From a virus: DNA of 64,000 nt. Below are positions 1 to 64,000 of the stretch, in pieces. The position numbers and the translations under genes were made by a program. Numbering within the stretch: the first letter of the stretch is position 1; every line of letters begins with the position of its first letter. A model generated the notes under the pieces. That model did not search any database and had not been told where the DNA came from. It was given only the letters and a program-made list of their open reading frames with translations. The DNA lies in IMG/VR virus record IMGVR_UViG_3300030116_004830, positions 1 through 64,000 of that record; one strand, 5' to 3'.

Positions 1-294
1 AATAAATTGTTTATGTCCTTTGGGACCTTTTCCTTTGTGGATTTTAAGAATGAAAATGTAACAGGGATGAAGTTACCCATCAAATGTTGGATACATACCC
101 ATCCCTTTGGTTCTGCTTATTTCAGTGGAACCGATATGAGAACAATCAATACTTGGAAGAGTGTTATGCTTAGTGCTATTGTTTTGGGAGATAATGAACA
201 TCAAACTTGGATGAACTCTAAACCCAATGAGGCAATTCATTATACCTATGCTAGAAGAAGAAGAGTAGAATTAAACAAAGGTGAAGAGGAATGA
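1..294 (+). CDS. JAMM/MPN-family metalloprotease, C-terminal part
   Basis: The frame is open to the left edge, so the 5' end is missing. The visible 97 residues contain a complete JAMM zinc motif, H-x-H-x7-S-x2-D, in the segment IHTHPFGSAYFSGTD. Proteins of this family are zinc isopeptidases that cleave ubiquitin-like modifiers or peptide bonds; in tailed phages the domain also occurs in tail-tip proteins. The catalytic glutamate normally lies upstream of this motif, outside the window. The gene heads an operon with a small unknown protein and groES, so a role in host protein turnover or protein processing is possible but inferred. Motif assignment is firm; substrate is unknown. Confidence 0.75.
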   Translation, partial: NKLFMSFGTFSFVDFKNENVTGMKLPIKCWIHTHPFGSAYFSGTDMRTINTWKSVMLSAIVLGDNEHQTWMNSKPNEAIHYTYARRRRVELNKGEEE

Positions 295-539
295 CCGAGG
301 AATACATTGGAGAAATACATACAGACCCTACTGTATTAGATGAATTAGCATATACTTGTTTTTGGTTTGAATCTTCTACTTTAGAAAAGGAACTATATCG
401 TGAAGGCATACCAATAACAAAGAGAATACTAACCGATATGTTAGCGAGAGTCCAAGATAGAATACACATGTGGTTAAATTTTGGCGATAAGATAACTCAA
501 CTTGTTGAGTTGGAAAAGAAAGGAAGTGAAGAGGAATGA
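291..539 (+). CDS. Hypothetical protein, 82 aa
   Basis: This small acidic protein is not recognised. Its ATG overlaps the stop of the JAMM gene (ATGA), and its own stop overlaps the groES-like start in the same way, so the three are translationally coupled. The ribosome site is GGTGAAGAGGA. No membrane segment or cysteine pair is seen; the C-terminal half looks helical. Its position between a metalloprotease and a co-chaperonin is the only functional hint. Confidence 0.6.
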   Translation: MTEEYIGEIHTDPTVLDELAYTCFWFESSTLEKELYREGIPITKRILTDMLARVQDRIHMWLNFGDKITQLVELEKKGSEEE

Positions 540-763
540 AATTAGAAGCAATAGGAGAATTTGTAGTATTGAAAGAATCAGAATCAAAGTTGGGTTCATT
601 CGTTATGAGTGAAACTCACAAAGGAGAAGTTGTCTCCGTTGGTCCTGATGTTGAAGGAATAGATGTAGGTGATGAGATTTATTTTCAGCCTAACAAGATT
701 ATCAAGTTGGGTGAATTTTTTGCAGTTCACAAACATGTAATTTGTAGTAAGGTGATTGAATGA
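536..763 (+). CDS. groES: GroES-like co-chaperonin
   Basis: The 75-residue protein follows the GroES pattern: an N-terminal strand (EFVVLKESES), a short loop, then KGEVVSVGPDV, VGDEIYF and a final VHKHVICSKVI strand. Co-chaperonins cap the GroEL ring. It is shorter than the usual 95-100 residues; the mobile loop is reduced, with FVM where cellular GroES has the hydrophobic IVL tripeptide, and the roof region is shortened. T4 gp31 and related phage proteins also depart from cellular GroES. A 153-bp gene separates it from the GroEL gene in the same operon, which supports a viral GroES/GroEL pair, probably used to fold virion proteins (inference). Confidence 0.8.
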   Translation: MKLEAIGEFVVLKESESKLGSFVMSETHKGEVVSVGPDVEGIDVGDEIYFQPNKIIKLGEFFAVHKHVICSKVIE

Positions 764-912
764 GTGATAAAGTTACAATTGAAATCACTCCTAAACAATG
801 GGAGCATATTCAAGAATTGATGGTGTTCCATAATATTACACAAGAAGAGGCAATCACTTATTTGTTGGTAGTTGGAATGAGAGAAGTAGATTTTAGGGAG
901 GAAAACGTATGA
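760..912 (+). CDS. Small ribbon-helix-helix-like protein, 50 aa
   Basis: A short gene bridges the groES-like and groEL genes with ATGA overlaps at both ends, so it is clearly translated as part of the operon. The product begins MSDKVTIEITPKQWEHIQEL and continues with HNITQEEAITYLLVVGMREV. A beta strand followed by two helices and a G-x-R-E ending resembles the CopG/MetJ ribbon-helix-helix fold, which binds DNA as a dimer. It could autoregulate the chaperonin operon. The fold call rests on pattern only and there is little sequence to judge. Confidence 0.55.
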   Translation: MSDKVTIEITPKQWEHIQELMVFHNITQEEAITYLLVVGMREVDFREENV

Positions 913-2432
913 TAGTAATAGGAGATGAAGCGAGAGATAAGATGCTAAATGGAATTAACTTGGTGGCTGATGCCGTCAAACCTACCCTTGGCCCAATGGC
1001 TAAGACGGTAGTTTTGAAGGAACATGGTAGACCTATCATCGTTAATGATGGTGTGACTGTTGCTAAGGCAGTAAGCCATGAAGATGAATTTGTAGATATG
1101 GGCGCTAAATTACTAATAGAAGTTGCAACACAAGCACAAAGTTTAGCAGGTGATGGGACGACCACTGCCTGTGTTTTGGCCCAAGCCTTTTGTGAAAAAG
1201 GAATGGAACTTATCAAAAAGGGAAACAACCCTGTTCATGTATCGAATAATTTGAAGAAGATAACTGATGAAATATCCACGGAACTTCTGGAAATGGCAAA
1301 ACCAATTTCAGATTCTAATGATATAGTGAATGTTGCCACAATTGCGGCTAACAATGATAAAGAAATTGGAACTTTAATTGCTAAAGCAATAGAAACAGTA
1401 GGTAATAGTGGAGTAGTTACTGTATCTGAATCTCAAGATATGAATACAACATTAGAAGTTGTTAATGGTTTAGAGATTGAAAGAGGATATAGACATCATC
1501 ACTTTACTACTGATAAAGATAAGAATCAAACAGTGATGGAGAACCCATTGGTTCTAGTATCTAATTTACAGATAGTTAGATTTCAAGAAATGGTTCCTTT
1601 ATTGGAAAAGGTCGCTGAAACTAAAAGACCACTAGTATTGATTTCTAGATTGTTAGAAGAACATGCTATGGCTAATCTAATCGTGAATGTAATGAATGGT
1701 ATTGTGAAGGTATGTCCCGTTGAATCGCCTGATTATGGACATATCTCTGATGCTCTTTTAGAAGATATTGCAATCGTTACTGGTGGTAAGTTTGTTGACT
1801 ATCACGCTAACCATAAGTTAGAGGATGTAGAGATTGAAGATTTAGGAACTGCCGATAAAATTACCATTAGGGAAAATAAGACCATCATTGTTAATGGTGG
1901 TGGAGAAAAGGAAGCCGTGGAAGCAAGAGCGAAGATGATTGAAGGCCATTTTGATTTAGCGGATAATGATTTTCAGTTAGACAAGATGAAAACTAGAGTT
2001 GCTAAACTACTAGGTGGCGTTGCAGTATTGAAGATTGGTGCTTCATCAGAAGTAGAGATGAGAGATACTATGGAAAGAGTAGATGATGCCTTGAACGCTA
2101 CTAGAGCCGCTATGGAATTAGGAGTAATTGAAGGCGGAGGATACACGCTTGCTATTAATAAAACGGCTTTACATAGTTATTGGGAATCCTGTTTTCAAGA
2201 ACCTTATTATCAAATTTTGAAAAATGCAGGGATTGAAAGACCAAAGAAGATTATACCGCTTAACGCAAGAACAAACAAGAAATGTGACTTCTACAAAGAA
2301 GGAATCATTGACCCAGTTAAGGTTACACTATCTTCATTGAATAGTGCATCCTCGGTTGCCGCTTTGGTCCTTACCTCTGAAGTTTTAGTGGGGGTGGAAG
2401 ACGATGTTATGTCGAAACAAGGGATGCTTTAA
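909..2432 (+). CDS. groEL: Group I chaperonin GroEL
   Basis: The 507-residue protein is a group I (bacterial-type) chaperonin, not a thermosome. It has LGP near residue 27, the ATP-binding GDGTTTA at 81-87, the apical LEVVNGLEIERGY segment, and VDDALNATRAA with Asp393 matching the ATP-hydrolysis Asp398 of E. coli GroEL, followed by GVIEGGG. The C-terminal GGM tail is absent and the late equatorial region is rearranged. In the apical groove HHHF replaces the SPYF of E. coli, so substrate or GroES contacts may differ. It would form ATP-driven folding rings with the nearby GroES-like protein. The ribosome site is GGGAGG. Confidence 0.93.
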   Translation: MIVIGDEARDKMLNGINLVADAVKPTLGPMAKTVVLKEHGRPIIVNDGVTVAKAVSHEDEFVDMGAKLLIEVATQAQSLAGDGTTTACVLAQAFCEKGMELIKKGNNPVHVSNNLKKITDEISTELLEMAKPISDSNDIVNVATIAANNDKEIGTLIAKAIETVGNSGVVTVSESQDMNTTLEVVNGLEIERGYRHHHFTTDKDKNQTVMENPLVLVSNLQIVRFQEMVPLLEKVAETKRPLVLISRLLEEHAMANLIVNVMNGIVKVCPVESPDYGHISDALLEDIAIVTGGKFVDYHANHKLEDVEIEDLGTADKITIRENKTIIVNGGGEKEAVEARAKMIEGHFDLADNDFQLDKMKTRVAKLLGGVAVLKIGASSEVEMRDTMERVDDALNATRAAMELGVIEGGGYTLAINKTALHSYWESCFQEPYYQILKNAGIERPKKIIPLNARTNKKCDFYKEGIIDPVKVTLSSLNSASSVAALVLTSEVLVGVEDDVMSKQGML

Positions 2433-2507
2433 TCTCTCTCACAGAGGGTTTAGAAAGTGCCTAGCATGTCTCAAGGGATTTACTCCCGATAAAAGAGGTG
2501 AAGAGGA
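2433..2507 (+). other. Short spacer after groEL
   Basis: This 75-bp gap is one of the few real spacers in the left arm. It holds a weak GGGA...TCCC inverted pair (in GGGATTTACTCCC) and ends with the ribosome site GAGGTGAAGAGGA of the next small gene. No TATA-like promoter is convincing. Confidence 0.35.
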
Positions 2508-2594
2508 ATGAATAAGAAAACAAAAATGGAGGAACACATTGAGTGGATTCTAGCAATAACAAATTGCGTTGAAAAAATGGGGATGATTAAATGA
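2508..2594 (+). CDS. Small hypothetical protein, 28 aa
   Basis: A strong ribosome site (GAGGTGAAGAGGA) precedes an ATG, and the TGA overlaps the next start (ATGA), the same coupling used by its neighbours. The product starts MNKKTKMEEHIEWILAITNC and is a single predicted helix with one cysteine. No function can be assigned. Confidence 0.45.
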   Translation: MNKKTKMEEHIEWILAITNCVEKMGMIK

Positions 2595-2806
2595 AGAATG
2601 AAAAATTACTGTATCCTACATTAGCGATACAATTAGTAAATGAACAAGGCATACCATATGAAATGCCTGATGACTGGTTAGAAACTGTAATGTCCATAGG
2701 AGCGTTAATTCACGCTAAATATCAACTAGGAATAGACATAGTTTACGGCATGGCATCGAAAGAAGGTATGAATATAATTAATGAAGAGGTGGAAAATAAT
2801 GAGTGA
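2591..2806 (+). CDS. Hypothetical protein, 71 aa
   Basis: This small protein is not recognised. It contains a PYEMPDDWLETV segment and a hydrophobic middle (SIGALIHAKYQLGIDIVYG) that is too polar for a clear membrane span. The start overlaps the upstream stop and the 3' end overlaps the following gene by 8 nt, so it sits inside the same transcript. Confidence 0.55.
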   Translation: MKNEKLLYPTLAIQLVNEQGIPYEMPDDWLETVMSIGALIHAKYQLGIDIVYGMASKEGMNIINEEVENNE

Positions 2807-3329
2807 AGAAAAGAAAGAAGAAGAAAAGAAAGAAGTCAAAATCAAAGTAATGTTAGAAAAGGGAGAAGAAGACGTTTCTAAACTAAAGAAATGTGTAGAA
2901 CTAATTCTTAGTGATAAGGGCAAACTTGCCTTGGGTCAAGCCTTGACTAACACTATTCAATCAATGGAAAACAGAATGCCTGAGATGTGGAGAGAGTATG
3001 ATAAGTCGTTGAAAGATATGAAATATCTGCTGAGAAACATGGAGATTGAAAAGTCATTTCGTGTGGCTGACTCTATCAATAAAGACACCAAGTATTATGT
3101 TAAGAAGAATGGAGAAGTTATTGCAGAATACGATGATACGATTCACAATAGTATCGTAGCAGTAGAAGTAGCAAAGAATATGCATTCAGTGGATTCTAAC
3201 AACTATTACTCAGCAAGTGTAGAAGTTACCTTTAGTCCTGTATTGATTGAAGGTGGCAGTAAAGAGCCACAAGAAATTGGTCTATGGTCATCTGATTCAG
3301 TAATGACCGATGATGAGTTTGACTTTTGA
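2799..3329 (+). CDS. Hypothetical protein, 176 aa, Lys/Glu-rich N-terminus
   Basis: The start at 2799 is chosen because GAGGTGG lies 8 nt upstream; an in-frame ATG 18 nt earlier has no ribosome site. The first 20 residues are almost all Lys and Glu. A helical region follows (residues about 25-85), then a beta-rich part with YYVKKNGEVIAEYDD, and an acidic tail ending TDDEFDF. It is not recognised. The charged ends suggest a soluble nucleic-acid- or protein-binding factor, but this is inference. Confidence 0.6.
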   Translation: MSEEKKEEEKKEVKIKVMLEKGEEDVSKLKKCVELILSDKGKLALGQALTNTIQSMENRMPEMWREYDKSLKDMKYLLRNMEIEKSFRVADSINKDTKYYVKKNGEVIAEYDDTIHNSIVAVEVAKNMHSVDSNNYYSASVEVTFSPVLIEGGSKEPQEIGLWSSDSVMTDDEFDF

Positions 3330-3338
3330 GGTGAACAA

Positions 3339-3608
3339 ATGAATGAAAAGGAAATAATTGAGAATATGTCCGAAGAGATTCTTAGGTTAAAAAAAGAATT
3401 GAGGAAGTATAAATGGACTAAAGACGAACCTTGCTCAAAAGCGATGAGCCATATTACAATGCACTTTTATTGGGATGAGGGGAACGAGTATCGGCCTCCC
3501 CAACCAAGGGTTTTCTATGACCCCATAGATGGGGTAGGAACAGATATACCTGTATTCAAATTAATAGAATACTTCCATGCTCAAGGGAGAGAATTAAATG
3601 ACGGATGA
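3339..3608 (+). CDS. Hypothetical protein, 89 aa
   Basis: A GAGGTG ribosome site lies 6 nt before the ATG. The protein has an N-terminal heptad-like helix (EEILRLKKELRKY) and a Pro/Tyr-rich C-terminal half (EYRPPQPRVFYDP). It is not recognised. Its last codons overlap the start of the PC4-like gene by 11 nt. Confidence 0.55.
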   Translation: MNEKEIIENMSEEILRLKKELRKYKWTKDEPCSKAMSHITMHFYWDEGNEYRPPQPRVFYDPIDGVGTDIPVFKLIEYFHAQGRELNDG

Positions 3609-3825
3609 TGAATTGTTAGGTCGTATCCCTAGAGATGCTAAGAATGAATTCAAGGTAACTAGAGGTAGATACTGGAATACCGACTATGTGGATATTAGAT
3701 TACATACGAATGGTAATCATACAAAGAAAGGTATTCGACTTAACTTAGATGAACTGCTGGTTCTAAAACAGATATTAGAAAAAATAAAATTAGGAGATGA
3801 AAAAGATGGTATGGATATACAATGA
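3598..3825 (+). CDS. PC4/Sub1-like ssDNA-binding protein
   Basis: The 75-residue product matches the PC4 transcription-coactivator fold: FKVTRGRYWNTDYVDIR then KKGIRLNLDELLVLKQILEKI, corresponding to the family pattern of a YVDIR strand, a KKGISL strand and a C-terminal helix. PC4-like domains dimerise and bind single-stranded DNA; they occur in eukaryotic coactivators, some phages and some archaea. In this replication-heavy operon it could act as an accessory single-strand binder or a regulator of host archaeal transcription. The call is by pattern and has not been aligned. Confidence 0.6.
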   Translation: MTDDELLGRIPRDAKNEFKVTRGRYWNTDYVDIRLHTNGNHTKKGIRLNLDELLVLKQILEKIKLGDEKDGMDIQ

Positions 3826-4189
3826 AGAAGAATATAACGAATGGACTAAGGTTCATGCGAATTGGATGAGAGAGAATTTGCCTATTCAAATGGTTGAAGC
3901 CTTTGAAGGGGAATTGGAAACACTGGTAACAGATAAGGACAAACATGGTTTCATGATTTTCCATTTGTTGCATATGTCTACTCTTACAACAGATGATGGT
4001 TACTTGTATTGGGAAGAAGCCCAAAACACTTGGAACCTAGCACTACCAATGATGCAAGCATTCAATACAATGTGCATGGGTCTTGCTCAAAGAGCAAATG
4101 ATGAAAAGACACTACACGCAATTGGATTGGCTAATGCTCTAATGCTACAGATGTTTGCTCCACCTGACCAAGGATTTGAGGAAGAATGA
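3806..4189 (+). CDS. Hypothetical protein, 127 aa
   Basis: The start at 3806 is preferred because GGAG lies 9 nt upstream, whereas the in-frame ATG at 3797 directly abuts the same GGAG. The protein is acidic and helical, with many Met and Trp residues (QAFNTMCMGLAQRANDEKTL). It is not recognised. It overlaps the PC4-like gene at its 5' end and the next gene at its 3' end. Confidence 0.55.
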   Translation: MVWIYNEEEYNEWTKVHANWMRENLPIQMVEAFEGELETLVTDKDKHGFMIFHLLHMSTLTTDDGYLYWEEAQNTWNLALPMMQAFNTMCMGLAQRANDEKTLHAIGLANALMLQMFAPPDQGFEEE

Positions 4190-4428
4190 ATGACCACCAA
4201 GATAGTGAGAACTTTTCTTACAATAGGTCTTGGGAAGAAATAGAGAACATGCTTCATCAAGCAGAGCGTGAACAGAATGACTGTTATATGCAATTACAGA
4301 ATTGTAAGAGAAAAGACCGCATGTATTGGATGAGAAAATACAAGGGTCTTGAAGGAGTTATCAATGGACTAAGATGGGTCCTTGGTGACTTAAGAATGAA
4401 TAAAAGAAAGGTATTGGGGAGAGAATAA
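4186..4428 (+). CDS. Hypothetical coiled-coil protein, 80 aa
   Basis: This small helical protein contains WEEIENMLHQAEREQNDCYM and a basic C-terminal part (NGLRWVLGDLRMNKRK). Two ATGs four bases apart could serve as start. The spacing of aromatic and charged residues suggests a coiled coil. It lies just before the DNA ligase gene, which starts on its last base. Function is unknown. Confidence 0.55.
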   Translation: MNDHQDSENFSYNRSWEEIENMLHQAEREQNDCYMQLQNCKRKDRMYWMRKYKGLEGVINGLRWVLGDLRMNKRKVLGRE

Positions 4429-5963
4429 TGAAATGGATAGAGTTTTGCAGATTAATGCAAGCAGTAGAAAATAGAACTCCTACTAAGACAATCAGTTTGA
4501 TAGCAAAGGACTACGAACATAATTCTCAATTCATTAAGATTCTATCCCTAGAACTAGACGCTAACAATCTTGCTAGTAAGAAAGCCTTTAGGTGGGTAGT
4601 CAATGCGTTAGAAGTATTTGATGAAGAGGTTGAGTTAGCAATATACCAACATGGAGATATTGGTGAAGGAGTATATCACTTCGTCCAAGATGGTGAAGAT
4701 TCAGAAATGAATCTTAGTTCTGTCTTACACCTCTTATCTATGGATTGTAGTAAGAGTGATGGCCAATCCTACAATGCGTTTTATGTCGCATTCAATTCAA
4801 TGTCGGCATTAGAAAAGAAATGGTTTTTGAGATATTGGTTGAGGACTCCTAGAAATGGTATCAACAGTGGAACCGTTAGGAAGTTACTAGCCAAGATTTA
4901 CGGCAAGAAAGAAGCAGAAGTAAAGAAGCATAATCAGTTACACAGTTTAGAGGATATTTCTATCTTCTATGCTAGAGGTGAAGAACCTCCCAATGATTTG
5001 AAATTTGGTAGATACATAGCACCAATGTTGGCTAAGGCAGTGCCTAAAAAGAAATGGCCAAAGGAACATATTGTTGAATACAAGTATGATGGTGCTAGGT
5101 ATCAAATTCACAAAACGGGTTCTGTAGTTCTTGGAATTTCAATTATTATATTCAATCGTAAAGGTAAGATAGTAACTGATAAGTTCCCTGATATTGTAAA
5201 AGAAATTAGAAGTTGGAAATTCGATGAGTCATTTATTATTGATACAGAAATCTATCCTATTGAAAGTGACGGTAGACCTGCTCCTTTCAAGAAGATGGGA
5301 ACTCGCATTCACTCAAAGAATGTGAAGGAAGCGATTGAAAAATGCCCCGTAGAACTGGCAGTATTCGATTGTATGATGTTCAATGATGAAAACCTAATGG
5401 ATTCACCATTAAAAGATAGAATCAATACTATCGTTAAATTCCCAAAGCAAGCAGTTAGAAGCACTTTGAAAGAAGAAAACGATATATTCTACAATCTATC
5501 AATCAATGATGGTTATGAAGGTATTATGATTAAAGACCTTAATGCTACTTATCAAAGTGGTAAAAGGTCAGTTGCTTGGGCTAAATACAAACCTCCTAGG
5601 TTTGAATTAGATGTAGTAGTTACAGGAGCAAGATACGGTGATGGTAAAAGGTCTAGCGTGTTTGCATCTTATGATATTGCAGTAAAGAACGGTAACGAAT
5701 ATATATCAGTTGGAAGTATAGGAACGGGCTTTAGTGATATTGACCTATTGTATTTGACCAACGAAGGTAAAAAGATTGTATCAGGAATAGAAGGAACTAC
5801 ACACAAATGGCTTCCTAGAATAGTGTTGGAAGTCACTTGTGATTTAGTAACTAGAGATGCTAATAGTAATCTTGGATTAAGATTTCCTAGAATGCTTAGG
5901 ATAAGAACGGATAAACCTGTATCTGATATTAATACTTTAGAAGATGTGGAGGGAATGATATGA
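4428..5963 (+). CDS. ATP-dependent DNA ligase (replicative type)
   Basis: The 511-residue protein is an archaeal/eukaryotic-type ATP-dependent ligase that seals nicks, for example between Okazaki fragments. An N-terminal helical DNA-binding domain covers about residues 1-190. The adenylated lysine is Lys219 in motif I, EYKYDGAR. Motif III is IDTEIYPI, motif IV EGIMIKD and motif V WAKYKPP, followed by an OB-fold with VTGARYGDGKRSS. It is slightly shorter than cellular archaeal ligases (about 560 residues). It belongs to the replication operon and is distinct from the much larger ligase in the head module at 54676-57159. Confidence 0.93.
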   Translation: MKWIEFCRLMQAVENRTPTKTISLIAKDYEHNSQFIKILSLELDANNLASKKAFRWVVNALEVFDEEVELAIYQHGDIGEGVYHFVQDGEDSEMNLSSVLHLLSMDCSKSDGQSYNAFYVAFNSMSALEKKWFLRYWLRTPRNGINSGTVRKLLAKIYGKKEAEVKKHNQLHSLEDISIFYARGEEPPNDLKFGRYIAPMLAKAVPKKKWPKEHIVEYKYDGARYQIHKTGSVVLGISIIIFNRKGKIVTDKFPDIVKEIRSWKFDESFIIDTEIYPIESDGRPAPFKKMGTRIHSKNVKEAIEKCPVELAVFDCMMFNDENLMDSPLKDRINTIVKFPKQAVRSTLKEENDIFYNLSINDGYEGIMIKDLNATYQSGKRSVAWAKYKPPRFELDVVVTGARYGDGKRSSVFASYDIAVKNGNEYISVGSIGTGFSDIDLLYLTNEGKKIVSGIEGTTHKWLPRIVLEVTCDLVTRDANSNLGLRFPRMLRIRTDKPVSDINTLEDVEGMI

Positions 5964-6484
5964 ATGTATGTAGATGGAAAGGAACTAAAAGACAGGGAAG
6001 AATACTTTGTGGTAAACCCATTAGTGAAGTAGAGAGTATTACCACTGATGATGCAGTAATTACTTGCAGGGAATGTTTATTGTTAATTACTAAATTTAAT
6101 TCTAAGGCCAAACATATTCATCTAAATGCAGATTTCCTTTCCTTTGCTAACATAGGAGATAACGGCCTTGTAGATTTTGAGGATTACCAAGAAATAAAGG
6201 ACGGAAGAAAAAGAACAGGAGTCAAGGACGCTAAGGTTATCTGCAAAGAGGACTCACCTAATTTTTTTATTCCTGAACACAGAATAACGAATGACCCAAA
6301 AAAGGTATCATGCAAACATTGTTTGAAAATATGGGGTAAAAACGAAACAAAGAGATTTGTTCTAACAGGTATCATGTTGGAAACAGGTCTACCTTTGGTG
6401 AAAATCAATAGTAGAATTAGACACGCTTCAAGTAAGAAACTATCTAGTATGCTAGATAAGATGCTTTACGGAGACAAAGTATAA
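5960..6484 (+). CDS. Cysteine-rich putative zinc-binding protein, 174 aa
   Basis: Two similar cysteine modules are visible. The first has Cys4, Cys17 and the pair CRECL; the second has a Cys near residue 96 and the pair CKHCLKIW. Each ends with a V(I)xCxxCL-type element, suggesting duplicated small zinc-binding folds of the sort used for nucleic-acid contact. GGAGGG gives the ribosome site and the ATG overlaps the ligase stop. No enzyme motif is visible. It could assist ligase or another repair enzyme, but this rests only on adjacency. Confidence 0.6.
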   Translation: MNVCRWKGTKRQGRILCGKPISEVESITTDDAVITCRECLLLITKFNSKAKHIHLNADFLSFANIGDNGLVDFEDYQEIKDGRKRTGVKDAKVICKEDSPNFFIPEHRITNDPKKVSCKHCLKIWGKNETKRFVLTGIMLETGLPLVKINSRIRHASSKKLSSMLDKMLYGDKV

Positions 6485-6485
6485 A

Positions 6486-6767
6486 TTGGTGATATTAATA
6501 CCACCTAACATGATACAATGGTTATTGAAGTCCATCCTATTTGTAATGGGTTGGGTGTATGTGGTTTTGGATAATTTTGTAAAATATCCGACAGAAGAAA
6601 TATGTGGAATAGAGATTGATGAAGATTTGAGAAAATTGGATAGAAAACAACTTTGCACATTACTAGAAATAAAATATGATTTAGGAGAGGATGAATTTTG
6701 GAATTTACCATCAACATCAAAGATTCGCCTAGGTTGCCAGTTGGCTTTAGACAAAAAGAAACAATAG
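6486..6767 (+). CDS. Hypothetical single-span membrane protein
   Basis: A hydrophobic segment near the N-terminus (MIQWLLKSILFVMGWVYVVL) is a likely membrane anchor, followed by a charged cytoplasmic-type region. The start is uncertain: a TTG at 6486, a GTG at 6489 or the ATG at 6510 are possible, and none has an ideally spaced ribosome site. The 3' end overlaps the next gene. It is not recognised. Confidence 0.5.
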   Translation: MVILIPPNMIQWLLKSILFVMGWVYVVLDNFVKYPTEEICGIEIDEDLRKLDRKQLCTLLEIKYDLGEDEFWNLPSTSKIRLGCQLALDKKKQ

Positions 6768-7138
6768 TGTGGGAACCTAACATGGAGTTCTACACTGATG
6801 AAAATATGAAACGCATATGGTCAGAAGAATATGGTAGAATAACTACTATATCTTTCATGGTCTATGGTGACTTAGGAAAGAGAGATAACCTTTCTATTAA
6901 TTACGCTATTCGTGATGGTATCGAAAACAAAAAGTTTGCACAGGTATTAGAAAGAATAGATTTTGATACCGCAGAATTATATGATTTACATCAAGGGATA
7001 TGTATCCAATGGATATTCCCTGATAAATTAGAAAACCTAGATGAAATAACAGATTTGATAGAAAGTGGTTTAGAGTATCTTAGAATTAAAAATGAATGTA
7101 TAGGAGCGATAGTAGATGTTTACGCAAGGACAACTTGA
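6698..7138 (+). CDS. Hypothetical protein, 146 aa (TTG start)
   Basis: The likely start is the TTG at 6698, placed 7 nt after GGAGAGG; the ATG seen at 6691 is in another frame. The product is an acidic mixed alpha/beta protein with no recognised motif. It overlaps both neighbours by tens of bases, which is common in this operon. No function can be assigned. Confidence 0.5.
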   Translation: MEFTINIKDSPRLPVGFRQKETIVWEPNMEFYTDENMKRIWSEEYGRITTISFMVYGDLGKRDNLSINYAIRDGIENKKFAQVLERIDFDTAELYDLHQGICIQWIFPDKLENLDEITDLIESGLEYLRIKNECIGAIVDVYARTT

Positions 7139-7520
7139 AGGAGTAATTTATTCATTAGCATATCCTGAAATAGAAATCACAAAAGATGATAGACAATCAA
7201 TTGGATATAGAATAAGATTAAGAATTAATTTTAGAGCAAAGAATAATTTGTTCCTTCTTAAATTACAAAGAACCCTAGAGGACAAGGGAATACAGTCCTA
7301 TTACAAAGCAAAGGAGAAAGAAGGTAGGCCCTATCCCTTGCTTCGATTAACGAATGTAGATAATCTGATTAAGTTTTTCAGATTAATAGATTTACATGAG
7401 CCTACATCAAATAATAGATTCAATTCCTTTGAAGAAGTATTGACGCTTGTTTCCAATAAGCATCACTTGAAACAAAAAGGTTTTGAGCGCATATTGGAAA
7501 TAAAGGGGTTATTAACTTGA
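7116..7520 (+). CDS. Hypothetical protein, LAGLIDADG-fold-like, 134 aa
   Basis: The order of secondary-structure elements (LEGVIYSLAYPEIEI, then GYRIRLRINFRAKNN, a helix LKLQRTLEDKG, YPLLRLTNVDNLIKFF) resembles one repeat of a LAGLIDADG endonuclease fold. However, the first motif lacks the catalytic acidic residue, so any relative would be inactive and used only for DNA binding. It sits directly before the clamp-loader genes. The fold suggestion is weak; the gene itself is well supported by overlap and codon continuity. Confidence 0.45.
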   Translation: MFTQGQLEGVIYSLAYPEIEITKDDRQSIGYRIRLRINFRAKNNLFLLKLQRTLEDKGIQSYYKAKEKEGRPYPLLRLTNVDNLIKFFRLIDLHEPTSNNRFNSFEEVLTLVSNKHHLKQKGFERILEIKGLLT

Positions 7521-8368
7521 GTTTAATGGATATGAGTAAAAAGGAAAGACCAATATTAATTACAGGAAAAAGCGGAACGGGAAAAACTACAATTGCTAAA
7601 TCAATGTCTAGAGAAGATTCTCTTATCTTCTATGCTAATGAGATAGAGGATAGAGATTGGAAGAGTGTAACTACAGATGTTATTATCGAAGAGGTTCACT
7701 ACAAACCTAATAAAGAAGTAATAATGAATGTAATTAGGAATTGTAAGAATCAAATTGTGCTTACATCAAACGATGAAAAAAGTATTCCATCGGAAATTAA
7801 GAACTGTTGTAGGGTTAAGAGAGCAGGTAGTGTCTGCCATAATCTAGATACTATCAAACAATTGGCTCCTAGAAGTAGTGAGCCTCACAATATAGAGATG
7901 AGTGTGTTTGAATTAGTAAGTGATTATCTAAAGAATACCAATCGTTCTCAAGTTCTTGAGAACCTTAAACACAACAGACCTGCCGATACTCAGATTATGA
8001 CTTGGCTAGGATTGAACATTCATCCTAACAAGTTAGTGTTCGTTGATGGAAGAGTGAAGAGAAGATGGTCAAGTGACTATTTTTACGAGTTATTGACGTA
8101 TTCCCATGATGGAAAGATGTATTCAAAAGTCACCTTTCCAAAGAGAGGTAACTATTCCAAAGTCCCTAATATCCTTAGAAAACTAAAGATAAAACCGAAT
8201 CAAGGTTATCTTCTGCCTCAATTATTACAAGATTCGGAATTTGAAAAATGGGCAACAAAGAGATTGAAAAGTGAAGAAACTAGAATTGTTGGTATTAAGG
8301 ATAAGAAGAGAGCGAGAAATGCTCCTATTATTCCTGATAGGACACTAAGATTAGAAGGATGGTTTTAG
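7517..8368 (+). CDS. RFC large-subunit-like clamp-loader ATPase
   Basis: The 283-residue protein has a Walker A motif GKSGTGKT (residues 17-24, Lys23), a Walker B-like IIEEV near 55-60, and a sensor-1-like segment LTSNDEKSIPSEIKNCC that recalls RFC large subunits. The C-terminus ends in LRLEGWF, close to a PCNA-interacting (PIP) motif, which archaeal RFC large subunits also carry at the C-terminus. It lies one small gene upstream of the RFC small subunit. It is therefore probably a shortened RFC large partner that helps load PCNA. An unrelated viral AAA+ ATPase is the alternative. Confidence 0.6.
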   Translation: MSLMDMSKKERPILITGKSGTGKTTIAKSMSREDSLIFYANEIEDRDWKSVTTDVIIEEVHYKPNKEVIMNVIRNCKNQIVLTSNDEKSIPSEIKNCCRVKRAGSVCHNLDTIKQLAPRSSEPHNIEMSVFELVSDYLKNTNRSQVLENLKHNRPADTQIMTWLGLNIHPNKLVFVDGRVKRRWSSDYFYELLTYSHDGKMYSKVTFPKRGNYSKVPNILRKLKIKPNQGYLLPQLLQDSEFEKWATKRLKSEETRIVGIKDKKRARNAPIIPDRTLRLEGWF

Positions 8369-8369
8369 A

Positions 8370-8681
8370 ATGTTACAAAGTAAAACAAGAAGAGTAATCA
8401 AAGAACAACATCAAAAGTATGTAGATTACGGGTTATACCTATGGTATTTGACTTATGGCGATGAACCCTTTAGGTCCAAGGATATTCTTTGGATGGCTAA
8501 AGATAATGCTGATGATTACTTTAGATTAAGTGGGACTTATCTTAAGTTTCACATGAGAAACATGCCTACTGCTTACGCAACAGGAAGATATTTGTCTTCT
8601 TTGAACTATATCGAAAACGTAAGTAAAAGAAATGCGGCATGGAAAATAAATGTAGAAAAATATGAACAAGAGGTGATATAA
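8370..8681 (+). CDS. Hypothetical protein, 103 aa
   Basis: A basic, Tyr-rich helical protein between the two clamp-loader genes, with a segment YLKFHMRNMPTAYATGRYLS that looks like a winged-helix recognition region. It overlaps the RFC small-subunit start by one base. Its position suggests a replisome accessory factor, but no family is recognised. Confidence 0.5.
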   Translation: MLQSKTRRVIKEQHQKYVDYGLYLWYLTYGDEPFRSKDILWMAKDNADDYFRLSGTYLKFHMRNMPTAYATGRYLSSLNYIENVSKRNAAWKINVEKYEQEVI

Positions 8682-9619
8682 TGTTATGGACAGAAAAATA
8701 CAGACCGAAGAATATACATCAATTAATTGGACAAGAGTTATTCAAACTCGATGCTGAGAATTGGATAGAGAATAAGGAAATGCCTAATCTACTATTGTAT
8801 GGTGGAGCAGGAGTTGGAAAAACTACTGCCGCAGGTATTCTAGCAAATGAGATGCTAGGCACAGAAATTGATTCAAATTATTTTGAAATCAATGCTAGTG
8901 ATGATAGGAGATTAGAGGTAGTAAGAACTACCATCAAAGATATTGCTCAACAGAGAGCAATAGGTGAAGTTCCTTTCAAGATAGTATTACTAGATGAAAT
9001 GGATGGAATGACTCCTGATGCTCAGAATGCATTAAAGAGAATTATGGAAAGATACGAAAATAATGTTAGATTTATTATTACCGCTAATGATAGAAGTAGG
9101 ATTATCTATCCTCTTCAATCTAGATGTGCTAACTACTTCTTTTCTAATTTAGAAAACACTACAATTTTGAGTTTATTGCAAACAATTCTCAGACAGGAAC
9201 AAATTTCAAATCCGCCATCCGAGAGTGACTTGGGCGGGTTTATAACCCACTACAACGGTGATGTTCGTAGAACGATAACGGAAATGCAAGCCGCACTTGC
9301 AAGTGGACTGAGTTTGAGAAAACAATCAGAAAAGAGTTTGGAGAAATACGATAAAATCTTAGGATTGTTAAGCGAAGGAAATCACAATAAAGCATTAGAA
9401 GAATTACACAATGCCCTATATTCTGGAAAAACTGTAAAAGATATTTGTAATGGATTACACGAAGTTATTGTTAAAAGTGAAATTGAAGACAATTTGAAAT
9501 TCAAATATCTTAGAGCAGTAGGTGAATCAGAATGGAGAGGCAATTCAATGACCCCAAGAGTGCTAGTATCTTGGTTGGTATCTCAAATGAGAACTCAAGA
9601 TTCTCAAAGGAGAGTATAA
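8681..9619 (+). CDS. rfcS: Replication factor C small subunit
   Basis: The 312-residue AAA+ ATPase begins with the RFC signature MLWTEKYRPKNIHQLIGQ, has Walker A GGAGVGKTT (Lys47), Walker B LLDEMD (Asp105, Glu106, Asp108), sensor 1 IITAND and the arginine-finger SRC motif at 147-149. RFC small subunits form the ring that opens PCNA and loads it on primed DNA. Length is close to that of archaeal RfcS. It acts with the PCNA gene at 12068 and probably with the large-subunit-like ATPase at 7517. The ribosome site is GAGGTG. Confidence 0.95.
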   Translation: MLWTEKYRPKNIHQLIGQELFKLDAENWIENKEMPNLLLYGGAGVGKTTAAGILANEMLGTEIDSNYFEINASDDRRLEVVRTTIKDIAQQRAIGEVPFKIVLLDEMDGMTPDAQNALKRIMERYENNVRFIITANDRSRIIYPLQSRCANYFFSNLENTTILSLLQTILRQEQISNPPSESDLGGFITHYNGDVRRTITEMQAALASGLSLRKQSEKSLEKYDKILGLLSEGNHNKALEELHNALYSGKTVKDICNGLHEVIVKSEIEDNLKFKYLRAVGESEWRGNSMTPRVLVSWLVSQMRTQDSQRRV

Positions 9620-9681
9620 TCCTTAACGGATAATTAGTGAAAGCAAGAAAAAAGAAAGAAAAAAACAATGGAGGAAACAAC

Positions 9682-10917
9682 ATGGAAATGAATAATGAAA
9701 TTGAAAAGTATGCTGAAATTATCGGCGTTACTGTTGAAGAGGCAACTGCTATCTTCAATGGTATCGTTACCGATAATAACTTGGACGTAAACACGGAGAA
9801 CGGCCTTAAGGTCGCAAGAAGTGTATTTAGGTCTAAGTTCAGTCAAGCAAGAGCAAGAATGATGAACGAACAAAAGACGGGCGAAACTTCCCAAGAGGAA
9901 TACACTGGCCCTACCTTTACAAAGACCGCAACAGGATTCTTTTATGCAGGAGATAATCCTACCAATTGGGAAGAGAGGAATAGAAACACTCTCTTAGCCG
10001 AATATCAAAGAGATGCAAATACCGCACTTAACAGTGGTAAGATTGCAGTTGCCGTTCTTCTTAGTGATGGTCGCTACGAGGTTAGCATCCTTCACGATGG
10101 AGAAATCACTACTAAGGTAATGGAGAAGTTACCTGATACTGAACCTATGCAGGTTGATGACGATAGGTGGATTATTCCTGTAGATAACAGGAAGGCCTTC
10201 CAAAGCGGTCAACCCAATAAGAACTACGGTAAACCAACTCCTCCTGAGAGATGGTCTAAGACCCTTTACTTTGTAGGTAAGGTAGGAGATGATACTGAAT
10301 ACTCTGAATATCAATTGAGATTGAACGGAGATATGGCGAAGAACTTCTCACCGAATACCTTTGTTTGGTGTTCACTAGAGGTTGTTCCTAATTCAAACAA
10401 TCCTAAGAATCTAAGCGCTAGAAAGGATGGAAGCACTGCTGACTCCCTACAGTATTTGGATAGTGATGAGAGTTTGCTTGAAGTCATTCAGAACGTTCTT
10501 GGAGATAAGGTATCTTCTCTAGTATCACTAGATGATTATCACTCAGAGAACTCTCACAAGGCTTACGCAGATAAGTTGGTTATTACCGATGGTAATGTTG
10601 CTAACATGAAGTTGGAGCCTAATTCAAATGGAACTAGAGTATTGTATCTAAGCGATTTGAATGCTGACTTCGATTACGAAGGTGAGGGATATTCATCGGT
10701 TACTGCATGGATTCCGCCGTCAATTGATATTGACTTTGGTATCGGTAGTAACGTAATTATCAGTGGAAGAACTTCACAGGGAACTGATGAAGAAGGCCAA
10801 CTTAGACCTGTTACTGTTAACGTCCTAGGACTACATGTAGTAGATAGACACGGTTCTGCTGATGTTTACAGTGAACCTGTTGAACAGGCTAATGACGATT
10901 GGTTCAGTTGGGACTAA
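9682..10917 (+). CDS. Putative ssDNA-binding protein (OB-fold, RPA-like)
   Basis: The start at 9682 is chosen because GGAGG lies 7 nt upstream; the longer frame has no ribosome site. The 411-residue product has a helical N-terminus, a middle that reads like an OB-fold (RWSKTLYFVGKV ... YQLRLNG) and a second likely OB-fold near the C-terminus (SNVIISGRTSQGTDEEGQLR then VTVNVLGLHVV). It ends in an acidic aromatic tail, ANDDWFSWD, like the protein-docking tails of SSBs. Position between the clamp loader and a RecA-like ATPase fits an RPA-like role. Family membership is inferred, not aligned. Confidence 0.5.
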   Translation: MEMNNEIEKYAEIIGVTVEEATAIFNGIVTDNNLDVNTENGLKVARSVFRSKFSQARARMMNEQKTGETSQEEYTGPTFTKTATGFFYAGDNPTNWEERNRNTLLAEYQRDANTALNSGKIAVAVLLSDGRYEVSILHDGEITTKVMEKLPDTEPMQVDDDRWIIPVDNRKAFQSGQPNKNYGKPTPPERWSKTLYFVGKVGDDTEYSEYQLRLNGDMAKNFSPNTFVWCSLEVVPNSNNPKNLSARKDGSTADSLQYLDSDESLLEVIQNVLGDKVSSLVSLDDYHSENSHKAYADKLVITDGNVANMKLEPNSNGTRVLYLSDLNADFDYEGEGYSSVTAWIPPSIDIDFGIGSNVIISGRTSQGTDEEGQLRPVTVNVLGLHVVDRHGSADVYSEPVEQANDDWFSWD

Positions 10918-11057
10918 TTGTAAAAACACTTGCGGGGTTTATCGAATAATAAGGGAAAAAGAAGTCACACACATCGGGATAGTTATCCATTGAGTATCAC
11001 ATACTGTCGGATACGAATCCCTTCCCCCAAGAGTGATAACTAAAAGGAGAAATTAAT
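10918..11057 (+). promoter_or_regulatory. Structured leader before the RecA-like gene
   Basis: This 140-bp spacer contains nested inverted repeats: AGTTATC (10981-10987) pairs with GATAACT (11035-11041), enclosing GTATC (10994-10998) paired with GATAC (11010-11014). An alternative short hairpin GGATA/TATCC overlaps the outer left arm, so two structures exclude each other. The outer stem ends just before AAAAGGAG, the ribosome site of the next gene. It could be a translation-control leader or an RNA-processing site. No clear TATA box is seen. Confidence 0.4.
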
Positions 11058-11942
11058 ATGAGTTTAACAAGTATGAAAAGCACAAAGAAAGAAGGAGCAG
11101 TAAAGCCTCAAGTCCAAAAGGAATTGCAATATCAGCAATGGAAGAAGGCAACTGCCGAACAAAGAAAGGCACAATTAAAGAGGAAGCATTCTCATTTGGT
11201 GGTATCTATTGCCGCTAAAGCAAAGAATGGTAAATCAGGTTTGGGCCTAGATATTAGAACGCCTCAAGAAGTAAAGGATGGACATGTTGTTCGCTTCCTA
11301 GATTTTGACGATGGCGCAGAAGTAACATGGAAAGCCTGTTGGGATTCAGACCCTAACATCTATGTTTACTGTCCTAATCATTACAACTCTGATGGAACAG
11401 AGAACTATGCATTAACTATGCAGAATGCTCTAAACTTCGTTAGAGAAACAGAAGAAATGATTGAAGATAAAGATACAAACGTTAGAGCATTTGTAGTTGA
11501 CGGAATGGATAAGTGGAACGATTGTGCTACTAACAAACTTCGTTACGAAATCAACAAGGGTGATAGGAAGAAAATGACGAATCCTATTTCCCCCACTGCC
11601 TATGGAGCAAGGAACATTGACCACAATGAGTTGTTCATTAGTGTGCTAAGGTTGGAATGCGATAAGGTATTTATTACCCATCTTAAGCCAACATTTAGTG
11701 ACCACATGAATCCTACACCAACAGGATTCGTTCCTAATTGGAATAAGGATGTTCCTGATAAGATGCTACAAATGATTGCTATCAAAGATGAATCTGTTGG
11801 TAACAATACTAAGTATGTAGCAAGGCTACAAGCAAGTAAAACAAATCCGAACATGGTAGGCAGAACATGGACTATTTTTGAGTCCAATGCTAAAGAGGCC
11901 AAATGGAACGGTATTCCTGAACTACAGAAGAGGGAAATTTAG
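11058..11942 (+). CDS. RecA-fold ATPase (Sak4/RadA-like)
   Basis: The 294-residue protein has a Walker A-like segment AAKAKNGKSGL around residues 52-62 (the first Gly is replaced) and a Walker B strand RAFVVDGMD. The order after that (helix, then strand KVFITHLKP, then RLQASKTNPNM) resembles phage RecA-fold ATPases of the Sak4/AAA_24 type, which act as single-strand annealing or recombination proteins. A Lys/Arg-rich N-terminus precedes the domain. Neighbours are a putative SSB and PCNA, fitting a recombination role. The departure from GxxxxGKS leaves activity uncertain. Confidence 0.65.
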   Translation: MSLTSMKSTKKEGAVKPQVQKELQYQQWKKATAEQRKAQLKRKHSHLVVSIAAKAKNGKSGLGLDIRTPQEVKDGHVVRFLDFDDGAEVTWKACWDSDPNIYVYCPNHYNSDGTENYALTMQNALNFVRETEEMIEDKDTNVRAFVVDGMDKWNDCATNKLRYEINKGDRKKMTNPISPTAYGARNIDHNELFISVLRLECDKVFITHLKPTFSDHMNPTPTGFVPNWNKDVPDKMLQMIAIKDESVGNNTKYVARLQASKTNPNMVGRTWTIFESNAKEAKWNGIPELQKREI

Positions 11943-12067
11943 GCTCAATCGTGAGTAGGGTTTTGTTGGAGTAATAAAACAAAAAAGTGTTGGGTAGGGA
12001 GTAATCCCTTCAACAAGGGCAGGGGTGTCCTTTGATTTTCCCTATTAGCGTAAGCAAGGTGATTAAA
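11943..12067 (+). promoter_or_regulatory. Hairpin leader before PCNA gene
   Basis: A strong composite hairpin lies at 11988-12015: outer stem TGTTG/CAACA and inner stem AGGGA/TCCCT closing on a GTAA loop, which as RNA is a GNRA tetraloop. A second weaker hairpin upstream pairs TTTTGTT with AACAAAA. AAGGTGAT at the 3' end is the PCNA ribosome site. It may be a terminator or stability element for the upstream gene, or a leader controlling PCNA. Confidence 0.45.
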
Positions 12068-12844
12068 ATGCAAATTCAAGTAAACAAACAAGATATAATT
12101 GAGGCCATGAAAAATGTAGAACTCAAAGGAAAATGGGCGACAACGAGTGGACTATCTTCAAAATCTTTAGGTAAATATATTCAATTTCAATTAAGAGATA
12201 ATCAATTATTGTTAATCAATTCAGATGAATCGACTACTGCAATAAAGGCTATTCCTGTAGAAACAGAAGATACTGGTTCCTTTGTTTTAGATATTGAAAT
12301 GATGAAAAAGTATCTTACTAAAATGAATGATGATATTCTATTTGAAGTTGGAGATACCATAGTAATGAAGTCAGATGGTAAGAGGGCTACTATGCCTATA
12401 GTAGTTGAACATCCTTTTCATGGTAGAATCGAAAGGTTTGTGGCTCAATGGCCAATAGCCTTTGAAGAAGATTTAACGAGAATACCTACAATTGGTAGTA
12501 TCGAGTTTAACTGTGGTATTCAATTAACCGCAGATGAACTTCATAGTGCCATTGATGCTTGTGAAATAGTAAACAATGGTATCTATAAATTAGATTTTAG
12601 AGAGGCTGATGAAGTTAGTCGGCCTAAATTTATTATATCCTCTGAACAAACAATTTCCTCTTATAGGGAAGAAGTTTCTTTTTCTAATGTTATCGGAGAA
12701 GGAGCAACGGTATTGTTTAGTGGTCCTATGCACAAGTTCTTTGGAAAGAAAGATATTGTGAATATTTTCATTGGGGATGACCAACCCATTGTAATGATAA
12801 CAGAAAATAGCGCTTTGGTTCGTGCGCCAAGAATGGGTGTTTAA
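12068..12844 (+). CDS. pcn: Sliding clamp (PCNA)
   Basis: The start at 12068 is favoured by AAGGTGAT just upstream, giving 258 residues, close to archaeal PCNA (about 245-250). Features are the N-terminal strand-helix QIQVNKQDIIEAMKNVE, a central interdomain region, and a C-terminal half with PMHKFFGKKDIVNIFIG, QPIVMITEN and the family ending RAPRMGV (compare APR-[IM] at the end of PCNA). Sequence similarity to cellular clamps is low in the middle. PCNA trimers tether polymerase, ligase and nucleases to DNA; several proteins here carry likely clamp-binding motifs. It lies immediately upstream of the polymerase. Confidence 0.8.
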   Translation: MQIQVNKQDIIEAMKNVELKGKWATTSGLSSKSLGKYIQFQLRDNQLLLINSDESTTAIKAIPVETEDTGSFVLDIEMMKKYLTKMNDDILFEVGDTIVMKSDGKRATMPIVVEHPFHGRIERFVAQWPIAFEEDLTRIPTIGSIEFNCGIQLTADELHSAIDACEIVNNGIYKLDFREADEVSRPKFIISSEQTISSYREEVSFSNVIGEGATVLFSGPMHKFFGKKDIVNIFIGDDQPIVMITENSALVRAPRMGV

Positions 12845-12845
12845 G

Positions 12846-14513
12846 ATGATAATTAGTTTTGTAGATTCAGATAAGACCATCAAGATTAGATGGAGAGATG
12901 AGAATAGAGAAAGAATGGAGAAATCAATTGAAGGCTTTAACCCTTATTTCTTTATTCGTTCTACAGATAAAAGACCTGAAACATACAAAACATCTCATAA
13001 GATTATAGGTGGTAAATCAGTTAAACAAACTGGATTCTATGAATACCAAACTGGTGATTACAAAAACCTACAAGGTCAATCTTTGACTAAGGTTTACTAT
13101 TCTAATCCTAAAGATAAATACAATGCAGTAAAACCATTTGTCGCTACATGGGAAGGAGATGTTCCTATCTGTCGTAGATATTGCGTAGATGAATTGGAGA
13201 ACGTCCCTGAATATGAGATGAGAAAATGGTATTGGGATATGGAATGGTTGCCTAAAGGCCACGAACATGAAGACGCTATTACTTGTATAGCAGTATATGA
13301 TAATTATACTAGTAAGAGTAAGTTATACACATGGTTTCCTGAACCCGAATTAGGAGAAAATAACGTCAAGTTTTCAGGATATTCGATTTACGATTCCGAA
13401 AAAGAAATGCTTGAATCATTCGTTAATGATTTACAAGAACAAGACCCTGATATGTTGATTGCTTGGTGGGGATTAAAATCAGACGTTCCACAATTGATTA
13501 AGAGAATGTTTGCTAACAAGATAGACCCAAGAAAGTTATCACCACATAAGGAAGTAAAGAATGTAGGATTCAATGCTTTAGGTAGTGTTGAGTATTCTAA
13601 CATTGAACAACCGATTCGTGGTAGGCTATGTTTGAATCTTGATTTGGCTTTTGAGAGGCAATGGATGGATGCTCAAAGAGGAACGCTACCAAGCAACTCA
13701 TTGGATTATTGTGCAAGTGTATCTGTTGGGGAAACTAAGAAGAAAGAATCTAAGTTTACTGATAGGAACGAATTTTTTAATCGAGCATGGTTAGAGGATA
13801 CTCAAAATTATCTTGAGTATTGTCTTCAAGATGCAGAGTTACTACATAAGATAGATGAAGAAATGGGATTGAGTGAAGGTGTATTGGCGGTTCAAAAAAT
13901 TGTGAAAGCACCGTTTGAAGATTGTTTCTTTGTTACCATGATTGCGGCCCCTTATTTCATGAGGAACGCCACATGGAAAGCCCCTACTGGAAAGAAAGGC
14001 GCTAAAGAGAAATACGATGGAGCAATGATTTACAATCCATTAGAAGAAGAAACAAATGGTTTACATCTAGGAGTTGCGGCTTTTGATTTTAGTTCGCTAT
14101 ATCCATCAGTTGCAGTAGCAAGAAATATCTCTTGGGAAACCAAATCCAATGAACCAACAGAGTTTGCAGTTAACATTAGAACACCTAGAAACCTAGGTGA
14201 AACTACTACTGAGGATTGGAGATATTACAAAACAGATGAACTCGGTCTACTACCAAAAATGATTCTAACTCTAAAGCCTCTTAGAAAACAATACAAGAGT
14301 AACATGTTAGAAGCATTACAAAATGGAAACAAGAAAGAATATGTTAAGTGGAACTCTATGCAAATGGCCACTAAAAGGTTACTAGCATCTCTATATGGAG
14401 CAACTGCCGCAGTAGGTTTTGGATGGTATGATTTAGATTTAGCCGCTAGTATTACTGCTAGTGCTAGAGAAGCAATTAGAGAAGCCGCATTTAAGGTGAG
14501 GGAATTAGAATGA
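12846..14513 (+). CDS. polB: DNA polymerase B, N-terminal part (exonuclease, palm motifs A and B)
   Basis: The 555-residue protein holds the proofreading exonuclease and the first half of the polymerase domain. Exo I is WDMEW (Asp131, Glu133), exo II lies in LIAWWGLKSD, exo III is YCLQD (Tyr325, Asp329). Polymerase motif A is DFSSLYPS (414-421); motif B is KRLLASLYG (510-518) with Ala for the usual Asn. The protein stops about 37 residues after motif B; motif C is in a separate gene at 14940. It begins one base after the PCNA stop. The two parts must associate to make an active enzyme. Confidence 0.93.
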   Translation: MIISFVDSDKTIKIRWRDENRERMEKSIEGFNPYFFIRSTDKRPETYKTSHKIIGGKSVKQTGFYEYQTGDYKNLQGQSLTKVYYSNPKDKYNAVKPFVATWEGDVPICRRYCVDELENVPEYEMRKWYWDMEWLPKGHEHEDAITCIAVYDNYTSKSKLYTWFPEPELGENNVKFSGYSIYDSEKEMLESFVNDLQEQDPDMLIAWWGLKSDVPQLIKRMFANKIDPRKLSPHKEVKNVGFNALGSVEYSNIEQPIRGRLCLNLDLAFERQWMDAQRGTLPSNSLDYCASVSVGETKKKESKFTDRNEFFNRAWLEDTQNYLEYCLQDAELLHKIDEEMGLSEGVLAVQKIVKAPFEDCFFVTMIAAPYFMRNATWKAPTGKKGAKEKYDGAMIYNPLEEETNGLHLGVAAFDFSSLYPSVAVARNISWETKSNEPTEFAVNIRTPRNLGETTTEDWRYYKTDELGLLPKMILTLKPLRKQYKSNMLEALQNGNKKEYVKWNSMQMATKRLLASLYGATAAVGFGWYDLDLAASITASAREAIREAAFKVRELE

Positions 14514-14827
14514 GATTAAATGATTATCAAGGATTAGCAAGAAAAACTGCCTTATACCCAATGGAGGAAGGTTTGACTTATACTGCATTAGGATTATGCG
14601 GAGAAGCAGGTGAAGTTGCTGAGAAAATTAAGAAGTTCATTAGAGGAGATGAAGGAGTTTCTGTTAGAGAAGATTTACTACTAGAATTAGGAGATGTTCT
14701 ATGGTATCTTTCTAATTTGGCTTTTGAATGTGGCTATACTCTACAAGCAGTAGCAGAGGCTAACATCGAAAAACTAGACAATAGAAAGAAAAATAATACT
14801 ATCAAAGGCAGTGGTGATAAAAGATGA
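14510..14827 (+). CDS. MazG-like NTP pyrophosphohydrolase
   Basis: The 105-residue protein matches the all-alpha MazG-like family: CGEAGEVAEKIKKFI followed by ELGDVLWYLSNLA supply the E-x-x-E and E-x-x-D metal-binding motifs. These enzymes hydrolyse nucleoside triphosphates to monophosphates and often occur in phages, where they alter nucleotide pools or alarmones. Unusually, it sits between the two halves of the DNA polymerase, overlapping the stop of the first half (ATGA). It may clean the dNTP pool, or be a passenger of the event that split the polymerase. Confidence 0.85.
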   Translation: MRLNDYQGLARKTALYPMEEGLTYTALGLCGEAGEVAEKIKKFIRGDEGVSVREDLLLELGDVLWYLSNLAFECGYTLQAVAEANIEKLDNRKKNNTIKGSGDKR

Positions 14828-14949
14828 ATAGAATGTTCAAATGTAAACATTGCAATAAAATTGGTATGTCTGAACATTACATGAGATGTGTCCATTGTTA
14901 TGCTACAATGTCTAAGGATGAACTAAAGGAGTTGATAAAATGCAAATAG
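14824..14949 (+). CDS. Zinc-ribbon miniprotein, 41 aa
   Basis: This short gene begins with an ATGA overlap after the MazG-like gene and ends inside the polymerase C-terminal gene. The product has two cysteine pairs, FKCKHCNKIG and MRCVHCYATM, typical of a zinc ribbon. It is conserved in layout as part of the insert that separates the polymerase halves. It could bridge the polymerase fragments or bind DNA; this is speculative. Confidence 0.6.
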   Translation: MNRMFKCKHCNKIGMSEHYMRCVHCYATMSKDELKELIKCK

Positions 14950-15869
14950 TTTACGCACATACAGATTCACTATATGTTCCCGTTCCCTCTATAGAGAAGG
15001 CACTAGAAGTTAGAGAGGTATTGAATGACCACATTCAAGAAAATGTATTTCCTAATATTATGGGTTTAGAAAATCATCCTATGGATTTAGAGTTTGAAAA
15101 ATATTATTCGGTCTTAGGAGTAGGAGCCACAAAGAATAGAAATGCAGGTTTTATCTCTTGGAAAGATGGAGTGCATTTACACGAACCTGAGTTTTTCGCT
15201 ACAGGGTTTTCATTGAAGAGAATTGCTGAATCTAAGATTGCAAAGGATACTCAGAAAGAAGTCATAGAGATGTGGGTTAAACAGAAAACGGAAGATGAGA
15301 TAACAGAAAGAGTCAGAAGTATTTTTACAGATGTCCTAGAAGGCAGAGTTGAGAAATTAGACCTTGTTAAAAGAAGTAGATATAAGGACGAAAGAAAATA
15401 TCTAAAATGCAGATGTAAAAGAAAATACGATGTAGAATACGTTAGAAAGTTACTTCGTATAGTTCCTGATGCGTTATGTGAAAACGATAATTGTAACGCT
15501 AGGCTATCGGAACTTACTACATTAGAAGGTAAAAGACCTTCCTTTGGTGGAGGGTTCGCAGGAGTATTGTATTACAATGAACATGTAAAACCTCAAGATA
15601 AAATTGATGATTCCTTTTATCATATGAAATGTAAATTCAATGGTATGGTTCAACCAAATACCTTTACTAACATAAAAGGTGAATCTAAATCTGCGGGTTA
15701 TATTGCAGTAAAGAACTTAAATGAACTAGAAAATTACGAACCCGACTGGCCCTCGTTAGCCGAATCGGAAGTTCTCAAAAAAGCCAAGCCCATTTACGAT
15801 GCAATGGGTTGGGATATTAACGAAGTAAGAAAAGACAAAAAACAAAAAGAATTGGATGAGTGGTTTTAA
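14940..15869 (+). CDS. polB: DNA polymerase B, C-terminal part (motif C, thumb, PIP box)
   Basis: The 309-residue protein starts almost directly with motif C, VYAHTDSLYV; family members normally have YxDTDS, so the first Asp is His here while the second (Asp9) is kept. The rest forms the palm end and thumb, with a cysteine cluster (KCRCKRKYD and LCENDNC). The C-terminus QKELDEWF is a good PCNA-interacting box, as in cellular archaeal PolB. GGAG precedes the ATG. With the gene at 12846 it would reconstitute a polymerase of about 864 residues. Confidence 0.9.
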   Translation: MQIVYAHTDSLYVPVPSIEKALEVREVLNDHIQENVFPNIMGLENHPMDLEFEKYYSVLGVGATKNRNAGFISWKDGVHLHEPEFFATGFSLKRIAESKIAKDTQKEVIEMWVKQKTEDEITERVRSIFTDVLEGRVEKLDLVKRSRYKDERKYLKCRCKRKYDVEYVRKLLRIVPDALCENDNCNARLSELTTLEGKRPSFGGGFAGVLYYNEHVKPQDKIDDSFYHMKCKFNGMVQPNTFTNIKGESKSAGYIAVKNLNELENYEPDWPSLAESEVLKKAKPIYDAMGWDINEVRKDKKQKELDEWF

Positions 15870-16732
15870 TGAGTGAATATACATATCAATGGAATGCCGA
15901 ATGGATGAACGACCCTACTATGCCTTTATTGAAGGTAACAAAATCTTCACTGAATACTTTTGAGTTCTGTAGAAAACAATATGAGTTTCAATACATAGAA
16001 GGCAGAAGGTCTGAACCTAATGCGGCTATGGCTAGAGGTTCAACAGTTCACAATGCTTACGAAGATTTCTACAATGAATTTGAACTTAAGAAAGCAGAAG
16101 AAATGGATGAGAACTTATTGTATGAATATTGTATAGGTCTTTTTCCTATAGACGATTATGGTGAAGTGTATCAAAAGATGTCTGCGTTTGAAACTGAAAG
16201 ATTCTTGAAATCAAAGTCAGCAAATACTTTGCCTACATATTTACCAGTTGGTAACGAAATTAGATGTAACGCCCAACTAGAGATTAGTAGTTATGCAGGG
16301 GCTAAAGGTAGAAAGCCTCATTTTCATCTTAAGAGAGATTACACTGTTCATCTTCAAGGTATTATTGATAGAGTATTCCAAGAAGGAGAAGGTTACATCC
16401 CTGTTGAATTAAAAACAGGTATTTGGAAAGATAGAAAGCAATCTCACATGAGGAACGAAATGGCCTTCTACAAAGTCCTGATGGATGCAGACCCCGATGT
16501 TAGTATGGACCCTATTACTCATTGGGCATGGTATTATCCTGATTCTAATTATTTTCAATTGGAACCAATTAAGCCGCTTAATGAAAACAATATACCTAAG
16601 AGAATTGCTAAGTTGATTAAGGCTTACGAAGACAACAGGTTCCCCGCCTCGTATTTTCCTAAGAAATGCGAACATTGTTCATTTATAGGATTGTGCGACT
16701 CGGCGCAACAAGCGGAGTTATGGGATTGGTGA
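15869..16732 (+). CDS. Cas4/RecB-like PD-(D/E)XK nuclease with Fe-S cysteines
   Basis: The 287-residue protein has the RecB-family layout: Cys34 in FEFCRKQ, His61, IIDRV with Asp167, VELKTG with Glu180 and Lys182, an EMAFY motif, and a C-terminal trio CEHCSFIGLC (Cys267, 270, 276). One N-terminal plus three C-terminal cysteines is the 4Fe-4S arrangement of Cas4 and AddB nucleases. Such enzymes resect DNA ends for recombination. The last residues, QAELWDW, resemble a truncated PIP box. The start follows the polymerase stop. Confidence 0.85.
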   Translation: MSEYTYQWNAEWMNDPTMPLLKVTKSSLNTFEFCRKQYEFQYIEGRRSEPNAAMARGSTVHNAYEDFYNEFELKKAEEMDENLLYEYCIGLFPIDDYGEVYQKMSAFETERFLKSKSANTLPTYLPVGNEIRCNAQLEISSYAGAKGRKPHFHLKRDYTVHLQGIIDRVFQEGEGYIPVELKTGIWKDRKQSHMRNEMAFYKVLMDADPDVSMDPITHWAWYYPDSNYFQLEPIKPLNENNIPKRIAKLIKAYEDNRFPASYFPKKCEHCSFIGLCDSAQQAELWDW

Positions 16733-16734
16733 TT

Positions 16735-16950
16735 ATGAAAGAAAGAGCAAAGAAGATTTGGTTTCTAACAGTAGATGCTCTCACTATTTTGGTGTTGTTA
16801 ATATGGAATGTTAGTATTATCCTAGTGATAGGAGTAGCATTGATTCCCGTATTAACGTGGAGATTTTTATTTGGGACCAAGAAAGAGATTACTAGATATG
16901 CAAAGGAGGGTTTGAAAAATGAAGGAAAAGATACTAGCGAAGATAAATAG
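16735..16950 (+). CDS. Small membrane protein, 71 aa
   Basis: From the ATG at 16735 the product has a basic start (MKERAKKIWF), a long hydrophobic stretch (residues about 9-45, enough for two spans) and a charged tail. A longer frame to the left overlaps the nuclease and has no ribosome site. GGTGATT lies directly upstream. It is not recognised; a regulator at the host membrane or replication anchoring are possible roles. Confidence 0.55.
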   Translation: MKERAKKIWFLTVDALTILVLLIWNVSIILVIGVALIPVLTWRFLFGTKKEITRYAKEGLKNEGKDTSEDK

Positions 16951-17422
16951 TAAGGACTGGAAGTTTCATGAGTTATTGAAACTGAAAGAAGTTGCTAAAT
17001 CTGTCTCAGAAGAACTTTACCATGAGTTAAACTTGAACGACCAACTTGAACTAGTTTGGGAAGTAATGTTAGATAATACAGAATGGACAAATCAAGGCAG
17101 GTATGCTACCTTTGGTTCTTTGTTTAAAAAGTTAGTAACAGAGAAACTGGAAGAACAAGTAATGATTGTTTTTCAGGATAAATTTGAATCAGCAACAGTA
17201 AACTTTGGAGCAGAAAAAACTGAAACCCCCTTAGTTCCAGTGGAAAAACCTGCATCATTAGCGGATAAATATGCTAAAGACCCAATGGAGGATTTAGTAA
17301 AAGGAAAGGATGTAGATGTTCCTGTTAAGAATGTAAAACCTACCTTAAAAGAAAAGGATGGTCAAGTCGAGACAAGATTAGGTAATGTAAAAGTAAAGAG
17401 AGTTGGTGGAAATGGTCTTTGA
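16919..17422 (+). CDS. Hypothetical protein, 167 aa
   Basis: GGAGGG precedes the start, which lies inside the 3' end of the membrane-protein gene. The N-terminal 100 residues are helical; the C-terminal third is a flexible-looking segment rich in Pro, Val, Lys and Asp (VEKPASLADKYAKDPMEDL). It is not recognised. The layout of a folded domain plus linker suggests an adaptor. Confidence 0.55.
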   Translation: MKEKILAKINSKDWKFHELLKLKEVAKSVSEELYHELNLNDQLELVWEVMLDNTEWTNQGRYATFGSLFKKLVTEKLEEQVMIVFQDKFESATVNFGAEKTETPLVPVEKPASLADKYAKDPMEDLVKGKDVDVPVKNVKPTLKEKDGQVETRLGNVKVKRVGGNGL

Positions 17423-17567
17423 TGAAATGTTAGAAGGACAAAAGAAATTGACGGAAACGATGGAAGAAATCCATCAAACCCTCAAATTCAGCAATCGAAT
17501 AATTATGATGGTTAATGTCGTTAATATTCTTACCATTATCGTAGTCGGTTTGGTGTTATTCCAATGA
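17412..17567 (+). CDS. Small tail-anchored membrane protein, 51 aa
   Basis: The ATG follows GGTGGA and overlaps the upstream stop. The product has an N-terminal amphipathic helix (FDEMLEGQKKLTETMEEIHQ) and a single C-terminal span (VVNILTIIVVGLVLF). It resembles small phage proteins that pair a coiled coil with a membrane anchor. No function is known. Confidence 0.5.
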   Translation: MVFDEMLEGQKKLTETMEEIHQTLKFSNRIIMMVNVVNILTIIVVGLVLFQ

Positions 17568-17579
17568 AGAGGAATAGAT

Positions 17580-17738
17580 ATGAGTTGGCTTAAAGAGAAA
17601 AACAAAAGAAGTTACGAGGAAGCCCAATATAGACGGGCTATTTACAGAGAAATAATATCAGCCGAATATTTCTTTCTAAAGGACTATATGTTTACCTTTG
17701 AATTAAAAGACGGCAAACTAATAAGGGTGAAAGAATGA
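17580..17738 (+). CDS. Small basic hypothetical protein, 52 aa
   Basis: GAGG lies 8 nt before the ATG and the TGA overlaps the primase start (ATGA), which supports real translation. The product begins MSWLKEKNKRSYEEAQYRRA and ends FELKDGKLIRVKE. It is not recognised. Translational coupling to the primase gene is the only context clue. Confidence 0.5.
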   Translation: MSWLKEKNKRSYEEAQYRRAIYREIISAEYFFLKDYMFTFELKDGKLIRVKE

Positions 17739-18841
17739 AGTTTCCTAGAGAAGTATGGCCAAGTGCTAACAAACAAACTAATACTTTTGCTAGTAAGAGA
17801 AAGTTGGTTCATAGTAAAGAAGAGTTCGACTCTTGGGTTAAGACCCATAATGGAAAAATGAACTGTTATACATCAGTATATGATTATGCTCAATACACCC
17901 ATAAACAAGCAGTAACGGACACCGTTATTCTTGATAGAGTGTTTCTAGATTTTGACGCTCATCATGGTGAAGTAGATAGCAGGACTGGGGCGCAAACAAT
18001 TAGTGAAGCACAGATTCAATTATGTTTAGATGATTTGCTAGATGTTTCAGTTTATTTAGAAGAGAAGGACTATTGCTATGATATTTCATTTTCAGGGAGA
18101 GGATTTCATGTATATGTGTATGGTAATATTATTCCTGTAAATCAGATTCGCAGGTTGACCGCATTCTTTAATGAAATGAAAGAGTTAACCTCTAATGGAA
18201 CTTTAGATAGTTCAGCGATTTCACCTAGAAGATTGAGGCGTATTCGTAATACTATGAACCTGAAAGCGTCTTATGGTGACGGTTGTTACTATTCAATACC
18301 ACTATCAATAGACGACATCAGAAACAAAACTGTTAGTCAGATTTTAGAATTAGCAAAAAGACCCGAAGGGGTATCCATTAGATATGGTTCTACATTAGTT
18401 AATTGGCCACAAGTTCCTGAAATTAAAGAATCAGAGATTGAAGCAGAAGTTATCAATGCAGGTAACTTACCTCTTCCACCATGCATGTATAGTGCTATTA
18501 TGGTTGAGAATCCAACTGATGAAGCAAGAGCATATCTTGTTAGTTGGTATAAGGACCTATTACTATGGTCAGATTTCAATGTAGGTTTTACAGAAACACA
18601 AGTTACTCCAAACATGTCCACTAGATTGAATATCATAAATCAGATTACGGCTGAGATAAAACACTTACATGAAACACATAATGTATGGTTAGATTTTGAT
18701 GAAGCCATAACAAAATACAGAGTTGGTTTTGTAGTTAATGGAAACTATAATTTCCCTAATTGTGATAAACTGATTGCTAATGGATACTGTATCGGAACAT
18801 GTTGGAGATTAAAGGATTACACAAAGGAGATGAAAGAATGA
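17735..18841 (+). CDS. Archaeo-eukaryotic primase, PriS-like with PriL-type Fe-S domain
   Basis: The 368-residue protein has the catalytic PriS motifs: FLDFD (Asp72, Asp74), SGRGFH (120-125) and a basic RRLRRIR block. The C-terminal part has four cysteines, Cys250 in LPPCMYS and Cys343, 352, 356 in PNCDKLIANGYCIGTCW, the arrangement of the PriL Fe-S domain that helps start primers. Cellular archaea keep PriS and PriL as separate subunits; here both functions appear in one short chain. It would make primers for the split PolB. The tandem PIP-box peptide gene overlaps its stop. Confidence 0.85.
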   Translation: MKFPREVWPSANKQTNTFASKRKLVHSKEEFDSWVKTHNGKMNCYTSVYDYAQYTHKQAVTDTVILDRVFLDFDAHHGEVDSRTGAQTISEAQIQLCLDDLLDVSVYLEEKDYCYDISFSGRGFHVYVYGNIIPVNQIRRLTAFFNEMKELTSNGTLDSSAISPRRLRRIRNTMNLKASYGDGCYYSIPLSIDDIRNKTVSQILELAKRPEGVSIRYGSTLVNWPQVPEIKESEIEAEVINAGNLPLPPCMYSAIMVENPTDEARAYLVSWYKDLLLWSDFNVGFTETQVTPNMSTRLNIINQITAEIKHLHETHNVWLDFDEAITKYRVGFVVNGNYNFPNCDKLIANGYCIGTCWRLKDYTKEMKE

Positions 18842-18924
18842 GACAAACTACGTTATTTGAATTTGGATTAAGAATAGAAGGACAAACTACACTAGAAGAT
18901 TTTGGGTTAGTATTTGAGGAATAA
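18838..18924 (+). CDS. Tandem PIP-box peptide, 28 aa
   Basis: A 28-residue gene overlaps the primase stop (ATGA) with GGAG 8 nt upstream, and the XPF-like gene starts 2 nt after it. The product contains two near-identical PCNA-interacting boxes, RQTTLFEFGL and GQTTLEDFGL, 13 residues apart, and little else. The consensus is Q-x-x-[LIM]-x-x-aromatic pair; here the second aromatic is Gly, so binding may be altered. A peptide that is essentially two PIP boxes could bridge two clamp subunits, compete with host PCNA clients, or act in trans for the adjacent nuclease. Confidence 0.65.
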   Translation: MRQTTLFEFGLRIEGQTTLEDFGLVFEE

Positions 18925-18926
18925 AT

Positions 18927-19622
18927 ATGAAGTTAATTATTGATAGCAGAGAAACTTCGGGTCTTACCAATGAAGTAGAAATTAAAGCCGCTAAACTCAA
19001 TTTAGTTACCGAGAAGAAGTGGCTAGAGGTAGGAGATTATGTCTTTGGAGATGTATGCTTTGAAGCAAAATCTACACATGATTTTCTATCGTCTGTTATC
19101 AGTAAGAGATTATGGACCCAATTAGATAACATGGATAGATGCTACAAAACGAATGTAGTAATTATCTATGGTTCTTTGAGAGATGCATTAAGTTATACTA
19201 GTTATTCTGCTAAGTATAACAATATGCCTAGACAAAGAAAAATGCAATTACTTACTAACAAATTCTATGGAGCAATAGGTAGAATCATTCTTGATTCTGA
19301 TATTAAACCTATATGGGTAATAGACGAATATGCGGCGGCATCTATTATTTGTAGCGTTGCTAAGATGCAACCAATTGAAAGGTCGCCAATTAAACCCCAT
19401 CTGTTTAAGAGATTTACAACAGATGATATTAGATTAAACATGTTAGCATCAATTAAAGGTGTTAGCGAAAAGAAAGCAAAATTATTGCTAGAAAAGTTCG
19501 GTTCTCTTATGGAGATAGGAGATTGCGATAAAAGAGAATTATGTTCTCTAGATGGTATTGGAGATACTACTGCTGATAGGATACTATCAGCCTTTAACTC
19601 AGACAAGGAGGTTAGACAATGA
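18927..19622 (+). CDS. XPF/ERCC4-type structure-specific nuclease
   Basis: The 231-residue protein opens with LIIDSRE and the ERCC4 catalytic region GDYVFGDVCFEAKSTHD (Gly36, Asp37, Glu46, Lys48, Asp52); the usual ERK triad reads EAK. A helix-hairpin-helix pair follows (MLASIKGVSEKKAKLLLEKF and LCSLDGIGDTTADRILSAF). This is the size and order of the short archaeal XPF, which cuts branched DNA and depends on PCNA. No PIP box is present in the protein itself; the tandem PIP peptide is encoded just upstream. A role in resolving replication or recombination branches is likely. Confidence 0.88.
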   Translation: MKLIIDSRETSGLTNEVEIKAAKLNLVTEKKWLEVGDYVFGDVCFEAKSTHDFLSSVISKRLWTQLDNMDRCYKTNVVIIYGSLRDALSYTSYSAKYNNMPRQRKMQLLTNKFYGAIGRIILDSDIKPIWVIDEYAAASIICSVAKMQPIERSPIKPHLFKRFTTDDIRLNMLASIKGVSEKKAKLLLEKFGSLMEIGDCDKRELCSLDGIGDTTADRILSAFNSDKEVRQ

Positions 19623-21190
19623 ACGAATACGATGATGAAACACTAGAAGCCGAAGAACAATACGTTAGAGAAATAGATTTACCTGCGGTAGTTAGAAATT
19701 GGGAAAAGACGGCAATTAGTTTTTCAAGACATAACAACATCCCGTCAATTTTAGGGTTCTATTCAATTTTAGGAGATTTAGTTAAAAGATTCATTGAGAT
19801 ACCTTATGGTCAAACTACTACTGATACTCGCCTTCATTATGTTTGGATTCAAACCGCTAGGTCGGGAAAGACAACATTGGTAATGTATGTTCTTACTCCT
19901 GTCGCTAAGAAAATCTATGAAGATTTGAAAGATGACCCATATGTAGAATCAGCCGTTCTGAATCTTGCAGATTATACTACTGCGGCTTTAGTAGGCGACC
20001 ACATCTTTAATGAGAAATTTAAGGAAGATGCCGAAGATATTCTTTCAAGAGAACTAAGAGCAATCGAGGGCGACCCTATGAATGGGGTTGCGCCAACTAG
20101 AAATTTTACAACTGATGATGAAAGAATTCAAGCAGTAAATGATGCATATGAAACTTATGAAATAACTAAGGATAGATGGATTATTGATTATGGACCGTTG
20201 CATGGAGAAGGTATTTGGTTTGCGGATGAGTTTGAAGGTAGCGGGGTTTTCAAGGATAAAGCCCACAAAGAGAATATGAACATTCTATTTCAGACATTAA
20301 TGAACAACTTTCACAGTGGGGCGAATGAGTATCCTAAAGCATTGAAAGGTAAACCTACCATTCATTTGAATTCAAAGCATACTATGATTGCTCTTACATT
20401 TCCACCCGAACATCTTCTAAAGACGGTAGCCGATAAGGGTATTCTTCAAAGGTTTTTACCATTTATTTGGGATGTTCCTGATGATATTCTAACCGCTATG
20501 AGAAAAGAAGTTATTGGAGGATTCGGAACTAGAGTAGAAAAGAGAGGACCACCGCTACATTTAGCAAAGGGGTTACTGGAAATCTACAAGGCAACTAAGG
20601 CCCAATTTGAATCCAATGGAAAAGACCCTTTCAATACTATTGCCTATCATCCATCGTCTAAAGATGCACTAGATATGGCTCACGATTCTATCTTGAAATA
20701 TATTGATAATCTGCATCCTAAGATTCGTAATGTGGTTCGTTTGTTTGAAATGAATCTATTAGAATACATAGGTAAATTAGCAGTATTGAATACTTTGGCT
20801 ATGGCTAAGAACATCGAAGATGTAAATCAAAGGTTCGTTGTCTATCCACAAAACGTAAGACAAGGTGCGTATATAGTTAGAAAGTGCTATGTAACTTTGG
20901 TCGAATGGCTAGAAAATGCTATCAAGGCAGATAAGTCACTTATCAGAACAAAAAGTAATTGGAAGGAGTTCCAACATGCTTATCAAGTGGCTATGGATAG
21001 GGCTAAATCACAGGAAGTATTAGAAGGGGGATTTGTTTGGAAGAGATTAGTGTTGGAAGAAGCGGCCAAAATAATAGGCCAATCACCAAAGACAATCAAT
21101 GATAAATTCAACAAGTTAAGTGAAATGTTTGAGGAAAAGAAGGAAGGAGTTAAACCTTATATCAGACCGAAAAAACAACAGGAGGAATAG
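19619..21190 (+). CDS. DUF3987-like replicative helicase/ATPase
   Basis: The 523-residue protein has Walker A in WIQTARSGKTTL (Lys84), Walker B GIWFADEFEG (Asp203, Glu204), and a downstream segment KHTMIALTFPPEHLL ... GILQRFLPFIW with the arginine seen in DUF3987-type primase-associated helicases. A helix-turn-helix lies at the C-terminus (LVLEEAAKIIGQSPKTINDK). No MCM-type motif is visible. It lies close to the primase and so is the best candidate for the replicative helicase. Ribosome site AAGGAGG; overlap with the XPF-like stop. Confidence 0.65.
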   Translation: MNEYDDETLEAEEQYVREIDLPAVVRNWEKTAISFSRHNNIPSILGFYSILGDLVKRFIEIPYGQTTTDTRLHYVWIQTARSGKTTLVMYVLTPVAKKIYEDLKDDPYVESAVLNLADYTTAALVGDHIFNEKFKEDAEDILSRELRAIEGDPMNGVAPTRNFTTDDERIQAVNDAYETYEITKDRWIIDYGPLHGEGIWFADEFEGSGVFKDKAHKENMNILFQTLMNNFHSGANEYPKALKGKPTIHLNSKHTMIALTFPPEHLLKTVADKGILQRFLPFIWDVPDDILTAMRKEVIGGFGTRVEKRGPPLHLAKGLLEIYKATKAQFESNGKDPFNTIAYHPSSKDALDMAHDSILKYIDNLHPKIRNVVRLFEMNLLEYIGKLAVLNTLAMAKNIEDVNQRFVVYPQNVRQGAYIVRKCYVTLVEWLENAIKADKSLIRTKSNWKEFQHAYQVAMDRAKSQEVLEGGFVWKRLVLEEAAKIIGQSPKTINDKFNKLSEMFEEKKEGVKPYIRPKKQQEE

Positions 21191-21193
21191 AAA

Positions 21194-21427
21194 ATGAAAG
21201 TAACATGGGAAAATAAGTATGTGGTTTTTGATGTTAATGATGGACCTAAAACCATGATTGACGCACTGAACCTAGAGGGAGCAGAAGGATGGGAGGTAGC
21301 ATCTATTGTTAGCGTAGCAGGTAACAAATTATGTGCCTTCCTGAAAAGAGGGGACTATATTATGGAACCTTCTCCTGAAGAGGAAAAGAGAGATGAAGTG
21401 CTGAAATTATGGGGCGGAAAGGAATGA
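21194..21427 (+). CDS. DUF4177-like small protein, 77 aa
   Basis: The product follows the DUF4177 pattern: a strand WENKYVVF, a helix around MIDALNLEGAEGWEVASIV, then NKLCAFLKRG. The GWE-v-(5-15)-FLKR core is characteristic. Members are small alpha/beta proteins of unknown function common in phages and bacteria. GGAGG precedes the start and the stop overlaps the exonuclease start. Confidence 0.65.
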   Translation: MKVTWENKYVVFDVNDGPKTMIDALNLEGAEGWEVASIVSVAGNKLCAFLKRGDYIMEPSPEEEKRDEVLKLWGGKE

Positions 21428-22023
21428 ATAATGTCCTTGCAATCGACTTAGAAACCAAGAATCTCTCCACAGATATTGGAGGGTGGGGTAATACCCATAT
21501 GTTTCTTGTATCTACAGTAACTACTTGGAATGGAGATACTGGGACTGTCTATGTAGATGAACCAGTATCGGATACCTTTTCTAAATCAGGAATTCAAACT
21601 AAACCGATTAGAGAACTAAAGTTTGATTTGGATGAACATTTCAAGAAAGGAGGCATTCTATTAGGACACAACATTGTGGCCTTTGACCTACCTGTTCTTA
21701 GAGATGCCTTAGATATTTATTGTATTAGAAAATACATTACCAATAAACAGTATATTGATACTAGCCAGTATTTTGTTTCCAATCATGGCGAGAGATATTC
21801 ATTGAATAATCTAGTAGACCATACTTTAGGAAAACAAAAAACACTAAGCAGTATGGACGCTCCTAAACTATGGAAGGCAGGGGAATACGATATTGTCGTA
21901 GATTATTGTCTAAAGGATTCACAATTAGTTTATGACCTATGGAAACATGGACAAGATAATGGTGTTGTAAAGGCATTCAATATTAATGAAGAAAAAGAAA
22001 TAACAATGGAGGTGGAATGGTAA
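21424..22023 (+). CDS. 3'-5' exonuclease (RNase H-fold, DnaQ/PolB-exo-like)
   Basis: From ATG 21424 (ATGA overlap) the 199-residue protein shows exo I VLAIDLETKN (Asp8, Glu10), exo II GHNIVAFDLPVLRD and exo III YCLKDSQLVYDL with the Y-x-x-x-D form. It corresponds to the stand-alone exonuclease family related to the PolB proofreading domain. It might add proofreading, process ends, or degrade host DNA. It is the last enzyme of the replication block. Confidence 0.85.
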   Translation: MNNVLAIDLETKNLSTDIGGWGNTHMFLVSTVTTWNGDTGTVYVDEPVSDTFSKSGIQTKPIRELKFDLDEHFKKGGILLGHNIVAFDLPVLRDALDIYCIRKYITNKQYIDTSQYFVSNHGERYSLNNLVDHTLGKQKTLSSMDAPKLWKAGEYDIVVDYCLKDSQLVYDLWKHGQDNGVVKAFNINEEKEITMEVEW

Positions 22024-22181
22024 TGGATACAGCAGAAGTTTTCGGTTGGATATTATTTTTCGTCTTTATTAGCGTTCTTTTCTTTGCGGCTTTTGGAGGA
22101 GCATCTGTAACAGAAGATTCTGTTGAAGAATATATCCAAAATCTAATGCAAGAAGAAGCGGCTAATAAGGGTAGAAGATAA
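22023..22181 (+). CDS. Small membrane protein, 52 aa
   Basis: GGAGGTGGAATGG upstream and a one-base overlap with the exonuclease stop support translation. The product has one span (GWILFFVFISVLFFAAFGG) and an acidic tail. It is not recognised; it could be a lysis- or membrane-associated factor. Confidence 0.5.
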   Translation: MDTAEVFGWILFFVFISVLFFAAFGGASVTEDSVEEYIQNLMQEEAANKGRR

Positions 22182-22312
22182 TGGGACTAAAGTATAGATG
22201 TAAAGAATGTTCTAGATATATCGTGCCTAGGCGCATAAAAGGTCACTATATTGGTGATAACGAAGTTATCAAAATATGGGAATGTCCTGCATGTTTAGCC
22301 TTATGGAGATAG
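22181..22312 (+). CDS. Zinc-ribbon miniprotein, 43 aa
   Basis: The ATG overlaps the preceding stop. The product has two cysteine pairs, YRCKECSRYI and WECPACLALW, consistent with a zinc ribbon. Similar tiny zinc proteins occur within the split polymerase locus of this genome. Function is unknown. Confidence 0.55.
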   Translation: MGLKYRCKECSRYIVPRRIKGHYIGDNEVIKIWECPACLALWR

Positions 22313-22347
22313 AAAAAGATAAGTAGTTTACTTTCTACACCTCTGTT

Positions 22348-22539
22348 ATGGTCGGTTTATTGAGCGTATTGGGAGTTAGTGGAATGATTACTTTAGTAGG
22401 ATTTGGATGGTATCTCACCATCGAAAAACAATTATCAAAAGCATTCGATATAGAAATTTTTGATGATGAAGAAGAACTCATTAATCTCTTCAAAAACGGA
22501 TTAAGAAATTCTTGTTGGGAAGAAACCGAAGATTGCTAG
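22348..22539 (+). CDS. Small membrane protein, 63 aa
   Basis: The last gene of the rightward block. An N-terminal hydrophobic span (LLSVLGVSGMITLVGFGWYL) is followed by an acidic soluble part. No ribosome site precedes the ATG and a 35-nt gap separates it from the upstream gene, so it may be leaderless or weakly expressed. It is not recognised. Confidence 0.4.
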   Translation: MVGLLSVLGVSGMITLVGFGWYLTIEKQLSKAFDIEIFDDEEELINLFKNGLRNSCWEETEDC

Positions 22540-22552
22540 AATATCGAGATTG

Positions 22553-22579
22553 AAAAAAATGACCCCCCATAACGGGGGG
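22553..22579 (-). terminator. Hairpin plus T-run terminator for leftward genes
   Basis: CCCCCC (22563-22568) pairs with GGGGGG (22574-22579) around an ATAAC loop. Read on the - strand the hairpin is followed within two bases by T and then a run of seven Ts after one A (complement of 22553-22559). This is the form of an intrinsic terminator and lies just beyond the last leftward gene. Confidence 0.7.
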
Positions 22580-22603
22580 CATATTTCAATGAAAAATGTG
22601 AAA

Positions 22604-22645
22604 ATGGGAGGGCGAAATCTCGCCTAGCCCATAAAATTTTTTTTT
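22604..22645 (+). terminator. Hairpin plus T-run terminator for rightward genes
   Basis: A composite hairpin, ATGGG/CCCAT outside and GGCGA/TCGCC inside with an AATC loop, is followed by AAAA and nine Ts at 22637-22645. It lies after the last rightward gene. A third hairpin with related bases (GGTGAGA/TCTCGCC, 22658-22675) follows. Archaeal termination normally needs only a U-run, so the strong stems are notable. Confidence 0.7.
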
Positions 22646-22739
22646 AAAAATAAAATGGGTGAGATTATTCTCGCCTATATTATCTTCATTTAAATATCAT
22701 TAATGTCTTACCAAGACATATTTCGCCACTGATTTGAGA

Positions 22740-22919
22740 TTAAAATTCAAAAAATGTTGATTCCAGAAAAAAGAATACTTTTTTCATCCCACTGATAATA
22801 AGCGGAAGCCATGTGCCTATCATAGATAGCACAATAACTGTTATACAAGCAAGTCCACAAGAATCTACAATTGAATGCGAAGAGGAAACAATCACTTCAC
22901 TCTCATTCACTTCTATCAC
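22740..22919 (-). CDS. Possible small membrane protein, 59 aa (GTG start)
   Basis: On the - strand a GTG overlapping the stop of the fibre gene opens a 59-residue frame with one hydrophobic span (CGLACITVIVLSMIGTWLPL) and a Phe-rich tail. There is no ribosome site, so translation would depend on coupling to the upstream fibre gene. It would be the last gene of the structural operon, a place where lysis genes can occur, but this is inference. The remaining sequence from 22646 to 22739 is AT-rich with no supported gene. Confidence 0.3.
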   Translation of the reverse strand: MIEVNESEVIVSSSHSIVDSCGLACITVIVLSMIGTWLPLIISGMKKVFFFLESTFFEF

Positions 22920-23560
22920 TAAGCCATTGTTACAGTAGATGTAGTTTGATTTGTTTGGCCATTTGTATTGGTCGCTTGTAGAGTAAAAGTTACCTGCGCT
23001 CCATTTTGAAATTCAGTTGCATCAAAACCTCCTCCTGTTGTTCCACCAGCATTTCCTTGTAATGCTAGTTCTTGAAATATAATGTAAAATTCATTGGTTG
23101 TAGAAAGACCTCCTTGTGCGTTACTAGCAACTACATCTATTATCTTATTTCCATTTGCAAAAACAGCATCTAATCCTCCACTACCACCAACAACTGTAGT
23201 AGGGTCAGGGTTATCCATCCATGCTATCAAATCCATATGCGCCCTTCCCACTCCATCACTAACTGTGCTAAATAAGGGATTACCTACAACTCCACTTACA
23301 GATGGAGTAATACTTACAGCCGCTATTGACCCACCATTACCGCTATAAGAAATTGATAACTTAACAGTATGCTCAGACCCAAATATTCCCGCACCGTTAG
23401 GAATCATGGTTATTGCAGGAGAACCTGCACCTCCACCACCACTCATAGGATTAGTGCTTCCAAGATTTAAAGCAGACATTCCAACAAGAGGAGATGCACC
23501 TGCACCCGCAGACGAGGCTTGCTCAACAACCCCATAAGTCCAATGAAAACCTGTAGCCAC
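22919..23560 (-). CDS. Gly/Ser/Thr-rich fibre or adhesin protein, 213 aa
   Basis: A GTG start after GGGTGAT gives a 213-residue protein rich in Gly, Ser, Thr and Asn with few charges. Segments such as TVKLSISYSGNGGSIAAVSI and the ending QTTSTVTMA indicate beta-sandwich or fibre structure. It follows the long fibre gene with overlapping stop/start and is probably a fibre tip or host-recognition adhesin. No enzymatic motif is visible. Confidence 0.55.
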   Translation of the reverse strand: MATGFHWTYGVVEQASSAGAGASPLVGMSALNLGSTNPMSGGGGAGSPAITMIPNGAGIFGSEHTVKLSISYSGNGGSIAAVSITPSVSGVVGNPLFSTVSDGVGRAHMDLIAWMDNPDPTTVVGGSGGLDAVFANGNKIIDVVASNAQGGLSTTNEFYIIFQELALQGNAGGTTGGGFDATEFQNGAQVTFTLQATNTNGQTNQTTSTVTMA

Positions 23561-23564
23561 TTAA

Positions 23565-25658
23565 TCACCCAATGACTTGCCAGTTATCTGCGGCCCAACA
23601 AAGATATGTTTTAGCAGTATCATCCTCAATATTTTCAGCCGCATAAGAACCCGCCCCATTGAATCTAGTATTTGTTGTATCTGCTGATACAATTTTTCCA
23701 GTAAGCGTCCCACCTGAATTATTGATAATAGTAAATTGAACTCCTACATCTGTTGCTCCTACATCGGGTAAAGTAACGATAGAAGAAGAATTGTTCATTA
23801 TGATAACTGTTCCTGAATCAGCAATTGCAGGAGAATAAGTAGCGGCTCCAACCACTGCAACTGCGGCTCTTGAAAATGCTCCTGCGTAAACAGTAGCGTT
23901 AGTAGAAGTAGGATAACCTATTCTAGATAATACAGTAGAAACTGTATCGTCATCATCGTTAATGAATGATAATCCCATTTTTAATTCTCCACCCTTATCA
24001 GTGGTAGTATGGTCTTCTGTTGCATAAGCGGCTATAAACGCAGATGCTTCAGTAATACTGCTTGGGACATTACCATCAGTAGAATCAAAACCTATACCTC
24101 CTAATATATCACCCTCAGAAGTGCTAGAATCTTCTCTAACGATTTGAATACCATCAAAAGCATCCCCACCTGTTACATTTACTTGAAAGATATTAGAAGG
24201 GGCATTAGTGTTTATTCCTACTCTATCAGTTCCAGCATCTACTTGAAATAAATTATCTATATTGTCGCCATCTACTCTAAAATTAATATCTTGATTGGAG
24301 GCGTTTATTGCTACTTGGCTAGTTTCTAATTGTATATTGTTCATATAACTTGAACCATTTCTTGTTCTTAATAGCAACCTACCCTTTTCTGAACCATTAG
24401 CAACAGCATGAGCATCAGCAAAGATATGTGCATATTCAAAATCATTACCTGCATCATCTTGACCTACAAATCTAATTGTGCCTATATCATCACTATCTAC
24501 ACCAACTCCGCTTCCTCCGCTTCCTTGACTTCGATAAAGTTGTAATTCGGGAGCCTCATCTGAACTTGCTTGAGTAGATTCAATAGTAACTAAAGGCCCT
24601 GCCGTTGCTCCCTTAACATGTAATACTGGAGCAACCGCAGTATCAGTTCCACCAGTAGTTGAATCACTTTCAACCTTTAGAGTTGTAGCGTTTACGGCTG
24701 AAGCATGGTCATTTTTAATATATACTACATTTCTTGTTGAAGTAGAACTTGAATCAGAAATAATGTTCAGCGCTGAACCTGTGGTTAATCCATCCGCAGT
24801 AATATCAATTACTTTAGCAGTAGTAATTCCATCAGCAGTAATATCGAAAGCATCGGTAGTGGTAGCCGCAGAAGTAAGAGTTAGTAAACTTCCATCAAAA
24901 GTTAGGTTGGCTTCTCCATTAATTCCACCTGCACCATCAGCAGTTGTTACTCGATTATTACCATCGTTTGCTAAAGATGCCCCACCTGCTAATGCTACAA
25001 TACTAGAAACGGTTACTGATTTAATTACATCAGAACTTCCAGTATCTTGAATTAGAACTTTATCATCAGTAGCAACACTAGCGGTTCCAATACCAGTAAT
25101 GAATAATCCACTTGATGTTCCCGAAATAGAACCTGCTTCCGTATAAGTATTAGAATTCTCATAACCAATTGATAACTTATTTTCTGTTTTACTAGTAGTA
25201 AATGTTTGAAAAGCAACAGTTGAATGAGTATCAGTAGATTGAACTTTAATTAGAGAAATAGGAGTTAGAGTAACCGTTAGGTCAGGAACTACACCATCAC
25301 TTGTTCCTGCAACTATATTGATTGTCCCTGTTCCGTCACCATCATCAGCAAAGGCTACCCAATGATACAAAGCGCCCGAAGAAGGTTTGTTAATCGTAGT
25401 AGCAGAAAGAGCATCAACCGCAATATATTGTCCGTTTGAGAACCCCTTACCTGCCGTTAATGCTACTTGGATATTTGCTCCACTAGTTGTAAATGTATGA
25501 GCAAATCCTAATGTTGCTCCATCCTTTAAAGCATAATTGCCTTGAGTCATTGAATGTAATCCTTTGAATAATCCAGAATGAGGAGAATCTATTTTGTCTA
25601 TCAATTGACTCGTAGGTGTTGCCGATAAACTACTGAGTATTCCGCTATTTGCTACCAT
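23565..25658 (-). CDS. Tail fibre protein with beta-repeat region, 697 aa
   Basis: The protein starts after GGAGGTAGAATAAG. The N-terminus (TPTSQLIDKIDSPHSGLFKG) is followed by long Thr/Ser/Asp-rich repeats such as DAFDITADGITTAKVIDITA and GLTTGSALNIISDSSSTSTR, typical of beta-helical fibre shafts. The final 100 residues (VVIMNNSSS-like segment, then LCWAADNWQVIG) look like the C-terminal domain of phage fibres that ends in a Trp-containing strand. It should form trimeric host-contact fibres. Confidence 0.7.
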   Translation of the reverse strand: MVANSGILSSLSATPTSQLIDKIDSPHSGLFKGLHSMTQGNYALKDGATLGFAHTFTTSGANIQVALTAGKGFSNGQYIAVDALSATTINKPSSGALYHWVAFADDGDGTGTINIVAGTSDGVVPDLTVTLTPISLIKVQSTDTHSTVAFQTFTTSKTENKLSIGYENSNTYTEAGSISGTSSGLFITGIGTASVATDDKVLIQDTGSSDVIKSVTVSSIVALAGGASLANDGNNRVTTADGAGGINGEANLTFDGSLLTLTSAATTTDAFDITADGITTAKVIDITADGLTTGSALNIISDSSSTSTRNVVYIKNDHASAVNATTLKVESDSTTGGTDTAVAPVLHVKGATAGPLVTIESTQASSDEAPELQLYRSQGSGGSGVGVDSDDIGTIRFVGQDDAGNDFEYAHIFADAHAVANGSEKGRLLLRTRNGSSYMNNIQLETSQVAINASNQDINFRVDGDNIDNLFQVDAGTDRVGINTNAPSNIFQVNVTGGDAFDGIQIVREDSSTSEGDILGGIGFDSTDGNVPSSITEASAFIAAYATEDHTTTDKGGELKMGLSFINDDDDTVSTVLSRIGYPTSTNATVYAGAFSRAAVAVVGAATYSPAIADSGTVIIMNNSSSIVTLPDVGATDVGVQFTIINNSGGTLTGKIVSADTTNTRFNGAGSYAAENIEDDTAKTYLCWAADNWQVIG

Positions 25659-25659
25659 C

Positions 25660-26085
25660 TTATTCTACCTCCAATGTGTATATCACTTCGATTGTGTCTG
25701 TTGTTGAAAAGTTTCCTATTGCGTCAAAGTTAATTCTAGAAAGCATAATATTTTCCTTTTCCGAAGCCCCTGTAGCATCGAAGGAAGCACTTTCAATTTC
25801 AGCCATTTCTGCATCAGTAGCAACATCACCAAAGAACCCTACTTCTCTAATTGTATATCCTTGAAGTTCAGTTCCAGTAAATGAGCCTCTAAATTCTACT
25901 ACCTTATCGTCCGAAGAACTAGAAGTAGTTGAAGAATCTGTAGATGCAGGTAATGGAACATCGAGAGTTGTAGAAGTAGGATTAGTTCCACCTCCACCTG
26001 TTCCAAGTTTTACTTTTCCTGATGTAGCACCAAAAAATTCTCTTAAGAATAGCGCCATTTTCTTCTTTGTTGTATCCGTTATCAT
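25660..26085 (-). CDS. Tail fibre attachment/collar-like protein, 141 aa
   Basis: The protein shows the pattern LGTGGGGTNPTSTTLDVPLP followed later by GYTIREVGFFGDV; a G-x-G loop plus an IRE-hydrophobic-G-[LF]-[FD] motif is characteristic of N-terminal domains that anchor phage tail fibres to the baseplate. GAGGAGG precedes the ATG, which overlaps the stop of the giant tail protein. It probably links the fibre at 23565 to the tail tip. Confidence 0.6.
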   Translation of the reverse strand: MITDTTKKKMALFLREFFGATSGKVKLGTGGGGTNPTSTTLDVPLPASTDSSTTSSSSDDKVVEFRGSFTGTELQGYTIREVGFFGDVATDAEMAEIESASFDATGASEKENIMLSRINFDAIGNFSTTDTIEVIYTLEVE

Positions 26086-29000
26086 GTTAAATCCTCCTCT
26101 CTAATTATCTCTGTTACTGTTTCTTGTGGTCCCATAGTTGTCCCGAAATCTAATTTTCTTGAAGTTAATGTTTGGAATCCTAGTGTGAAAGCATTGGTAT
26201 CCGCTAAACCTATCCTTCTGATGACTAAACTTAATTCTTTCAGTTTAACGGAGTCAAAGAAATCTAAAGGAGCAGTAGTAGAAGTAAACTGACTTCCTCT
26301 AATCGAGGCCGAATTTGATTTATTCAGCATCGACAATTCTGCAAATCTATTTGCTAAATCTTTACGATATGTTCCTACTTCTAATTCTATTAGTCCCTTC
26401 AATTCTCTTCTAATTTCATAGACCTTGTAGGTATCTTTGGGAACTCCCTCAGATGGGAAATCAAGAGTAACAATGTCTCCCGCCTTTACAAATTCAATTC
26501 CAGTAATCGACATTCTTACAGTAAATCTATCATCACCCTCGGAGTGAGCCTTGAGTAATCCTTTCGCACGATTATCTACATCATCTTGTGAAACAAGTTC
26601 CATGTTTACCTCTTCTAAGGTTTTCTTACCAAACTTGTCGATACTCTTGCGGTTTCTCTTAATTGATTTTATTCCGTTACCATATACAATAATTTCATTG
26701 TAAAGGTCAAAGGTAGATTTATTTCTAGTTACGCTAATTATCTTCAAATCATTATTTTCATATGAAAGAGTAACATCTCTAAAGTCCAAATCATTACTTT
26801 GTTTAATTAAAGATACTCCCTTTTCATCTACTCTAATCTCTTTTTCTTTGTATTTAGCGGCGAAATTAGTAGCATTGAACAAGTCAACTCCTTGGAAATT
26901 AGGAGAAATATAGTAGGGATATTCTCTATTATCTGAAATATCATACGATATACCTTCATCAGATAATACATTATTGACTATGTTTTCTACCTCTTCTCCT
27001 ATCACTAATGTAGAACCTATTCTAGCAGAAGTCACATCTTCTATGTTAACTGGAACATTACTCTTAATGGTAAATATTTCACCAAAAGAAACTAATCCTA
27101 ATAGCGGTTGCTCGATTTTACCTATTGATAATTTACATAATGGAGTTTCATCATAGTAATTGGTATTGACTCCCATAGATATTTTTTGTTTATTTACTCC
27201 ATCTGTAAGAAGCATGTTGTATGCCTCTCCATTCTTGAATGTGTTACGATTACCACTTGGGTTAAACAAGTGAGAATAATTCCTTAGAACTGTATATGTA
27301 TTATTGTAGACATAACCTGTTCCACTGTGATTAGTTCCTCTATATTGCCCTGCTATAGTTAAACTGCTTGTGCTTTCTATGGACTTAACGAAATAATTAC
27401 CATGTAATAATCTAATTACATCTCCTTCTTGTATTACACTAGAAGTAAACAAACTACTACTAGTGACTGTTGACGATTTATCATTTACTGCAACAGTGCC
27501 TATTTCTTTGAATTTTGAATGCCTAGCATCCATATCTACGGCTAAATACATAGACATTGGAGGTTCATTATCACCGATTGTCCCATCATAATTACTCAAT
27601 ATTTGTTCTTCATCAGGACCAGTAAAGTTATTGCTAGAATTAATATTAGTAAGGCTAGGAACATAACCATACATAGAATCGGATTGAGGCATTTTAGTAG
27701 TGGAACCTGATAGTTTTCCGATGGATATTTCATTAGGAGAATTAGGCCATAGACAAGTTTCAGCAGGGCGCATCACTCTATAGTTATTGAAGAACTGAAC
27801 CTCCCCACTCTTATTGTGAGGGATATTATCTATTAATAATTCATGAGCCACTTCCTTTCCTGTTGCGTTTCTTCGATGTTCATGGACATAGATAATATGG
27901 TCAGGGTCTACCATACAATCATCTAAACCAGTTGAGCCTCCTCCTGAGCCTCTAAATCCTAAAGTATTACTTTGAGTTGCCGCAGTAGGGGTATTACTAA
28001 GAGTAAATTGACTCGCTGAATCTACAGAATTAATAACGAAACTGGCTATTCCATGCCCCTTAACTAGCATTCCTGCTCTCAGTAATTGCCTAATATCTTC
28101 ATCTCCTGTATATGTTACTACCCCATTAGAATTAGAATAGGCACAATTAGACAAAAAGAAATCTTCTTCAATAACTCTAATTTTAGTAGAGCGCTCACCA
28201 TCAGTCCCAAAAAGAGGAGAAATATAAGCGGCAGGAATATCATAGGCTTCATCAGCAAGAACTGAACCATAGGTGTTTACGGTTAATTCTCCACTAAAGG
28301 GAGCAAAATTCCTTCTAGATGTTTTCTTTCCTTCTTCAGTTCCAAAATTAGCGACTAAATACATTCCAGTTAAATCTACGAAATTAAGCCAAGAATTTTT
28401 ATCATTATGGTTGAAGTTCCTGTCCGAACTTGAATCATTAGGAGAAGGGGAACTTAGTATTCTTAATACTCCTAAATCCTTATTTGTATTAGATACGTTA
28501 TCTCTAGATTGTTGATTTATGGAACGGAAGGTGAATACCCCTTCTTGTCTTTCGTTTGCATCAATATCGCCACCAGTAGTATTCAATGTTGATTTACAAA
28601 TTCCTCCTAAAAATAATTCAGGATGAAAAACACCAAAAACTCCGTTAGCAATATATCCCGTTCCTTGCCCGACATAACTAAATTGATTAGCGTTTTGAGT
28701 TAAATCTGAATTAAAATTAGCAAACCCTGATTTCCAATTACCTAGTGTAGTTAAGAAGTTAAATTCATTGCTTTTCTCATTAAAATAAGATGCAGTATCT
28801 ATATTACCTGCACCATCACCATAAATGGCTTCTGACTTATTGGCATCACTAGTAGCAGGTGCAGATAATCTAGGCCTTGAATGACCGAAATTTTTAGTTA
28901 TTCCTTGTTGTAAATTTCTAATCAATGTTCTTGCGCCCACTGGTAAATTAGTCGGCAAAGAATCTTCAACAGTATATCCCGCTAAACTAATAACGGAACA

Positions 29001-32000
29001 TCCAGCATACGGATTTCCTCCGTGTTGTATGAATTCTAATACGTTAGACGGATGACTGTATTCTGTATCTATGGTATTATCTACGTTGTAATGCAGTTCA
29101 TCGTTATTATTCAACGCCACTGCGTTTCTTGAAAACAAGGTAATTTGAGTAGCAGTAACGGCTTTGACTTTTCCTACGGGGTTATTAGAGGGGTCATAAA
29201 CAACTGAATTAACAGGGAATTTAGAAACGGCATCAGAACTTCCACCTGAACCATCATCTACTGTTATTGTAAATTGATTTTCTGAACTAAAATTACTTTC
29301 ATTAACTACTACACCACTATTCGCAGGAGTCATTGACCTATTTACTAAATATCTTTTATCTTGCATACTATTAATCGTTAGACCAGTAGAAATTTTACTA
29401 GCAGAAGTAGCGTAAAAGGTTCTAAATGCAGGAGGTAAGGCAATTATTGGATTATAGGCTATTTGCGAACTAGAAGGTAAATTAAAGGCGTAGGTAGTAT
29501 CTCCTCCCGTTGGGTCAGTAGCATTACTAACAGGGTCAATTATTGCGTGGGGACCCATCGCTTGAATGAAGTTTCTAGTGAAACTTCTAAGGAATTTTGG
29601 TGATGGGTCATCAGATGAAGGCTCACTAATATTAGCATCTATGTTGGTATCATCGGGTCCTGCATCTGTTTTTTCATAAGCGGCATTGTGAATTGCTAAT
29701 CCTATTGGTCCGTTTGATGGCCTATTAGGACCATGTGAAGTATGGTTGCTCCCTTCTTCCACTACTCCGTAAGGAATTTGGTAAAACAGATATGGTAATA
29801 CCCCATTAACGGGATGTCTAGTATGAGGAATTAAATCATAAGTAGTATCCTGACTGGCCGCCTCATGATAAGAGGCGTTCCACATCTGTTGAAGCATATG
29901 AGTTTCAGCCTTCTCTGTAGGAGCAGTAAAGGTATTCTTTCCTCCTTTGCCTTTAGTTCGGAATCTAAAGAAAGAATCCCAATAATCTTGTTCGGCTAAG
30001 GTAGAAGTTCCATCGCTTACAACGTAAAGATAACCATGATATAATCCTGCACTACCATCTGATTTTATTATTTTACGACTAGCCCCTTCAAGTTCTATGT
30101 GATGTTCAAAAGTTAAATTTACATTATTAGCAGAAGAACCAGTAAAATTAGCACTAATTACAAACTCAGTAACATCTGTTCCTTCTGTTCCTGTAGTAAT
30201 AGAAACAACAGAAGCGTTATCAGGAAATCCTGATATTGTCCCAGTTGGTCTTACTTCCATCCCAATTCTTACATTCGCAGAAGCATCACATGTAATACTA
30301 GCAGAGCCATTCGTAATATCACAAGTGTTATCAGTAACCGCATCAGCAGTTCTTTTTACCTTTCCGAGATAATGCCCTGTGCATGTAAATATTTGGTCGC
30401 CAGTTTGCAGTAAAGCACTAGGATTATTATCTAAATTAATGATAGTATCACCATCTCCATAAAAAGCACTTAAGAAGTTAGCATCACTTCCCGTTGTTCT
30501 CAAAGGTAATCTTTTGAGAGCCTGATACCTACTGTATTCAAAATTAGGAGTAGTCATTTTTGTTATATCAGAAGGTAATCTTTCAGGGTCTATTAGATTG
30601 AAATGCCAGTCGTAAGTGCAATCAATTAATCTCATCAACCCAAATCTTTTCATTTCAGATGGAGCAATAGAGGCACTACTAATAGGAATAGTAGTATAAT
30701 TATCATCAGTTTCTTCTTCATCTTGTAAAGTTCCTTCATAATGTGCATGAGGTGTATTACTATTTGAAAACGAACTCTTAGATTTTAACAACAAACTGTA
30801 ATCGGAAAAACTTCTACTAATTGCTGTTTCGCTACTAGAATCGTAATTAACAACGCCTGAATATCCAATATGGTGTTTTCTCGACATAGAATCGGGATAC
30901 ATATCGGCGGAAGAAAAGATAAACCATCTTAGTGCTTTAGGGTCAGGCAATTCCCAATGGTCCTTTGCCCTAGTGATTCCATCAAATTTAGGACCAATCC
31001 AAGGCGGATGTAAAACGGTTATTTCCTCATAACCCGTAGTGGTCTTTGCTGAACCTCCAACGAATCCTACACCTGCGGTTCCTATCTTAGTAAAGGGAGG
31101 CTTCGTAGTATCCATTGTAAATTTACCTGCAACATCAGCGCTTAATGCAGATAATTTAAATGTTCTATTATTGTTTTTATCATTTTGTCCACCTATCTTA
31201 ACCCATTGACTACCTAAACTCTCTGTAATAGTATCACTGCTTCCTGCATTAGGCTCAATATAAGATGCCGCACTACCTCCTGCATAAGTAATATCATAAT
31301 CAAAATCGTCAGAGTCGGAGGCTAAGGCTTTCCATTTTCTATATTTTAAAACCGTATGAGGAACAGTGCTATTTTCAGGAGCATCCAAATCTTCTTGCCA
31401 GTCCCCTCCTCTGTGATTATCATGTAATCTAGCCATATATCTAGGATAAATACCTACACGATATTGGGTGTGGTCAGGAGTTACAATAGCAGTTCCATGC
31501 TTATCGAAGTCAGCAAAGTTACTACCCATAACAGGTCTAAAGTCCCTAGATTCAGGAGAAAGATATTCCAAGAAGAAATTTGGTTTTCTAATACCATTAG
31601 TTAACTCAACAGAATCATTGGTATAAGGTTCTAATAAAGTATCAGATGCGCTATCATAAGCCATTCTTGTTATACCCCAAGCAAAATCATTATTGTGATA
31701 ACCATAAGGAAATTTCATTAATTTATTTTTACCATATTTAGCATCAGATATTCTGTATGCAGTAGCATAACCATTCACTCTACCTTTTTCAAAAGAATAA
31801 GTGGTTTTGGGTTTTCCGTCCTTTAATCTCCTACTAACATATGAAAGGTATTTACCCTTCTGCAAACCAAAGTATCTCCATTTGGTATTACCGTATCTAT
31901 CAATTAAATCAGACATTATAGTTAAGGCTGTAGAATGTGGTTGGTATGCTCCTGCGCTACTTTCTGCTACACTGCCATCAGTAACATAATGGAATAAACC

Positions 32001-35000
32001 TGAAGCCCACTTGATAGGTTTACAATTACCATCTGCTTCATTAGGACTAGACAATATAGGATTGGTTAGAGTTAAAACTCCTCCTTGACTTAATCCCTGT
32101 GTATTTAGGAAGTATAGACCTTGAGTAAAATAGTCGGTTAAAACCGTTATTCTAACTGTTTGGCCACTACTATCATTTGAAAATGAACCAAGACCAGAGG
32201 CAGGAATTTTACCACTAGGATGTTTTCTAGTGAATAATATAACTTCGGTATCGTCTTCAAATACATGGCCGATAGAAAACACTCCTAAGTTATCATACAT
32301 TGAATGAGAAACTAGACCTTCAATTTTAATTCGCATACCTGCTTCTAAACTTTGTAAAAAGGCTTGTGCAGTAGCATCACTACTTTTTATTACTGCGGCA
32401 TTAAATTCTGTAGAAGCAAATGTTGTAGCGCTTGCATAATTACTAAAGTGTATTCCTGTTCCTGAAAAATATTGAGCAGGAGAAGCATCACCATAATATT
32501 TCATAATCTTTTCAGTAGCAGTTATAGTTTTGAAAAGGGGTCTATCTAGAGTAAAGGCTACTCTATCATTTAAAATTCCATCACTAGACCCTAAACTAAT
32601 ATCTATAATTTTACCAAACAGTTCTCCGTTTTCATCAAAGATATAATCTCCCTGCTTTAATTCTTCCATCCAACTAGCCTGTGCTATTTGGAATACTCCA
32701 TTATATCCGTTTATTTCAGAACTAGTAAATGCCCCTACTTGTAATAGATATTTATCTCTAGAATCTATCGGGTTATCATCTATTCTAGCGAATACTGCGG
32801 GACAAATTGGAGCCATTTCTATGATAGTTTCTCGTTCATTAGATGATAAATTAATTACATCATATTCTGTTAATGAATTTACAGTGTGAAAATTGACGTA
32901 ATTGATTCCATATTTATTGGTAATTTCATCTGCTAAATTACAATAAAAGGGATAATCGTAATCTACACCATCAGGACTGTTAATGCTATATCCTTTAGCC
33001 AATGGATGAGAACTACTAGAGGTTCCCACTAAGTCAGTTCCATCTTTAAATGGAGCATAATCATCAGTTAGTGTTAATGATTTTCCACCAGTAAATATTA
33101 TGCCTTTATCTTTAGTTCCTAATAACGAATTAACCCTTGTAGAATTAAAAGGATTAGCGGAAAGAGATTTGGCTAAACTAACGGTATTACCTTTGATATA
33201 TTGTCTATAGATGTTAGCGGTAGATGTATCAGCCAAATCTTGTGAATTAGGAAATATTTCACTAGGAGTTTGATAAAAACTACCCATTAGAGTTTCGCCA
33301 TCTTTCAATCTTGTAGGAATACCTTCTTCAAACAAAATCACGGCAGGGGTAAAATCACCATCACTATCAACATCAGTGATTTTATGCACTCTACCTAAAA
33401 ATACACCTTGAGTAGTGTATATCAAATCACCCTGTTGTATAGTTAATGTTGTGCCTTGGGTAGTAGTAGATGAAGAGATTTGATTAACTTGAATTTCAGT
33501 TGTTCCAACAGGATAAGTTCCATCATCAGTAAAGGTTGTGCCGTGAGTAGTATGGTTATGAGTAGTAAGTTCGACTTGACCAAATGCCGCCATTCTTTCT
33601 ACTGGACCGACAGTAGAGTAAACAATGTCTTCTGTAAATTTAAAATCTTTATTTACAATAGGCCCTAACAAATCAGAAACAGTATTTCTACCTCTAATTT
33701 TTAATTTAAACATTCCATCTTCTATTACCTGCTCTACACTTTCAACAGTCCCTTTGAAAACGGTTCTTTCAATATCAATGGTTCCTGAGAAATAATCTAG
33801 ATAACTTAGAACTCCTCTTGCATAAAAGTTGGTAGAAGAATCAGACCTATTCAAATCATAACGATAAGCAGAACCGCCGCCATCTAATCCTGAATTTATG
33901 GAATAACCGTAAAGGGAAACATTTGAAATTTTATCTAAGTAAGGAGTAACATCTGTTCGATTGAAATTTTCTAAAAATCTTTCATCCTTAAGATGAGTTT
34001 GTAGTTTCAAGAAACTATTGTGCTTGTCTCCATATTCTACTTTAATACGATGACCTGTAACTGGGCCTCCCTTTAGGACCAAGTGAATATCATTATTTCT
34101 TGAGTGGGATGCCTTTTCTAATTCTATTTCTCCTACATTTAAGGTAGGTCTAGTGTTAGCCCCTGCCCCTGTAATACTATCATTTGTAGGATTAAGAGTT
34201 TCAATTAAGGTTTCATAATCTCTAACATTTCTATTCCAATTATTATCAGCAACGGAATGATTACCTGATAAAATATAATTAGTAATTTTAGAATCAATTG
34301 GAATATTTGTAAGTAAATTGTCTGCTAAGAACGAATATTTTCTTCTAAATGCTTTTGCGCTAAAAGAAGGAACGGTAGTCATAGCAGTAACGCTAGTTAG
34401 AACGTATTCTGTATCCGTAGCCTTTCTCCAACTACGAACTCCCATTGCTTGAGTAGTCCCATTATTAGTTCCTGATGCTTTATTATCAATCTTATCAATA
34501 TTAAAATGATAAAGAGTTCCATCTATGTTTGTAGTAATGGTATCATTAAGCGGGTCATATCTACTACCTGTAGAGGTGCTACTATTAGGAATAACAGAAG
34601 ATAAAAGAAATTTCATATCTTTTTGATTACCTAAATTATTAGCCTGTATTGTATCTACTCCTGTTATAGGCACTGAATACTCTACATCAGCAATTGGAAA
34701 TGTTCTTTCTTTACCTACTGTTTCACTTTCAATAATATGGTTAATTAGAATTGAATCTCCTTCTTTTATTTTCTTAGCAAGAATCTTTTGAGTATCAGCA
34801 AATACAATATCTACATAACCACCAGTAGAAGTTACTGATTCATATTCTATCATCTCCATAGCATTAGGAATAATTGTATTTGTAAGTGGAGAATCACAAT
34901 AATGCATGTATCGTGAATAACCCGTTGTAGTAGAATAAAGAGCATCATCTGTTGTTCTGTTAGCCATTCTAAAAGAATCCTTAAATTCGTTATTTGAATC

Positions 35001-36713
35001 TACTAATGAGTAAATCTTGTTATGGTCTAAATCTACAGAACTAGCAAGAGTAATAATTTTCTTAGAAGTAGAGGCCACATTGTCTTGTGCGGTAAAATCT
35101 CCTGTATCTAAAGTAATAGTATTAGAAATTGATTCTGTAGCACTATCTATACAATAAACATCATCATTTGCCGATGTTGCTGAACCCAATACCGCTATTC
35201 TCGTATCTCTCAATATACCATCTATTCCCCAGTTAGTTCCTTCGGTTCCATCTAAGTCGGTAGTAAACGCATCTGCGGCCCCAGTAATAGTATCGTTAGA
35301 ACCCCCATTATCGTTCAATCTAACTGCGGTATTAGAATAACTTCGATAATTTACTGCCGCAGGATTGTCTGCCTTATACATCATATCTACTAAGGTAGCC
35401 TCCATAGTAAATGGCCCATAATCTACAATATGTGCTTCATACTCTTGGTCGGTAACAAAGGTAGAATAAGTGTAGATATGGGCTGAACCAGTCCACGATG
35501 AACTTCTAAGAATATATCTCGTAGCAGGTTCTAACCTGTCTTTTCCATTTAAGAAATAAAAGAATGGTCGAGATACATGGGTGTTAATATGATGTCTTAT
35601 ACTAGAATCTGTAGCCTGTAAACCATAAGCACAAGCAACTAATGTTTGATTATCTGAATCTATCTTAGGTAGATTAGAATCTAAAGAAGAAAAGACCGCA
35701 AACTTAGTATCTTTAGGAATATCTACACCTAATGAAGGACTAAATTCTATTCTATCTCCAAAAACATCATCCTCTAATATCTCAGTAATTTTAGCAAAAT
35801 GATGTTTATTTCCATCGTCAGAATAAACTAACACCCATAAATGGTCAATGTTTTGTTTTAAGAATACTTCATCATTAGCGTAACTATCAGGGGTAGTATT
35901 ATTGAATCCTCTAACAACAGTTAAATCATTAGAACTAATATTGGTGATAAGCATTTCTTCATTTTTAACAATAATAATATCGTTAATCGAAAGACCACTT
36001 GCACTAGTTACTGCAACAATAGTATCAGTAGCAGTTTCACTTCCACTTAATGTAGTTAAATGTGAAATAAATCGCTGTCCTGTTTGGGACAAAAAATCAA
36101 ACGTCTTCAATTGGTTTCCTGAAGTAACTGATAGATTCGATAAATGGTCACTAATGGTAGTAGAATTAGGATATACTCGATTTACTGCTGAATAAGTTTG
36201 AGTGGTAAAAGATAAACCGATTGTTCCATTACCTGTTGGTGCATTTGATAGAACTAAACTAGTGCCATCTGTTACTGAACTCACTGTAGTATTATCAGGT
36301 ATTATTCCACCAGTAGGTCCTACGGACATTCCTGCAACTATACCTGTCGTATCCCCACTACTTATCGTAGTATTTCCACTGCTTACTGTAAAGGTTGTAA
36401 CTACTTGATGTGATTGATTGATTCCTTTAGTTACATTAGCCATTGTAACATTATCTGCTTTGTGTATTTCATAACTATTAATTGATTCATCAGCAGTAAA
36501 CGCAGTAAAGTTAGCAAACGCTTCTCCCATCGTTCCTCTAGTAAGTAGAGGATTTAGAGGGGTTTTGTAAAGCGCCTTATCGAATATATTGTCTAGATAA
36601 TTAGCCGAAGAAGAAGTTGATTTTCCACTTACTACCGTTTGAGCGCTAGTGCTTTCGACATTCCCTTTACCCATAGCAAAGACACCAGTAAAATTACCCA
36701 TGCCTTTGGTCAT
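26082..36713 (-). CDS. Giant tail-hub/virion protein, 3543 aa
   Basis: This single frame covers 10.6 kb, about one sixth of the window. The N-terminal and central parts are Ser/Thr/Asn-rich and contain recurring beta domains of about 60 residues (for example FTVSSGNTTISSGDTTGIV and CDITNGSASITCDASANV). The C-terminal 400 residues resemble a baseplate-hub domain: NVPVNIEDVTSARIGSTLV, NEIIVYGNGIKSIKRNRKS, then DKFGKKTLEEV and VKAGDIVTLDFPSEG. It thus looks like a tail-tip hub fused to a very long adhesin-like region. No peptidase or glycosidase motif was recognised. It lies between LamG-like and fibre genes. Confidence 0.7.
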   Translation of the reverse strand: MTKGMGNFTGVFAMGKGNVESTSAQTVVSGKSTSSSANYLDNIFDKALYKTPLNPLLTRGTMGEAFANFTAFTADESINSYEIHKADNVTMANVTKGINQSHQVVTTFTVSSGNTTISSGDTTGIVAGMSVGPTGGIIPDNTTVSSVTDGTSLVLSNAPTGNGTIGLSFTTQTYSAVNRVYPNSTTISDHLSNLSVTSGNQLKTFDFLSQTGQRFISHLTTLSGSETATDTIVAVTSASGLSINDIIIVKNEEMLITNISSNDLTVVRGFNNTTPDSYANDEVFLKQNIDHLWVLVYSDDGNKHHFAKITEILEDDVFGDRIEFSPSLGVDIPKDTKFAVFSSLDSNLPKIDSDNQTLVACAYGLQATDSSIRHHINTHVSRPFFYFLNGKDRLEPATRYILRSSSWTGSAHIYTYSTFVTDQEYEAHIVDYGPFTMEATLVDMMYKADNPAAVNYRSYSNTAVRLNDNGGSNDTITGAADAFTTDLDGTEGTNWGIDGILRDTRIAVLGSATSANDDVYCIDSATESISNTITLDTGDFTAQDNVASTSKKIITLASSVDLDHNKIYSLVDSNNEFKDSFRMANRTTDDALYSTTTGYSRYMHYCDSPLTNTIIPNAMEMIEYESVTSTGGYVDIVFADTQKILAKKIKEGDSILINHIIESETVGKERTFPIADVEYSVPITGVDTIQANNLGNQKDMKFLLSSVIPNSSTSTGSRYDPLNDTITTNIDGTLYHFNIDKIDNKASGTNNGTTQAMGVRSWRKATDTEYVLTSVTAMTTVPSFSAKAFRRKYSFLADNLLTNIPIDSKITNYILSGNHSVADNNWNRNVRDYETLIETLNPTNDSITGAGANTRPTLNVGEIELEKASHSRNNDIHLVLKGGPVTGHRIKVEYGDKHNSFLKLQTHLKDERFLENFNRTDVTPYLDKISNVSLYGYSINSGLDGGGSAYRYDLNRSDSSTNFYARGVLSYLDYFSGTIDIERTVFKGTVESVEQVIEDGMFKLKIRGRNTVSDLLGPIVNKDFKFTEDIVYSTVGPVERMAAFGQVELTTHNHTTHGTTFTDDGTYPVGTTEIQVNQISSSTTTQGTTLTIQQGDLIYTTQGVFLGRVHKITDVDSDGDFTPAVILFEEGIPTRLKDGETLMGSFYQTPSEIFPNSQDLADTSTANIYRQYIKGNTVSLAKSLSANPFNSTRVNSLLGTKDKGIIFTGGKSLTLTDDYAPFKDGTDLVGTSSSSHPLAKGYSINSPDGVDYDYPFYCNLADEITNKYGINYVNFHTVNSLTEYDVINLSSNERETIIEMAPICPAVFARIDDNPIDSRDKYLLQVGAFTSSEINGYNGVFQIAQASWMEELKQGDYIFDENGELFGKIIDISLGSSDGILNDRVAFTLDRPLFKTITATEKIMKYYGDASPAQYFSGTGIHFSNYASATTFASTEFNAAVIKSSDATAQAFLQSLEAGMRIKIEGLVSHSMYDNLGVFSIGHVFEDDTEVILFTRKHPSGKIPASGLGSFSNDSSGQTVRITVLTDYFTQGLYFLNTQGLSQGGVLTLTNPILSSPNEADGNCKPIKWASGLFHYVTDGSVAESSAGAYQPHSTALTIMSDLIDRYGNTKWRYFGLQKGKYLSYVSRRLKDGKPKTTYSFEKGRVNGYATAYRISDAKYGKNKLMKFPYGYHNNDFAWGITRMAYDSASDTLLEPYTNDSVELTNGIRKPNFFLEYLSPESRDFRPVMGSNFADFDKHGTAIVTPDHTQYRVGIYPRYMARLHDNHRGGDWQEDLDAPENSTVPHTVLKYRKWKALASDSDDFDYDITYAGGSAASYIEPNAGSSDTITESLGSQWVKIGGQNDKNNNRTFKLSALSADVAGKFTMDTTKPPFTKIGTAGVGFVGGSAKTTTGYEEITVLHPPWIGPKFDGITRAKDHWELPDPKALRWFIFSSADMYPDSMSRKHHIGYSGVVNYDSSSETAISRSFSDYSLLLKSKSSFSNSNTPHAHYEGTLQDEEETDDNYTTIPISSASIAPSEMKRFGLMRLIDCTYDWHFNLIDPERLPSDITKMTTPNFEYSRYQALKRLPLRTTGSDANFLSAFYGDGDTIINLDNNPSALLQTGDQIFTCTGHYLGKVKRTADAVTDNTCDITNGSASITCDASANVRIGMEVRPTGTISGFPDNASVVSITTGTEGTDVTEFVISANFTGSSANNVNLTFEHHIELEGASRKIIKSDGSAGLYHGYLYVVSDGTSTLAEQDYWDSFFRFRTKGKGGKNTFTAPTEKAETHMLQQMWNASYHEAASQDTTYDLIPHTRHPVNGVLPYLFYQIPYGVVEEGSNHTSHGPNRPSNGPIGLAIHNAAYEKTDAGPDDTNIDANISEPSSDDPSPKFLRSFTRNFIQAMGPHAIIDPVSNATDPTGGDTTYAFNLPSSSQIAYNPIIALPPAFRTFYATSASKISTGLTINSMQDKRYLVNRSMTPANSGVVVNESNFSSENQFTITVDDGSGGSSDAVSKFPVNSVVYDPSNNPVGKVKAVTATQITLFSRNAVALNNNDELHYNVDNTIDTEYSHPSNVLEFIQHGGNPYAGCSVISLAGYTVEDSLPTNLPVGARTLIRNLQQGITKNFGHSRPRLSAPATSDANKSEAIYGDGAGNIDTASYFNEKSNEFNFLTTLGNWKSGFANFNSDLTQNANQFSYVGQGTGYIANGVFGVFHPELFLGGICKSTLNTTGGDIDANERQEGVFTFRSINQQSRDNVSNTNKDLGVLRILSSPSPNDSSSDRNFNHNDKNSWLNFVDLTGMYLVANFGTEEGKKTSRRNFAPFSGELTVNTYGSVLADEAYDIPAAYISPLFGTDGERSTKIRVIEEDFFLSNCAYSNSNGVVTYTGDEDIRQLLRAGMLVKGHGIASFVINSVDSASQFTLSNTPTAATQSNTLGFRGSGGGSTGLDDCMVDPDHIIYVHEHRRNATGKEVAHELLIDNIPHNKSGEVQFFNNYRVMRPAETCLWPNSPNEISIGKLSGSTTKMPQSDSMYGYVPSLTNINSSNNFTGPDEEQILSNYDGTIGDNEPPMSMYLAVDMDARHSKFKEIGTVAVNDKSSTVTSSSLFTSSVIQEGDVIRLLHGNYFVKSIESTSSLTIAGQYRGTNHSGTGYVYNNTYTVLRNYSHLFNPSGNRNTFKNGEAYNMLLTDGVNKQKISMGVNTNYYDETPLCKLSIGKIEQPLLGLVSFGEIFTIKSNVPVNIEDVTSARIGSTLVIGEEVENIVNNVLSDEGISYDISDNREYPYYISPNFQGVDLFNATNFAAKYKEKEIRVDEKGVSLIKQSNDLDFRDVTLSYENNDLKIISVTRNKSTFDLYNEIIVYGNGIKSIKRNRKSIDKFGKKTLEEVNMELVSQDDVDNRAKGLLKAHSEGDDRFTVRMSITGIEFVKAGDIVTLDFPSEGVPKDTYKVYEIRRELKGLIELEVGTYRKDLANRFAELSMLNKSNSASIRGSQFTSTTAPLDFFDSVKLKELSLVIRRIGLADTNAFTLGFQTLTSRKLDFGTTMGPQETVTEIIREEDLT

Positions 36714-39190
36714 GATTCATCCCCCTCAAATCTAAAGTAAACTAGAGTATTTCTAAAGTTAGGAACAAGAGTATCAATACTATTGAATCTATCTTTGTAT
36801 CCTCTTGTAATAGCAAATTCGTGCATTTCTCCCATGAACTGTGAACCTCTTCTAATCTCTAAACTGTCGTTACCGTTAGAGCCTAAGAAGCAATCGGTAG
36901 CGTTTAATTCAAATTCAGAAAAGTTTACTGTTGTCCTAATTGTAACATCTGTTAAAGTGCCGCTAGTATGAGGTCCACTAGCAATACTATTTATGCAATT
37001 GATAGAAAAAGTGTTATCTGTTATCACTGTAACTTTCCAAACTCCATCTAAATTAGTAACTCCTGTTCCTTCTAATTTAATCCAATCGTTTGTAGCCAAT
37101 CCATGATTATCTTGAGTAGTAACTGTAGCAGTTGCGGATGAACCTGTAATTGAAGCAAATCTAATTTTACCCTCACTAAATATTTCAGTATCTAATTCTT
37201 TACCATCTAAAAATAAACTAATACGATTAGCATTATTATCATAAGCCATAGCAAGATGAAACGGTCTTAAAACATAGGAGGCTTCTTTCCATGTATCCCC
37301 CAATAGATGTGCGCCGTATTCATCTGAATCAGCCAAACTATTACCACTACCATCTACTATCTTTAGACCATTAGTAAATCCAGTATCAGGTAATGAACAG
37401 TATAATGTTCTAGAAAACATTTCTTCTTCATTTGAGGAAATTAAATAGTTAGCATTAGTAGCCCCAGTTAAGCCGTATGAATCTAAAGAAGTAGTTACTG
37501 GGTTATTACCTCTAACTACTGTTATCTTATTTTTTTCTATACTTCTTATTTCCATAGGTTCCGAATCATTCCAAAGAACCCCGCCTATACTTAATTTACT
37601 AGCATCATCAACATGAATAATAGTTTCAGTGGTCGTTCTTATTGGTTTAGTTAGTTTACATTTAGCCATAGAAACCACATCGCTTCTATTGGAAGAACTA
37701 TTTACACCAATATTAGCAATATATCCTAGATATGTAGGTTGTTTTCCATGTTCCAAAGAAGCAGAATATACTCCCGTAGAACTAGATTGAGCATATAAAT
37801 TACATCCTTTCCAAATATGCGGAGACATATCTAGATTACCAGTATCAATACTTGTTGAATCATATTGGTAATATGCCCCTGCACCATCGTTAAATGATAA
37901 TTGATAATGTCTTGTTTGAAAATGAATCGCTACAGTATCAGTAGCGGCGGCTACAGTTTCAGCAGTGAATAGATTAACACCTGAAGTAAACGGCTCTAAT
38001 TCTATTACTGTAGTGCTAATTTTTTCTTTGACTTTGTAATGACCGTCATTCTTTGTTGAGCCAATTACTTTGATGTAATCTCCTGTGTTTAATCCTGCGG
38101 CAAAGGTAGTGTTTTGTAAAGTGATTTTATTTCCATCTGTAAGTGAACCATCATACTCTCCAAATAGAACAAATGTTACCGCACTAGATATTGTTACCGC
38201 ATTATGATAAAATCTTTCAGCGTATATCTGATTAGAACTTGTATTGATTTTCTTATGGTATCTAACTACATCTTCTATTCCAAAGTAAACAGGTCTACCA
38301 AATACCTCATCAACCGATTCTGTTTGTTCTACTGTCTTACCAAAATATTCTTCATTAGCAGTAATAACAGGAACAGCGCTTTGGACGGTAACTGTTCTAA
38401 TATGACCATGCCTATCTTTACCTTTAATTACACAACCTAACTTATATTCAGCAGGTTGATTCATTGTAGTTCTAGTCATATTCTTTAGATAGAACTGGCA
38501 TGTTTCATTATGAAATATCGTCATTTTATGATTGATACGATTATCGCCATAAACCTCAGCATCAACGGCGTGAGTAGTAGCAGTAGTTCCATTTTGCGCT
38601 CTAGCAACTACAATGGTTTTAGACGTTGATATACTTACAACTTCCATTTGTTCATTACCTATTCTAATATTGGTTCCGCCCACTATGTTGTCGATATTAG
38701 ATAATGTTAAAGTCGTAGCAGAATCATTTACTGCAACGGCTAAATAAGCAACAAGTTCATGAGAAAAGTATGCTGATGTTCTAGAACTGTTACCAGTTCC
38801 TAATTGCCCTCTAGGAGAATAAAACTTATTCAATGGTAATTCTAAAGATGCGCTATTATACTTTGTAGCAAGAGTAGGTGTTCCTCCTCCTGAGATGTAA
38901 TCAGCAATTAGACGATGACCAAATCCGTTTACGTCATAAGGAGTTATGATTCCTTCTATTGTAAACGAATCAGCCAATGACCATAGACCATATTTTGCAT
39001 CGTCATCATCAGCAGTTTCATCAATTTCAATACCCGCATTATTTTGAGCATCGCCCATTGCACTTTCAACATAAGTAACATCAGGTCCTTTAGGAATATG
39101 CTTACTATAATCTAAATGAACATAGCCATCTCCCATAATAGGAAAGACCAACGCCTTTTTATTACCAGCATATATTCTATAGTTAGACAT
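36710..39190 (-). CDS. LamG-like tail protein, 826 aa
   Basis: The ATG at 39190 is preferred to a TTG 18 nt upstream. The N-terminal part SLADSFTIEGIITPYDVNG and the C-terminal YVLRPFHLAMAYDNNANR-x-SLFLDGKELD form the two halves of a concanavalin/LamG-type lectin domain, usually carbohydrate-binding. Between them lie insert domains of the form TTLTLSNIDNIVGGTNIRIG then VVARAQNGTTATTHA, a beta module found in many phage tail proteins and also seen in the adjacent giant protein. It is likely a distal tail or adsorption protein. Confidence 0.65.
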   Translation of the reverse strand: MSNYRIYAGNKKALVFPIMGDGYVHLDYSKHIPKGPDVTYVESAMGDAQNNAGIEIDETADDDDAKYGLWSLADSFTIEGIITPYDVNGFGHRLIADYISGGGTPTLATKYNSASLELPLNKFYSPRGQLGTGNSSRTSAYFSHELVAYLAVAVNDSATTLTLSNIDNIVGGTNIRIGNEQMEVVSISTSKTIVVARAQNGTTATTHAVDAEVYGDNRINHKMTIFHNETCQFYLKNMTRTTMNQPAEYKLGCVIKGKDRHGHIRTVTVQSAVPVITANEEYFGKTVEQTESVDEVFGRPVYFGIEDVVRYHKKINTSSNQIYAERFYHNAVTISSAVTFVLFGEYDGSLTDGNKITLQNTTFAAGLNTGDYIKVIGSTKNDGHYKVKEKISTTVIELEPFTSGVNLFTAETVAAATDTVAIHFQTRHYQLSFNDGAGAYYQYDSTSIDTGNLDMSPHIWKGCNLYAQSSSTGVYSASLEHGKQPTYLGYIANIGVNSSSNRSDVVSMAKCKLTKPIRTTTETIIHVDDASKLSIGGVLWNDSEPMEIRSIEKNKITVVRGNNPVTTSLDSYGLTGATNANYLISSNEEEMFSRTLYCSLPDTGFTNGLKIVDGSGNSLADSDEYGAHLLGDTWKEASYVLRPFHLAMAYDNNANRISLFLDGKELDTEIFSEGKIRFASITGSSATATVTTQDNHGLATNDWIKLEGTGVTNLDGVWKVTVITDNTFSINCINSIASGPHTSGTLTDVTIRTTVNFSEFELNATDCFLGSNGNDSLEIRRGSQFMGEMHEFAITRGYKDRFNSIDTLVPNFRNTLVYFRFEGDES

Positions 39191-39194
39191 AATA

Positions 39195-39989
39195 TCACAA
39201 ACTTGCAAAGGCTATTTCAAACTGTAAATTAAATTCAACAAATGGTTGGCCTCCTACAAGTGTAGTATCGAAGGACCTAACGAATCCAGCAACTCCTTCT
39301 GTAATATTTACAGCAGTGTTAATCGGTTTAGGAAAACTAGAAATTGGTAAACTAAACTTAGCATCTAATTCTGATGCACCCTTATCTCTAACTCCATAAT
39401 TGAAGGGAACTAAGGGAGCATCTTCTACTGAGGTTTGAGAGCCAACAGTAATGGCTTCTCCTGAAGCGGTTTCATCATGGTAAGTCCAATTAGGACCTAC
39501 TCTAGAAGGAATTAGAATATTTAATTTGTTTAGATTCTGATTAGGTTGCATGAATGATGAATCAACATAAGAGTGTATTAGTTGGGCTACTTCTTGTGCG
39601 GTCATAAAAACAGTGCATCTCTTTCCATCAGCATCCGTGTATGTATTTGAGGAATCTGTAGGGTCTACTTCACTTTCAGGCAAATCGTTTGCAGAAAATT
39701 GTTTTGTGATATTCTGTTCAGTAATAATTCCGCTAAGTTGAATTGACTTTGTGGCCATACCCAAATCAAGTCCTAGAGAAACAGATTCACCAGTAGCGAT
39801 ACCAATAGCAGGTGTAGGAAAAGACATGATGTTTTTAGCAGTGGATATACTTACATTGTCGCATTTAAGAGCAATACGATTTGAAGAAAATGAATCCATT
39901 GTAGAGGTATCAGGAGAATCGCTAAACGAACTTCTAGAACTTAAATCAAGAAAGACGTAATGGACATTATCGGGCGACTCAGTTGGCAT
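39195..39989 (-). CDS. Distal tail protein, 264 aa
   Basis: Directly downstream of the tape-measure gene, the position of distal-tail (Dit/gp19-like) proteins. The segment FPTPAIGIATGESVSLGLDL followed by IQLSGIITE and a final QPFVEFNLQFEIAFASL is typical of beta-rich tail-tip proteins. GAGG precedes the ATG. Family identity is inferred from order and composition. Confidence 0.55.
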   Translation of the reverse strand: MPTESPDNVHYVFLDLSSRSSFSDSPDTSTMDSFSSNRIALKCDNVSISTAKNIMSFPTPAIGIATGESVSLGLDLGMATKSIQLSGIITEQNITKQFSANDLPESEVDPTDSSNTYTDADGKRCTVFMTAQEVAQLIHSYVDSSFMQPNQNLNKLNILIPSRVGPNWTYHDETASGEAITVGSQTSVEDAPLVPFNYGVRDKGASELDAKFSLPISSFPKPINTAVNITEGVAGFVRSFDTTLVGGQPFVEFNLQFEIAFASL

Positions 39990-39991
39990 AT

Positions 39992-42235
39992 CTAGAACCT
40001 CACATTAGTAGACGAAGAGGTAGTTCTATTTATTTCGGTGCTAACCATTCTACCTATCTTCTTTGCAATATCTCTTAACTCACTATCAGACGCACCTAAT
40101 CTTCCATTGACGTTAACACTGATATTATTTGTAACGCTCCCTCCCATCATTGACTTAGTGGTATCGTTTGAATGAATTCTTGTTCCTCTTGGAAGATTAA
40201 TTAATTCGGGACCTCTTTCACCAACCATCGACATTCCTCCTTTACTAATCCCTCCCATATGGAAAGGATTGAAAGCATCCTTTAATTTTGCAAATTCTCC
40301 TGTAATAAAATTAATAATCTTATCAATGAATTCTCCTCCCTTAGTTAATAACATTGGAAAGAAATCATTCTGAACATATTTAGCAAATGATGATATTGCT
40401 CCTGCCACTGTGTCCGTCCAAAACTTCACTGAAAGTATTTTTTTAACTCCTGCTATTACACCCATTATAACAGTAACATATGTTTTAATTACAAACGCAA
40501 CATACGCAATCGCTAATCTAATTACTAATTTTACTGCTCCTTTAAGGACGCTCCATAATATCTTGTATAATCCTTTATACAAACCTAATATTCCTTGGAA
40601 AAGTTTAGTGAATCTTTCCTTTAGTGTTCCTCCACCAAAGAATGCTTCAAAGATTAGAATGGCCCCACCAAACATATCTTTAATTCCATCAAATACTCCT
40701 CTTAGAGCATCCATCAAAGTTTCCATTACTTGCGCTTTTTCAAATATCTTTTTGATAACAACAAAGGCGAGTAATGCTCCTACTAAGAACATGATAAAAT
40801 ACATTGAATAGAGCATAGCCATCTTCATTACTTTACCTATAATTGAAAAAATAGGAGTAATCTTTTTCATTAAAACTGCTCTAGCGCCGCCCTGTTTTTT
40901 AACATACGCCTGTCCTTCTGAAATTTTCTTTCTTAATCCCTCAAAGCGTTTACCTTCAGGCCCTTTCTTGCTATCTTCCTTAAGAAATTTGAATCCTTTT
41001 GAAATATTCTCAAATCCTAAACCAAAGGTCATGAATCTCTCAGTGCCTTTTCCTATGAATTTTAAAACTTTAATTCTCATTTCATGATGTTTCTTTGCGT
41101 CATCGGCTCTTTGTTGTAATGCGGCCCTTAGTTGGCCCATACTGCCTTCATCTATTCCCTTATCACCCAATCTTCTTACACGACTACTTGCTATCCTCTG
41201 CCCTCGTTCCGCTTTCTGTCGTTTCTCAATTAATTTAGCCATAGGACCTGTTATCGCTTTACCCGTTTTAGAATCTATTCCTTTCTTAAGTTCATCTTCC
41301 GAATAAGTTGTAGTTAATTTACCCATTTCTTCCTTTATCTTTTCTAATTTCTTATCGGCTTTTATTTTCTTTTGAATTGCCGTTTCATATCTTGTTAGGT
41401 CTTCATTGGTAAACTTTGTTTTTCTTAAGAAACTCTTATTTCTTAATCTCTCTTCTCTTTCTAAGGCTTTCTGTAAGGCTTTACCCTCGGCTTTTAGATT
41501 GTCTTTTAATTGTTCATGGGTGGCTTCATATGCGTTTAATGTCCTTGCTAATGCTAATTGTTTTGCCTTTTCTATTTTCTTAAGAGCCTGTTCCTCGGTA
41601 TCTCTAGCATCTTCCGTTGCCGCCTTTAGAGCCTCAAAGGTATTTTTGTATTCTAAATTAGATTCAATTAATTTTTTGTGGTTATTTGCCTCTCCCATTA
41701 ATTTTAATTGTTTTTCTACCTGTTCTATATTGTTAGTCAATTCGCCCATAGCAAGTGCTTGCTCATTAGCGGCCTTAGTTGCTTCTTCGGTTCTACTCTG
41801 AAAACCATCCATAACTTGTCCTACGGCTCTAACATAATTTTGCAATTTCCATAAAGGACTACCTGATAATATGCGACTAAACATAGTCCATTTTTTACCA
41901 TAACCATCTACGTTATTAGCGGCCTTAGCAAACTTTCTAGTGAAACTTTCTGTTGTTGCATTAACTGTTTCTTGGGCCTTTACCAAAGAATATAACTCCG
42001 CAGTAGATTTTTTGGTTTCTTCAGTGCCATCACTTACTGCTTCGTTGTTAGCCCTTTGTGCAACTACTCCCTTCTCTAAAGCCTGTAACATTTTTTTGTT
42101 GTTATTGATTAAATGTCCCATTGCTTTATGAGTTTTCATTGTGCTTTTAGTCATAGATTCTAACATCTTTACGACTGGCTCAATATTTTTAGCAAGAGGG
42201 GCTAACTGCGAATTTATATCAGCCAATGAACTCAT
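39992..42235 (-). CDS. Tape measure protein, 747 aa
   Basis: The protein is mainly coiled-coil (residues about 1-420), then has hydrophobic segments (MLYSMYFIMFLVGALLAFVV and a second near 570) and ends with GGISKGGMSMVGERGPELIN-type sequence. The G-ERGPEL element near the C-terminus is a hallmark of siphovirus tape measures. The protein sets tail length and may form a channel at DNA entry. At 747 residues it predicts a tail near 110 nm at about 1.5 angstrom per residue (inference). It follows the frameshift chaperone genes, as in other tailed viruses. Confidence 0.88.
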   Translation of the reverse strand: MSSLADINSQLAPLAKNIEPVVKMLESMTKSTMKTHKAMGHLINNNKKMLQALEKGVVAQRANNEAVSDGTEETKKSTAELYSLVKAQETVNATTESFTRKFAKAANNVDGYGKKWTMFSRILSGSPLWKLQNYVRAVGQVMDGFQSRTEEATKAANEQALAMGELTNNIEQVEKQLKLMGEANNHKKLIESNLEYKNTFEALKAATEDARDTEEQALKKIEKAKQLALARTLNAYEATHEQLKDNLKAEGKALQKALEREERLRNKSFLRKTKFTNEDLTRYETAIQKKIKADKKLEKIKEEMGKLTTTYSEDELKKGIDSKTGKAITGPMAKLIEKRQKAERGQRIASSRVRRLGDKGIDEGSMGQLRAALQQRADDAKKHHEMRIKVLKFIGKGTERFMTFGLGFENISKGFKFLKEDSKKGPEGKRFEGLRKKISEGQAYVKKQGGARAVLMKKITPIFSIIGKVMKMAMLYSMYFIMFLVGALLAFVVIKKIFEKAQVMETLMDALRGVFDGIKDMFGGAILIFEAFFGGGTLKERFTKLFQGILGLYKGLYKILWSVLKGAVKLVIRLAIAYVAFVIKTYVTVIMGVIAGVKKILSVKFWTDTVAGAISSFAKYVQNDFFPMLLTKGGEFIDKIINFITGEFAKLKDAFNPFHMGGISKGGMSMVGERGPELINLPRGTRIHSNDTTKSMMGGSVTNNISVNVNGRLGASDSELRDIAKKIGRMVSTEINRTTSSSTNVRF

Positions 42236-42239
42236 TTAA

Positions 42240-42455
42240 TCACCTCTTAGCCTTCTTCATTTCCTTATCTATCTCTTCGGCCTTGTATGTCTCCACTTCT
42301 GCATGAACCATTAACATATCTCTAACCAGCGATGCTGGCATTTGATATACATCCAATGGGCTTATCCCTAATGCCTTAGAAAGGCTATAAACGGTAATTA
42401 GAGATACCATTTGAGGGTCGGATTTTCTTCCCCTTACTGCATCTCTGATTCTTCG
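42240..42455 (-). CDS. Tail assembly chaperone, T-like frameshift extension (71 aa)
   Basis: This frame has no good start: a stop lies just upstream and the first ATG is 45 bases in. It is entered by -1 frameshifting at A-AAA-AAC (42461-42455) in the preceding gene, giving an extended product of about 193 residues. The extension starts RRIRDAVRGRKSDPQMV and includes LGISPLDVYQMPASLVRDML, the type of sequence found in the T part of lambda gpGT. It ends just upstream of the tape-measure start. The extended form normally chaperones the tape measure. Confidence 0.75.
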   Translation of the reverse strand, partial: RRIRDAVRGRKSDPQMVSLITVYSLSKALGISPLDVYQMPASLVRDMLMVHAEVETYKAEEIDKEMKKAKR

Positions 42456-42820
42456 TTTTTTGTATCATCCCCTGTTAGTTCTTGAAGGGGATTAGGTAGA
42501 ATGTCTTTTAACTGAGAACCAAGGTAAGGACTCAATCTAATCAAGTCCATCTTACCTAATGAAGGCTCTGTCTTTTCTACAAAGTTATCAATCATATAAT
42601 GATATAGATTATTCAAATCAATATCCATATCGCCTGTTTTTGGATTAACTTTCATGACGGAAGCCATTGCCGCTTCTACTTGTAGCCATGTTGGTTCTTT
42701 AATCCATATTTTCAGGTATTCTTCGCTATTCTCAGCAATTCTGAGATAGTATTCTTTCGGTTGTGTTGCCGCAAAAAGCAACGCTTTATCACTAACTATT
42801 TTCTTATTTTCTTCTAACAT
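42434..42820 (-). CDS. Tail assembly chaperone, G-like, 128 aa
   Basis: The start at 42820 follows GGTGG by 6 nt. The product contains FAATQPKEYYLRIAENSEEY and EPTWLQVEAAMASVMKVN, matching the style of phage tail-assembly chaperones encoded before the tape measure. Near its end the slippery site A-AAA-AAC permits a -1 shift into the extension at 42240-42455. The ratio of short to long products normally matters for tail assembly. Confidence 0.75.
   Translation of the reverse strand: MLEENKKIVSDKALLFAATQPKEYYLRIAENSEEYLKIWIKEPTWLQVEAAMASVMKVNPKTGDMDIDLNNLYHYMIDNFVEKTEPSLGKMDLIRLSPYLGSQLKDILPNPLQELTGDDTKNEESEMQ
42455..42461 (-). promoter_or_regulatory. -1 ribosomal frameshift slippery site
   Basis: The - strand reads A AAA AAC in the zero frame of the G-like chaperone (codons ACA AAA AAC), an exact X-XXY-YYZ heptamer. 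Slipping back one base enters an open frame of 71 codons. Position, frame and gene order all match the conserved tail-chaperone frameshift of tailed viruses. Downstream stimulatory structure was not resolved. Confidence 0.75.
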
Positions 42821-42874
42821 TTTATCCACCTTTCTTACCAACAAACATACAAACGGTGTTGGTGGAATCTAATA

Positions 42875-43114
42875 TCACTCGGAAGTTTCTGAACTCTCTT
42901 TTTCCTCCGATGATTCTTGGGCTTCAATCTCCGCCTTTCTTTGTTCTTTAGCGGCCTGTCTTTCAGCCTCTTCTGCCTTGGCTTTTTCTTCTTCTGCTTT
43001 AGCCTGTGCTTTAGCCGCTTTTTCCTGAGCCTTTTTCTCGGCTCTTGTTTTCTTAGCCTCTTCTTCTTCGGCTAATCTTTGAGCATACAATCTCTTTTTC
43101 TCATATTTATCCAT
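42875..43114 (-). CDS. Lys/Glu/Ala-rich coiled-coil protein, 79 aa
   Basis: From ATG 43114 (GGTGAT upstream) almost the whole protein is a highly charged helix (EKKAQEKAAKAQAKAEEEKA) with a Ser/Glu tail. It lies between the tail-tube and tail-chaperone genes. Such sequences form single long helices or coiled coils; a tail-assembly aid is likely but not proven. Confidence 0.55.
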   Translation of the reverse strand: MDKYEKKRLYAQRLAEEEEAKKTRAEKKAQEKAAKAQAKAEEEKAKAEEAERQAAKEQRKAEIEAQESSEEKESSETSE

Positions 43115-43119
43115 TCTAA

Positions 43120-44736
43120 TCACCCTTGTAGAACCCAGTGAGTTTTAACTTCACACTTACTCATTGTTCTCGGCATAACAGTGCCTTCAATTGTAATTGG
43201 TCCCTTATCATCAGGAACAGTAAGAGTAGCAGTGCTTAGGAAATAATCTTGGAAGTTTAGCAAGATTTGTTCTCCGCTATCTTTATCGAATTGTAGAACA
43301 ATCTCATTTGTTGAACCCAAATCTTCAGCATTATTCAACAATTCTTGGAATAACTTATCATCAGTAACTAGAGCAGTAAAGGCAATCTCATATGTCCTTT
43401 GAGCAGGAATAGCATTCTTAATCGCTTTACTAGAAACACCAACATATCTTTTATCTTGTAGATTGTTATTAATCGTTAAAGAGAGATTGGTAATCTTTAG
43501 GAAGGTTTGACCAAAGCAACTAAACAATCCACTAGAGAAAAAGAACGGTTCTAATCCGCCATTTGCTCCTGTTCCTGATGGGTAGTTGAATAGAGATGTG
43601 TCTGTCCCTACATTATTTCTAGGAGTGTAAACTTGTGTTGTAGTCAAATCATTAATGTAATCAACCGTTCTAGTGTTAAGGTCCATCGTCATTTTAACTT
43701 CTTCATTCTCGTTAGCAGTTAGAGTAAAAGTGTTTACTCGATTACCTCTAGCAATTCTAACAAGGGTTTCTGTTTCTGTAGCGACTCCTTGAGTAGCAGT
43801 TACATTTGATGTTTTAGCAATACTGTGTTCTAAAGAGAAAGAAGGCAAATCAGTTCCATTAGCCTCTGAGAATTCATAGGTAATAGGGTTTTGAATTACA
43901 CCTGCCGCAGTAAAAGTAGGAACAGTTAGTTTGTTCAAATTACTATGAGTATCTATACTATGAATAACTGGGGGTAATAATTGAGTATCTTCTCTAGACC
44001 TGTAAAAAATTGGCCCTTGATTAAGATGAGCAGTTTCAAAAGAACCACCGTGAGCAGTAGAAGAAGTATCTCCTGTATCAATGTAAACTTGGTCAGTTGT
44101 TCCCGACTCTGCTAAGAACAAAGATTGAGGAACAGTAGAACCCGAAGCAGAAGTGTATTTTGCACCAGTGCATTTACCTAATGCATAATACAACCATGTT
44201 CCTTGATTAGCAATTAATCCAATATTACCTCCACTTGCGGTTTCAATTCCTTTGTATTGATAACTAAAGTTTCTACTACCTCCAAGTGAAAGATTCATCT
44301 GTTTCATCTCTATCTCAGTATTTGGGAAAGTAGCAGTTTCTACAAGGCCCATCCAGTTATCAGCGTTTAACTTTAAAGAATTTGAACCTATTCTAGAAGC
44401 AGGACAAGGTGTTCCATAAGGATGAATATGGAAAAAGTCAGAATCATCAGAAGCAAAAGTAATAGAGGGAACTGGACTTACTGTAAATGTTGTAGTAGTA
44501 TTGCTAGTAATAGTATGCATAGTAGATGCATTGCTATCGTCAGCATTAAAAATTTCTACTGTGCATCCCTTATACAAATCAGGAACTAATTCCATCGTTG
44601 TAAAAGGAGCCAACGGAGCAATTATACCCGTTGCTTCTGTTGATGCGCTTTCATCTATAAATCCACTTAGCGTCAATTCTGGAACAAACGCTATGTTTGC
44701 TTGGCTTCCTACAAATATATCTTCATTTACGGTCAT
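43120..44736 (-). CDS. Major tail tube protein, 538 aa
   Basis: Position between the tail-terminator and the tail-chaperone/tape-measure genes, strong ribosome site (AGGTGAAAG) and beta-rich composition indicate the tail tube protein. Segments include MKQMNLSLGGSRNFSYQYKG, VNTFTLTANENEEVKMTMDL and a final GPITIEGTVMPRTMSKCEVK. It is longer than typical siphovirus tube proteins (200-350 residues), suggesting added surface domains, perhaps the Ser/Thr-rich insert at about residues 150-260. Confidence 0.65.
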   Translation of the reverse strand: MTVNEDIFVGSQANIAFVPELTLSGFIDESASTEATGIIAPLAPFTTMELVPDLYKGCTVEIFNADDSNASTMHTITSNTTTTFTVSPVPSITFASDDSDFFHIHPYGTPCPASRIGSNSLKLNADNWMGLVETATFPNTEIEMKQMNLSLGGSRNFSYQYKGIETASGGNIGLIANQGTWLYYALGKCTGAKYTSASGSTVPQSLFLAESGTTDQVYIDTGDTSSTAHGGSFETAHLNQGPIFYRSREDTQLLPPVIHSIDTHSNLNKLTVPTFTAAGVIQNPITYEFSEANGTDLPSFSLEHSIAKTSNVTATQGVATETETLVRIARGNRVNTFTLTANENEEVKMTMDLNTRTVDYINDLTTTQVYTPRNNVGTDTSLFNYPSGTGANGGLEPFFFSSGLFSCFGQTFLKITNLSLTINNNLQDKRYVGVSSKAIKNAIPAQRTYEIAFTALVTDDKLFQELLNNAEDLGSTNEIVLQFDKDSGEQILLNFQDYFLSTATLTVPDDKGPITIEGTVMPRTMSKCEVKTHWVLQG

Positions 44737-44760
44737 TTTCTTTCACCTTTTTTTACTTAC

Positions 44761-45348
44761 TTACACGGCTACTGCGAATTTCTTCATCGTCACATTTACT
44801 TTATACCCAAATAATCTCTTTGCTTTATTATTGGATTCTGTTCTTCCTCCTAATATGATATGATTCATTTTTAATGAGTCGCCGTTAATTGTAACTGTTG
44901 CTCCTTTCCTCTTTGCTTCTAAGGTGTGCCTAAGCGACTTATAAAGTGATTCCAATCTATCATGTGCAAAGATGTTATCTGCCGCCCTAGTGTCTCCTCC
45001 GCTAATAGTCCGTATATGGCAAGTTATATTATATATTTCATTGCGAACATCCCAAGAAATAGTAGGATATTCTATATCTTGACCATCTTCAAACACTATA
45101 ATTAGGTCTGAAGAAGTAGCCCCACCAATTGCAGGACTAGTTTGATTTAACAAACTATACTGTCTAGCCTGTCCTCTACTTACTTTACCCGATGTTCCAT
45201 CAGTAGAACCGCCCGAAGATAAATTACGAATATCAAGAATTGTAGGTTTAACTCTATGACTACTGGATATACCTAGTGTATTCTGCATAACAGAAGCCGA
45301 AGGCCAATTGTCTCTTAACAATTGAACTAGGTATGTTACTTCATCCAT
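44761..45348 (-). CDS. Tail terminator-like protein, 195 aa
   Basis: The N-terminus EVTYLVQLLRDNWP, a central SSDLIIVFEDGQDIEYPTIS and a long amphipathic helix (HDRLESLYKSLRHTLEAKRK) fit tail-terminator or tail-completion proteins that cap the tail tube and join it to the head. Its location just before the tube gene agrees. Assigned by context and general pattern. Confidence 0.5.
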   Translation of the reverse strand: MDEVTYLVQLLRDNWPSASVMQNTLGISSSHRVKPTILDIRNLSSGGSTDGTSGKVSRGQARQYSLLNQTSPAIGGATSSDLIIVFEDGQDIEYPTISWDVRNEIYNITCHIRTISGGDTRAADNIFAHDRLESLYKSLRHTLEAKRKGATVTINGDSLKMNHIILGGRTESNNKAKRLFGYKVNVTMKKFAVAV

Positions 45349-45536
45349 TATAAGCCACTTTCCTTAACTATCTTTTCTAATCTTGCGATTACTTCTTTTT
45401 CTACGGCTTCTGCCATATACTTCTCAATCTCTGCATCTGAATAAGTATAGTCGCCTAGACCACTTTCTTCAAATAATTTATTCCTTTCTTCATACATTCT
45501 CTGTATTTGTTTAACCAATTTCATTACTTCACTCAA
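45348..45536 (-). CDS. Small helical protein, 62 aa (TTG start)
   Basis: A TTG placed 7 nt after GGGGTG is the likely start; an ATG four codons later is the alternative. The product is charged and helical (VKQIQRMYEERNKLFEESGL). It lies in the connector region, overlapping the upstream gene by 8 nt and sharing one base with the downstream start. It is not recognised; a head-tail joining role is possible. Confidence 0.5.
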   Translation of the reverse strand: MSEVMKLVKQIQRMYEERNKLFEESGLGDYTYSDAEIEKYMAEAVEKEVIARLEKIVKESGL

Positions 45537-46647
45537 TCAAGAACACCCCTTCTTTCTTTCCATCCACCATTGCCATTGCTTCTTTTCTCAGAATATCATA
45601 TTTTTCCTTTACCGAAATTTGATTATCCGATTCTGTAATAAGAACAGTAGCATCATCGGAACGAAGAATCTCACATGCTACAAGTTTAGTAGCCGCATCA
45701 GTAATCTGAGCAGGGACAGTTCCACTACCTGCAAAGTAAGTTGCCCTTATTGAGTTAAGATGAATATATGGAAACTTATCCCTAAAGAAAATTCTACCTT
45801 CTCTACCAATTTTCCACCAATCATCCATTCTTCCAGTATCTTGTTTATCAGTAAATCCACTAACACTTATTCCATGTTCATTTGTGGTAGCCGAATTACC
45901 ATTCAAATAAATAGAACAACCTGCACCGTCATCACTCGGAAGTAAAGAAGAAATGAGAACCTTATTTGAGTCCTCAGAATCCAAACAAGCGTAAAAGAAA
46001 TCAGAAACCTGCTTTGCTCCTGTAGAATCTGTTTGACCCTTTGCCTGAGTAGCACCTGTTAATGACGCAGTTTTAGATGGATACTTCTCATTGATTAATG
46101 AAACAAGTTCCTCTGCGGCAGTTTTGTTGCCATAAGTAGTATCGAATCTCGAATTGGTAGTTCCTGCAAGTAAATTGAATACTAATCCGCTATTAGGTAA
46201 TCGAAGATTAATTGTAGTTGTTCCGCTAATCATTGATGTATAATCATTCATTGTTACTGACGCTTCTGCACCACAAATGTTAGTCCATTTGTTACCTTCC
46301 CAAATATCTAAACGAATCATCTTAGAAATACTGTGTCTATCTAACTGAACAAACCCGATATAATCACGGTATCTACCAATTGCATAATGACCTACACCAA
46401 AAGTAAAATTATGATATTCCTTTTCGTAAAGTAATCTTCTCCAAGATGTTTTGGTTTTACTATCAATAAAATCCTCTATTCGTTTAATGAACTCTCCTAC
46501 CTCTGAATGCATAGGAGTAGTGTTAGCAGAAAATGGAGGAATTTGTAATAGTTCTGCTACCTTATCGGCAGTAGTATAATATCCTCTACCTAATGAATAA
46601 TCGGGATTAATAACAGTAGTATCAGAAGGCGATTTATACTGAGACAT
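45529..46647 (-). CDS. Putative head-tail connector/adaptor, 372 aa
   Basis: The N-terminal segment YYTTADKVAELLQIPPFSAN and the helix EVGEFIKRIEDFIDSKTKTS are the start of gp6/gp15-type head-tail adaptors, whose helical bundle binds the portal. A beta-rich insert (residues about 140-290) makes it longer than usual. GGAGG precedes the ATG. It precedes tail-terminator and tube genes as expected. Confidence 0.55.
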   Translation of the reverse strand: MSQYKSPSDTTVINPDYSLGRGYYTTADKVAELLQIPPFSANTTPMHSEVGEFIKRIEDFIDSKTKTSWRRLLYEKEYHNFTFGVGHYAIGRYRDYIGFVQLDRHSISKMIRLDIWEGNKWTNICGAEASVTMNDYTSMISGTTTINLRLPNSGLVFNLLAGTTNSRFDTTYGNKTAAEELVSLINEKYPSKTASLTGATQAKGQTDSTGAKQVSDFFYACLDSEDSNKVLISSLLPSDDGAGCSIYLNGNSATTNEHGISVSGFTDKQDTGRMDDWWKIGREGRIFFRDKFPYIHLNSIRATYFAGSGTVPAQITDAATKLVACEILRSDDATVLITESDNQISVKEKYDILRKEAMAMVDGKKEGVFLIE

Positions 46648-46650
46648 TTA

Positions 46651-47949
46651 TCATGCCTCCTTAGCAACTGGTATTTTTGAAATAGCCTCTTCTAATTTTT
46701 CTAATCTAGCCTTTAATAGATTTAGATAATATTTACGAGCCATATTGATTTTATCTGCTGTAAACTCACCTGCTCTACCTGCCGTCATTCCTGCACGACC
46801 AAGACCTCTAACCCTTTCAGTTTGACCAGTAGTAGCCGCCATTGTAGTTTTAGGTTTTAGAATAGCCGTTTTGATTTTTCTCCAAACTGTTTTGATTTCA
46901 ACTAGGTTATTCAATTCGTCCCCTTCAAATTTAGGAATTTTTTCACCCTCATCATCTAATTTAAATTTACCATAATTAGGATTATCTTCGGTATCATAAA
47001 TGGTTTCAGGTTCTCCTTTTTCATTTGTAATAGTGGTTGGTTTTCTGATAGTTCTTCTATCATCTATCTCATACAATTTTTTTTCCGATATTGGTTTAAG
47101 AAGAATAGTAAGAGTCATAGTAAAATCATATAGAATATCCTTATCCAATATATCTCTAGGAGTGTTCTTAATTATGATTCTCTCTAAATCCTTCTTGTTT
47201 TCAAATATAGAATCAATCAATATGTTTCCAAAATTTTCACCTTCATCTTTTAATGCTAAAGTCCCCTTTAATCCATCGGAAATTTCTACTATAGAAGAAT
47301 CGGAATCAGGAGATGTTCTAGGCTTTTTTGGTTTATGCAAAGCAACTTCTATTCCTAATTTTTCATACCATTTTATTTTACCGTGTTCTTCTTCAGGAGT
47401 ATCAGAGCGCATATTAAATTTCAGAACTATTTTATTTTCAGGACTGTTTTCATCATAAGTAAGGAACTCTTTTAATTTTGCTTTAGTTTCAGTGCCGAAA
47501 ACAGCATCTTGAAGCCTCTTTTCAAAATCTTTTAGAGTATATTCCTGTTCTAAAGCATCTTTTTCTTTAAATGGAGTAATCAATTGTTCTGTCTTAGGAA
47601 TGTTTCTTACATCCTTTAATTTATAATCTTCAGGAAATTCGTCTAAATTCATATGTTCTTTTAATTTGCCCAAAGGAATATCTGTTACCAATTCCTTTAA
47701 TGAAGCATTCATTAATTTATCAAGAGTTTTCTTACTAGTTTTTTTCAAATACTCTTCTGTCTCTTTAGTATATGATTGTCCTCTTTCCTCTAGCAGTTCG
47801 TCCTGCTCATCTAAGATTTCATCTTCTAATTCATCAATTTGATTCTTCCTATCTTGTTGATAAGGTATGAGAATATAATCTCTAAAGGACTGATAGAATC
47901 TACTATCGCTGACCTCTTGAAGAGTGCCGTCATACCATATTAGTTTCAT
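46651..47949 (-). CDS. Hypothetical virion-region protein, 432 aa
   Basis: The protein is charged and mainly helical, with an N-terminal coiled coil (DRKNQIDELEDEILDEQDEL), a central alpha/beta part and a basic Gly/Arg/Ala linker (RVRGLGRAGMTAGRAGEF) before a last helix. It is not recognised. It lies between a Gly/Gln/Met-rich protein and the connector gene, so a structural or assembly role is likely. Confidence 0.5.
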   Translation of the reverse strand: MKLIWYDGTLQEVSDSRFYQSFRDYILIPYQQDRKNQIDELEDEILDEQDELLEERGQSYTKETEEYLKKTSKKTLDKLMNASLKELVTDIPLGKLKEHMNLDEFPEDYKLKDVRNIPKTEQLITPFKEKDALEQEYTLKDFEKRLQDAVFGTETKAKLKEFLTYDENSPENKIVLKFNMRSDTPEEEHGKIKWYEKLGIEVALHKPKKPRTSPDSDSSIVEISDGLKGTLALKDEGENFGNILIDSIFENKKDLERIIIKNTPRDILDKDILYDFTMTLTILLKPISEKKLYEIDDRRTIRKPTTITNEKGEPETIYDTEDNPNYGKFKLDDEGEKIPKFEGDELNNLVEIKTVWRKIKTAILKPKTTMAATTGQTERVRGLGRAGMTAGRAGEFTADKINMARKYYLNLLKARLEKLEEAISKIPVAKEA

Positions 47950-47954
47950 TTAAA

Positions 47955-48668
47955 TCACGCAAGCCACTTAGCCCAAGCCGCACCCTTTTGAATCATCTTA
48001 CCTAATCCTAATCCACTATTAGGAGGAGAGTAGGTCGCTTGACCAGTAGCAGGGTCTATCCAGTATGGATTATTGTAATTATCATAACCGCTAGGAGGAA
48101 CAGGATAACCACTTTGATTGGTCATTGCACCTTGTCCCATAGCCATGTTTTGATTCATGTTCCCCATCATTGGTTGACCTTGAATATTAGCAGGAGTATT
48201 GTTTTGCATTTGTGGTTGTCCTCCCATTGCTGGTTGTCCTCCCATTACTGGTTGCCCTCCTCCATCTCCAAAACCTTGAGCCTCTAAATACTGATTCTTT
48301 GCCATTTGTCTTTGATATACAACCTCTTGATTAATTGAAGATTGTAAAATCTGTTGAATATCTAATTGAATATTTTCTTCTGTAATTCTTTCATACTCAG
48401 CAAGACATGCCTTTTCTAGAGTAATATCTCCTTGAGTGGCTTCTAATTTAAAATGCAATTTAGTTAGCATCCTACTCATTACTCTTTCAATAACATCTTC
48501 CAATAGTTTCTCATAAGAGGTAAAGAAGGCTTCACCATGATAAAGTAAAAACTCTTCAACATGGTTATCTTGTAGAGTCAAAAGGTTATTCATAGCCTTG
48601 AAACTCTTATCGTTGTTTTGGCTCATTTGGCTCGCTAAAGCACTGTTGCTTGTTCCTAGTAATCCCAT
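47955..48668 (-). CDS. Hypothetical protein with GQPxMGG repeats, 237 aa
   Basis: The N-terminal 125 residues are helical. The C-terminal half is a low-complexity tail with GQPVMGGQPAMGGQPQM repeats and many Asn, Gln, Pro and Gly residues, ending KMIQKGAAWAKWLA, an amphipathic helix. Flexible repeats followed by a helix could tether it to the virion or membrane. It lies next to the GTPase gene cluster. No family is recognised. Confidence 0.5.
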   Translation of the reverse strand: MGLLGTSNSALASQMSQNNDKSFKAMNNLLTLQDNHVEEFLLYHGEAFFTSYEKLLEDVIERVMSRMLTKLHFKLEATQGDITLEKACLAEYERITEENIQLDIQQILQSSINQEVVYQRQMAKNQYLEAQGFGDGGGQPVMGGQPAMGGQPQMQNNTPANIQGQPMMGNMNQNMAMGQGAMTNQSGYPVPPSGYDNYNNPYWIDPATGQATYSPPNSGLGLGKMIQKGAAWAKWLA

Positions 48669-49291
48669 TATTCATCACCTATTAATTCATCAATCTGTCC
48701 CATCTTACCCTTTAGTTCCATTAGTAGTATCATTAGTTTTTCTTCAGCAGTAGTCGTATCCGCCTTCGGGGGTTGTATTTCCCATCCCTTAGAGGTTAAT
48801 GAAATTATATCCTTCTCCGTTAAAGCAGTAAGCGGCCCCCTACTTATTACATTCGGCATTCTTGCTTTGGGAATATACTTTTTGAACTCTAATCCATGTT
48901 TTTCAGCAATCAATTGTTGCTCTAACATTTCCATCTGTTTGAACATAGAAGAATGTTTAGGACAATAAGTTCCTCTTAATGGTCTACCCTTATGAACATG
49001 AGATAATGGAATAGGAGGTCTAAGTGTATCTCCTGCGTCCCACACATGATGAACTCCACAAACTACACATCTATCTTTAATGTTAAATTTATAACCGTAT
49101 TTTACCAACAATAGGCTTTTCTTTTCAGGCATTAATACCTTGGTTATCTCTTTCATTTGTTTCTTAGTATCAAGAGATTTATATTCAAAATTAATAATGG
49201 GTCCTGCGGCCCTAGCAGAGTTCTTCATTCTTAATGGGTTAATCATTGTATTATCATTACCGATTATATTCGGTGTATATATTGCCGTCAT
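48668..49291 (-). CDS. Putative zinc-binding protein, 207 aa
   Basis: A central site CVVCGVHHVWDAG, then HVHKGRPLRGTYCPKHSSM, provides four Cys plus His residues as in HNH-like or treble-clef zinc folds, but no complete HNH nuclease motif is apparent. The C-terminus is helical. GGAG precedes the ATG. Its place beside the small GTPase suggests a shared process. Confidence 0.5.
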   Translation of the reverse strand: MTAIYTPNIIGNDNTMINPLRMKNSARAAGPIINFEYKSLDTKKQMKEITKVLMPEKKSLLLVKYGYKFNIKDRCVVCGVHHVWDAGDTLRPPIPLSHVHKGRPLRGTYCPKHSSMFKQMEMLEQQLIAEKHGLEFKKYIPKARMPNVISRGPLTALTEKDIISLTSKGWEIQPPKADTTTAEEKLMILLMELKGKMGQIDELIGDE

Positions 49292-49295
49292 TTTA

Positions 49296-49973
49296 TCAAT
49301 ACTCCTTTATCATAGACATTATTCCTCGGTAAACCATTTCGGGGTCTGACTTGGCAGATACGATGTATTTGAAACATGGTATTCCCTTATCTTGTAACCG
49401 TTGCATACCGAGCCTGAACGGTTCAAAAATTGGATGTTTCTCGATAGGTCCGTTGTGTTCATATTTATCCTTCCATAAATCATACTTGTTAGCCCATATG
49501 CCTACTGCGATTGGAAAGTCCTTGTCCTTCTTTCTTTTAGTTTTACCCTTTCCTAATCTCCAAAAATCATCACAAATCGTATCTACTAAAAATTGCCAAG
49601 AGAGTTGATGTTCTAAATTATAGGCTTCTGATAAATGGCGGTCATCAATCATGAATATAAGATATTTTACCTTCCTTTTCATCATATCGTTTTTCCACGC
49701 ATCCCAGTAATATGATTGACCTCCTACATCAGCAGTTTTGATTGTCCTACTATCTTTATCTATTTTTACTGTTTTTCTAGAGGCACGATGTAAACCTTCT
49801 GTTCTATTCTGAATAACTGGAACTTCTCCTCTAGTTCTTAACTGTCGATGAAGGGTTGTTTTACCCGCCTTACTAGCACCATACACTCCAAAATTTATAG
49901 CATGAATTCTTTGGTAAAGGCTCATAGCCGCTTCTGCCGCTAAAATTGAAAAGCCTGTTAAAAGCGTAGCCAT
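49296..49973 (-). CDS. Arf/Ras-like small GTPase, 225 aa
   Basis: All five G-boxes are present: G1 GASKAGKTT (Lys38), a switch I Thr in NRTEGLH, G3 DVGGQ (82-86), G4 NKYD (162-165) and G5 SAK (206-208). DVGGQ is the Arf/SR-beta/MglA form and not the Era/Obg form. An N-terminal hydrophobic or amphipathic segment (LLTGFSILAAEAAMSL) could attach it to membrane. Such GTPases are nucleotide switches that recruit partners to membranes. Its genes lie among head-to-tail connector and membrane-protein genes, so a role in virion assembly at, or entry through, the membrane is possible. Confidence 0.85.
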   Translation of the reverse strand: MATLLTGFSILAAEAAMSLYQRIHAINFGVYGASKAGKTTLHRQLRTRGEVPVIQNRTEGLHRASRKTVKIDKDSRTIKTADVGGQSYYWDAWKNDMMKRKVKYLIFMIDDRHLSEAYNLEHQLSWQFLVDTICDDFWRLGKGKTKRKKDKDFPIAVGIWANKYDLWKDKYEHNGPIEKHPIFEPFRLGMQRLQDKGIPCFKYIVSAKSDPEMVYRGIMSMIKEY

Positions 49974-49976
49974 ACA

Positions 49977-50195
49977 TTAGTCCCACCCAATTAACTCCTT
50001 AAAACCATCAATTGCCAACCCAAGTAAATCAATACCGAATGAACCCATGATGTTACCGACCAAAAAGAAAAACACCGTAGAGCCAACGCCCCATAACCAG
50101 TATCTTACTTTTAGAAAGAAAATATCGGCAGAATGCGCTCTAGATAAATCGTATGCTAACGACTGTTCATCTACTCCTAAGAGCCTATCTAACAT
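49977..50195 (-). CDS. Small membrane protein, 72 aa
   Basis: The N-terminal 25 residues are polar; the remainder has one or two spans (VRYWLWGVGSTVFFFLVGNI and IDLLGLAIDGFKEL). It is placed directly upstream of the GTPase gene in the transcript. It might be the GTPase's membrane partner or a holin-like protein; neither can be proven here. Confidence 0.5.
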   Translation of the reverse strand: MLDRLLGVDEQSLAYDLSRAHSADIFFLKVRYWLWGVGSTVFFFLVGNIMGSFGIDLLGLAIDGFKELIGWD

Positions 50196-50207
50196 TGGAC
50201 ATCACCT

Positions 50208-50588
50208 TCATTCTAGTGCTTGAAGGAATGTTTCAGATACCTCATCATAGGGGGATTGTGGGCCACTGTAGTAGGTTAGATTTTTACCTTTCATGGATTC
50301 TCTAATCTTCTGCTTTTGTTGCTCATCTCTTTGTTTCTTTTCCCAATACATATCTATCTTTCGATTCAATAACCACATTTCAAATCTATCATTCACTGCT
50401 AAATCAAACAGTGCTTTCTGTAGCATTATTACGCCTACAGTAATCAGTCCAAACAATATTGCATGTGTAACCGCAGTAAACGGTAATTGGCCACCATATG
50501 CAGAATAGAAATAAACATTCATTCCGCACATTGCGCCTACATACATTATCGTCATTATTAGCCTAGTATCTTTATTGATAGCCGCCAT
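50208..50588 (-). CDS. Two-span membrane protein, 126 aa (holin-like candidate)
   Basis: The start at 50588 follows GAGAGGG. Two hydrophobic spans (LIMTIMYVGAMCGMNVYFY and THAILFGLITVGVIMLQ) precede a long charged C-terminal helix (YWEKKQRDEQQKQKIRES). Size and layout resemble some holins, but the charged tail could also bind the neighbouring GTPase. It overlaps no other gene. Confidence 0.5.
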   Translation of the reverse strand: MAAINKDTRLIMTIMYVGAMCGMNVYFYSAYGGQLPFTAVTHAILFGLITVGVIMLQKALFDLAVNDRFEMWLLNRKIDMYWEKKQRDEQQKQKIRESMKGKNLTYYSGPQSPYDEVSETFLQALE

Positions 50589-50598
50589 TATATCCCTC

Positions 50599-50925
50599 TC
50601 AATTAAATTCAACGGTGAATACTTGACTGGTTCCTGCCGCAACAGTAACATCTGCATATAGTCCGTTTCTGAAAACTACACCATGCATATCTGCTTCCGC
50701 AGAACCATTAATCAAACTGTTAGGGTCCATTCCTACAATCAATTGGCCAATAAGGTTACTATTTGCTTTCGCCCCTGATGAAGCCACATCATACAGTTTG
50801 ATGTAAGCAACGTCACCTGCACCAGTTACCATTCCGTGAACGCTAATCAATTTGCCCTGTCCAATCGTTATTTGAGTATCAGCAGTAATAGCATTACTAC
50901 TCCTACATCCACCTATTCCAGTCAT
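50599..50925 (-). CDS. Small beta-rich virion protein, 108 aa
   Basis: The ATG at 50925 is preferred because GAGGT lies 7 nt upstream; the earlier ATG abuts it. Segments ISVHGMVTGAGDVAYIKLYD and MHGVVFRNGLYADVTVAAG suggest a compact beta sandwich, a type often found as capsid decoration or tail surface proteins in marine viruses. It follows the capsid genes. Function inferred from location. Confidence 0.5.
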   Translation of the reverse strand: MTGIGGCRSSNAITADTQITIGQGKLISVHGMVTGAGDVAYIKLYDVASSGAKANSNLIGQLIVGMDPNSLINGSAEADMHGVVFRNGLYADVTVAAGTSQVFTVEFN

Positions 50926-50971
50926 CCGCATTACCTCGTTAAGAGATGCTAAATACTTTCAGCGTATAAGG

Positions 50972-51367
50972 TTACTCATCAGCAGAAGTTTCTTCTGAGG
51001 TTTCCTCAACAGGGGTTTCAGTAGCAGATTTTGAAGAAGTCAAAGTAGATTTGACTGTCTCTACTGCTTTCTTTGGAACCTCTGCCGCTTTCTTTGTTAC
51101 GGACTTCTTAGGCATCAATGCTGTCTTTACTGCTTTAGGCTCAACACTAAGTTTTTCTCCCATTTCAGTAAGCAATTCTTCAGGTAGGTCTTTGAAATCT
51201 GCATCAGTGAATTCCACTAGAAAATCAGGGTTCTTCATATACATAACTGCAATTTGAGAATTAACTTCTTGAGTAACCCCTGCTACGAATCTAATGTTCT
51301 GAAAAACAAAAGAAGATACACCATCTCCTTGTTGTTCATCTCTAGGTAATAGAGTTAGTTTAGCCAA
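50972..51367 (-). CDS. Minor head protein, 131 aa (TTG start)
   Basis: A TTG after GGGTGAT is the only plausible start. An N-terminal folded part (FVFQNIRFVAGVTQEVNSQI) is followed by a Lys/Ala/Thr/Glu-rich disordered tail. Its position two genes after the major capsid protein matches small head proteins that bind capsid or connector. It is not recognised further. Confidence 0.5.
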   Translation of the reverse strand: MAKLTLLPRDEQQGDGVSSFVFQNIRFVAGVTQEVNSQIAVMYMKNPDFLVEFTDADFKDLPEELLTEMGEKLSVEPKAVKTALMPKKSVTKKAAEVPKKAVETVKSTLTSSKSATETPVEETSEETSADE

Positions 51368-51377
51368 GGTATCACCC

Positions 51378-51752
51378 TCAAATTAAACCGTAAACTCTTA
51401 GCCTAAACTGCATCCCACTGTGGGTATTACCATCAGTTTGTTCTGCTGGTGTGGCTTGTAGAGCGTCTACTATCAACATAGTGAATTGAGTAGCACTAGT
51501 ATATCCACCACCAGTTGTAGTAGTTCCATCTATTACAAAGGTCGGATAGAACTTCACATTCGCAGTTCCAGTATGAGTAACTGCGCTAACGGTAGATAGT
51601 CCAAAGTCAGACGCACTGAATACAACACCTGCTGAATCATAAGTAGAAACATCTACGAAAGCATCAACAAAGTATTCATCGCCCGAAACTCTAGGAGCAG
51701 TTGCTCCTTTATGGTCAGCCAAGATATGAACTTCAAATACTTCTTCGGTCAC
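51378..51752 (-). CDS. Beta-rich head protein, 124 aa (GTG start)
   Basis: A GTG start lies 5 nt after GGTGAT. The protein is rich in Thr, Val and Gly and resembles a beta sandwich (FYPTFVIDGTTTTGGG). It follows the major capsid gene directly, a usual place for decoration or cement proteins. Assigned by context. Confidence 0.5.
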   Translation of the reverse strand: MTEEVFEVHILADHKGATAPRVSGDEYFVDAFVDVSTYDSAGVVFSASDFGLSTVSAVTHTGTANVKFYPTFVIDGTTTTGGGYTSATQFTMLIVDALQATPAEQTDGNTHSGMQFRLRVYGLI

Positions 51753-51763
51753 TTAAAATCACC

Positions 51764-53116
51764 TCACTTCAAGTTGGTGATTTTTCCTTGTCCCTTAAAG
51801 AAGGTGCAACCAGTTTCACCCATTGTTCTGTAAAGACCTCTGTTACCTAGGACTCCAACACCGAATGGGTTTCCATGAGAAATACCGTCCTCAAAGTATT
51901 GGGTAGGCTTCATTGTAGCAAACCATAGATGGTCAGTGTCTAGCAATAGCATGTCGGATAGACCGCTTGTTGCCGCACCTGTCTTTGGCATGTCCTTACA
52001 AGGAATTAGAGGAATATCGTAGTATGTTGCAACTCTGAATCCAACTTCTGCACCCTTTACGCCCTTTACACCGTTATGGGTTGGAATAACTTCCTTAGCG
52101 TCCATGAATCTTTCTTGGCTCTGTAGCAAGTCAGACAATGCTTGAATGGTATCGTATCCAGTTAGGATAACCTTTGGAGTTCCACCATTCAATCTTAGGT
52201 TCTGAATAACATCGTTAATGATGCTTAGAGTTAGAACACGACCCGCAGTAGCGTAAGATGCACCGTAGTTAACAACCGAATCCATGAAAGATGCGCCTGT
52301 TGCTCTTGAGGTGTTACCGTAAAGAGTTGTTACATCAGCGTCTAGGTCAGCAATAGCAGATGAAACGCTTGAAAGCCTATCAAGTTCACCACCGCTATCG
52401 GACAACTCATCGTTACTGCTAACAATCTTCAATAGAGAAGTATAGTTTTCACGAATTCTTCCGCTTGAAGTATCTGCTCCAAGTGTATCGTAGTTCTCAA
52501 GAGGCATTACTAGCATAACCGACTGAGATTCTGCGTGGAATTTACCCATATCCTCACGAATGAGTTTACGAATATCTCCAACACCATCATCAATCTTAGC
52601 CATTTCAGCCGCAAGTTCGGAGTAATCGAACATATGAGCGACAATCTTTGGGTTCATGTATAGAGTGGTGTATTCAGGAGCAAGGGCTTCCAACTGTGTG
52701 CTATCCAATGCTTCGTTTTCACCGACACCACCGAGCAAATCTCCATCAGGAGTTTCTGAACCTTGAACACCACTTCCAGTAGTTGCACCTACAGCGAATG
52801 CCGCCGCACTTCCACCTTGAGGTCTGTTAATCATAACTCTCCAGCCGCTTGAAGTGTATGGCCTCTTAGGTAGAATAGATAGTGGGTTGATTTCTTGGTT
52901 AATCATTGACCAAACTTTCTGACCGTAAACCATGTTGTAAAGTGCAGTTAGGTTTGTTGCCGCAGTTCCGTTAAGAGTTAGTGCAGTGTCGGACGAACCA
53001 GTGAATCCACTGTTGATTCCGCCAACAATACCTGCCGCCTTCAAAAGGTTGTTTCCACCTACGTTACCATAGGTTGCTCTTTCCAAATCTTGAATTGTGT
53101 TAATGTATTTCGTCAT
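51764..53116 (-). CDS. Major capsid protein (HK97-type), 450 aa
   Basis: GGAG precedes ATG 53116 by 9 nt; an earlier in-frame ATG abuts it. The order protease/scaffold then this gene, the length, and an abundant-protein codon pattern support the HK97-fold capsid protein. Segments include NPLSILPKRPYTSSGWRVMI and a central EALAPEYTTLYMNPKIVAHM; the C-terminal part YFEDGISHGNPFGVGVLGNR is compatible with the P- and A-domains. The N-terminal region may be removed by the adjacent protease. Confidence 0.8.
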   Translation of the reverse strand: MTKYINTIQDLERATYGNVGGNNLLKAAGIVGGINSGFTGSSDTALTLNGTAATNLTALYNMVYGQKVWSMINQEINPLSILPKRPYTSSGWRVMINRPQGGSAAAFAVGATTGSGVQGSETPDGDLLGGVGENEALDSTQLEALAPEYTTLYMNPKIVAHMFDYSELAAEMAKIDDGVGDIRKLIREDMGKFHAESQSVMLVMPLENYDTLGADTSSGRIRENYTSLLKIVSSNDELSDSGGELDRLSSVSSAIADLDADVTTLYGNTSRATGASFMDSVVNYGASYATAGRVLTLSIINDVIQNLRLNGGTPKVILTGYDTIQALSDLLQSQERFMDAKEVIPTHNGVKGVKGAEVGFRVATYYDIPLIPCKDMPKTGAATSGLSDMLLLDTDHLWFATMKPTQYFEDGISHGNPFGVGVLGNRGLYRTMGETGCTFFKGQGKITNLK

Positions 53117-53149
53117 TTTTTTCATCTCCTTATTGTTTCTCTAATGGGA

Positions 53150-54655
53150 TTAGAGTTGTCCCTCCAATCTTTCAACTAGAGCGTTAATGTCGCTCCAATC
53201 CATCTTTGCGATTTCGTCACCATTAGGAATGTTAAGTTCTGCAACTGCTTCTTCTTGCTTACGAATTACAGTTTCTTCTTCTGCCTTTAGATTGTTAAGA
53301 AGGTCAGCGAATTGCTTTCTCAACTCAGTTACTTCTGCCTTAGCATCGTAGTTTGCCTTCTCAATTTCCTCGGTCTTAGCAACCATTTCAGAATTGAATC
53401 TTGCTTGGAATCCTTCCTTTACTTTATCAAAAGCCATCTTCTCAAGTTGTTCTGCCTTGAATTCAGCGTAAGCCTTCTCCAAGTTTTCAGCAGATAGGTC
53501 AAGAGTAGTTTGGTCTTCAAACTTAGCCATGTATTTGCTGTCCAATTGTGGATGAGCATCATCTACATATTCACCAGCGTTTCCTGCTTCTACTTGACCA
53601 GTAGCCAAATCAGGCTTTGACTTTCTTTCGGTATCCATGTATTCTCCACCCATACCTTTTTCGTCCATCATCTCTTTATCAGGCATATTAGGATTCATTG
53701 CTTCAACATCCTCTTCTGCGTTTTCAATTTCTTCTTCTTCTTTAGCAACCATTTCTGTTCCCTCGGATGTTTTCTGATTTTTCTCTATGTTCTTATTAAC
53801 GTTTTCTGCTGAATCCGTGTTTTCCATATCTTTCATAGCATTAAATTGGTCAACCATTTGTCTTAGTTCATCCTTTTCCATAATGCCTCTACCTAATACT
53901 CTTTCATATGGAGCCATCTCTACTTTACCAGTAGTGTTTTCCATATCTTCTTTCATAGCGTCAATTACATCTTTCTTCTTGTAATCCCCGCTAGTCAATA
54001 CTTCAAGGTATTGCATTTTTACTACGCTTTCATTATTGTATGCGGAATTTGCCGCATCCAACGTCTTGTTCAGTTCTTCTAGTGCTTTGCTTATTGCATT
54101 CATTTTATCACCTTTATCCATTTTTAGTATATCGAATTTTGCTTCAGGGTTAATACCCTTTTCACAAATCGTTACTTCATGGAGTTCTAATTTGGAGATT
54201 TCATTGTATTCTCCGTATTCTTTGTGGGTCTTCTTTCTCTTTTCTAAGGCTTGACCCCCAATACTAAATGAGCGTAGAGAACCATCTCTGATTTCTCTAC
54301 CAACCTCTTTTGCCTTTTCAATATCTTCTCTCATCTTAATGACGACAAAGAATCCAACATCGTCTACTTCTGTCTTGTAGAGTTTACCTGTCTTATCTCT
54401 GTAACTAGGAATAACTTCTCCTACTTGAACATTAGAATGATTAGTCATTACGTTTCTAAACTTCGTAATTTTCATGTATTTGTTTACTGCTTCTTGTAGT
54501 GCATCAAGAGTAATAAGGTCGTTTTGCTTATCTACCATTTCAATAGAAGCATAACCTCCAATGACTAAGTTATTGGATTTAAGGATGGTAAAGGGGTCAT
54601 TTCTAATAGCGTTGATAGAAGTGACCGCACTACCCATGCGTGATACTTTTTTCAC
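53150..54655 (-). CDS. Prohead protease (XkdF-like) fused to scaffold, 501 aa
   Basis: Residues about 30-170 match the XkdF/prohead-protease type: VIGGYASIEMVDKQNDLI, the catalytic His in TNHSNVQVGEV and Ser in GSLRSFSIGG, followed by ELHEVTICEKGINPEA. The remaining 330 residues are acidic, Met- and coiled-coil-rich, as expected for a scaffold. The C-terminus AKMDWSDINALVERLEG resembles that of the protein at 57734 and the N-termini of several small proteins upstream. The GTG start has a weak ribosome site; an ATG six codons later is possible. Confidence 0.82.
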   Translation of the reverse strand: MKKVSRMGSAVTSINAIRNDPFTILKSNNLVIGGYASIEMVDKQNDLITLDALQEAVNKYMKITKFRNVMTNHSNVQVGEVIPSYRDKTGKLYKTEVDDVGFFVVIKMREDIEKAKEVGREIRDGSLRSFSIGGQALEKRKKTHKEYGEYNEISKLELHEVTICEKGINPEAKFDILKMDKGDKMNAISKALEELNKTLDAANSAYNNESVVKMQYLEVLTSGDYKKKDVIDAMKEDMENTTGKVEMAPYERVLGRGIMEKDELRQMVDQFNAMKDMENTDSAENVNKNIEKNQKTSEGTEMVAKEEEEIENAEEDVEAMNPNMPDKEMMDEKGMGGEYMDTERKSKPDLATGQVEAGNAGEYVDDAHPQLDSKYMAKFEDQTTLDLSAENLEKAYAEFKAEQLEKMAFDKVKEGFQARFNSEMVAKTEEIEKANYDAKAEVTELRKQFADLLNNLKAEEETVIRKQEEAVAELNIPNGDEIAKMDWSDINALVERLEGQL

Positions 54656-54675
54656 AATTTCTATATTAGGTTTGC

Positions 54676-57159
54676 CTAGAATTTTAATTTAGAATCCTTA
54701 TCTTCTCTAATATCCCATAGTCCGTCATCAGTTTCAGGGTCCACAGGTTTCTGTTCTATTCCAGTCCAAGCAAGCCACTTATCTTCGCCCTTTATCGGTA
54801 TAACTCTAACATGAAATTTAGTATCGAATTTATTTCCAGTTAAAATGTATTCATGATAACCATGACGCTGAACCCCTAACTCTACTTTTCCTGAATCTAT
54901 GAGTTTACCCGTTTCTATTTTCGTTACAACTTGTGCAGGGTATTTGCCTGATTTACCGAATAGAGTAAAGATGTCGTCTTCGTTTTCTATCTCTATATCC
55001 CAACCAATAGTTTCGTCTGATAATTTGAATAAGATAGAAAGATGACCGTTATCTTTGTAGTAGATTTTGAAATCACCATTACGGTATTCATCAGGGGTTT
55101 TATATTTTGATTTTAAAATGTCCTTTTCTAAAATATCAGGTTCAGCAAAAAATAATTTCTCTTCTTCATTGTAACCAATGTCTTCTAGATTCTTTAGATA
55201 ATTCTTCAATCTTGTAGGTTTACTATCAAAGATATTGTTGTAAGGGGTTTTCTGTTTCTCATTAACGAACTGTTCTATCTTAGAAAACGGAGATTCGCCA
55301 TTCTCTAAAAGATAATTTCTTATTGATACTCTAAATGCTCCCTTTTCTCTTTTAATCAGTTCTTCTATTTCTGTTTTCCAAACGTCAATATCAAGTAATG
55401 CATTCTTAGCCATTATATTATTTTCTTCAAAACCATAGAAAGTAAACCCATCTAAATCAGATTTAATGATAGCAGTAGCATCACCATGAATAGTATCGCT
55501 TATACGAAATCCTTTCTCTAATGCTTCTATATCATAATTAAGAGATTTCTTAGTATCTTGAGATAATAGGTCTAAAGTGATTAATTTTTCAGGAAGTTCA
55601 ACTTCGGGTATTTCTATTACTTTAGCCGAAAAGAGCGTGTATCCCTTTTCGTTTTTCTTTACTTCATCTATCTTTACACGAATAATACTTCCAACTTCAA
55701 CATCTATTTTTGTATTTAACGCCTTACCAACATTAAGATATTCTCTATCGTTAATTGTCTTAGTGTCCGAATAATTATCTTTATCTGTTAATGGTCCTGC
55801 CCCTAAAGTATAGGTAAACATATTTGATTTAGTGGTTTTCTTATCTAAAACCATCATATCTAAATCTACAAACTTTTTCCATTTAATCCATTTAGGGTTT
55901 TTCTTAGTTCCTATAAAGTAAGTGGAAGTTACATCTTTTATTACTACCCCTTCAGCAGTAGGAATCTCCATAATTTCTTTTGCATATTCTTCCACTTCTT
56001 TCACAGAATCAGCATAACGAGTATCCTTCTTAGAAGGGAACGCTAACTTTTCATGGGAATGTGTAGAATAATTATTGAATAGAATAGTCATTCTTTCTAT
56101 GAGTTCTTTCTCATGTAACTCCTCACTTTCATGTCGCATTATGTCGAACACATGCGCTCTTAATTCTGTATCAGATTTTTTGTCCTTAAAAATTCTAGCA
56201 ACTACCTCTGCTCGGTGTAGGGCTTCCTTACCTTTGAATAATAGAAGTTCAGCATCGAGGATACAATCTCCAAAATGCTTGGCTTTCATCACCTTAACTT
56301 GTTCAGGACATTTCTTGGTAATGTCCTTACCGTTGAAAGAAAATATCTTGATTTGATTATCTATCTTATGAATTTGAATTCTCATTCCATCATACTTTTC
56401 TTGGACTACCCATTTACCAGTAAATCCTCTTAACTGTTCTAAGTCATCAATATCGAATATACGATACATCGGTTTGTTAGGAACCAAGAAATGTTCTTCC
56501 GCCTTCATCGCCTTTTCTAGGCTAACCGTCTTATCCCAATTTTTACGGCTATGATGGTTCACAAATATTTCTTCTAACAATTTCTTAGCGCCTAAATATT
56601 TACCTTTGATTCTTTTTGTGTCTTTATCGTCACCATAATGTTCGACCACAAAATCTAGAATATCCTTTTCAGCAAGGTTTAGTCCCTTGAATCCCTCTGT
56701 AATACTATCGGGTTCCAAATCATTCTTTTCCCATGCCTCATCACTAAGGGCTTTATCGTGGTTTCTCATAGCCCAGTGAATAAATTTAGCAAATAGAGAT
56801 TCGTTTTCTATTAGTTCATCTAATACATCTTCACCATATTTAGTAGAGAATGGGTCCTTTACAATACCCGATGAATATCTCAATTCTTTAACTTGAGAAT
56901 ATATTTTTCTAGCATCATCACTTTCTACGTTTTCTGCCTCATCAGAGAACAGTTCCTTTTCATTAATTATTTCTTTAATCTCTTTACTGAACTCATCAAT
57001 GTCGTCCCATTGTTCTCTAAGTGTTTTAATTTCGCCTATCCATTTATCGCCGTATCTTTTCTTATCTGATAAAGCAGACAAGTAAGACATTCTCATTTTT
57101 TCAAAGAATTGAATTACTCTAAGGGTTAGAGGGTCATCTTTGATAACGGAAACAGGCAC
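54676..57159 (-). CDS. Large ATP-dependent DNA ligase in head module, 827 aa
   Basis: The nucleotidyltransferase core is complete: motif I EKYDGMR with Lys255, motif III DAELLLF, motif IV EGVVIKD, motif V WIKWKK, followed by an OB-fold (GSIIRVKIDEVKK). It has about 240 residues before the core and about 260 unassigned residues after it. The N-terminal KDDPLTLRVIQFF resembles RNDPFTILK in the prohead protease and NDPFIMLK at 59287. A GTG start follows GGTGAT. Its place between small head genes and the protease suggests that it acts on packaged or injected DNA and not in replication. Confidence 0.85.
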   Translation of the reverse strand: MPVSVIKDDPLTLRVIQFFEKMRMSYLSALSDKKRYGDKWIGEIKTLREQWDDIDEFSKEIKEIINEKELFSDEAENVESDDARKIYSQVKELRYSSGIVKDPFSTKYGEDVLDELIENESLFAKFIHWAMRNHDKALSDEAWEKNDLEPDSITEGFKGLNLAEKDILDFVVEHYGDDKDTKRIKGKYLGAKKLLEEIFVNHHSRKNWDKTVSLEKAMKAEEHFLVPNKPMYRIFDIDDLEQLRGFTGKWVVQEKYDGMRIQIHKIDNQIKIFSFNGKDITKKCPEQVKVMKAKHFGDCILDAELLLFKGKEALHRAEVVARIFKDKKSDTELRAHVFDIMRHESEELHEKELIERMTILFNNYSTHSHEKLAFPSKKDTRYADSVKEVEEYAKEIMEIPTAEGVVIKDVTSTYFIGTKKNPKWIKWKKFVDLDMMVLDKKTTKSNMFTYTLGAGPLTDKDNYSDTKTINDREYLNVGKALNTKIDVEVGSIIRVKIDEVKKNEKGYTLFSAKVIEIPEVELPEKLITLDLLSQDTKKSLNYDIEALEKGFRISDTIHGDATAIIKSDLDGFTFYGFEENNIMAKNALLDIDVWKTEIEELIKREKGAFRVSIRNYLLENGESPFSKIEQFVNEKQKTPYNNIFDSKPTRLKNYLKNLEDIGYNEEEKLFFAEPDILEKDILKSKYKTPDEYRNGDFKIYYKDNGHLSILFKLSDETIGWDIEIENEDDIFTLFGKSGKYPAQVVTKIETGKLIDSGKVELGVQRHGYHEYILTGNKFDTKFHVRVIPIKGEDKWLAWTGIEQKPVDPETDDGLWDIREDKDSKLKF

Positions 57160-57169
57160 ACAGAATCAC

Positions 57170-57355
57170 CTACTTCTTTTTGTTAGCCCCTGCGTAATGC
57201 CTTTTACCAGCCTTTACGCTTTGGCCTTTAGCCTCATCAGAAAGATGACCTACTCCCAAGGGCTTAGTTTTATCCTTTTCACCTTTGGTTCTCTTGAGTT
57301 TCATTTCTTCGCCAATGACGAATTTCATTAGTTTTTCAGTGTATTCAGTGGTCAT
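57170..57355 (-). CDS. Small basic protein, 61 aa
   Basis: GGAGGG precedes the ATG, which overlaps the upstream stop. The product is Lys/Gly-rich (KLKRTKGEKDKTKPLGVGHL and a KAGKRHYAGANKKK ending), compatible with a DNA-binding internal head protein. It is not recognised. Confidence 0.5.
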   Translation of the reverse strand: MTTEYTEKLMKFVIGEEMKLKRTKGEKDKTKPLGVGHLSDEAKGQSVKAGKRHYAGANKKK

Positions 57356-57732
57356 TTTGGTCCCTCCTTTATTGCTATTGCTTCAATTCCGTCAAAACTT
57401 GTATTTCTAATAGTCCAGCCTTCAGCACGATATATATCGGAAATTATTTGAAGAATGTATGACCTATTCCGACCGAGTTTATCTTGCCCGTCTTGTCCCA
57501 TAAGATAAAATGGAGAATTGTTATTGGACAATCCCGTTTTATCTGCTGGTTCATTTCTAAAACCAATATATGTTTCTTTTCCTTCTAGCGCTGGTTGCGC
57601 TTGAACCAACGCTACTAATTTAGGTTCAATTACTGATTTCTCATACTCAGTAATCGCTTGTTTATGGTCTTCATCTCTAGCGGTCCTAGTGCCTAGGGGC
57701 ATAGGCATTTTCAAAATATCTTTCCAATTCAT
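57352..57732 (-). CDS. Trp-motif head-region protein, 126 aa
   Basis: The protein starts MNWKDILKM, one of five proteins in this block opening with M-[NST]-W-[KE]-D-[IVM]-[LI]. The rest contains GFRNEPADKTGLSNNNSPFY and a C-terminal alpha/beta part (SYILQIISDIYRAEGWTIRN). GGAGAG precedes the ATG. Body function is unknown; see the finding on the shared motif. Confidence 0.55.
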   Translation of the reverse strand: MNWKDILKMPMPLGTRTARDEDHKQAITEYEKSVIEPKLVALVQAQPALEGKETYIGFRNEPADKTGLSNNNSPFYLMGQDGQDKLGRNRSYILQIISDIYRAEGWTIRNTSFDGIEAIAIKEGPK

Positions 57733-57733
57733 T

Positions 57734-57970
57734 TTACTCTCCTCCTAATCTTGCTACTAAGTCATTAATTTCATCCCAACTCATCTTAGCAATTGTATCT
57801 GAATCAGGAACATCACTATGAGTTCTGATTGCAGGAGTTGGCGAGTCCACAGTAACAATACCCGACTTAACTAAGATATTATCATTGTTATAAACTGTAT
57901 TTTCTATTTTCTTAATTCTACCTACTAATTCCTTTAGCAGGTCTACCATTTCATTATTCTCTTCCGTCAT
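57734..57970 (-). CDS. Head-region protein with C-terminal Trp motif, 78 aa
   Basis: An N-terminal coiled coil (MVDLLKELVGRIKKIENTVY) and a linker precede a C-terminus TIAKMSWDEINDLVARLGGE. The last 18 residues closely match the C-terminus of the prohead protease/scaffold (EIAKMDWSDINALVERLEG). This suggests a shared docking site, perhaps on capsid protein or scaffold. Its stop and start overlap its neighbours. Confidence 0.6.
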   Translation of the reverse strand: MTEENNEMVDLLKELVGRIKKIENTVYNNDNILVKSGIVTVDSPTPAIRTHSDVPDSDTIAKMSWDEINDLVARLGGE

Positions 57971-58311
57971 TATTCATCATCCCTTAAACTTCTAGCGCTC
58001 TTTGGATATACTACTTTTCTTACTTGGCGATACAACTGTTCGTATTGCTTACGAAGTTTGCTGGCAGTAGCGACCATATCAACATTCTGTTCACTGATGG
58101 ACTTTACTTTCTTTTGTAGTTTAGAGTCATCCTTCACCAAATCTAGTTCACTCATCATATCAATGAGTTCTCCTAACTTGGTAAAATCCTGACCAAAATA
58201 CTCTGTAGGTTCAGCCGCTTGGAGTGTCTTTTTGAGTTTCTTTTTCTTCTTAGAATCAAGAGCATTGAGGATTTTGCTTTCCTCTTTGATTAGCATATCT
58301 TCCCAAGTCAT
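57970..58311 (-). CDS. Trp-motif head-region protein, 113 aa
   Basis: Starts MTWEDMLIKEE, then a Lys-rich helix (LDSKKKKKLKKTLQAAEP) and a C-terminal coiled coil rich in Arg and Lys. The basic helical body suits DNA binding inside the head, but this is inference. It is one of the family sharing the N-terminal Trp motif. Confidence 0.55.
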   Translation of the reverse strand: MTWEDMLIKEESKILNALDSKKKKKLKKTLQAAEPTEYFGQDFTKLGELIDMMSELDLVKDDSKLQKKVKSISEQNVDMVATASKLRKQYEQLYRQVRKVVYPKSARSLRDDE

Positions 58312-58312
58312 A

Positions 58313-58963
58313 TTAATCCCTATATCCTAATGACCTTGCATTTGCGGCAAATCTATGACCCGCCATTTCTCCTCTAAACTCCCTTTGTTCTTCTTCGGAC
58401 ATATCGCCCCAATCTTCTTCATATTGAGCATATTCCTTGAAGGCCTTCAAAATAGCCTGAACAAAATCTCTTACGCCCTGTCTACTATTATCCCATCCTT
58501 TGAGGTCAATCTTAACATCAATTTTCTTTTTGCCTCCTTGGGTAGCCAACTCAATATCATGTATCTTGAAACTATTAATAGCGAGTCGACCATAATCAGG
58601 ATTTCTTGGATTATAGTATAAATCATAATTATCGGGCAAATACCTGATAGTCATTTTATCTGAACCAAAACCTTGACGATAAGCATAAGGTTCATCCATA
58701 TCGGTAATAATTAATTCGTGGCCAAAGGTTTCTTGTCCATAAGAGCCGTCATAATCTTCCATTTCTTCATCAGACAAAGTAGTAAATTCTCGATATTTCA
58801 TTTTCTTCTTATCTTTTTCAGTCATCCAAGACATATTCTCATAGTGGTCGCTATATTTAATCTCAAAACCTAATGCCTCTAAACTACTAATTACTTGGTC
58901 GCCAAATTCACTAATCTTCATATTGCTTAAATTGTCGTATTTCAAAATATCTTTCCAACTCAT
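58313..58963 (-). CDS. Trp-motif head-region protein, 216 aa
   Basis: The start at 58963 follows GAGGTG by 6 nt, giving MSWKDILKYDN; the longer frame lacks a ribosome site. The body is an alpha/beta domain (FGHELIITDMDEPYAYRQGF, KKIDVKIDLKGWDNSRQG) ending in a Glu/Arg-rich helix. It is not recognised. Confidence 0.55.
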   Translation of the reverse strand: MSWKDILKYDNLSNMKISEFGDQVISSLEALGFEIKYSDHYENMSWMTEKDKKKMKYREFTTLSDEEMEDYDGSYGQETFGHELIITDMDEPYAYRQGFGSDKMTIRYLPDNYDLYYNPRNPDYGRLAINSFKIHDIELATQGGKKKIDVKIDLKGWDNSRQGVRDFVQAILKAFKEYAQYEEDWGDMSEEEQREFRGEMAGHRFAANARSLGYRD

Positions 58964-58964
58964 T

Positions 58965-59285
58965 TTAAGCACCTCTATATCTATAATCATAACTGTAATT
59001 ATCCGACTCTTTATCTGATTGAACTCTTCTTAAATTCTTTTTAGATAAGAAAAACCATGAAGATGCATTCATATTTCCATCCATATTTCCTTCATCTATC
59101 CCTAATGGTTTAGCAATTTCTCTTGCTATTTTCCAACTTGTTCTAGGTAAAACAAAATCTACTTTCTCTTCAGGATATTGTTCCCGATACTTTTCAGAAA
59201 CAACTTTCACACCATTTTTTGATTTTTTCCATGCTTCACGAATAGCATCATAATCGTTACTTTTTAGTATATCTTCCCAAGTCAT
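58965..59285 (-). CDS. Trp-motif head-region protein, 106 aa
   Basis: Starts MTWEDILKSNDYDAIREAW after GGAG. The middle is basic, and the C-terminus is Tyr/Arg/Asp-rich (SDKESDNYSYDYRYRGA). No domain is recognised. Its start region is nearly identical at DNA level to that of the 58313-58963 gene, suggesting duplication of a short leader. Confidence 0.55.
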   Translation of the reverse strand: MTWEDILKSNDYDAIREAWKKSKNGVKVVSEKYREQYPEEKVDFVLPRTSWKIAREIAKPLGIDEGNMDGNMNASSWFFLSKKNLRRVQSDKESDNYSYDYRYRGA

Positions 59286-59286
59286 T

Positions 59287-60366
59287 TTAATTTCTCCTAA
59301 TTGTTTTACCTGCCATTAAATCCTCTAACTCTTGTCTTTCCCTTTCTGCTTGGGCTTCTCTTTCTTCAAAGGTTAGACCTTCTTCTTGTCTAGAGGGTCT
59401 TTCGGTTTCTCTTTCTTCAATGGCCCTTCTCATTGCCGCATCTTCAGCAGTTGCTAAATCCATAAGAACATCTCTTCCTCTTGTAGTAACCATATACCAA
59501 ATATCATTTCTTGCATTTAGAATATCTCTCTGCTGTTTAATATCCGCCAAGGTTACACCAGTGTTTTGTGAATAAGCATAAAGTAAAGCATCAATAAAAG
59601 GCTCTTTGATTCTACCCTTTGTATGATGATTAAATTCAATAGGTTCATTCAAAAGATTGTAAACTTTTTGTCTCAATTTCTTAATATCAGATTGAGGCAT
59701 ACGAGCAGTTTTTTCTGCATATATAGGTGATGCCGTTTCTCTAAGTTCAGCAACATCGTATTTATTCTTAATAACTTCAGATAGGTTTCTTTCAAATCTA
59801 TCATCGTGAATAAAATCTCCATCGAAATCTAATTTAGCATCTTGTAATGCATCCCTAAGTTCAGTTAATTTATCAATTCCCCTTTCTAGTTGTTTATCTT
59901 CCTTAACCCTAGAAAAGGTAGCGCCTTTCCCTGCTCCCTGTGTAACCTTTTGTTTGGGAGTTTTCTGAGAATCCATAATATCAGATAGTAAATCTTGAAG
60001 CCCCGTCATAATTGGTTTCATGATAGTAGGTTCAATTTCACTCCCTTTGATAGCATTAAGCAATGCTCTAACATTAGATTCTCTTACACTAGCAAAATAA
60101 GGGTCATTACTTTGTTTACCCTCTTTTATTCCTAGTAGCAGTGACTTTGGGGAACCCAGTTTATTCATATCAGTTTCACTGTCTAGTAGATTTTCAATAG
60201 CAGTAAATAATTGATTAGACATCTTAGGTTGATTAGTCCTTTGCATACTCTGAAGAAGTTCTCTCCAAGATTTACCGTCCTGTTTTAGAATATCTTCTAA
60301 ATAGCACTTCAACATAATGAACGGGTCATTAGTTTTCAGAAGTTTTGCCTTTAGAAGTGTTCCCAT
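59287..60366 (-). CDS. Hypothetical head-region protein, 359 aa
   Basis: The N-terminus has TNDPFIMLKCYLEDILKQDG followed by KSWRELLQ, combining the NDPF-type motif of the prohead protease and ligase with a degenerate Trp-motif. The rest is helical, with an Arg/Glu-rich C-terminus. GAGGCG precedes the ATG. It is the largest member of the cluster and is not otherwise recognised. Confidence 0.55.
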   Translation of the reverse strand: MGTLLKAKLLKTNDPFIMLKCYLEDILKQDGKSWRELLQSMQRTNQPKMSNQLFTAIENLLDSETDMNKLGSPKSLLLGIKEGKQSNDPYFASVRESNVRALLNAIKGSEIEPTIMKPIMTGLQDLLSDIMDSQKTPKQKVTQGAGKGATFSRVKEDKQLERGIDKLTELRDALQDAKLDFDGDFIHDDRFERNLSEVIKNKYDVAELRETASPIYAEKTARMPQSDIKKLRQKVYNLLNEPIEFNHHTKGRIKEPFIDALLYAYSQNTGVTLADIKQQRDILNARNDIWYMVTTRGRDVLMDLATAEDAAMRRAIEERETERPSRQEEGLTFEEREAQAERERQELEDLMAGKTIRRN

Positions 60367-60375
60367 GTTATCGCC

Positions 60376-60597
60376 TCAAAAGAACGGAATGTTTTCTTTC
60401 TTTAGTTTCTTTCTCTTAGGATTATGAATAACATTAGGAACATCAGCAGTTTTAGGTTCAGGCCTATCCTTTTCCTTCTTTAGTTGCATAGGAGTTAGAA
60501 CAGGTTTCGACTCTCTTGCTTTTTCTTTCTGCGCTAGAATCCTTTCGGCCCTAACAAGTTCCTTTCTCATTTTATTTGTTTCTTCTCTTGTAACCAT
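60376..60597 (-). CDS. Small basic protein, 73 aa
   Basis: The ATG at 60597 is 6 nt after GGTG. The product is a charged helix followed by a Pro/Lys-rich tail ending KKENIPFF. It is unrelated in sequence to the Trp-motif proteins on either side. A head-internal DNA-binding role is possible but not shown. Confidence 0.45.
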   Translation of the reverse strand: MVTREETNKMRKELVRAERILAQKEKARESKPVLTPMQLKKEKDRPEPKTADVPNVIHNPKRKKLKKENIPFF

Positions 60598-60602
60598 ATT
60601 AT

Positions 60603-60803
60603 TCACCTATTTGCTATTTTTTCCATCATATCTATTAATTCGCCTTCTAATTCAGGGGCAGAATAATGTCTTTCTAACAATTTATTCATAGCCATCATTT
60701 TCAATTTCTCATATTTAGGTAAATGCATCAATTCAGAATCTAATTCACCAACATAATCAAATTTCTCTTTCTTTATTACATCTTCCCAATTCATATCATC
60801 CAA
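60603..60803 (-). CDS. Trp-motif head-region protein, about 63-66 aa
   Basis: Two starts are possible; the one at 60794 gives MNWEDVIKKEKFDYVGEL, in register with the family motif, and an ATG nine bases earlier is closer to GGAGAG. The body is a single helical region. It overlaps the portal gene and is the first of the Trp-motif genes in transcription order. Confidence 0.55.
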   Translation of the reverse strand: MDDMNWEDVIKKEKFDYVGELDSELMHLPKYEKLKMMAMNKLLERHYSAPELEGELIDMMEKIANR

Positions 60804-62454
60804 CTCTCCTTTCAGTCCTTCTATCTACGTTATTGTTAGCCGCTTCCTTGGGTAAGCCTGTAGCCCGATTAGGTGGCCCTACACTCATCTTAGGTTTAGG
60901 ACTTGCGCCTTTTACCTTAGCAGGTTGCCCTGCTTGTTCCATTGTTGGTTTAGTTCCAGCCTCCATCATTTGACCTAATTGTGATTGGTCAATATCTGTT
61001 CCCGCATAAGGGTCAGATTCAAACTTTTCATCTTCTGATTGTCCTTCTCCTTCTGCTTCGGGTTGGGGTTCAGGTTTCTTGTAAATGAACTTACCATTTT
61101 CATCCATATCAACTTCAAATCCTAAATTTTTAATTTGACCAGCAATATTAACTTCAATTTCTCTTTTTCTCATTTTAGCAATTTCATCCTCTTCTTCGGA
61201 AGGTGGTAGAATTATATCCCAGTCAGTAATACCGAACTGCTTAATCACAAACGGGAACACATATTTGTTCCATACATTTTGAGCCATTTCTACAGCCCTA
61301 TTGGTAACAAGTATTTGCATACCTTCATTGTTTAATCCACCACTGGTAGAATTATCCGCCATGAAGATTTTACTTACACCATAGAAAGCGGCGACTCTAT
61401 CTCTCAAATCTTCCTTAACAGAAATATAATCCATTTCCTTTAGAGAATCCATGAACTTAACCCATTCAACAGAACCTCTACCGTTTTCTGCTTCTATTCC
61501 CATTACAGGAATAAAGTGAGCATCCTGTTCCATCTTTTCTTTAACGCCTCTCCAAAAGGTCTTCATCGAATCTATGTTTCTTGTTTGAACAGCCAGTAAA
61601 CCTCTAGGCATTCTAGCCTTTGTATATGCTTGATTAATATAATTCTCCATAGCAATTAATGTAGTTAGATGATTAAACATTGTAATGACTGGACTAGTTC
61701 CATAGAGCCTACTTGGTTTATATTTGCTAAAGTGTAAAACCTCTCCTTTAATGAAATTCTGAGCCTCCCCATGTCCTCTGTTTACATAATGAACAGGATA
61801 CAAATCTCCTCCACATTCCCCACATTTCTCATGAGGATTATCTGCCATTACATGTCTATGGTGTAAACAAGTAAACGATGAAGCCCCTTTGTTACCATCA
61901 TCATCACAAGTAATAGCCATAGTAACTGGGTCGCCACGATACATTTCTTTGATTCTATGCGCTCTAATATTTCCATTACCATCAATGAAATATTCCTTGA
62001 CTAGAACTAAGTAAGCATCATCCATAATATTGAGGTCATCTTCTAATTCCTTTAGAACATCAATAAACATCTGTTCCGATTGATTAACATAACTACTGCC
62101 CATGAATTTATTAGCATACAATTTTTGTTTCATATCAGGTTTTCTTAAATTAGTAGAACCGCAATTTGCACATTCATTAGTTGTCTCTTCGTGTTCATGT
62201 CCACAATCATTACACTTTACTGCAAATCTAGGACTCCACTCATAGCCTCTTCTAAAAATTTCATTCTTTAATTGAGTAATACAAGTCCTAAGAATAACTG
62301 AACTATCAGCAATATGATAGATGATAGGTCCAGTCATCTGCAAAGGATGATGTCTTTCTTGTATCCCCATTTGGTAAACTTCTCTATCAGCAGGAACAGG
62401 AGTTGTTCTCCTAAAGAAATTAGTAATAGAAAATCTTCTTTTTTCTTCTACCAT
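60796..62454 (-). CDS. Portal protein with zinc ribbons, 552 aa
   Basis: Position directly after the terminase-linked gene, length, and sequences such as YHIADSSVILRTCITQLKNE, GEVLHFSKYKPSRLYGTSPV and FYGVSKIFMADNSTSGG identify the portal. Unusually, two cysteine sites are embedded: CNDCGHEHEETTNECANCG (Cys81, 84, 95, 98) and a second around CLHHRH ... CGECGG near residue 200. The C-terminal 90 residues are a Pro/Gln/Glu-rich tail. Portals form the dodecameric DNA gate and bind the terminase. Confidence 0.85.
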   Translation of the reverse strand: MVEEKRRFSITNFFRRTTPVPADREVYQMGIQERHHPLQMTGPIIYHIADSSVILRTCITQLKNEIFRRGYEWSPRFAVKCNDCGHEHEETTNECANCGSTNLRKPDMKQKLYANKFMGSSYVNQSEQMFIDVLKELEDDLNIMDDAYLVLVKEYFIDGNGNIRAHRIKEMYRGDPVTMAITCDDDGNKGASSFTCLHHRHVMADNPHEKCGECGGDLYPVHYVNRGHGEAQNFIKGEVLHFSKYKPSRLYGTSPVITMFNHLTTLIAMENYINQAYTKARMPRGLLAVQTRNIDSMKTFWRGVKEKMEQDAHFIPVMGIEAENGRGSVEWVKFMDSLKEMDYISVKEDLRDRVAAFYGVSKIFMADNSTSGGLNNEGMQILVTNRAVEMAQNVWNKYVFPFVIKQFGITDWDIILPPSEEEDEIAKMRKREIEVNIAGQIKNLGFEVDMDENGKFIYKKPEPQPEAEGEGQSEDEKFESDPYAGTDIDQSQLGQMMEAGTKPTMEQAGQPAKVKGASPKPKMSVGPPNRATGLPKEAANNNVDRRTERRVG

Positions 62455-63827
62455 TATTCCTCACTCCCTTTGGATATGACGCTTCCTATATTTTCTAATT
62501 CATCCATAACACTCATTTTATTATTCTCCTTATACTTAGCGATATTTTCCACATCTATGTCGTCCTTTGAAAAATCATAATTAACGTGGTCGGCATGATT
62601 AGCCCACTTCATTAACTTGAATAACTCCGACATTCTTTCTTTGGCCCAAGGTTCCTTCTTATGATTTTTCTTAATTCTAATCAATTCAGTTAGAATATCA
62701 GCGTTCTCCCCTTTCATTCTAAAGTAGGGGCGACATTTGCTTAATAATTTAGTAATATCATCTTGGGAATAAAAATTCAATCTTTGAACGGCCCTAGTTG
62801 CCTGTGGAGATTTTTGGTCGAGATGTAATTTTCCACAACCTAATTCCTTATGGAGTTCAGTAACGAATGCTTTGCCTCTATTACCTGTAGCAATAATACC
62901 AATTCTAGGATTATAGTTTCTATCCATCGTGATATACCCGTCCGAATCAATAAATGCCGCAGTATAAGCATGAAGGTCTTTGATAATAGCATCGGGTAAT
63001 TTATACAATTCACCTTCGATATTAGTGATTCCCAACCTTTGCGCCCTTTTAGCAATAATTTGAGGAGATGCCCTTCGATGTAATTTATTGGGTAATTTCT
63101 CATAAACTAATCTAGAAGAAATACTTGGGTTTTCACATACCTGTTTTAGAATATTATCATCTAACTGTTTAGAGATATTATTTTTGATAGTATGATTTGG
63201 AATATCAGTTACTAGTTTTCTAAATTCCTTTTTGGCATTAGTCATTGTTTTTGTTAATGAAGAATATTCAGAATTGTAATTATCTCCTCTATGTAATTCG
63301 GCTTCCCAATATTTACACAAAGCATCTATTACCTCTCTTCTTGTATCTAAATCCTTAACTGAATGAAGTTTCTTTAAATCATTCTCAGTATATCGCATGT
63401 TTCTTAATGGGGTTTCATATGGAGATAACCAATAAATAGATTTGATACAATTACTTAGATGATTACCATACTGAACGATTAGATTATCAATGCCTTTCGT
63501 GAAATTTATTTTTTCTTCACCCTTTAGGGTTCTCCTATGTTTTTTTAATTCTTTAACAATATCAGGTATCGTTTTATTTTCGATGACGTATTGTTTTGGA
63601 AAAGTATCTAATTTTGCTTTAGCCTCTGTGATATTGATGTTGTATTTTTTCGATACACTCATAGCGGCTTCATAATCGCTCATTACAGGTAAAGTGGAAA
63701 TCCATTTTTGTGCTTCCATTTGTTCTTTGATAGATTGCTTACGGTCTTCTAATTCGGCTAACTCCTCATGTTGTCTTGCCTGTTCTCGGAGTTTATCTCC
63801 CTCTTCACTTTTAGAAATTAAGCCCAA
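62454..63827 (-). CDS. LAGLIDADG-domain protein between terminase and portal, 457 aa
   Basis: The likely start is a TTG at 63827, 7 nt after GGAGGT, inside the terminase 3' end. Residues 1-280 are helical with a DNA-binding-like region (RRASPQIIAKRAQRLGI). Around 287-300 lies AYTAAFIDSDGYITMDR, a LAGLIDADG motif with its acidic residue, followed by IGIIATGNRGKAFVTELHKE and LNFYSQDDITKLLSK, the typical order of the fold. Only one motif is evident, so it may act as a dimer. It could be a homing endonuclease or a domesticated packaging factor. Confidence 0.65.
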   Translation of the reverse strand: MGLISKSEEGDKLREQARQHEELAELEDRKQSIKEQMEAQKWISTLPVMSDYEAAMSVSKKYNINITEAKAKLDTFPKQYVIENKTIPDIVKELKKHRRTLKGEEKINFTKGIDNLIVQYGNHLSNCIKSIYWLSPYETPLRNMRYTENDLKKLHSVKDLDTRREVIDALCKYWEAELHRGDNYNSEYSSLTKTMTNAKKEFRKLVTDIPNHTIKNNISKQLDDNILKQVCENPSISSRLVYEKLPNKLHRRASPQIIAKRAQRLGITNIEGELYKLPDAIIKDLHAYTAAFIDSDGYITMDRNYNPRIGIIATGNRGKAFVTELHKELGCGKLHLDQKSPQATRAVQRLNFYSQDDITKLLSKCRPYFRMKGENADILTELIRIKKNHKKEPWAKERMSELFKLMKWANHADHVNYDFSKDDIDVENIAKYKENNKMSVMDELENIGSVISKGSEE

Positions 63828-64000
63828 ACATTCCACCTCCCATAAATTGCGCCTGTGGTTGCTCGTTATCAAAGATTTCCATATCGTCTAGTAATATAAA
63901 TGATTCAAGCATATCGTGAGTTGCTGAATTTGCAAGAGCAAGTCCCATAACTAAATCATCGTGAGCGCCCACGCCTTCAAACTTGCCTTTGTCCGTAATA
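63811..64000 (-). CDS. terL: Terminase large subunit, C-terminus (partial)
   Basis: The last 62 residues of a gene running off the right edge read ITDKGKFEGVGAHDDLVMGL and onward to GGGMFGLNF. The H-D-D-L-hydrophobic-M-x-L-A-L-A segment is the final metal-binding element of the terminase nuclease domain (RNase H-like). The subunit packages DNA into proheads and cuts the concatemer. Its 3' end overlaps the next gene by 17 bases. Most of the gene lies outside the window. Confidence 0.85.
   Translation of the reverse strand, partial: ITDKGKFEGVGAHDDLVMGLALANSATHDMLESFILLDDMEIFDNEQPQAQFMGGGMFGLNF

Follow-up and report, generated by a model that had tools for sequence, protein, structure and literature searches.

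The 64,000-nt stretch of viral DNA analysed here (the window) contains a micro-gene whose 28-aa product, MRQTTLFEFGLRIEGQTTLEDFGLVFEE, consists of two PCNA-interacting (PIP) boxes joined by a short linker. Its sequence suggests a ligand by which the virus would capture or regulate a sliding clamp during infection. As the best explanation, to which we give an even chance of being correct, we propose that the product would be a free-standing bivalent ligand that occupies the PIP pocket on a PCNA-type clamp, competing with clamp clients, most likely on host PCNA.

The micro-gene (18838..18924, + strand) begins with ATG at 18838 and ends with a TAA whose last base is 18924. Its start codon overlaps the TGA of a gene for a primase-like protein (17735..18841, +, 368 aa; PHROG primase match, E 1.4e-10) in the sequence ATGA. 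A Shine-Dalgarno-like GGAG motif (18826..18829, +) lies 8 nt upstream of the ATG, and 2 nt separate the stop codon from the ATG at 18927 of a gene for an XPF/ERCC4-like nuclease (18927..19622, +, 231 aa; Pfam ERCC4, 1.7e-14, plus HHH domains). This placement had been described in the initial sequence-only reading and was confirmed in the sequence throughout. Translation also bore out its description of two PIP-consensus boxes with almost nothing else in 28 aa: QTTLFEF at residues 3-9 (18844..18864, +) and QTTLEDF at residues 16-22 (18883..18903, +). Since the glutamines of the two boxes are exactly 13 residues apart, the peptide resembles a 13-residue repeat (QTTLFEFGLRIEG / QTTLEDFGLVFEE). 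The product is probably unstructured. It matched no family in PHROG and no phage record, and in the PDB only an unrelated protein was matched, marginally (E 0.1).

Simulations with an order-2 Markov model of the window (60 simulations) predicted 0.07 small ORFs with two boxes per 64 kb under a loose definition and 0.0 under a strict one; one was observed. Together with the selection pattern described below, these simulations rule out a chance ORF. The start frame of the micro-gene relative to the primase takes all three possible values among relatives, and therefore a fusion with the primase by frameshift or readthrough is ruled out as well. We conclude that the 18838-18924 ORF is a genuine gene and that all details described for it are correct.

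A micro-gene in the same slot, with both boxes kept, was found in 13 further viral contigs. The sequence-only reading had named a lack of conservation of the frame or of the Q-L-F positions as an outcome that would refute it; the frame and the Q-L-F/Y positions of both boxes are conserved in relatives and under selection. The Q-to-Q spacing in this slot is 13 aa in every copy, and the QxxhxxF/Y core is present in both boxes of all copies. Box 1 has invariant Q, T, L and E and a conserved F/Y, and box 2 an invariant Q and L with conserved D/E and F/Y. When a strict DNA pattern of two boxes spaced by 13 residues was applied to 2.9 million viral contigs irrespective of context, it matched 13 contigs, all of them in the primase/XPF slot. 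The same pattern yielded 0 matches in 84,980 cellular genomes, where a relaxed pattern yielded 2, neither resembling a PIP micro-gene. Homologues of the neighbouring genes also retrieved contigs with the micro-gene between primase and XPF. The relatives examined likewise have GGAG or GGAGG shortly before the ATG, in some of them within CWR codons at the end of the primase.

Selection was assessed in eight distinct genes that had been retrieved through neighbour homology alone, excluding L096/L098 and L099, which were found by DNA pattern. The pN/pS ratio was 0.06 at the core positions of both boxes vs 0.84 elsewhere, with core positions (those of the PIP consensus and, in addition, the conserved T and E/D) picked after viewing the alignment. 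Of 500 random sets of nine positions, not one reached a pN as low as that of the box core. On ten genes, with the pattern-found ones included, pN/pS was 0.41. The micro-gene is also kept in L081 (L001 contig), although two extra small genes separate it from XPF there. It is absent from the L009-L012 sublineage of this group. The slot in these genomes is filled by a hydrophobic micro-ORF about 90-120 nt upstream of XPF (MMKEIKLAISLLVIRLIIWWDSLVAKIRRE in L009).

The residue that follows the core departs from the canonical motif. A set of 23 sequences, in which L142/L156 represent a repeat family that is probably unrelated, has G at position 8 in 16 of the box-1 and 17 of the box-2 sequences and F, Y or W in none; the second aromatic of Qxxhxxaa is absent from the micro-gene boxes of this set. 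Because G usually replaces this aromatic, the affinity for a clamp may be low.

Looser patterns and a profile search revealed bivalent PIP micro-ORFs outside the primase/XPF slot (slot A) in related, magrovirus-like genomes. Slot B lies directly after PolB (L104-L110, L112-L114, L136, L153), with spacings of 13 or 19; slot C lies before a lipoprotein gene and distant from the replication genes (L111, L128-L132, L139, L158), with a spacing of 14, or 13 in L111; slot D lies between RFC-S and SSB (L134), with a spacing of 10. Over all slots the spacings are 10, 13, 14 and 19 residues, and 34 contigs besides the window carry a bivalent micro-gene, some of which may be near-copies. The slots may hold one gene that moved or genes that arose convergently. 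The sequences show that both boxes are selectively kept and that bivalency persists even where the linker, the flanks and the place in the genome differ.

Scanned piece by piece, 10 of 23 longer records contained the micro-gene and 13 did not, a proportion that is no estimate of frequency because the records were partly selected for carrying a bivalent gene. In a tree of 22 genomes, with the slot-B pair as outgroup (an assumed rooting) and L009-L012 outside the tree, all 13 genomes without the micro-gene form one clade (support 100/99). Since absence in this tree is confined to one clade, the micro-gene looks ancestral, with a single loss among the tree genomes as the parsimonious course under the assumed rooting. 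Somewhat short of an even chance, in our estimate, is the broader proposal of an ancestral magrovirus-like family of stand-alone, two-headed PIP microproteins that capture host PCNA and stay bivalent across linker lengths and at least four genomic positions.

PIP-like boxes were also observed in other arrangements. In L111 (5767-6243), two PIP boxes are in frame with a lipoprotein carrying a lipobox, the two being separate genes in L128-L132; the frame contains one unknown base, and the join is either a fusion or an assembly error. A 172-aa protein with three tandem N-terminal PIP-like boxes is encoded in L138 (1024-1542), an otherwise unidentified viral contig, and matched no Pfam family. Proteins of 73-78 aa that end in a PIP-like box occur in L228 (8381-8617), L230 (26-247) and L239 (2436-2672), which belong to the clade without the bivalent gene.

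The gene set of split PolB, RFC-S, PCNA, primase and ERCC4-type nuclease matches that of published magroviruses, order Magrovirales (PMC10768690, PMC10160649), as judged from published gene content. By this analogy the virus would be related to viruses of marine Poseidoniales, with the host assignment taken from the magrovirus literature (PMC10768690, PMC10160649). PolB of the window is split into parts at 12822-14513 and 14940-15869, with a MazG-like gene (14510-14827) between them (Pfam); a split of PolB into NTD and CTD is already known from Aoguangviridae (PMC10768690). One related contig, G023 (the contig of L023, 184,733 bp), contains two clamp and two AAA genes at about twice the usual genome length and is possibly two genomes joined in assembly.

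A candidate target is encoded by the window itself. The 258-aa product of 12068..12844 (+), read as PCNA-like from sequence, matched neither Pfam nor PHROG, and its AlphaFold2 model (mean pLDDT 89.6) supports that reading: archaeal PCNAs were the top Foldseek matches, with Haloferax volcanii 3IFV at E 3.5e-14. In the model, a long segment with a helix at residues 118-127 connects two domains, which we take to be the region of the PCNA interdomain connecting loop. Across 14 aligned viral clamps a C-terminal A-P is invariant, presumably as part of the canonical PCNA glutamine pocket. Clamps outside the window's own clade share only 23-34% identity with the window clamp. In slot-B genomes, proteins encoded upstream of PolB had only clamps as their best structural matches, which are indicative only because the model has a mean pLDDT of 53.5. 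These slot-B clamps were not retrieved with the window clamp as query and are without the A-P end. The C-terminal fragment of the window's PolB ends in a PIP box of its own, QKELDEWF (15843..15866, +), and this Q..L..W[FW] motif is kept in most related genomes. Within the same genomes, the micro-gene boxes have F/Y followed mostly by G, vs W followed by F/W in PolB.

From established knowledge of the motif, the micro-peptide would bind the PIP pocket and compete there with PIP-bearing clients of the clamp; client eviction, as the sequence-only reading had suggested, is viable. With a second box, occupancy may rise through renewed binding at one pocket or through the joining of two clamps; the two boxes need not be bound simultaneously. 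Its small size and the few conserved residues outside the boxes suggest that the peptide acts alone. Occupation of host PCNA, the most likely step, would displace clients of host replication and repair, and the virus could meanwhile replicate using the clamp, clamp loader and PolB that it encodes itself. As the target, host PCNA is slightly preferred to the viral clamp. This weak preference follows from the closeness of the boxes to the archaeal consensus while the viral clamps diverge, and from the difference in type between the micro-gene boxes and the viral PolB box. Against our explanation, one clade and the L009-L012 sublineage live without the micro-gene.

Less probable, though still to be taken seriously, is that the peptide regulates the viral clamp, competing with PolB and other viral clients on viral PCNA and thereby timing polymerase release or client exchange. 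The micro-genes in slots A, B and D sit among replication genes, and viral PCNA keeps the invariant C-terminal A-P, part of the canonical glutamine pocket. Slot C, however, is away from replication genes, and slot-B boxes are canonical although the clamps of these genomes are highly diverged and lack the A-P end.

It appears improbable that the micro-peptide donates a PIP box in trans, its remaining residues attaching to a PIP-less neighbouring enzyme and tethering it to the clamp. In favour of such a donor, PolB in slot B ends in KAYGWW or EEEIK without a PIP and the micro-gene is directly next; PolB tethering would fit this slot only. Little conserved sequence outside the boxes is available to hold a partner. 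The sequence-only reading had proposed the neighbouring nuclease as the partner. It was right that this enzyme has no PIP box of its own (C-terminus FNSDKEVRQ), but no XPF in the examined genomes has one, with or without the micro-gene, and the micro-gene occurs in other slots and, in L081, apart from XPF; a tether for XPF is therefore disfavoured. An AAA-type protein encoded beside RFC could be a further partner: it carries a C-terminal Q-PIP in 11 of the 13 micro-gene-less genomes and in none of the genomes with both this gene and the micro-gene. This contrast amounts to a single event in the tree, and both the micro-gene and the AAA PIP are missing from the L009 lineage, so that compensation by the AAA PIP was rejected as a general rule.

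The window also encodes RFC-S and, near it, an AAA-type P-loop protein (7517-8368) without a confident family assignment, which may be an analogue of the large subunit of clamp loaders. The Walker A motif of the AAA-type protein is degraded in the genomes of slots C and D.

Still more doubtful is a role in cross-linking, in which the boxes would join one clamp ring or monomer to another and so sequester clamps. In its favour, bivalency survives changes of spacing and flanks, but spacings from 10 to 19 argue against a precise geometry. The PIP pockets of one clamp ring are about 5-6 nm apart, and the 3-7 residues between the boxes at spacings of 10-14 seem too short for this distance. The suggestion that the peptide bridges two subunits of one ring is therefore disfavoured, leaving separate rings or monomers for this reading. 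That the ORF is untranslated, or has a function unrelated to clamps, is scarcely credible given the selection pattern, the ribosome-binding motif and the recurrence of the gene.

If our proposal of a bivalent ligand competing for the PIP pocket is correct, archaeal virus biology would gain a minimal clamp ligand encoded by a gene of its own, together with a directly testable handle on how clamps are divided between the host and an uncultured virus. As a natural bivalent PIP peptide, the product is also a ready reagent for measuring the value of a second box.

Archaeal clamp clients with PIP boxes include PolB, PolD, RFC-L, FEN1 and RNase HII (PMC4929162). Their boxes share the Q-x-x-L-x-x-F/Y core with the micro-gene, whose boxes are close to the consensus peptide KTTQSTLDSFFK (PMC4929162). 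The archaeal boxes are tails of enzymes, whereas the micro-gene product is a whole protein of two boxes and a short linker, and the second aromatic of the canonical motif is usually G in the micro-gene. TIP, the Thermococcales inhibitor of PCNA, an archaeal protein which blocks the stimulation of PolB and Fen1 in vitro, is small as well and has a PIP proposed at its N-terminus (PMC4929162). However, TIP is host-encoded and has 64 aa, a single putative PIP and a PH-like part, in contrast to 28 aa and two PIPs in the viral product, which has nothing beyond the boxes and lacks the PH-like C-terminal half. In the literature searched, which mostly excludes subscription journals, no tandem-PIP protein encoded by a virus was described. 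Human Lig1 also has two PIPs in one chain (PMC9767926), but in multi-PIP proteins such as Lig1 the motifs lie within a large enzyme, unlike in the micro-gene. Gp168 of phage Twort is likewise virus-encoded and targets the sliding clamp of its host (PMC11139829); the target of the micro-peptide is a prediction. Compared by description, Gp168 sits in the channel through which DNA passes in the bacterial beta clamp and not in the client pocket (PMC11139829), whereas the micro-gene boxes are predicted to point to the client pocket.

Follow-up and report, generated by a model that had tools for sequence, protein, structure and literature searches.

The 64,000-nucleotide stretch of viral DNA analysed here (the window; positions 1 to 64,000 of IMG/VR record IMGVR_UViG_3300030116_004830) encodes an Arf-like small GTPase which, judged from sequence comparisons, is a core gene of magroviruses and not a stray acquisition. 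Our best explanation, tentative and a little short of an even chance, is that the gene provides a virus-encoded Arf-like switch that would act at the host cytoplasmic membrane late in infection, within a cassette of five genes. The cassette and the major capsid protein (MCP) gene of the window are as follows:

47955..48668, minus strand: 237-aa protein with a Gln/Gly/Met-rich middle; probable 202-aa homologue in clade 2
48668..49291, minus strand: putative zinc protein of 207 aa, with a homologue in clade 2; its CxxC and CxxH pairs are invariant
49296..49973, minus strand: Arf-like small GTPase, 225 aa; ATG start; hydrophobic helix predicted at residues 2-23, G domain at 26-225
49977..50195, minus strand: small membrane protein, 72 aa; one predicted transmembrane segment (TM); conserved RAHSAD motif
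50208..50588, minus strand: 126-aa membrane protein; one or two TMs predicted, followed by a hydrophilic tail of helical type
51764..53125, minus strand: MCP (PF17236, phrog_24667), with homologues in Druskaviridae

By gene content and published description, the window belongs to a magrovirus, an Aoguangviridae-like tailed dsDNA virus of Poseidoniales. Its late module has MCP, portal, S78 protease and tail-tube matches on the same strand as the GTPase gene, which bears out an earlier reading of the sequence alone that had placed the GTPase inside a tailed-virus structural module. The window also encodes a split PolB, an RFC-like ATPase, a ligase and a chaperonin, and is organised in two opposed gene blocks. 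By inspection, an HMG-CoA-lyase-like gene lies outside the window at position 75450 of the 87,650-bp contig. The gene set of the contig agrees with the description of Aoguangviridae (PMC10768690). Note that the chaperonin (909-2432, plus strand) is of the bacterial GroEL type (E 4e-122), not a thermosome, in an archaeal virus; GroEL-type chaperonins were previously reported for MGII viruses (PMC5332604).

Scanning IMG/VR with the window's GTPase as the sole query returned 197 related stretches, the best 80 of the 197 being 63-96% identical. A distant homologue (E 7e-36), found on a contig in a GTDB metagenome-assembled genome (MAG), gave entry to a second, large clade, whose GTPases are ~30% identical to the window protein and whose contigs reach 115 kb. 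With the two-clade GTPase profile, two peptide patterns alone yielded 523 relatives. No match at E <=10 was obtained by tblastn of the GTPase against 50,697 phage records. When contigs were chosen by their MCP gene, independently of the GTPase, the GTPase and all other four cassette genes were present in 45/45 clade-1 contigs with enough room. Co-occurrence with the two membrane proteins had been proposed as a check; both were retained with the GTPase in all of these contigs, as was the zinc protein. Likewise, 18/18 MCP-selected clade-2 records with enough upstream sequence carried the GTPase. MCP and GTPase distances were correlated (Mantel r 0.76, p 0.001), consistent with vertical inheritance, and within clade 1 the GTPase and the MCP are conserved to a similar degree.

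The ORF at 49296-49973 is a real gene, with its neighbours packed tightly on both sides. Its dN/dS against near relatives was 0.05-0.12, and it is under strong purifying selection. The G-boxes, described from the sequence alone as intact, including G3, NKxD and SAK, were invariant in an alignment of 65 distinct clade-1 sequences: G1 (G32xxxxGKT39), switch-I T58, G3 (D82xGG85), G4 (N162KxD165) and G5 (S206AK208). Judged from these invariant motifs, the gene product is an intact GTP-binding-type protein. In clade 2, G1, G3 and G4 were invariant, and G5 reads MATR in place of SAK. Residue 86, the position of the catalytic Gln, is Q in the window protein and E in 48/68 clade-1 sequences; in clade 2 (n=71) it is Q in 51, E in 18, H in 1 and D in 1. 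The DxGG motif and a Trp at D+11 of G3, together a signature of Arf/G-alpha type, were invariant across both clades, as were the family-specific residues W90, W93, D96, R100, D110 and R112.

Profile searches placed the GTPase close to known families and below their thresholds. Pfam gave Arf (PF00025) at E 1.3e-4 and 21.9 bits, just under the 22.3-bit cut-off, and sub-threshold matches to MMR_HSR1, G-alpha and SRPRB; PF00025 matched 5/21 members of the GTPase family at E <= 0.01. The NCBIfam small_GTP match was below cut-off, and searches of Pfam, NCBIfam, PHROGs and PADLOC together returned sub-threshold GTPase matches or none. Against the sequences of solved structures, weak matches to Arf-like, Rab and Ras proteins were obtained. 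Because the sequence matches are weak or below curated cut-offs, we assign no named family and regard the protein, on these matches, as a divergent member of the Ras superfamily.

An AlphaFold2 model built from 55 sequences of both clades, which replaced a poor 35-sequence model (pLDDT 63.6), reached a pLDDT of 74.5 and a pTM of 0.76. It comprises an N-terminal helix (residues 2-23) and a Ras-type alpha/beta G domain, with residues 35-54 at pLDDT <50. The best structural matches were ARL1 (Z 15.3) and ARF1 (Z 15.2; 158 residues, 2.6 A), followed by Rag/Gtr (Z up to 15.0), Asgard ArfR1 (14.4) and G-alpha (14.2). All 1000 chains compared had a Z of at least 8, small GTPases occupying the top rows, and Foldseek ranked Rab proteins first. 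As these structural matches are partly tied, the fold alone does not fix the subfamily. No MglA was among the structural matches listed, which does not exclude MglA. Thus, of the original label "Arf/MglA-like", the Arf-like part holds for fold, motifs and best structural matches (Arf/Arl), and neither MglA nor SR-beta was singled out. The hydrophobic segment noted at the N-terminus corresponds to the predicted helix 2-23, whose amphipathicity was not significant. The protein begins MATLL and has no myristoylatable Gly2. A further feature of the Arf family is an interswitch toggle between GDP and GTP states (PMC12554972). Since the defining features of Arf are only partly present, we call the protein Arf-like, with a predicted small-GTPase fold, and not an Arf.

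The viral GTPase shares with Arf/Arl and Asgard ArfR proteins the Ras-type fold, a DxGGQ/E G3, the Trp at D+11 and a helix before the G domain. It differs from Arf/Arl in the missing Gly2, the sub-cut-off PF00025 score, the Glu in place of the catalytic Gln in most clade-1 sequences and its location in a viral operon. By motif or sub-threshold sequence match it falls in the same DxGG-type branch as G-alpha, Rag/Gtr and SR-beta. However, the 225-aa protein has neither the helical-domain insert of G-alpha nor the C-terminal domain of Rag proteins, and its scores are below the curated cut-offs. Among viral predicted structures, the top 50 listed matches all came from giant eukaryotic viruses, which likewise encode small GTPases (Ras/Rab-like). 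In contrast to these nucleocytovirus GTPases, which are single host-like genes, the magrovirus GTPase gene belongs to the core set of a tailed archaeal virus and lies in a syntenic cassette. To our knowledge, Arf-like switches have otherwise been described in cells and in giant viruses. The literature searched makes no reference to a magrovirus GTPase; an earlier passing annotation may exist elsewhere (e.g. Philosof 2017, Prabhu 2025). We found no precedent for a syntenic core GTPase module in tailed prokaryotic viruses.

The surroundings of the GTPase gene agree with the initial description of two membrane-protein genes (49977 and 50208) preceding it and a zinc-binding protein following: TMs are predicted in both membrane proteins, and the CxxC and CxxH pairs of the zinc protein are invariant. 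One TM was predicted in 58/59 relatives of the 72-aa protein; for the 126-aa protein, two were predicted in 42/61 relatives and one in 19/61. The 126-aa gene probably starts at 50588, a start preferred over that of a 149-aa ORF (to 50657) because the longer ORF overlaps the previous gene. Amphipathicity at the C-termini of the 237-aa and 72-aa proteins was not significant or weak. In clade-1 loci that extend far enough, the gene order is kept as MCP - 124 - 131 - 110 - membrane(126) - membrane(72) - GTPase - zinc(207) - 237 - (432) - 372 - 195. The order in clade 2 is membrane(215) - membrane(90) - GTPase - 65-aa gene - zinc(327) - 202. Profile-profile comparison (hhalign) between the clades gave 100% for the GTPase, 94% (E 9.5e-8) for the zinc protein and a weaker 71% (E 3.7e-5) for the 237/202-aa protein. 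It detected no homology between the membrane proteins of the two clades, which are linked by gene order and predicted membrane segments only. The cassette follows the MCP gene in clade 1, whereas the clade-2 cassette precedes both the portal gene and the MCP gene, the latter by ~20 kb. Having been relocated yet kept together, it moves as a unit, and this cohesion is the strongest sign that the cassette forms a functional unit.

From gene order alone, we infer that the cassette proteins may interact. In the mechanism we propose, the two membrane proteins would form a platform on which the GTPase docks in a nucleotide-dependent manner, via its hydrophobic N-terminal helix and/or by direct contact. 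The GTP-bound form would recruit the zinc protein and the Gln/Gly/Met-rich protein, and hydrolysis, with Q or E at position 86, would reset the GTPase. Such a cycle would organise a step at the archaeal membrane late in infection, most likely the assembly of virions there or their exit across it. That the GTPase is a late membrane-associated GTP switch acting with its cassette we consider about evenly balanced; a role of the cassette specifically in assembly or exit is rather doubtful.

Other ORFs bear on the question of exit. Four very small ORFs with one TM each are candidate lysis/exit proteins:

17403-17567, plus strand: very small one-TM ORF
22017-22181, plus strand: very small one-TM ORF
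22348-22539, plus strand: very small one-TM ORF
22740-22919, minus strand: very small one-TM ORF

Three of the four sit at the convergent ends of two gene blocks. The idea that the cassette is the sole source of small membrane proteins was rejected on account of these ORFs. Since they exist, exit is not assignable to the GTPase cassette by elimination, and egress is one option among several.

A recurrent N-terminal tag was observed on the window's contig (L501), where unrelated late ORFs begin M-x-W-[EK]-[DE]-[IVL]-[LI]-K or close variants:

57352-57732, minus strand: tagged ORF in the window
57970-58311, minus strand: tagged ORF in the window
58313-58990, minus strand: tagged ORF in the window
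58965-59285, minus strand: tagged ORF in the window
60603-60803, minus strand: tagged ORF in the window
65879-68417: tag on the same contig, outside the window
73876: tag on the same contig, outside the window

Strict matches numbered 4 in the window, compared with 0.015 expected from shuffles. Throughout the clade-1 loci (232,039 residues), all 24 occurrences of the strict tag fell among the first 15 residues of separate ORFs; 25/27 tagged ORFs lay directly beside the GTPase gene, in loci that span only ~6 kb on each side. Insertions of variable tagged ORFs (MWKDILK, MWFDILK) separate the 72-aa gene from the GTPase gene, or the GTPase gene from the zinc gene. Examples of tagged ORFs beside the GTPase are L059:5154-5989 and L059:6657-7232, with more in L051, L069, L078 and others. 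A related tag, xPFDxAWxLLK, was found in clade 2 on 128 ORFs, every one of them located upstream of the GTPase, by a looser and therefore less specific pattern (132 matches beyond the first 25 residues). Arrays of unrelated ORFs starting MNPFDQAWxLLK (L092:850-6259, L113, L150) lie directly upstream of the clade-2 cassette, and one ORF with this start has an HD-hydrolase match. In the genome that holds the tagged arrays, the MCP (SGSELLKADSP) and the protease have similar LLK-A strings near their N-termini. The tag is reminiscent of the capsid-targeting sequence of T4 internal proteins, and by this analogy it could mark proteins for packaging, as a T4-style signal for capsid targeting or cleavage.

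These tagged genes bear on an alternative role in entry, in which the cassette products would be packaged as virion components and, when the genome is delivered, would serve to cross or remodel the host membrane. The position of the cassette on the late strand is compatible with this, as are the tagged, possibly packaged genes, which adjoin the GTPase in clade 1 and, in clade 2, lie immediately upstream of the cassette. However, the GTPase and its partners are themselves without the tag, and we regard a role in entry as unlikely.

Still less probable is that the GTPase mimics or titrates a host small GTPase and thereby disturbs a regulatory or defence pathway at the membrane. The GTPase is a divergent Arf-like protein encoded by archaeal viruses, core in magroviruses and missing from Druskavirid-like relatives, and could act in this way. 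Against this, the cassette is fixed on the late strand with the capsid genes over two deep clades, the GTPase is, within clade 1, conserved to about the level of the MCP, unlike typical fast-changing counter-defence genes, and PADLOC gave no match.

We give equally little weight to the idea that the GTPase is soluble and acts, in a GTP-dependent way, in the assembly or timing of heads or cargo, the membrane genes being unrelated neighbours. Its appeal is that the GTPase adjoins capsid genes in clade 1, precedes portal genes in clade 2 and is found beside tagged genes. Yet both flanking membrane genes were kept in 45/45 contigs, and in clade 2, too, the GTPase is accompanied by two membrane genes arranged in the same order. 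Moreover, homologous capsids assemble without a GTPase in Druskaviridae. These viruses (HCTV-1, HVTV-1) have a homologous MCP; their gp117 is homologous to the 372-aa gene product, and gp121 is a tube-like homologue. In HCTV-1 a single-TM protein, gp116, is encoded between MCP and gp117. Druskaviridae differ from magroviruses in having no GTPase by profile and no homologue of the zinc or Gln/Gly/Met-rich protein by BLASTP. The GTPase profile had no match in HCTV-1, vir519 or vir335, and the gene was absent from five Druskavirid-like records of ~100 kb. Its absence from relatives with homologous capsid genes argues against an intrinsic requirement in head-tail assembly.

A scan of GTDB genomes for the GTPase gave two matches, both in one 'Maricaulis' MAG (genome G001; loci L085, L086, L087-L089). 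This MAG contains several magrovirus-like contigs, an apparent binning contamination; three contigs carry the GTPase gene, and the one inspected in detail carries the viral cassette. Thus, a host contaminant, named at the outset as the finding that would speak against a viral gene, is not what these matches look like: they appear to be magrovirus contigs in a bacterial MAG. That the gene is a contaminant, a pseudogene or a chance ORF, as the two 'Maricaulis' matches might have suggested, can be practically dismissed in view of hundreds of viral contigs, purifying selection and conserved synteny, the MAG contigs being consistent with misbinned viral contigs.

Magroviruses infect an archaeal group that ranks among the most abundant in surface ocean waters. 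For the question of how tailed viruses cross and leave archaeal membranes, the GTPase/membrane cassette is a concrete and testable candidate, and the magrovirus GTPases extend the Arf-like switches, as a deep branch, beyond eukaryotes and Asgard archaea. According to a 2015 review, holin genes had not been identified in any isolated archaeal virus (PMC4456609). The boldest form of the membrane-switch explanation, a dedicated GTP-switched machine of GTPase, receptor pair and effectors for virion exit or membrane-bound assembly in archaea, is, in our estimate, somewhat unlikely. If true, it would represent a new class of viral membrane system, with a Ras-superfamily switch core to tailed prokaryotic viruses.

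Two further late proteins of the window were observed. An 827-aa protein (54676-57159, minus strand) with an ATP-dependent DNA ligase domain is encoded between the portal and protease genes; its clade-2 homologue has 1747 aa, and the replicative ligase is encoded separately at 4428-5963. An 832-aa protein (36710-39208, minus strand) has a near-threshold E1_FCCH-domain match at residues 694-754.

Follow-up and report, generated by a model that had tools for sequence, protein, structure and literature searches.

Capsid targeting in described systems

The internal proteins of phage T4 are diverse and have an N-terminal signal in common; 10 residues suffice, and residues 4 and 7 drive targeting (PMC9026906). 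In phage P1, DarB enters the head by means of an N-terminal signal, which also brings in a fused reporter (PMC9024508). The protease-scaffolds of herpesviruses (UL26/UL26.5 type) bind the capsid protein with their C-termini (PMC12474303), and SaPI1 CpmB competes with the scaffold of phage 80alpha at the scaffold's capsid-protein sites (PMC12810830).

Here we describe an eight-residue tag with the consensus M-[STN]-W-x-[DE]-[IV]-[LI]-K, found in a window of 64,000 nucleotides (the whole stretch of DNA that was analysed, positions 1 to 64,000 of IMG/VR record IMGVR_UViG_3300030116_004830) and in related viruses. The motif is placed at N- or C-termini, stands on proteins with unrelated bodies and is limited to the late block around the packaging and head genes. 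Like the capsid-targeting sequence (CTS) of the T4 proteins IPI, IPII and IPIII, it is N-terminal, falls in the range of about 8-10 residues and has an aromatic residue followed three residues on by a hydrophobic one; IPIII starts MKTYQEFIAEA, and the spacing of its Y4 and F7 is that of W3 and I6 in the tag. The T4 signal, too, sits on diverse accessory head proteins that are not conserved between related phages. The two have no sequence relationship, and convergence is the best reading of their likeness. They differ in that 5-24 genes per genome are tagged here, clustered around the packaging and head genes, and in that the T4 prohead protease removes the signal, whereas no cleavage site is visible for the tag. 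A copy of the signal on the end of the scaffold is not described for T4 in the available part of PMC9026906.

The N-termini of the P1 Dar proteins are without a consensus in the portion of PMC9024508 at hand, whereas here one motif extends over about a hundred families. As in the herpesvirus type, protease and scaffold lie in a single chain, here with a conserved short motif at the C-terminus that would bind the capsid protein; cargo that copies the scaffold tail is not described for herpesviruses in the excerpt of PMC12474303. CpmB resizes the capsid, whereas the mimicry proposed here would load cargo. Encapsulin cargo-loading peptides are short, occur on unrelated cargo and bind the inside of an HK97-fold shell; they differ from the tag in being usually C-terminal and serving one or few cargos. 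We know of no capsid-targeting code described in archaeal viruses, and a literature search for capsid targeting in archaeal tailed viruses, for tags in Poseidoniales viruses and for six tag words found nothing. The words 'motif' and 'scaffold' do not occur in the available part of the magrovirus paper PMC10160649.

General features of the virus and the N-terminal tag

The window belongs to an 87.65-kb virus record with magrovirus-like genes. PolB and a chaperonin were identified with Pfam, RFC- and PCNA-like ORFs were recognised by inspection, and the portal, protease and capsid genes were all identified. By gene content, with archaeal-type replication and tailed-virus head genes on about 90 kb, the record fits a magrovirus, a tailed virus of Marine Group II archaea. 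Related loci were gathered with the portal protein, and the best 80 of 166 confirmed loci, near-identical pairs included, are compared below. The features of the window are as follows.

51764..53125 (-), major capsid protein (PHROG 24667 / SU10_MCP), the favoured candidate receptor of the motif
53150..54655 (-), prohead protease (Peptidase_S78) with a scaffold-like region behind it; MDWSDINALVERL from 53203 as C-terminal motif, in 71/71 complete homologues
54676..57159 (-), ATP-dependent DNA ligase-domain protein, 827 aa, conserved (relatives in 77/80 loci), untagged, inside the head module
57352..57732 (-), tagged accessory protein, 126 aa, MNWKDILKMPMP; tag 57709-57732; body with relatives in 2/80 loci
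57734..57970 (-), small core protein, 78 aa; C-terminal motif MSWDEINDLV from 57784, kept in 78/78 homologues
57970..58311 (-), core tagged protein, 113 aa, MTWEDMLIKEES; tag 58288-58311; body in 78/80 loci
58313..58963 (-), tagged accessory protein, 216 aa from the ATG at 58963, MSWKDILKYDNL; tag 58940-58963; body in 0/80 loci
58965..59285 (-), tagged accessory protein, 106 aa, MTWEDILKSNDY; tag 59262-59285; body in 0/80 loci
60603..60794 (-), tagged accessory protein, N-terminus MNWEDVIKKEKF; tag codons 60771-60794; body with relatives in 0/80 loci
60796..62454 (-), portal protein (PHROG 18178 / Phage_portal), untagged

A six-frame scan of the whole 64 kb for W[KE]D[IVML][LIVM] gives exactly five matches, all at the N-termini singled out by the first-pass annotation, namely the minus-strand ATGs at 57732, 58311, 58963, 59285 and 60794 (MNWKDIL, MTWEDML, MSWKDIL, MTWEDIL and MNWEDVI). 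A degenerate sixth copy that it had assigned to the protein at 59287-60366 finds no support: this protein starts MGTLLKAKLLKTNDPFIMLKC, without the W motif, as do the starts shown for its relatives (10 of 80 loci). The placing of all tagged genes between portal and capsid holds inside the window and fails for the rest of the record, where further tagged ATGs lie at record positions 66166, 66372, 66868 and 67224, with another near 67.6 kb; judged by gene order, these genes are upstream of the terminase. The pattern first noticed is real and far larger than was claimed, and its interpretation is partly supported. A scan for NDPFxxLK as a second shared motif, taken from the starts of the protease and a 359-aa protein, found it in few loci only.

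Homologues of the 113-aa protein nearly always have an N-terminal M-x(0-2)-W, and where inserts occur (L011, L013, L014 and L064) they sit between tag and body and leave the tag N-terminal. The full tag is not universal in this protein, with variants such as MTWDYYNDG and MSWQYTLQK and 39 of the 78 loci outside the relaxed pattern. Its body is predicted to be helical, with a model confidence above 90 for most of its length, against 58 for residues 1-10, which hold the tag. A fold search with the model gave no match at E <= 0.001 in PDB or BFVD.

A related motif at two C-termini

The first-pass annotation had also pointed to a C-terminal relative of the tag in two proteins, and this is borne out: the protease ends AKMDWSDINALVERLEGQL and the 78-aa protein ends AKMSWDEINDLVARLGGE. 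The presence of the motif at all 71 complete protease C-termini and all 78 of the small protein supports the idea of a tag common to cargo and scaffold. Peptidase_S78 covers residues 30-179 of the 501 in the protease, and the middle part of the chain is the putative scaffold. The 78-aa protein has a predicted N-terminal helix (3-26), a loop and a predicted C-terminal helix from W65; M63, W65 and I68 of its motif are invariant. The M of the motif is kept in 68 of 71 proteases and in the small protein, although it is not a start codon there.

Within a genome, the two C-terminal motifs are identical at 4.84 of 8 positions, compared with 4.33 when shuffled (shuffled maximum 4.79; relatedness is not removed from this comparison). 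The residue after I is N in both motifs at 19 of 71 loci, H in both at 36 and mixed at 16. No clear pattern relates an aromatic residue 4 of the tag to the protease end motif. The N- and C-terminal motifs have only M-x-W-x-[DE]-[IV] in common, followed by LK in the former and [HN]xxV in the latter, and because they diverge past [IV] one common receptor is not proven.

The tag is probably a capsid-loading signal of magrovirus-like archaeal tailed viruses, with cargo copying the anchor of the scaffold. It reads as a capped amphipathic helix, in which M and S/T/N/D would lie just before the helix, D/E would form the capping box, and W and I/V, three residues apart, would share one helix face. With the same helix start at their C-termini, the protease-scaffold and the small coiled-coil protein would both be fixed to the inside of the shell as it assembles; the most likely receptor there, our favoured guess, is the major capsid protein. 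The N-terminally tagged late proteins would bind at sites of the same type, or else to the core as it grows, and so be trapped in the prohead as cargo that could be delivered with the DNA; the protease would then remove the scaffold. Any gene gaining the eight residues would come to encode cargo. Encapsidation, the receptor, ejection and any cleavage are elements of this scheme that we infer. That the scaffold, the coiled-coil linker and about a hundred cargo families all share one helix code and one pocket of the inner capsid falls a little short of an even chance.

Cargo might be loaded without the shell protein as receptor, by way of the small coiled-coil protein, the portal vertex or the core of the scaffold, a variant of capsid loading that we consider conceivable though rather unlikely. 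The T4 internal proteins bind the core, according to the part of PMC9026906 available, and the genes of the coiled-coil protein and the 113-aa tagged protein adjoin in the window, each with relatives in 78 of 80 loci. Such a route leaves unexplained why the scaffold and the coiled-coil protein bear the motif themselves, unless they bind each other through it.

Distribution of the tag in related viruses

In 11 related genomes, with genes called by a simple greedy ORF caller of our own, the tag starts 126 of 756 late-strand genes and none of 735 genes on the other strand, and each genome has 5-24 tagged genes. Of the 467 late genes upstream of the capsid gene 124 are tagged, compared with 2 of the 289 downstream, where the tail genes lie; the tagged genes occupy about 35 kb upstream of the capsid gene, and nearly none are found among the tail genes. 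By gene position the tag is carried by proteins that would be made with the head, as a CTS is. Absence of the motif from relatives, or its scatter outside head genes, had been named beforehand as evidence against a capsid tag; in the relatives it is found in late genes alone, most of them upstream of the capsid gene, and the idea stands.

Pattern searches speak against chance. In open frames of 81 loci, M.W.[DE][IVLM] occurs 318 times in the sense of the genes and once on the opposite strand, near-identical loci being counted separately. When roughly M[ST]W[KEQ]DI[LF]K is searched for as an exact DNA pattern, at least 119 IMG/VR stretches match, compared with 4 for the reversed codon order. 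In 257 Gb of cellular genomes the forward pattern matches 52 scattered stretches once each, none of them with a Poseidoniales title. A point against capsid loading is that the tag is absent from the head-region genes read in related haloarchaeal and methanogen viruses of the same capsid lineage. A magrovirus capsid and/or portal is present in 14 of the 28 records examined; to say that every multi-tag record has one or the other is too strong, as G037 (5 tags) and G039 (2 tags) are without.

The tagged genes are accessory in character. For tagged late genes the median number of the 10 other genomes that contain a relative is 0; it is 5 for untagged late genes upstream and 10 for tail genes. Accessory and varied proteins are also expected of host-directed late functions, and an N-terminal amphipathic helix of W, I, L and K is typical of short membrane anchors as well. 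The tag could accordingly be a localisation helix that directs proteins to a target other than the capsid interior, for instance the cell membrane, a host factor or a site of replication or assembly, and the tagged proteins would function in the infected cell rather than in virions. We regard this as improbable, since this helix start is also found at the end of all 71 complete protease-scaffolds and of all 78 copies of the small head-module protein, and since a head-specific partner accords better with the D/E kept in the helix start and with the confinement to the packaging and head block.

Unrelated bodies behind the tag

The 191 distinct tagged proteins (excluding L001, which is the window again, hits at most 25 residues from a C-terminus, and four internal hits) fall into 97 body families, 66 of them single. 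Representatives of the 97 families align only at MxWxDILK, with a mean column identity of 4%. A short conserved N-terminal sequence thus precedes otherwise unrelated proteins, as in the CTS class, and the tagged proteins are not the full-length homologues that the first-pass annotation had allowed they might prove to be. After K8 the 97-row alignment has zero conserved residues. Family libraries name few of the 97 families: one PAP2, two DUF1540, one EF-hand and one HExxH metalloprotease.

Marine bacterial phages encode relatives of two basic tagged proteins, at 50-81% identity, that lack the tag. In family 2 the sequence is MSWQDILKKKKKSKVNQAGNYTKPGMRK in a magrovirus and MSTKKKSTVNKAGNYTKPGMRK in pelagiphage HTVC115P; in family 27 it is MTWFEVLKKKGKHPALKRAGVSG and, in roseophage CRP-5, MAKKDPRLERAGVSG. 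One search for bacterial-phage relatives was run with a query that included the tag and lacked the last 10 residues, and the N-termini were therefore read directly. Such pairs are the one natural analogy to a signal that would bring a foreign protein into the head. In P12053L, the aligned W lies just past a stop, upstream of the annotated start.

Where codon 2 is serine, it is AGT in 89% of 47 tagged genes compared with 56% of 131 untagged ones; a recent common origin at the DNA level is therefore possible for some of the tags. The same enrichment would suit a motif that is a by-product of gene starts, a ribosome-binding or start region copied by recombination with no role at the protein level. 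We hold this to be very improbable: synonymous variation affects the remaining codons of the tag (GAT/GAC, GAA/GAG, AAA/AAG and all six codons for Leu), the DNA upstream is mixed (69 of 191 with one of four strong Shine-Dalgarno cores), and the motif also occurs C-terminally, without a start codon. The synonymous variation and the C-terminal copies largely refute a start-region artefact, which we reject as the main explanation. Descent of the tagged proteins as full-length relatives from one duplicated gene is the least credible origin and was rejected as the main explanation by body comparison and alignment, because, although some families are multi-copy in one genome (such as the related genes close to an end of record G004), identity is confined to the tag and two bodies have close relatives in bacterial phages.

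Implications for magrovirus biology

If eight residues suffice to make a protein cargo, this would explain why the cargo set is large and fast-changing. If the scaffold anchor is indeed mimicked, an acquired gene, even one common to bacterial phages, would become packaged and delivered cargo through eight added residues. Should the capsid-loading reading be right, one motif would link scaffold anchoring with cargo loading and would offer a short, portable tag with which proteins could be loaded into an HK97-fold shell. Sequence alone would then predict the head cargo of abundant uncultured marine viruses, 5-24 proteins per genome that are mostly without a known function, and the tagged proteins would be candidates for delivery into Marine Group II archaea at infection.

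A short motif at the start of unrelated late proteins

An octapeptide tag, M-[STN]-W-x-[DE]-[IV]-[LI]-K, opens several head-module proteins, and a relative of it closes two others. The genes on which the analysis hinges are:

51764-53125, minus strand, capsid protein
53150-54655, minus strand, prohead protease-scaffold
57734-57970, minus strand, small 78-aa protein with the C-terminal motif
57970-58311, minus strand, core 113-aa tagged protein
60796-62454, minus strand, portal

The first-pass annotation had listed five Trp-motif N-termini (starts at 57732, 58311, 58963, 59285 and 60794) and related C-termini on the protease and the 78-aa protein. All of these are present as described, and W[KE]D[IVML][LIVM] occurs nowhere else in a six-frame scan of the 64 kb; a degenerate sixth copy (59287-60366) is unsupported. 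Outside the window the same record has at least four further tagged genes, which gene order places upstream of the terminase. The observation is confirmed and extended.

The N-tagged set comprises 191 distinct proteins with a median length of 102 residues. With the first 12 residues removed, comparison sorts them into 97 body families, 66 of them single-member (blastp, E < 1e-4, a threshold that may divide distant families too finely). When representatives of the 97 families are aligned, they match only as MxWxDILK, with a mean column identity of 4%; M1 and W3 are invariant and K8 is conserved in 90% or more. Across all 191 proteins, S/T/N stands at position 2 in 147, I/V at position 6 in 183 and K at position 8 in 173; position 5 is D/E in every one, as the search pattern demanded. 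One protein (related locus L013, 591-842) carries two tags in succession (MSWQDILKIDITMNWQDVIK).

The tag behaves as a detachable part. Marine bacterial phages encode relatives of two basic tagged families, with 61 records for family 27 (about 50-71% identity among the matches listed) and 17 for family 2 (54-81%). The tag is absent from all eight phage N-termini read (family 27: P12053L, CRP-5, CRP-13; family 2: HMO-2011, HTVC115P, MEP402, CRP-1, CRP-13), and in the magrovirus copies it stands immediately ahead of the body held in common with the phages. The core 113-aa protein is present in 78 of 80 related loci (the best 80 of 166 confirmed, gathered with the portal). Nearly all copies begin M-x(0-2)-W, the relaxed tag pattern fitting only 39 of the 78; other tagged families, too, include altered forms of the tag, for example MSWKNILK and MTTWQEILK. 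Its predicted model has low confidence at the tag and high confidence in the body, and four loci (L011, L013, L014, L064) have additional residues between the two. In the first three the insert holds an EF-hand-like loop (DxDGDG); another tagged family gives a weak EF-hand match.

Genomic distribution

In open frames of the 80 loci and the window's own locus, M.W.[DE][IVLM] occurs 318 times on the sense strand and once on the opposite strand. Eleven genomes were read in pieces, one of them lacking 1,250 bases. The strict pattern occurs there at 102 places, 100 of them on the late strand, which carries the packaging, head and tail genes. When a relaxed pattern is applied to gene starts, 126 of 756 genes on the late strand carry the tag (5 to 24 per genome), compared with 0 of 735 on the other strand. 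Of the late genes, 124 of the 467 upstream of the capsid gene are tagged and 2 of the 289 downstream. The two downstream cases (genomes G004 and G011) look genuine and alike.

Tagged genes are mostly accessory. Apart from the core protein, bodies related to the window's tagged ones are present in 0, 0, 0 and 2 of the 80 loci; relatives of the ligase-like protein, protease and small protein are present in 77-78. Among the eleven genomes, the median number of other genomes (of 10) with a relative is 0 for tagged late genes, 5 for untagged upstream late genes and 10 for tail genes.

A C-terminal counterpart

The protease is found in 77 of the 80 loci, six copies reaching a contig end; all 71 complete copies end in [MVL]xWx[DE][IVL]. 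The small protein, found in 78, ends in MxWx[DEQ]I in every case. In its alignment, a heptad-like helix at the N-terminus is followed by a conserved SG-V-SPTP stretch, a variable-length linker and finally the motif, in which M63, W65 and I68 are invariant; the predicted model has helices at 3-26 and 65-76, the second beginning at the W. The order M, S/T/D/N, W, x, D/E, I presumably fits a helix capping box with a hydrophobic staple. Within genomes, the protease and small-protein motifs agree better than when shuffled, in a comparison that retains relatedness.

The virus group

The full record spans 87,650 bases. The window (bases 1-64000) encodes a group II chaperonin and a family-B DNA polymerase that is split in two (both by Pfam), RFC small subunit-like and PCNA-like ORFs (read by inspection), and, as head proteins, a portal, a prohead protease of the S78 family and a capsid protein of HK97 type. 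Its gene content points to a magrovirus-like archaeal tailed virus. For portal and capsid protein, the closest named viruses, at 23-29% identity, are the haloarchaeal viruses HVTV-1, HCTV-1, HCTV-5 and kin, and two methanogen viruses.

The polymerase (12822-15869) is two ORFs with PF00136 in each and a MazG-like frame between them, seen by inspection. A DNA ligase-domain protein (54676-57159) lies within the head module in 77 of the 80 loci, and a second ligase-like ORF (4428-5963, by inspection) among the early genes. Between terminase end and portal, a 472-aa protein (62454-63872) shows a LAGLIDADG-like stretch by eye and no match in a Pfam search; given its relatives in 74 of the 80 loci, a transient homing endonuclease is an unlikely identity for it. 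Towards the record's far end, the late strand encodes an HMGL-like aldolase-family enzyme (PF00682, E 2.7e-25; locus L082, 11953-12804, record 75450-76304).

An exact DNA pattern (roughly M[ST]W[KEQ]DI[LF]K) matched at least 119 IMG/VR stretches; a control with the same codons in reversed order matched 4. Of the 119 listed, 87 have a quarter or more of their length in common with proteins of the eleven genomes. Capsid protein, portal or both were found in 14 of 28 records examined (L157 and 27 of the 32 stretches of low similarity); of the other 14, twelve have a single tag and two have 5 and 2. The L157 record (G042, 184,733 bases) has two each of the capsid and portal genes, spaced about 91 kb apart, and is probably a head-to-tail assembly of two related virus genomes. 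In cellular genomes the pattern gave 52 scattered single matches.

None of the head-region genes listed for HVTV-1, HCTV-1, vir335 and vir519 begins with such a tag. Several haloarchaeal virus head-module proteins (HVTV-1 genes 113, 115 and 116; HCTV-1 genes 106 and 109) carry RVY[VI]-x-x-x-x-EAP-x-x-V at one end, often with GG-YY after it; in that group this stretch may represent a distinct tag or domain of head proteins.

Probable capsid targeting

The motif stands at either terminus. Its carriers are the protease-scaffold, a coiled-coil protein of the head module and some hundred accessory late proteins unrelated to one another; early genes lack it, and tail genes almost entirely so. A capsid-loading signal is the best reading of this pattern. 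The earlier capsid-targeting proposal is partly borne out: the case for a targeting motif common to many proteins is strong, and that for the predicted capsid loading is good. Cargo would imitate the scaffold anchor, occupying the same capsid site; the receptor could instead be the core or the portal.

T4 offers a functional model for the proposed capsid-loading signal. As described in PMC9026906 and PMC3012670, ten N-terminal residues suffice for capsid targeting, positions 4 and 7 are important, and cargo proteins vary among related phages. T4 IPIII begins MKTYQEFIAEA, its Y4/F7 spacing the same as W3/I6 of the tag. In P1, by the account in PMC9024508, DarB carries such a signal and the Dar proteins have no common N-terminal consensus, whereas here one motif spans 97 families. 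Giant phages such as SPN3US have far longer propeptides, described as thought to work likewise (PMC5694885). The C-terminus of the herpesvirus protease-scaffold is described as binding the capsid protein (PMC12474303); that of the magrovirus-like protease-scaffold has the motif. Claiming no homology to the T4 signal, we would by analogy place the tag among capsid-targeting signals.

Follow-up and report, generated by a model that had tools for sequence, protein, structure and literature searches.

A second, 827-residue DNA ligase encoded among the head genes of a magrovirus-like virus

Why should a virus that already encodes a replicative DNA ligase keep a second and much larger one among the genes of its capsid? 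The question is raised by positions 54676-57159 of the window analysed here, a stretch of 64,000 nucleotides corresponding to positions 1 to 64,000 of IMG/VR record IMGVR_UViG_3300030116_004830. An earlier note, made from the DNA letters, had seen in this segment a second ligase beside the one starting at 4428. The observation holds, as the 87,650-bp record has exactly two matches to PF01068, one in the 827-residue head-module protein and one in a 511-residue ligase. The genes needed for the argument are the following:

4428-5963, plus strand: canonical replicative-type ATP-dependent DNA ligase, 511 residues (PF04675, PF01068 and PF04679)
51764-53125, minus strand: major capsid protein, SU10 type (PF17236, 5e-8; phrog_24667, 9.4e-24)
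53150-54655, minus strand: prohead protease, S78/XkdF-like, directly downstream of the ligase (PF04586, 7.3e-10; phrog_23555, 1.1e-12)
54676-57159, minus strand: head-module ATP-dependent DNA ligase, 827 residues, GTG start
57734-57970, minus strand: u78, a conserved 78-residue protein, nearest conserved gene upstream of the ligase in nearly all relatives
57970-58311, minus strand: u113, a conserved small protein found across relatives
60796-62454, minus strand: portal protein (PF04860; phrog_18178, 9.1e-65)

The virus and its two ligases

The window encodes a Cpn60 chaperonin, RFC-like clamp loader (RFC/AAA) genes, PolB, an ERCC4 nuclease and the two ligases. In the adjoining stretch there are two further ORFs, one like a terminase large subunit and one that resembles HMG-CoA lyase by inspection of its sequence. 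PolB is split in the window over two ORFs (12822-14513 and 14940-15869, plus strand) with a small ORF between them; it is apparently split also in genomes G010 and G025, and is a single ORF of 808 to 886 codons in G018, G019 and G024. Magroviruses are reported among the most abundant viruses of the ocean and, to our knowledge, have no cultured host. The ICTV description of Aoguangviridae includes a GroEL-type chaperonin and hydroxymethylglutaryl-CoA lyase (PMC10768690). All the magrovirus traits compared with PMC10768690 and PMC10160649 are found here: a size of about 90 kb, PolB, RFC, ligase, ERCC4, chaperonin, an HMG-CoA-lyase-like ORF and an HK97-type head module. This agreement with the descriptions of Aoguangviridae (PMC10768690) and of magroviruses (PMC10160649) leads us to call the virus magrovirus-like; by gene content, and not by a tree, it looks like a member of Magrovirales nearest to Aoguangviridae. 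The nearest annotated relatives of its portal are those of Druskaviridae haloviruses, with 25-27% identity, and of methanogen-type archaeal viruses. The consulted sections of three articles on this same kind of virus (PMC10768690, PMC10160649, PMC12999244) place one ligase in the replication set and mention none in the head module.

Both ligases are present in 18 of 20 near-genome-length records of 72-97 kb. In all ten records of the first set (72-97 kb) a ligase of about 510 residues is accompanied by another of about 830, and eight of the ten in the second set (86-97 kb) carry the pair. The remaining two, G018 and G024, code for PolB and have the head ligase only. The ends of G018 overlap by 98 bp, so that this genome is probably complete; those of G024 are without overlap. 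A search of both for an NAD-dependent ligase as a substitute found none. Since these two records carry it alone among the 20, the head ligase is the more constant of the two enzymes. Comparison of the window with relative L003 gives a dN of 0.034 and a dS of 0.836 for the head ligase, and comparison with G001 gives 0.046 and 0.609 for the replicative one. The dN/dS of the head ligase, about 0.04, indicates strong purifying selection, and from these rates we conclude that it is a real, functional gene.

The 827-residue protein has no match in PHROGs, 18 of 46 of its relatives match phrog_114 (DNA ligase), and tblastn against 50,697 phage records returns nothing. A library of viral structures gave a single match to the C-terminal half, an unnamed protein of 827 residues and 92% identity, so the gene is already in public databases without a described role. 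In bacterial and archaeal species genomes the head ligase was found in only four contigs, all from one metagenome-assembled genome labelled Maricaulis (IN14). These NZMJ01 contigs (L110-L113) are probably viral and misbinned into the bacterial genome.

A fixed place in the head module

The portal gene and several small ORFs lie upstream of the head ligase, and the protease and capsid protein genes downstream, all on the minus strand. This agrees with the earlier reading of a gene situated between portal-proximal genes and protease and oriented with the late genes. The order u113, u78, ligase, protease, capsid protein is kept in 80 ligase-anchored loci wherever the DNA extends far enough, and the head-module position is maintained even in divergent clades whose ligases are 684-917 residues long and 40-50% identical. 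A search anchored on the portal is less biased than one anchored on the ligase itself; from it the best 80 of 454 candidates were taken and 78 further loci examined. The ligase is present in 54 of these 78 loci, and in the remaining 24 the sequence stops short of the protease. Every locus that extends to the ligase position thus carries the gene (54/54), and no protease without a head ligase was found among the portal-anchored loci from the best 80 of 454 candidates. Neither the ligase-anchored nor the portal-anchored loci include a relative with the head-ligase gene in the replication block, a location that the earlier note had regarded as contrary to its proposal, and the gene stays in the head module across relatives in both kinds of set. 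Because its position is fixed and it is retained where no replicative ligase is found, the head ligase belongs to the core of the head module and is kept irrespective of the replicative one.

A few loci depart from the usual layout. Loci L202 (9653-12222) and L203 (9827-14160), of one clade, have 2.6-4.3 kb of additional DNA between ligase and protease. In several clades (L191-L213, L214-L289) u113 is fused into ORFs of 400 to 1060 codons, possibly joining small tagged proteins into one polyprotein. Contig L278 has 184,733 bases, about twice the usual genome size; it may be a concatemer, or else a duplication introduced by the assembly.

Ten small late ORFs on the minus strand, between 57352 and 67650 of the source record, start with M-x-W-x-x-[ILVM]-[ILV]-K, where residue shuffles expect 0.05:

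57352-57732, 58313-58990, 58965-59285 and 60603-60803, minus strand: ORFs in the window with the shared N-terminal tag
65879-66166, 66169-66387, 66378-66686, 66689-66877, 66874-67224 and 67225-67650, minus strand: ORFs with the same tag beyond the window, in the same record

The tag has the appearance of a signal for targeting to the capsid or docking to the core, similar in principle to the capsid targeting sequence of T4. The protease (53150-54655) and u78 (57734-57970) share a C-terminal motif, [AKS]KM[DS]W.[DE]I.., which is kept by 64 of 80 relatives of the protease and by 51 of 74 relatives of u78. This motif is similar to the tag at the N terminus of the small late proteins, and may represent a shared docking signal.

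A ligase core combined with further domains

PF01068 matches residues 244-428 of the head ligase with an E value of 1.7e-27, over the Pfam cut-off, and its profile matches in the PDB fall in the nucleotidyltransferase (NTase) domain. Considered as a possible paralogue of the replicative enzyme, the head ligase aligns with it in a profile comparison over the NTase and OB domains only, with 28% identity. An AlphaFold2 (AF2) model of the full-length protein (mean pLDDT 79) and a separate model of residues 522-827 (mean pLDDT 84) led to the following assignments:

56506-57159, minus strand: N-terminal all-helical domain, residues 1-218 (AF2 model)
55870-56505, minus strand: NTase domain with motifs I, III, IV and V, residues about 219-430 (PF01068, PDB profile matches, structure match, invariant residues)
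55585-55869, minus strand: OB-fold domain, residues about 431-525 (structure match to archaeal and human ligases reaching residue 534-542)
55141-55356, minus strand: winged-helix-like domain, residues 602-673 (C-terminal model)
54754-55080, minus strand: beta domain like the LigD 3'-phosphoesterase (PE), residues 694-802 (Foldseek, VIA-align)

The earlier note had described long unassigned flanks. This description still applies to the N-terminal helical domain, whereas the part that follows the NTase domain resolves into an OB domain, a winged helix and a PE fold. In the full-length model, residues 219-542 (NTase plus OB) align with archaeal and human ligases with Z of about 20, and the alignment to 2cfm and others extends through the OB domain to residues 534-542. 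Pfam finds no PF04675 in the head ligase; Foldseek alignments are nevertheless long, and VIA-align leaves the N-terminal domain unaligned, with no alignment to the ligase DNA-binding domain. The stretch before position 227 varies by clade between 87 and 314 residues among relatives.

Motifs I (EKYDGMR, with K255), III (FDI), IV (EGVVIK) and V (KWIKWKK) are kept in the window ligase, as had been noticed at first sight. Their key residues, K255, D257, G258, R260, F338, D339, E403, G404, K408, K426 and K428, are the same in all 134 relatives, including those with identities as low as 40%. Adenylation-dead relatives were looked for among these 134 and none was found; the invariance of the NTase residues implies that the head ligase is not adenylation-dead there. 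Column counts over relatives of the motif VI region show a variable position 522 followed by invariant P523, [D/E]524 and K525. Where the replicative ligases of these viruses have R-x-D-K, their motif VI reading RFPR..RIR.DK among relatives, a hand-drawn alignment places x-P-[D/E]-K in the head ligases. Motif VI appears to be partly retained, with its Arg lost in all relatives, and for want of this Arg self-adenylation of the head ligase could be weak, or weaker than usual.

The earlier note had singled out residues 570-827 for structure prediction, and the model of residues 522-827 shows there the winged helix (602-673) and the PE-like domain (694-802). The winged-helix-like domain gives Z 9.3 to 1ldd_A and Z 7.3 to IclR-type regulators. 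Foldseek with the C-terminal model ranks LigD PE structures in all places from 1 to 7, six of them at probability 1.00, and VIA-align superimposes the PE-like domain on the archaeal PE 3p43 with Z 10.7 over 103 residues at 2.6 A, well above the unrelated structures in that comparison. By these matches the C-terminal part of the head ligase has a ligase-linked PE fold. The fold is detected by structure comparison only: with the C-terminal half as query, profile searches of PDB sequences and Pfam yielded nothing beyond chance matches, and PF13298 (PE) has no match in the protein. The catalytic residues of the PE in Pseudomonas aeruginosa LigD are His42, His48 and Asp50 (PMC8656161). A conserved HxxxxxHxD was sought at residues 690-720 of 13 divergent members and none was found; all 133 relatives have H769, E770, H783 and R785. 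Given that the aligned region has no conserved counterpart of His42, His48 and Asp50, phosphoesterase chemistry has probably been lost or changed in this predicted domain.

The head ligase thus shares its NTase and OB core and motifs I-V with archaeal and eukaryotic replicative ligases such as those of Pyrococcus furiosus (2cfm) and human LIG1. It differs from their PF04675-PF01068-PF04679 organisation by the absence of PF04675 and PF04679 matches and by the apparently lost motif VI Arg, and adds to it a winged helix, a PE-like domain and the location of a late head-module gene. With LigD and the stand-alone archaeal PE (3n9b, 3p43, 5dmp) it has in common a LigD-PE-fold domain associated with a ligase core; unlike LigD, it shows no motif of the H42/H48/D50 type, no polymerase domain and no PF13298 match, and no viral Ku was found. 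The combination of ligase, winged helix and PE fold was not found in the solved structures searched. What is new is the domain setting of a genuine ligase core, together with its unusual place in the genome.

Possible roles of the head-module ligase

The retention of the gene at one place of the capsid block, independently of the replicative ligase, speaks for a task connected with head assembly, packaging or ejection. A ligase conserved in this position suggests an action on viral DNA entering or leaving the particle. Gene order alone is no proof of protein location. Gp30 of phage T4 is a replication ligase and not a second, capsid-block copy. According to PMC10893049, which cites Zachary & Black 1981, T4 needs DNA ligase for encapsidation and ligase deficiency lowers the number of DNA-full heads, and by this precedent nick sealing at packaging is the most economical proposal. 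We tentatively privilege a head- or packaging-associated ligase that adenylates itself, seals nicks and may stay in the particle, a reading that we hold at slightly below an even chance. The NTase and OB core would self-adenylate and seal the nicks, and the winged helix and PE-like domain, the latter probably deprived of its chemistry, would hold the enzyme on DNA or DNA ends. The clade-variable N-terminal helical domain may, by conjecture, dock it to the prohead or the packaging machinery. Made together with the capsid proteins, the ligase would associate with the head or packaging complex, seal nicks in the genome during packaging and possibly remain in the virion. The tag-like motif of the neighbouring late proteins was sought in the head ligase and found in 0 of 81, which would count against its association with head or packaging.

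The main rival, which we regard as unlikely, is a virion cargo: the ligase would be packaged, probably already charged as ligase-AMP, and would leave the particle together with the DNA, in order to seal the entering genome or close it into a circle. Its gene lies among small late proteins apparently tagged for the head, a tag that the ligase itself does not share. In related haloviruses, too, the region from portal to capsid protein codes for enzymes, with ADP-ribosyltransferase and zeta-toxin kinase domains, and targeted internal and ejected proteins are present in T4 (PMC7697877). Omega and Corndog are phages with a Ku gene that employ the LigD of their host to infect successfully, the title of the work in question (Pitcher 2006, as cited in PMC7719229) speaking of NHEJ-mediated genome circularisation. 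Against this parallel, Ku (PF02735) is absent from the 11 viral records searched (0/11), a host Ku being possible, and the ligase has no functional-looking PE that would serve circularisation. The ends overlap by 98-357 bp in 14 of 17 long contigs tested, so these genomes map as circles. Such overlaps are compatible with both permuted and cohesive ends; they suggest genomes with circular maps or terminal redundancy and do not demonstrate a cohesive end. As the contigs close on themselves, no need for cohesive-end joining is shown. By analogy with T4, repair at packaging would be at least as good an account as circularisation after injection, both of which the earlier note had put forward.

It is rather improbable that the protein acts in solution as a second, late ligase for the general repair of replication or recombination intermediates, with a head location that would be no more than a transcriptional convenience. 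The ligase core is complete, and G018 and G024 could rely on it in place of the replicative enzyme; however, in the loci examined the gene was never found away from the capsid genes, where genes placed for timing only are expected to shuffle, and its elaborate extra domains are conserved. The protein might also be a former ligase turned structural or scaffolding component, which would still bind DNA but could do without catalysis. This would fit the apparently lost motif VI Arg and the absence of a visible PE motif, but is very improbable, as the invariant NTase motifs described above are hard to explain without catalysis.

Returning to the sealing of nicks in the head or at packaging, a capsid-block ligase that is fixed even where no replicative one is found points to an obligatory DNA-sealing step at packaging or entry. 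How nicked viral DNA is packaged, and the fate of genome ends on entry, become directly testable with one recombinant protein. A broader and doubtful extension is that abundant archaeal tailed viruses carry an in-capsid ligase delivered with the genome, whose PE domain would have been converted from 3'-end cleaning to docking on DNA ends or capsid by means of a new His/Arg site.

The head modules of Druskaviridae (HVTV-1, HCTV-5) have a related portal and enzymes adjoining it; in contrast to the present module, no ligase is annotated in them, and ADP-ribosyltransferase and zeta-toxin domains are found instead. It may be that archaeal tailed viruses more widely have enzyme cargo close to the portal. 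In HVTV-1 (locus L114, 15084-19022) and in locus L115, both with a related portal, the head module codes for zeta-toxin kinase and ADP-ribosyltransferase domains.
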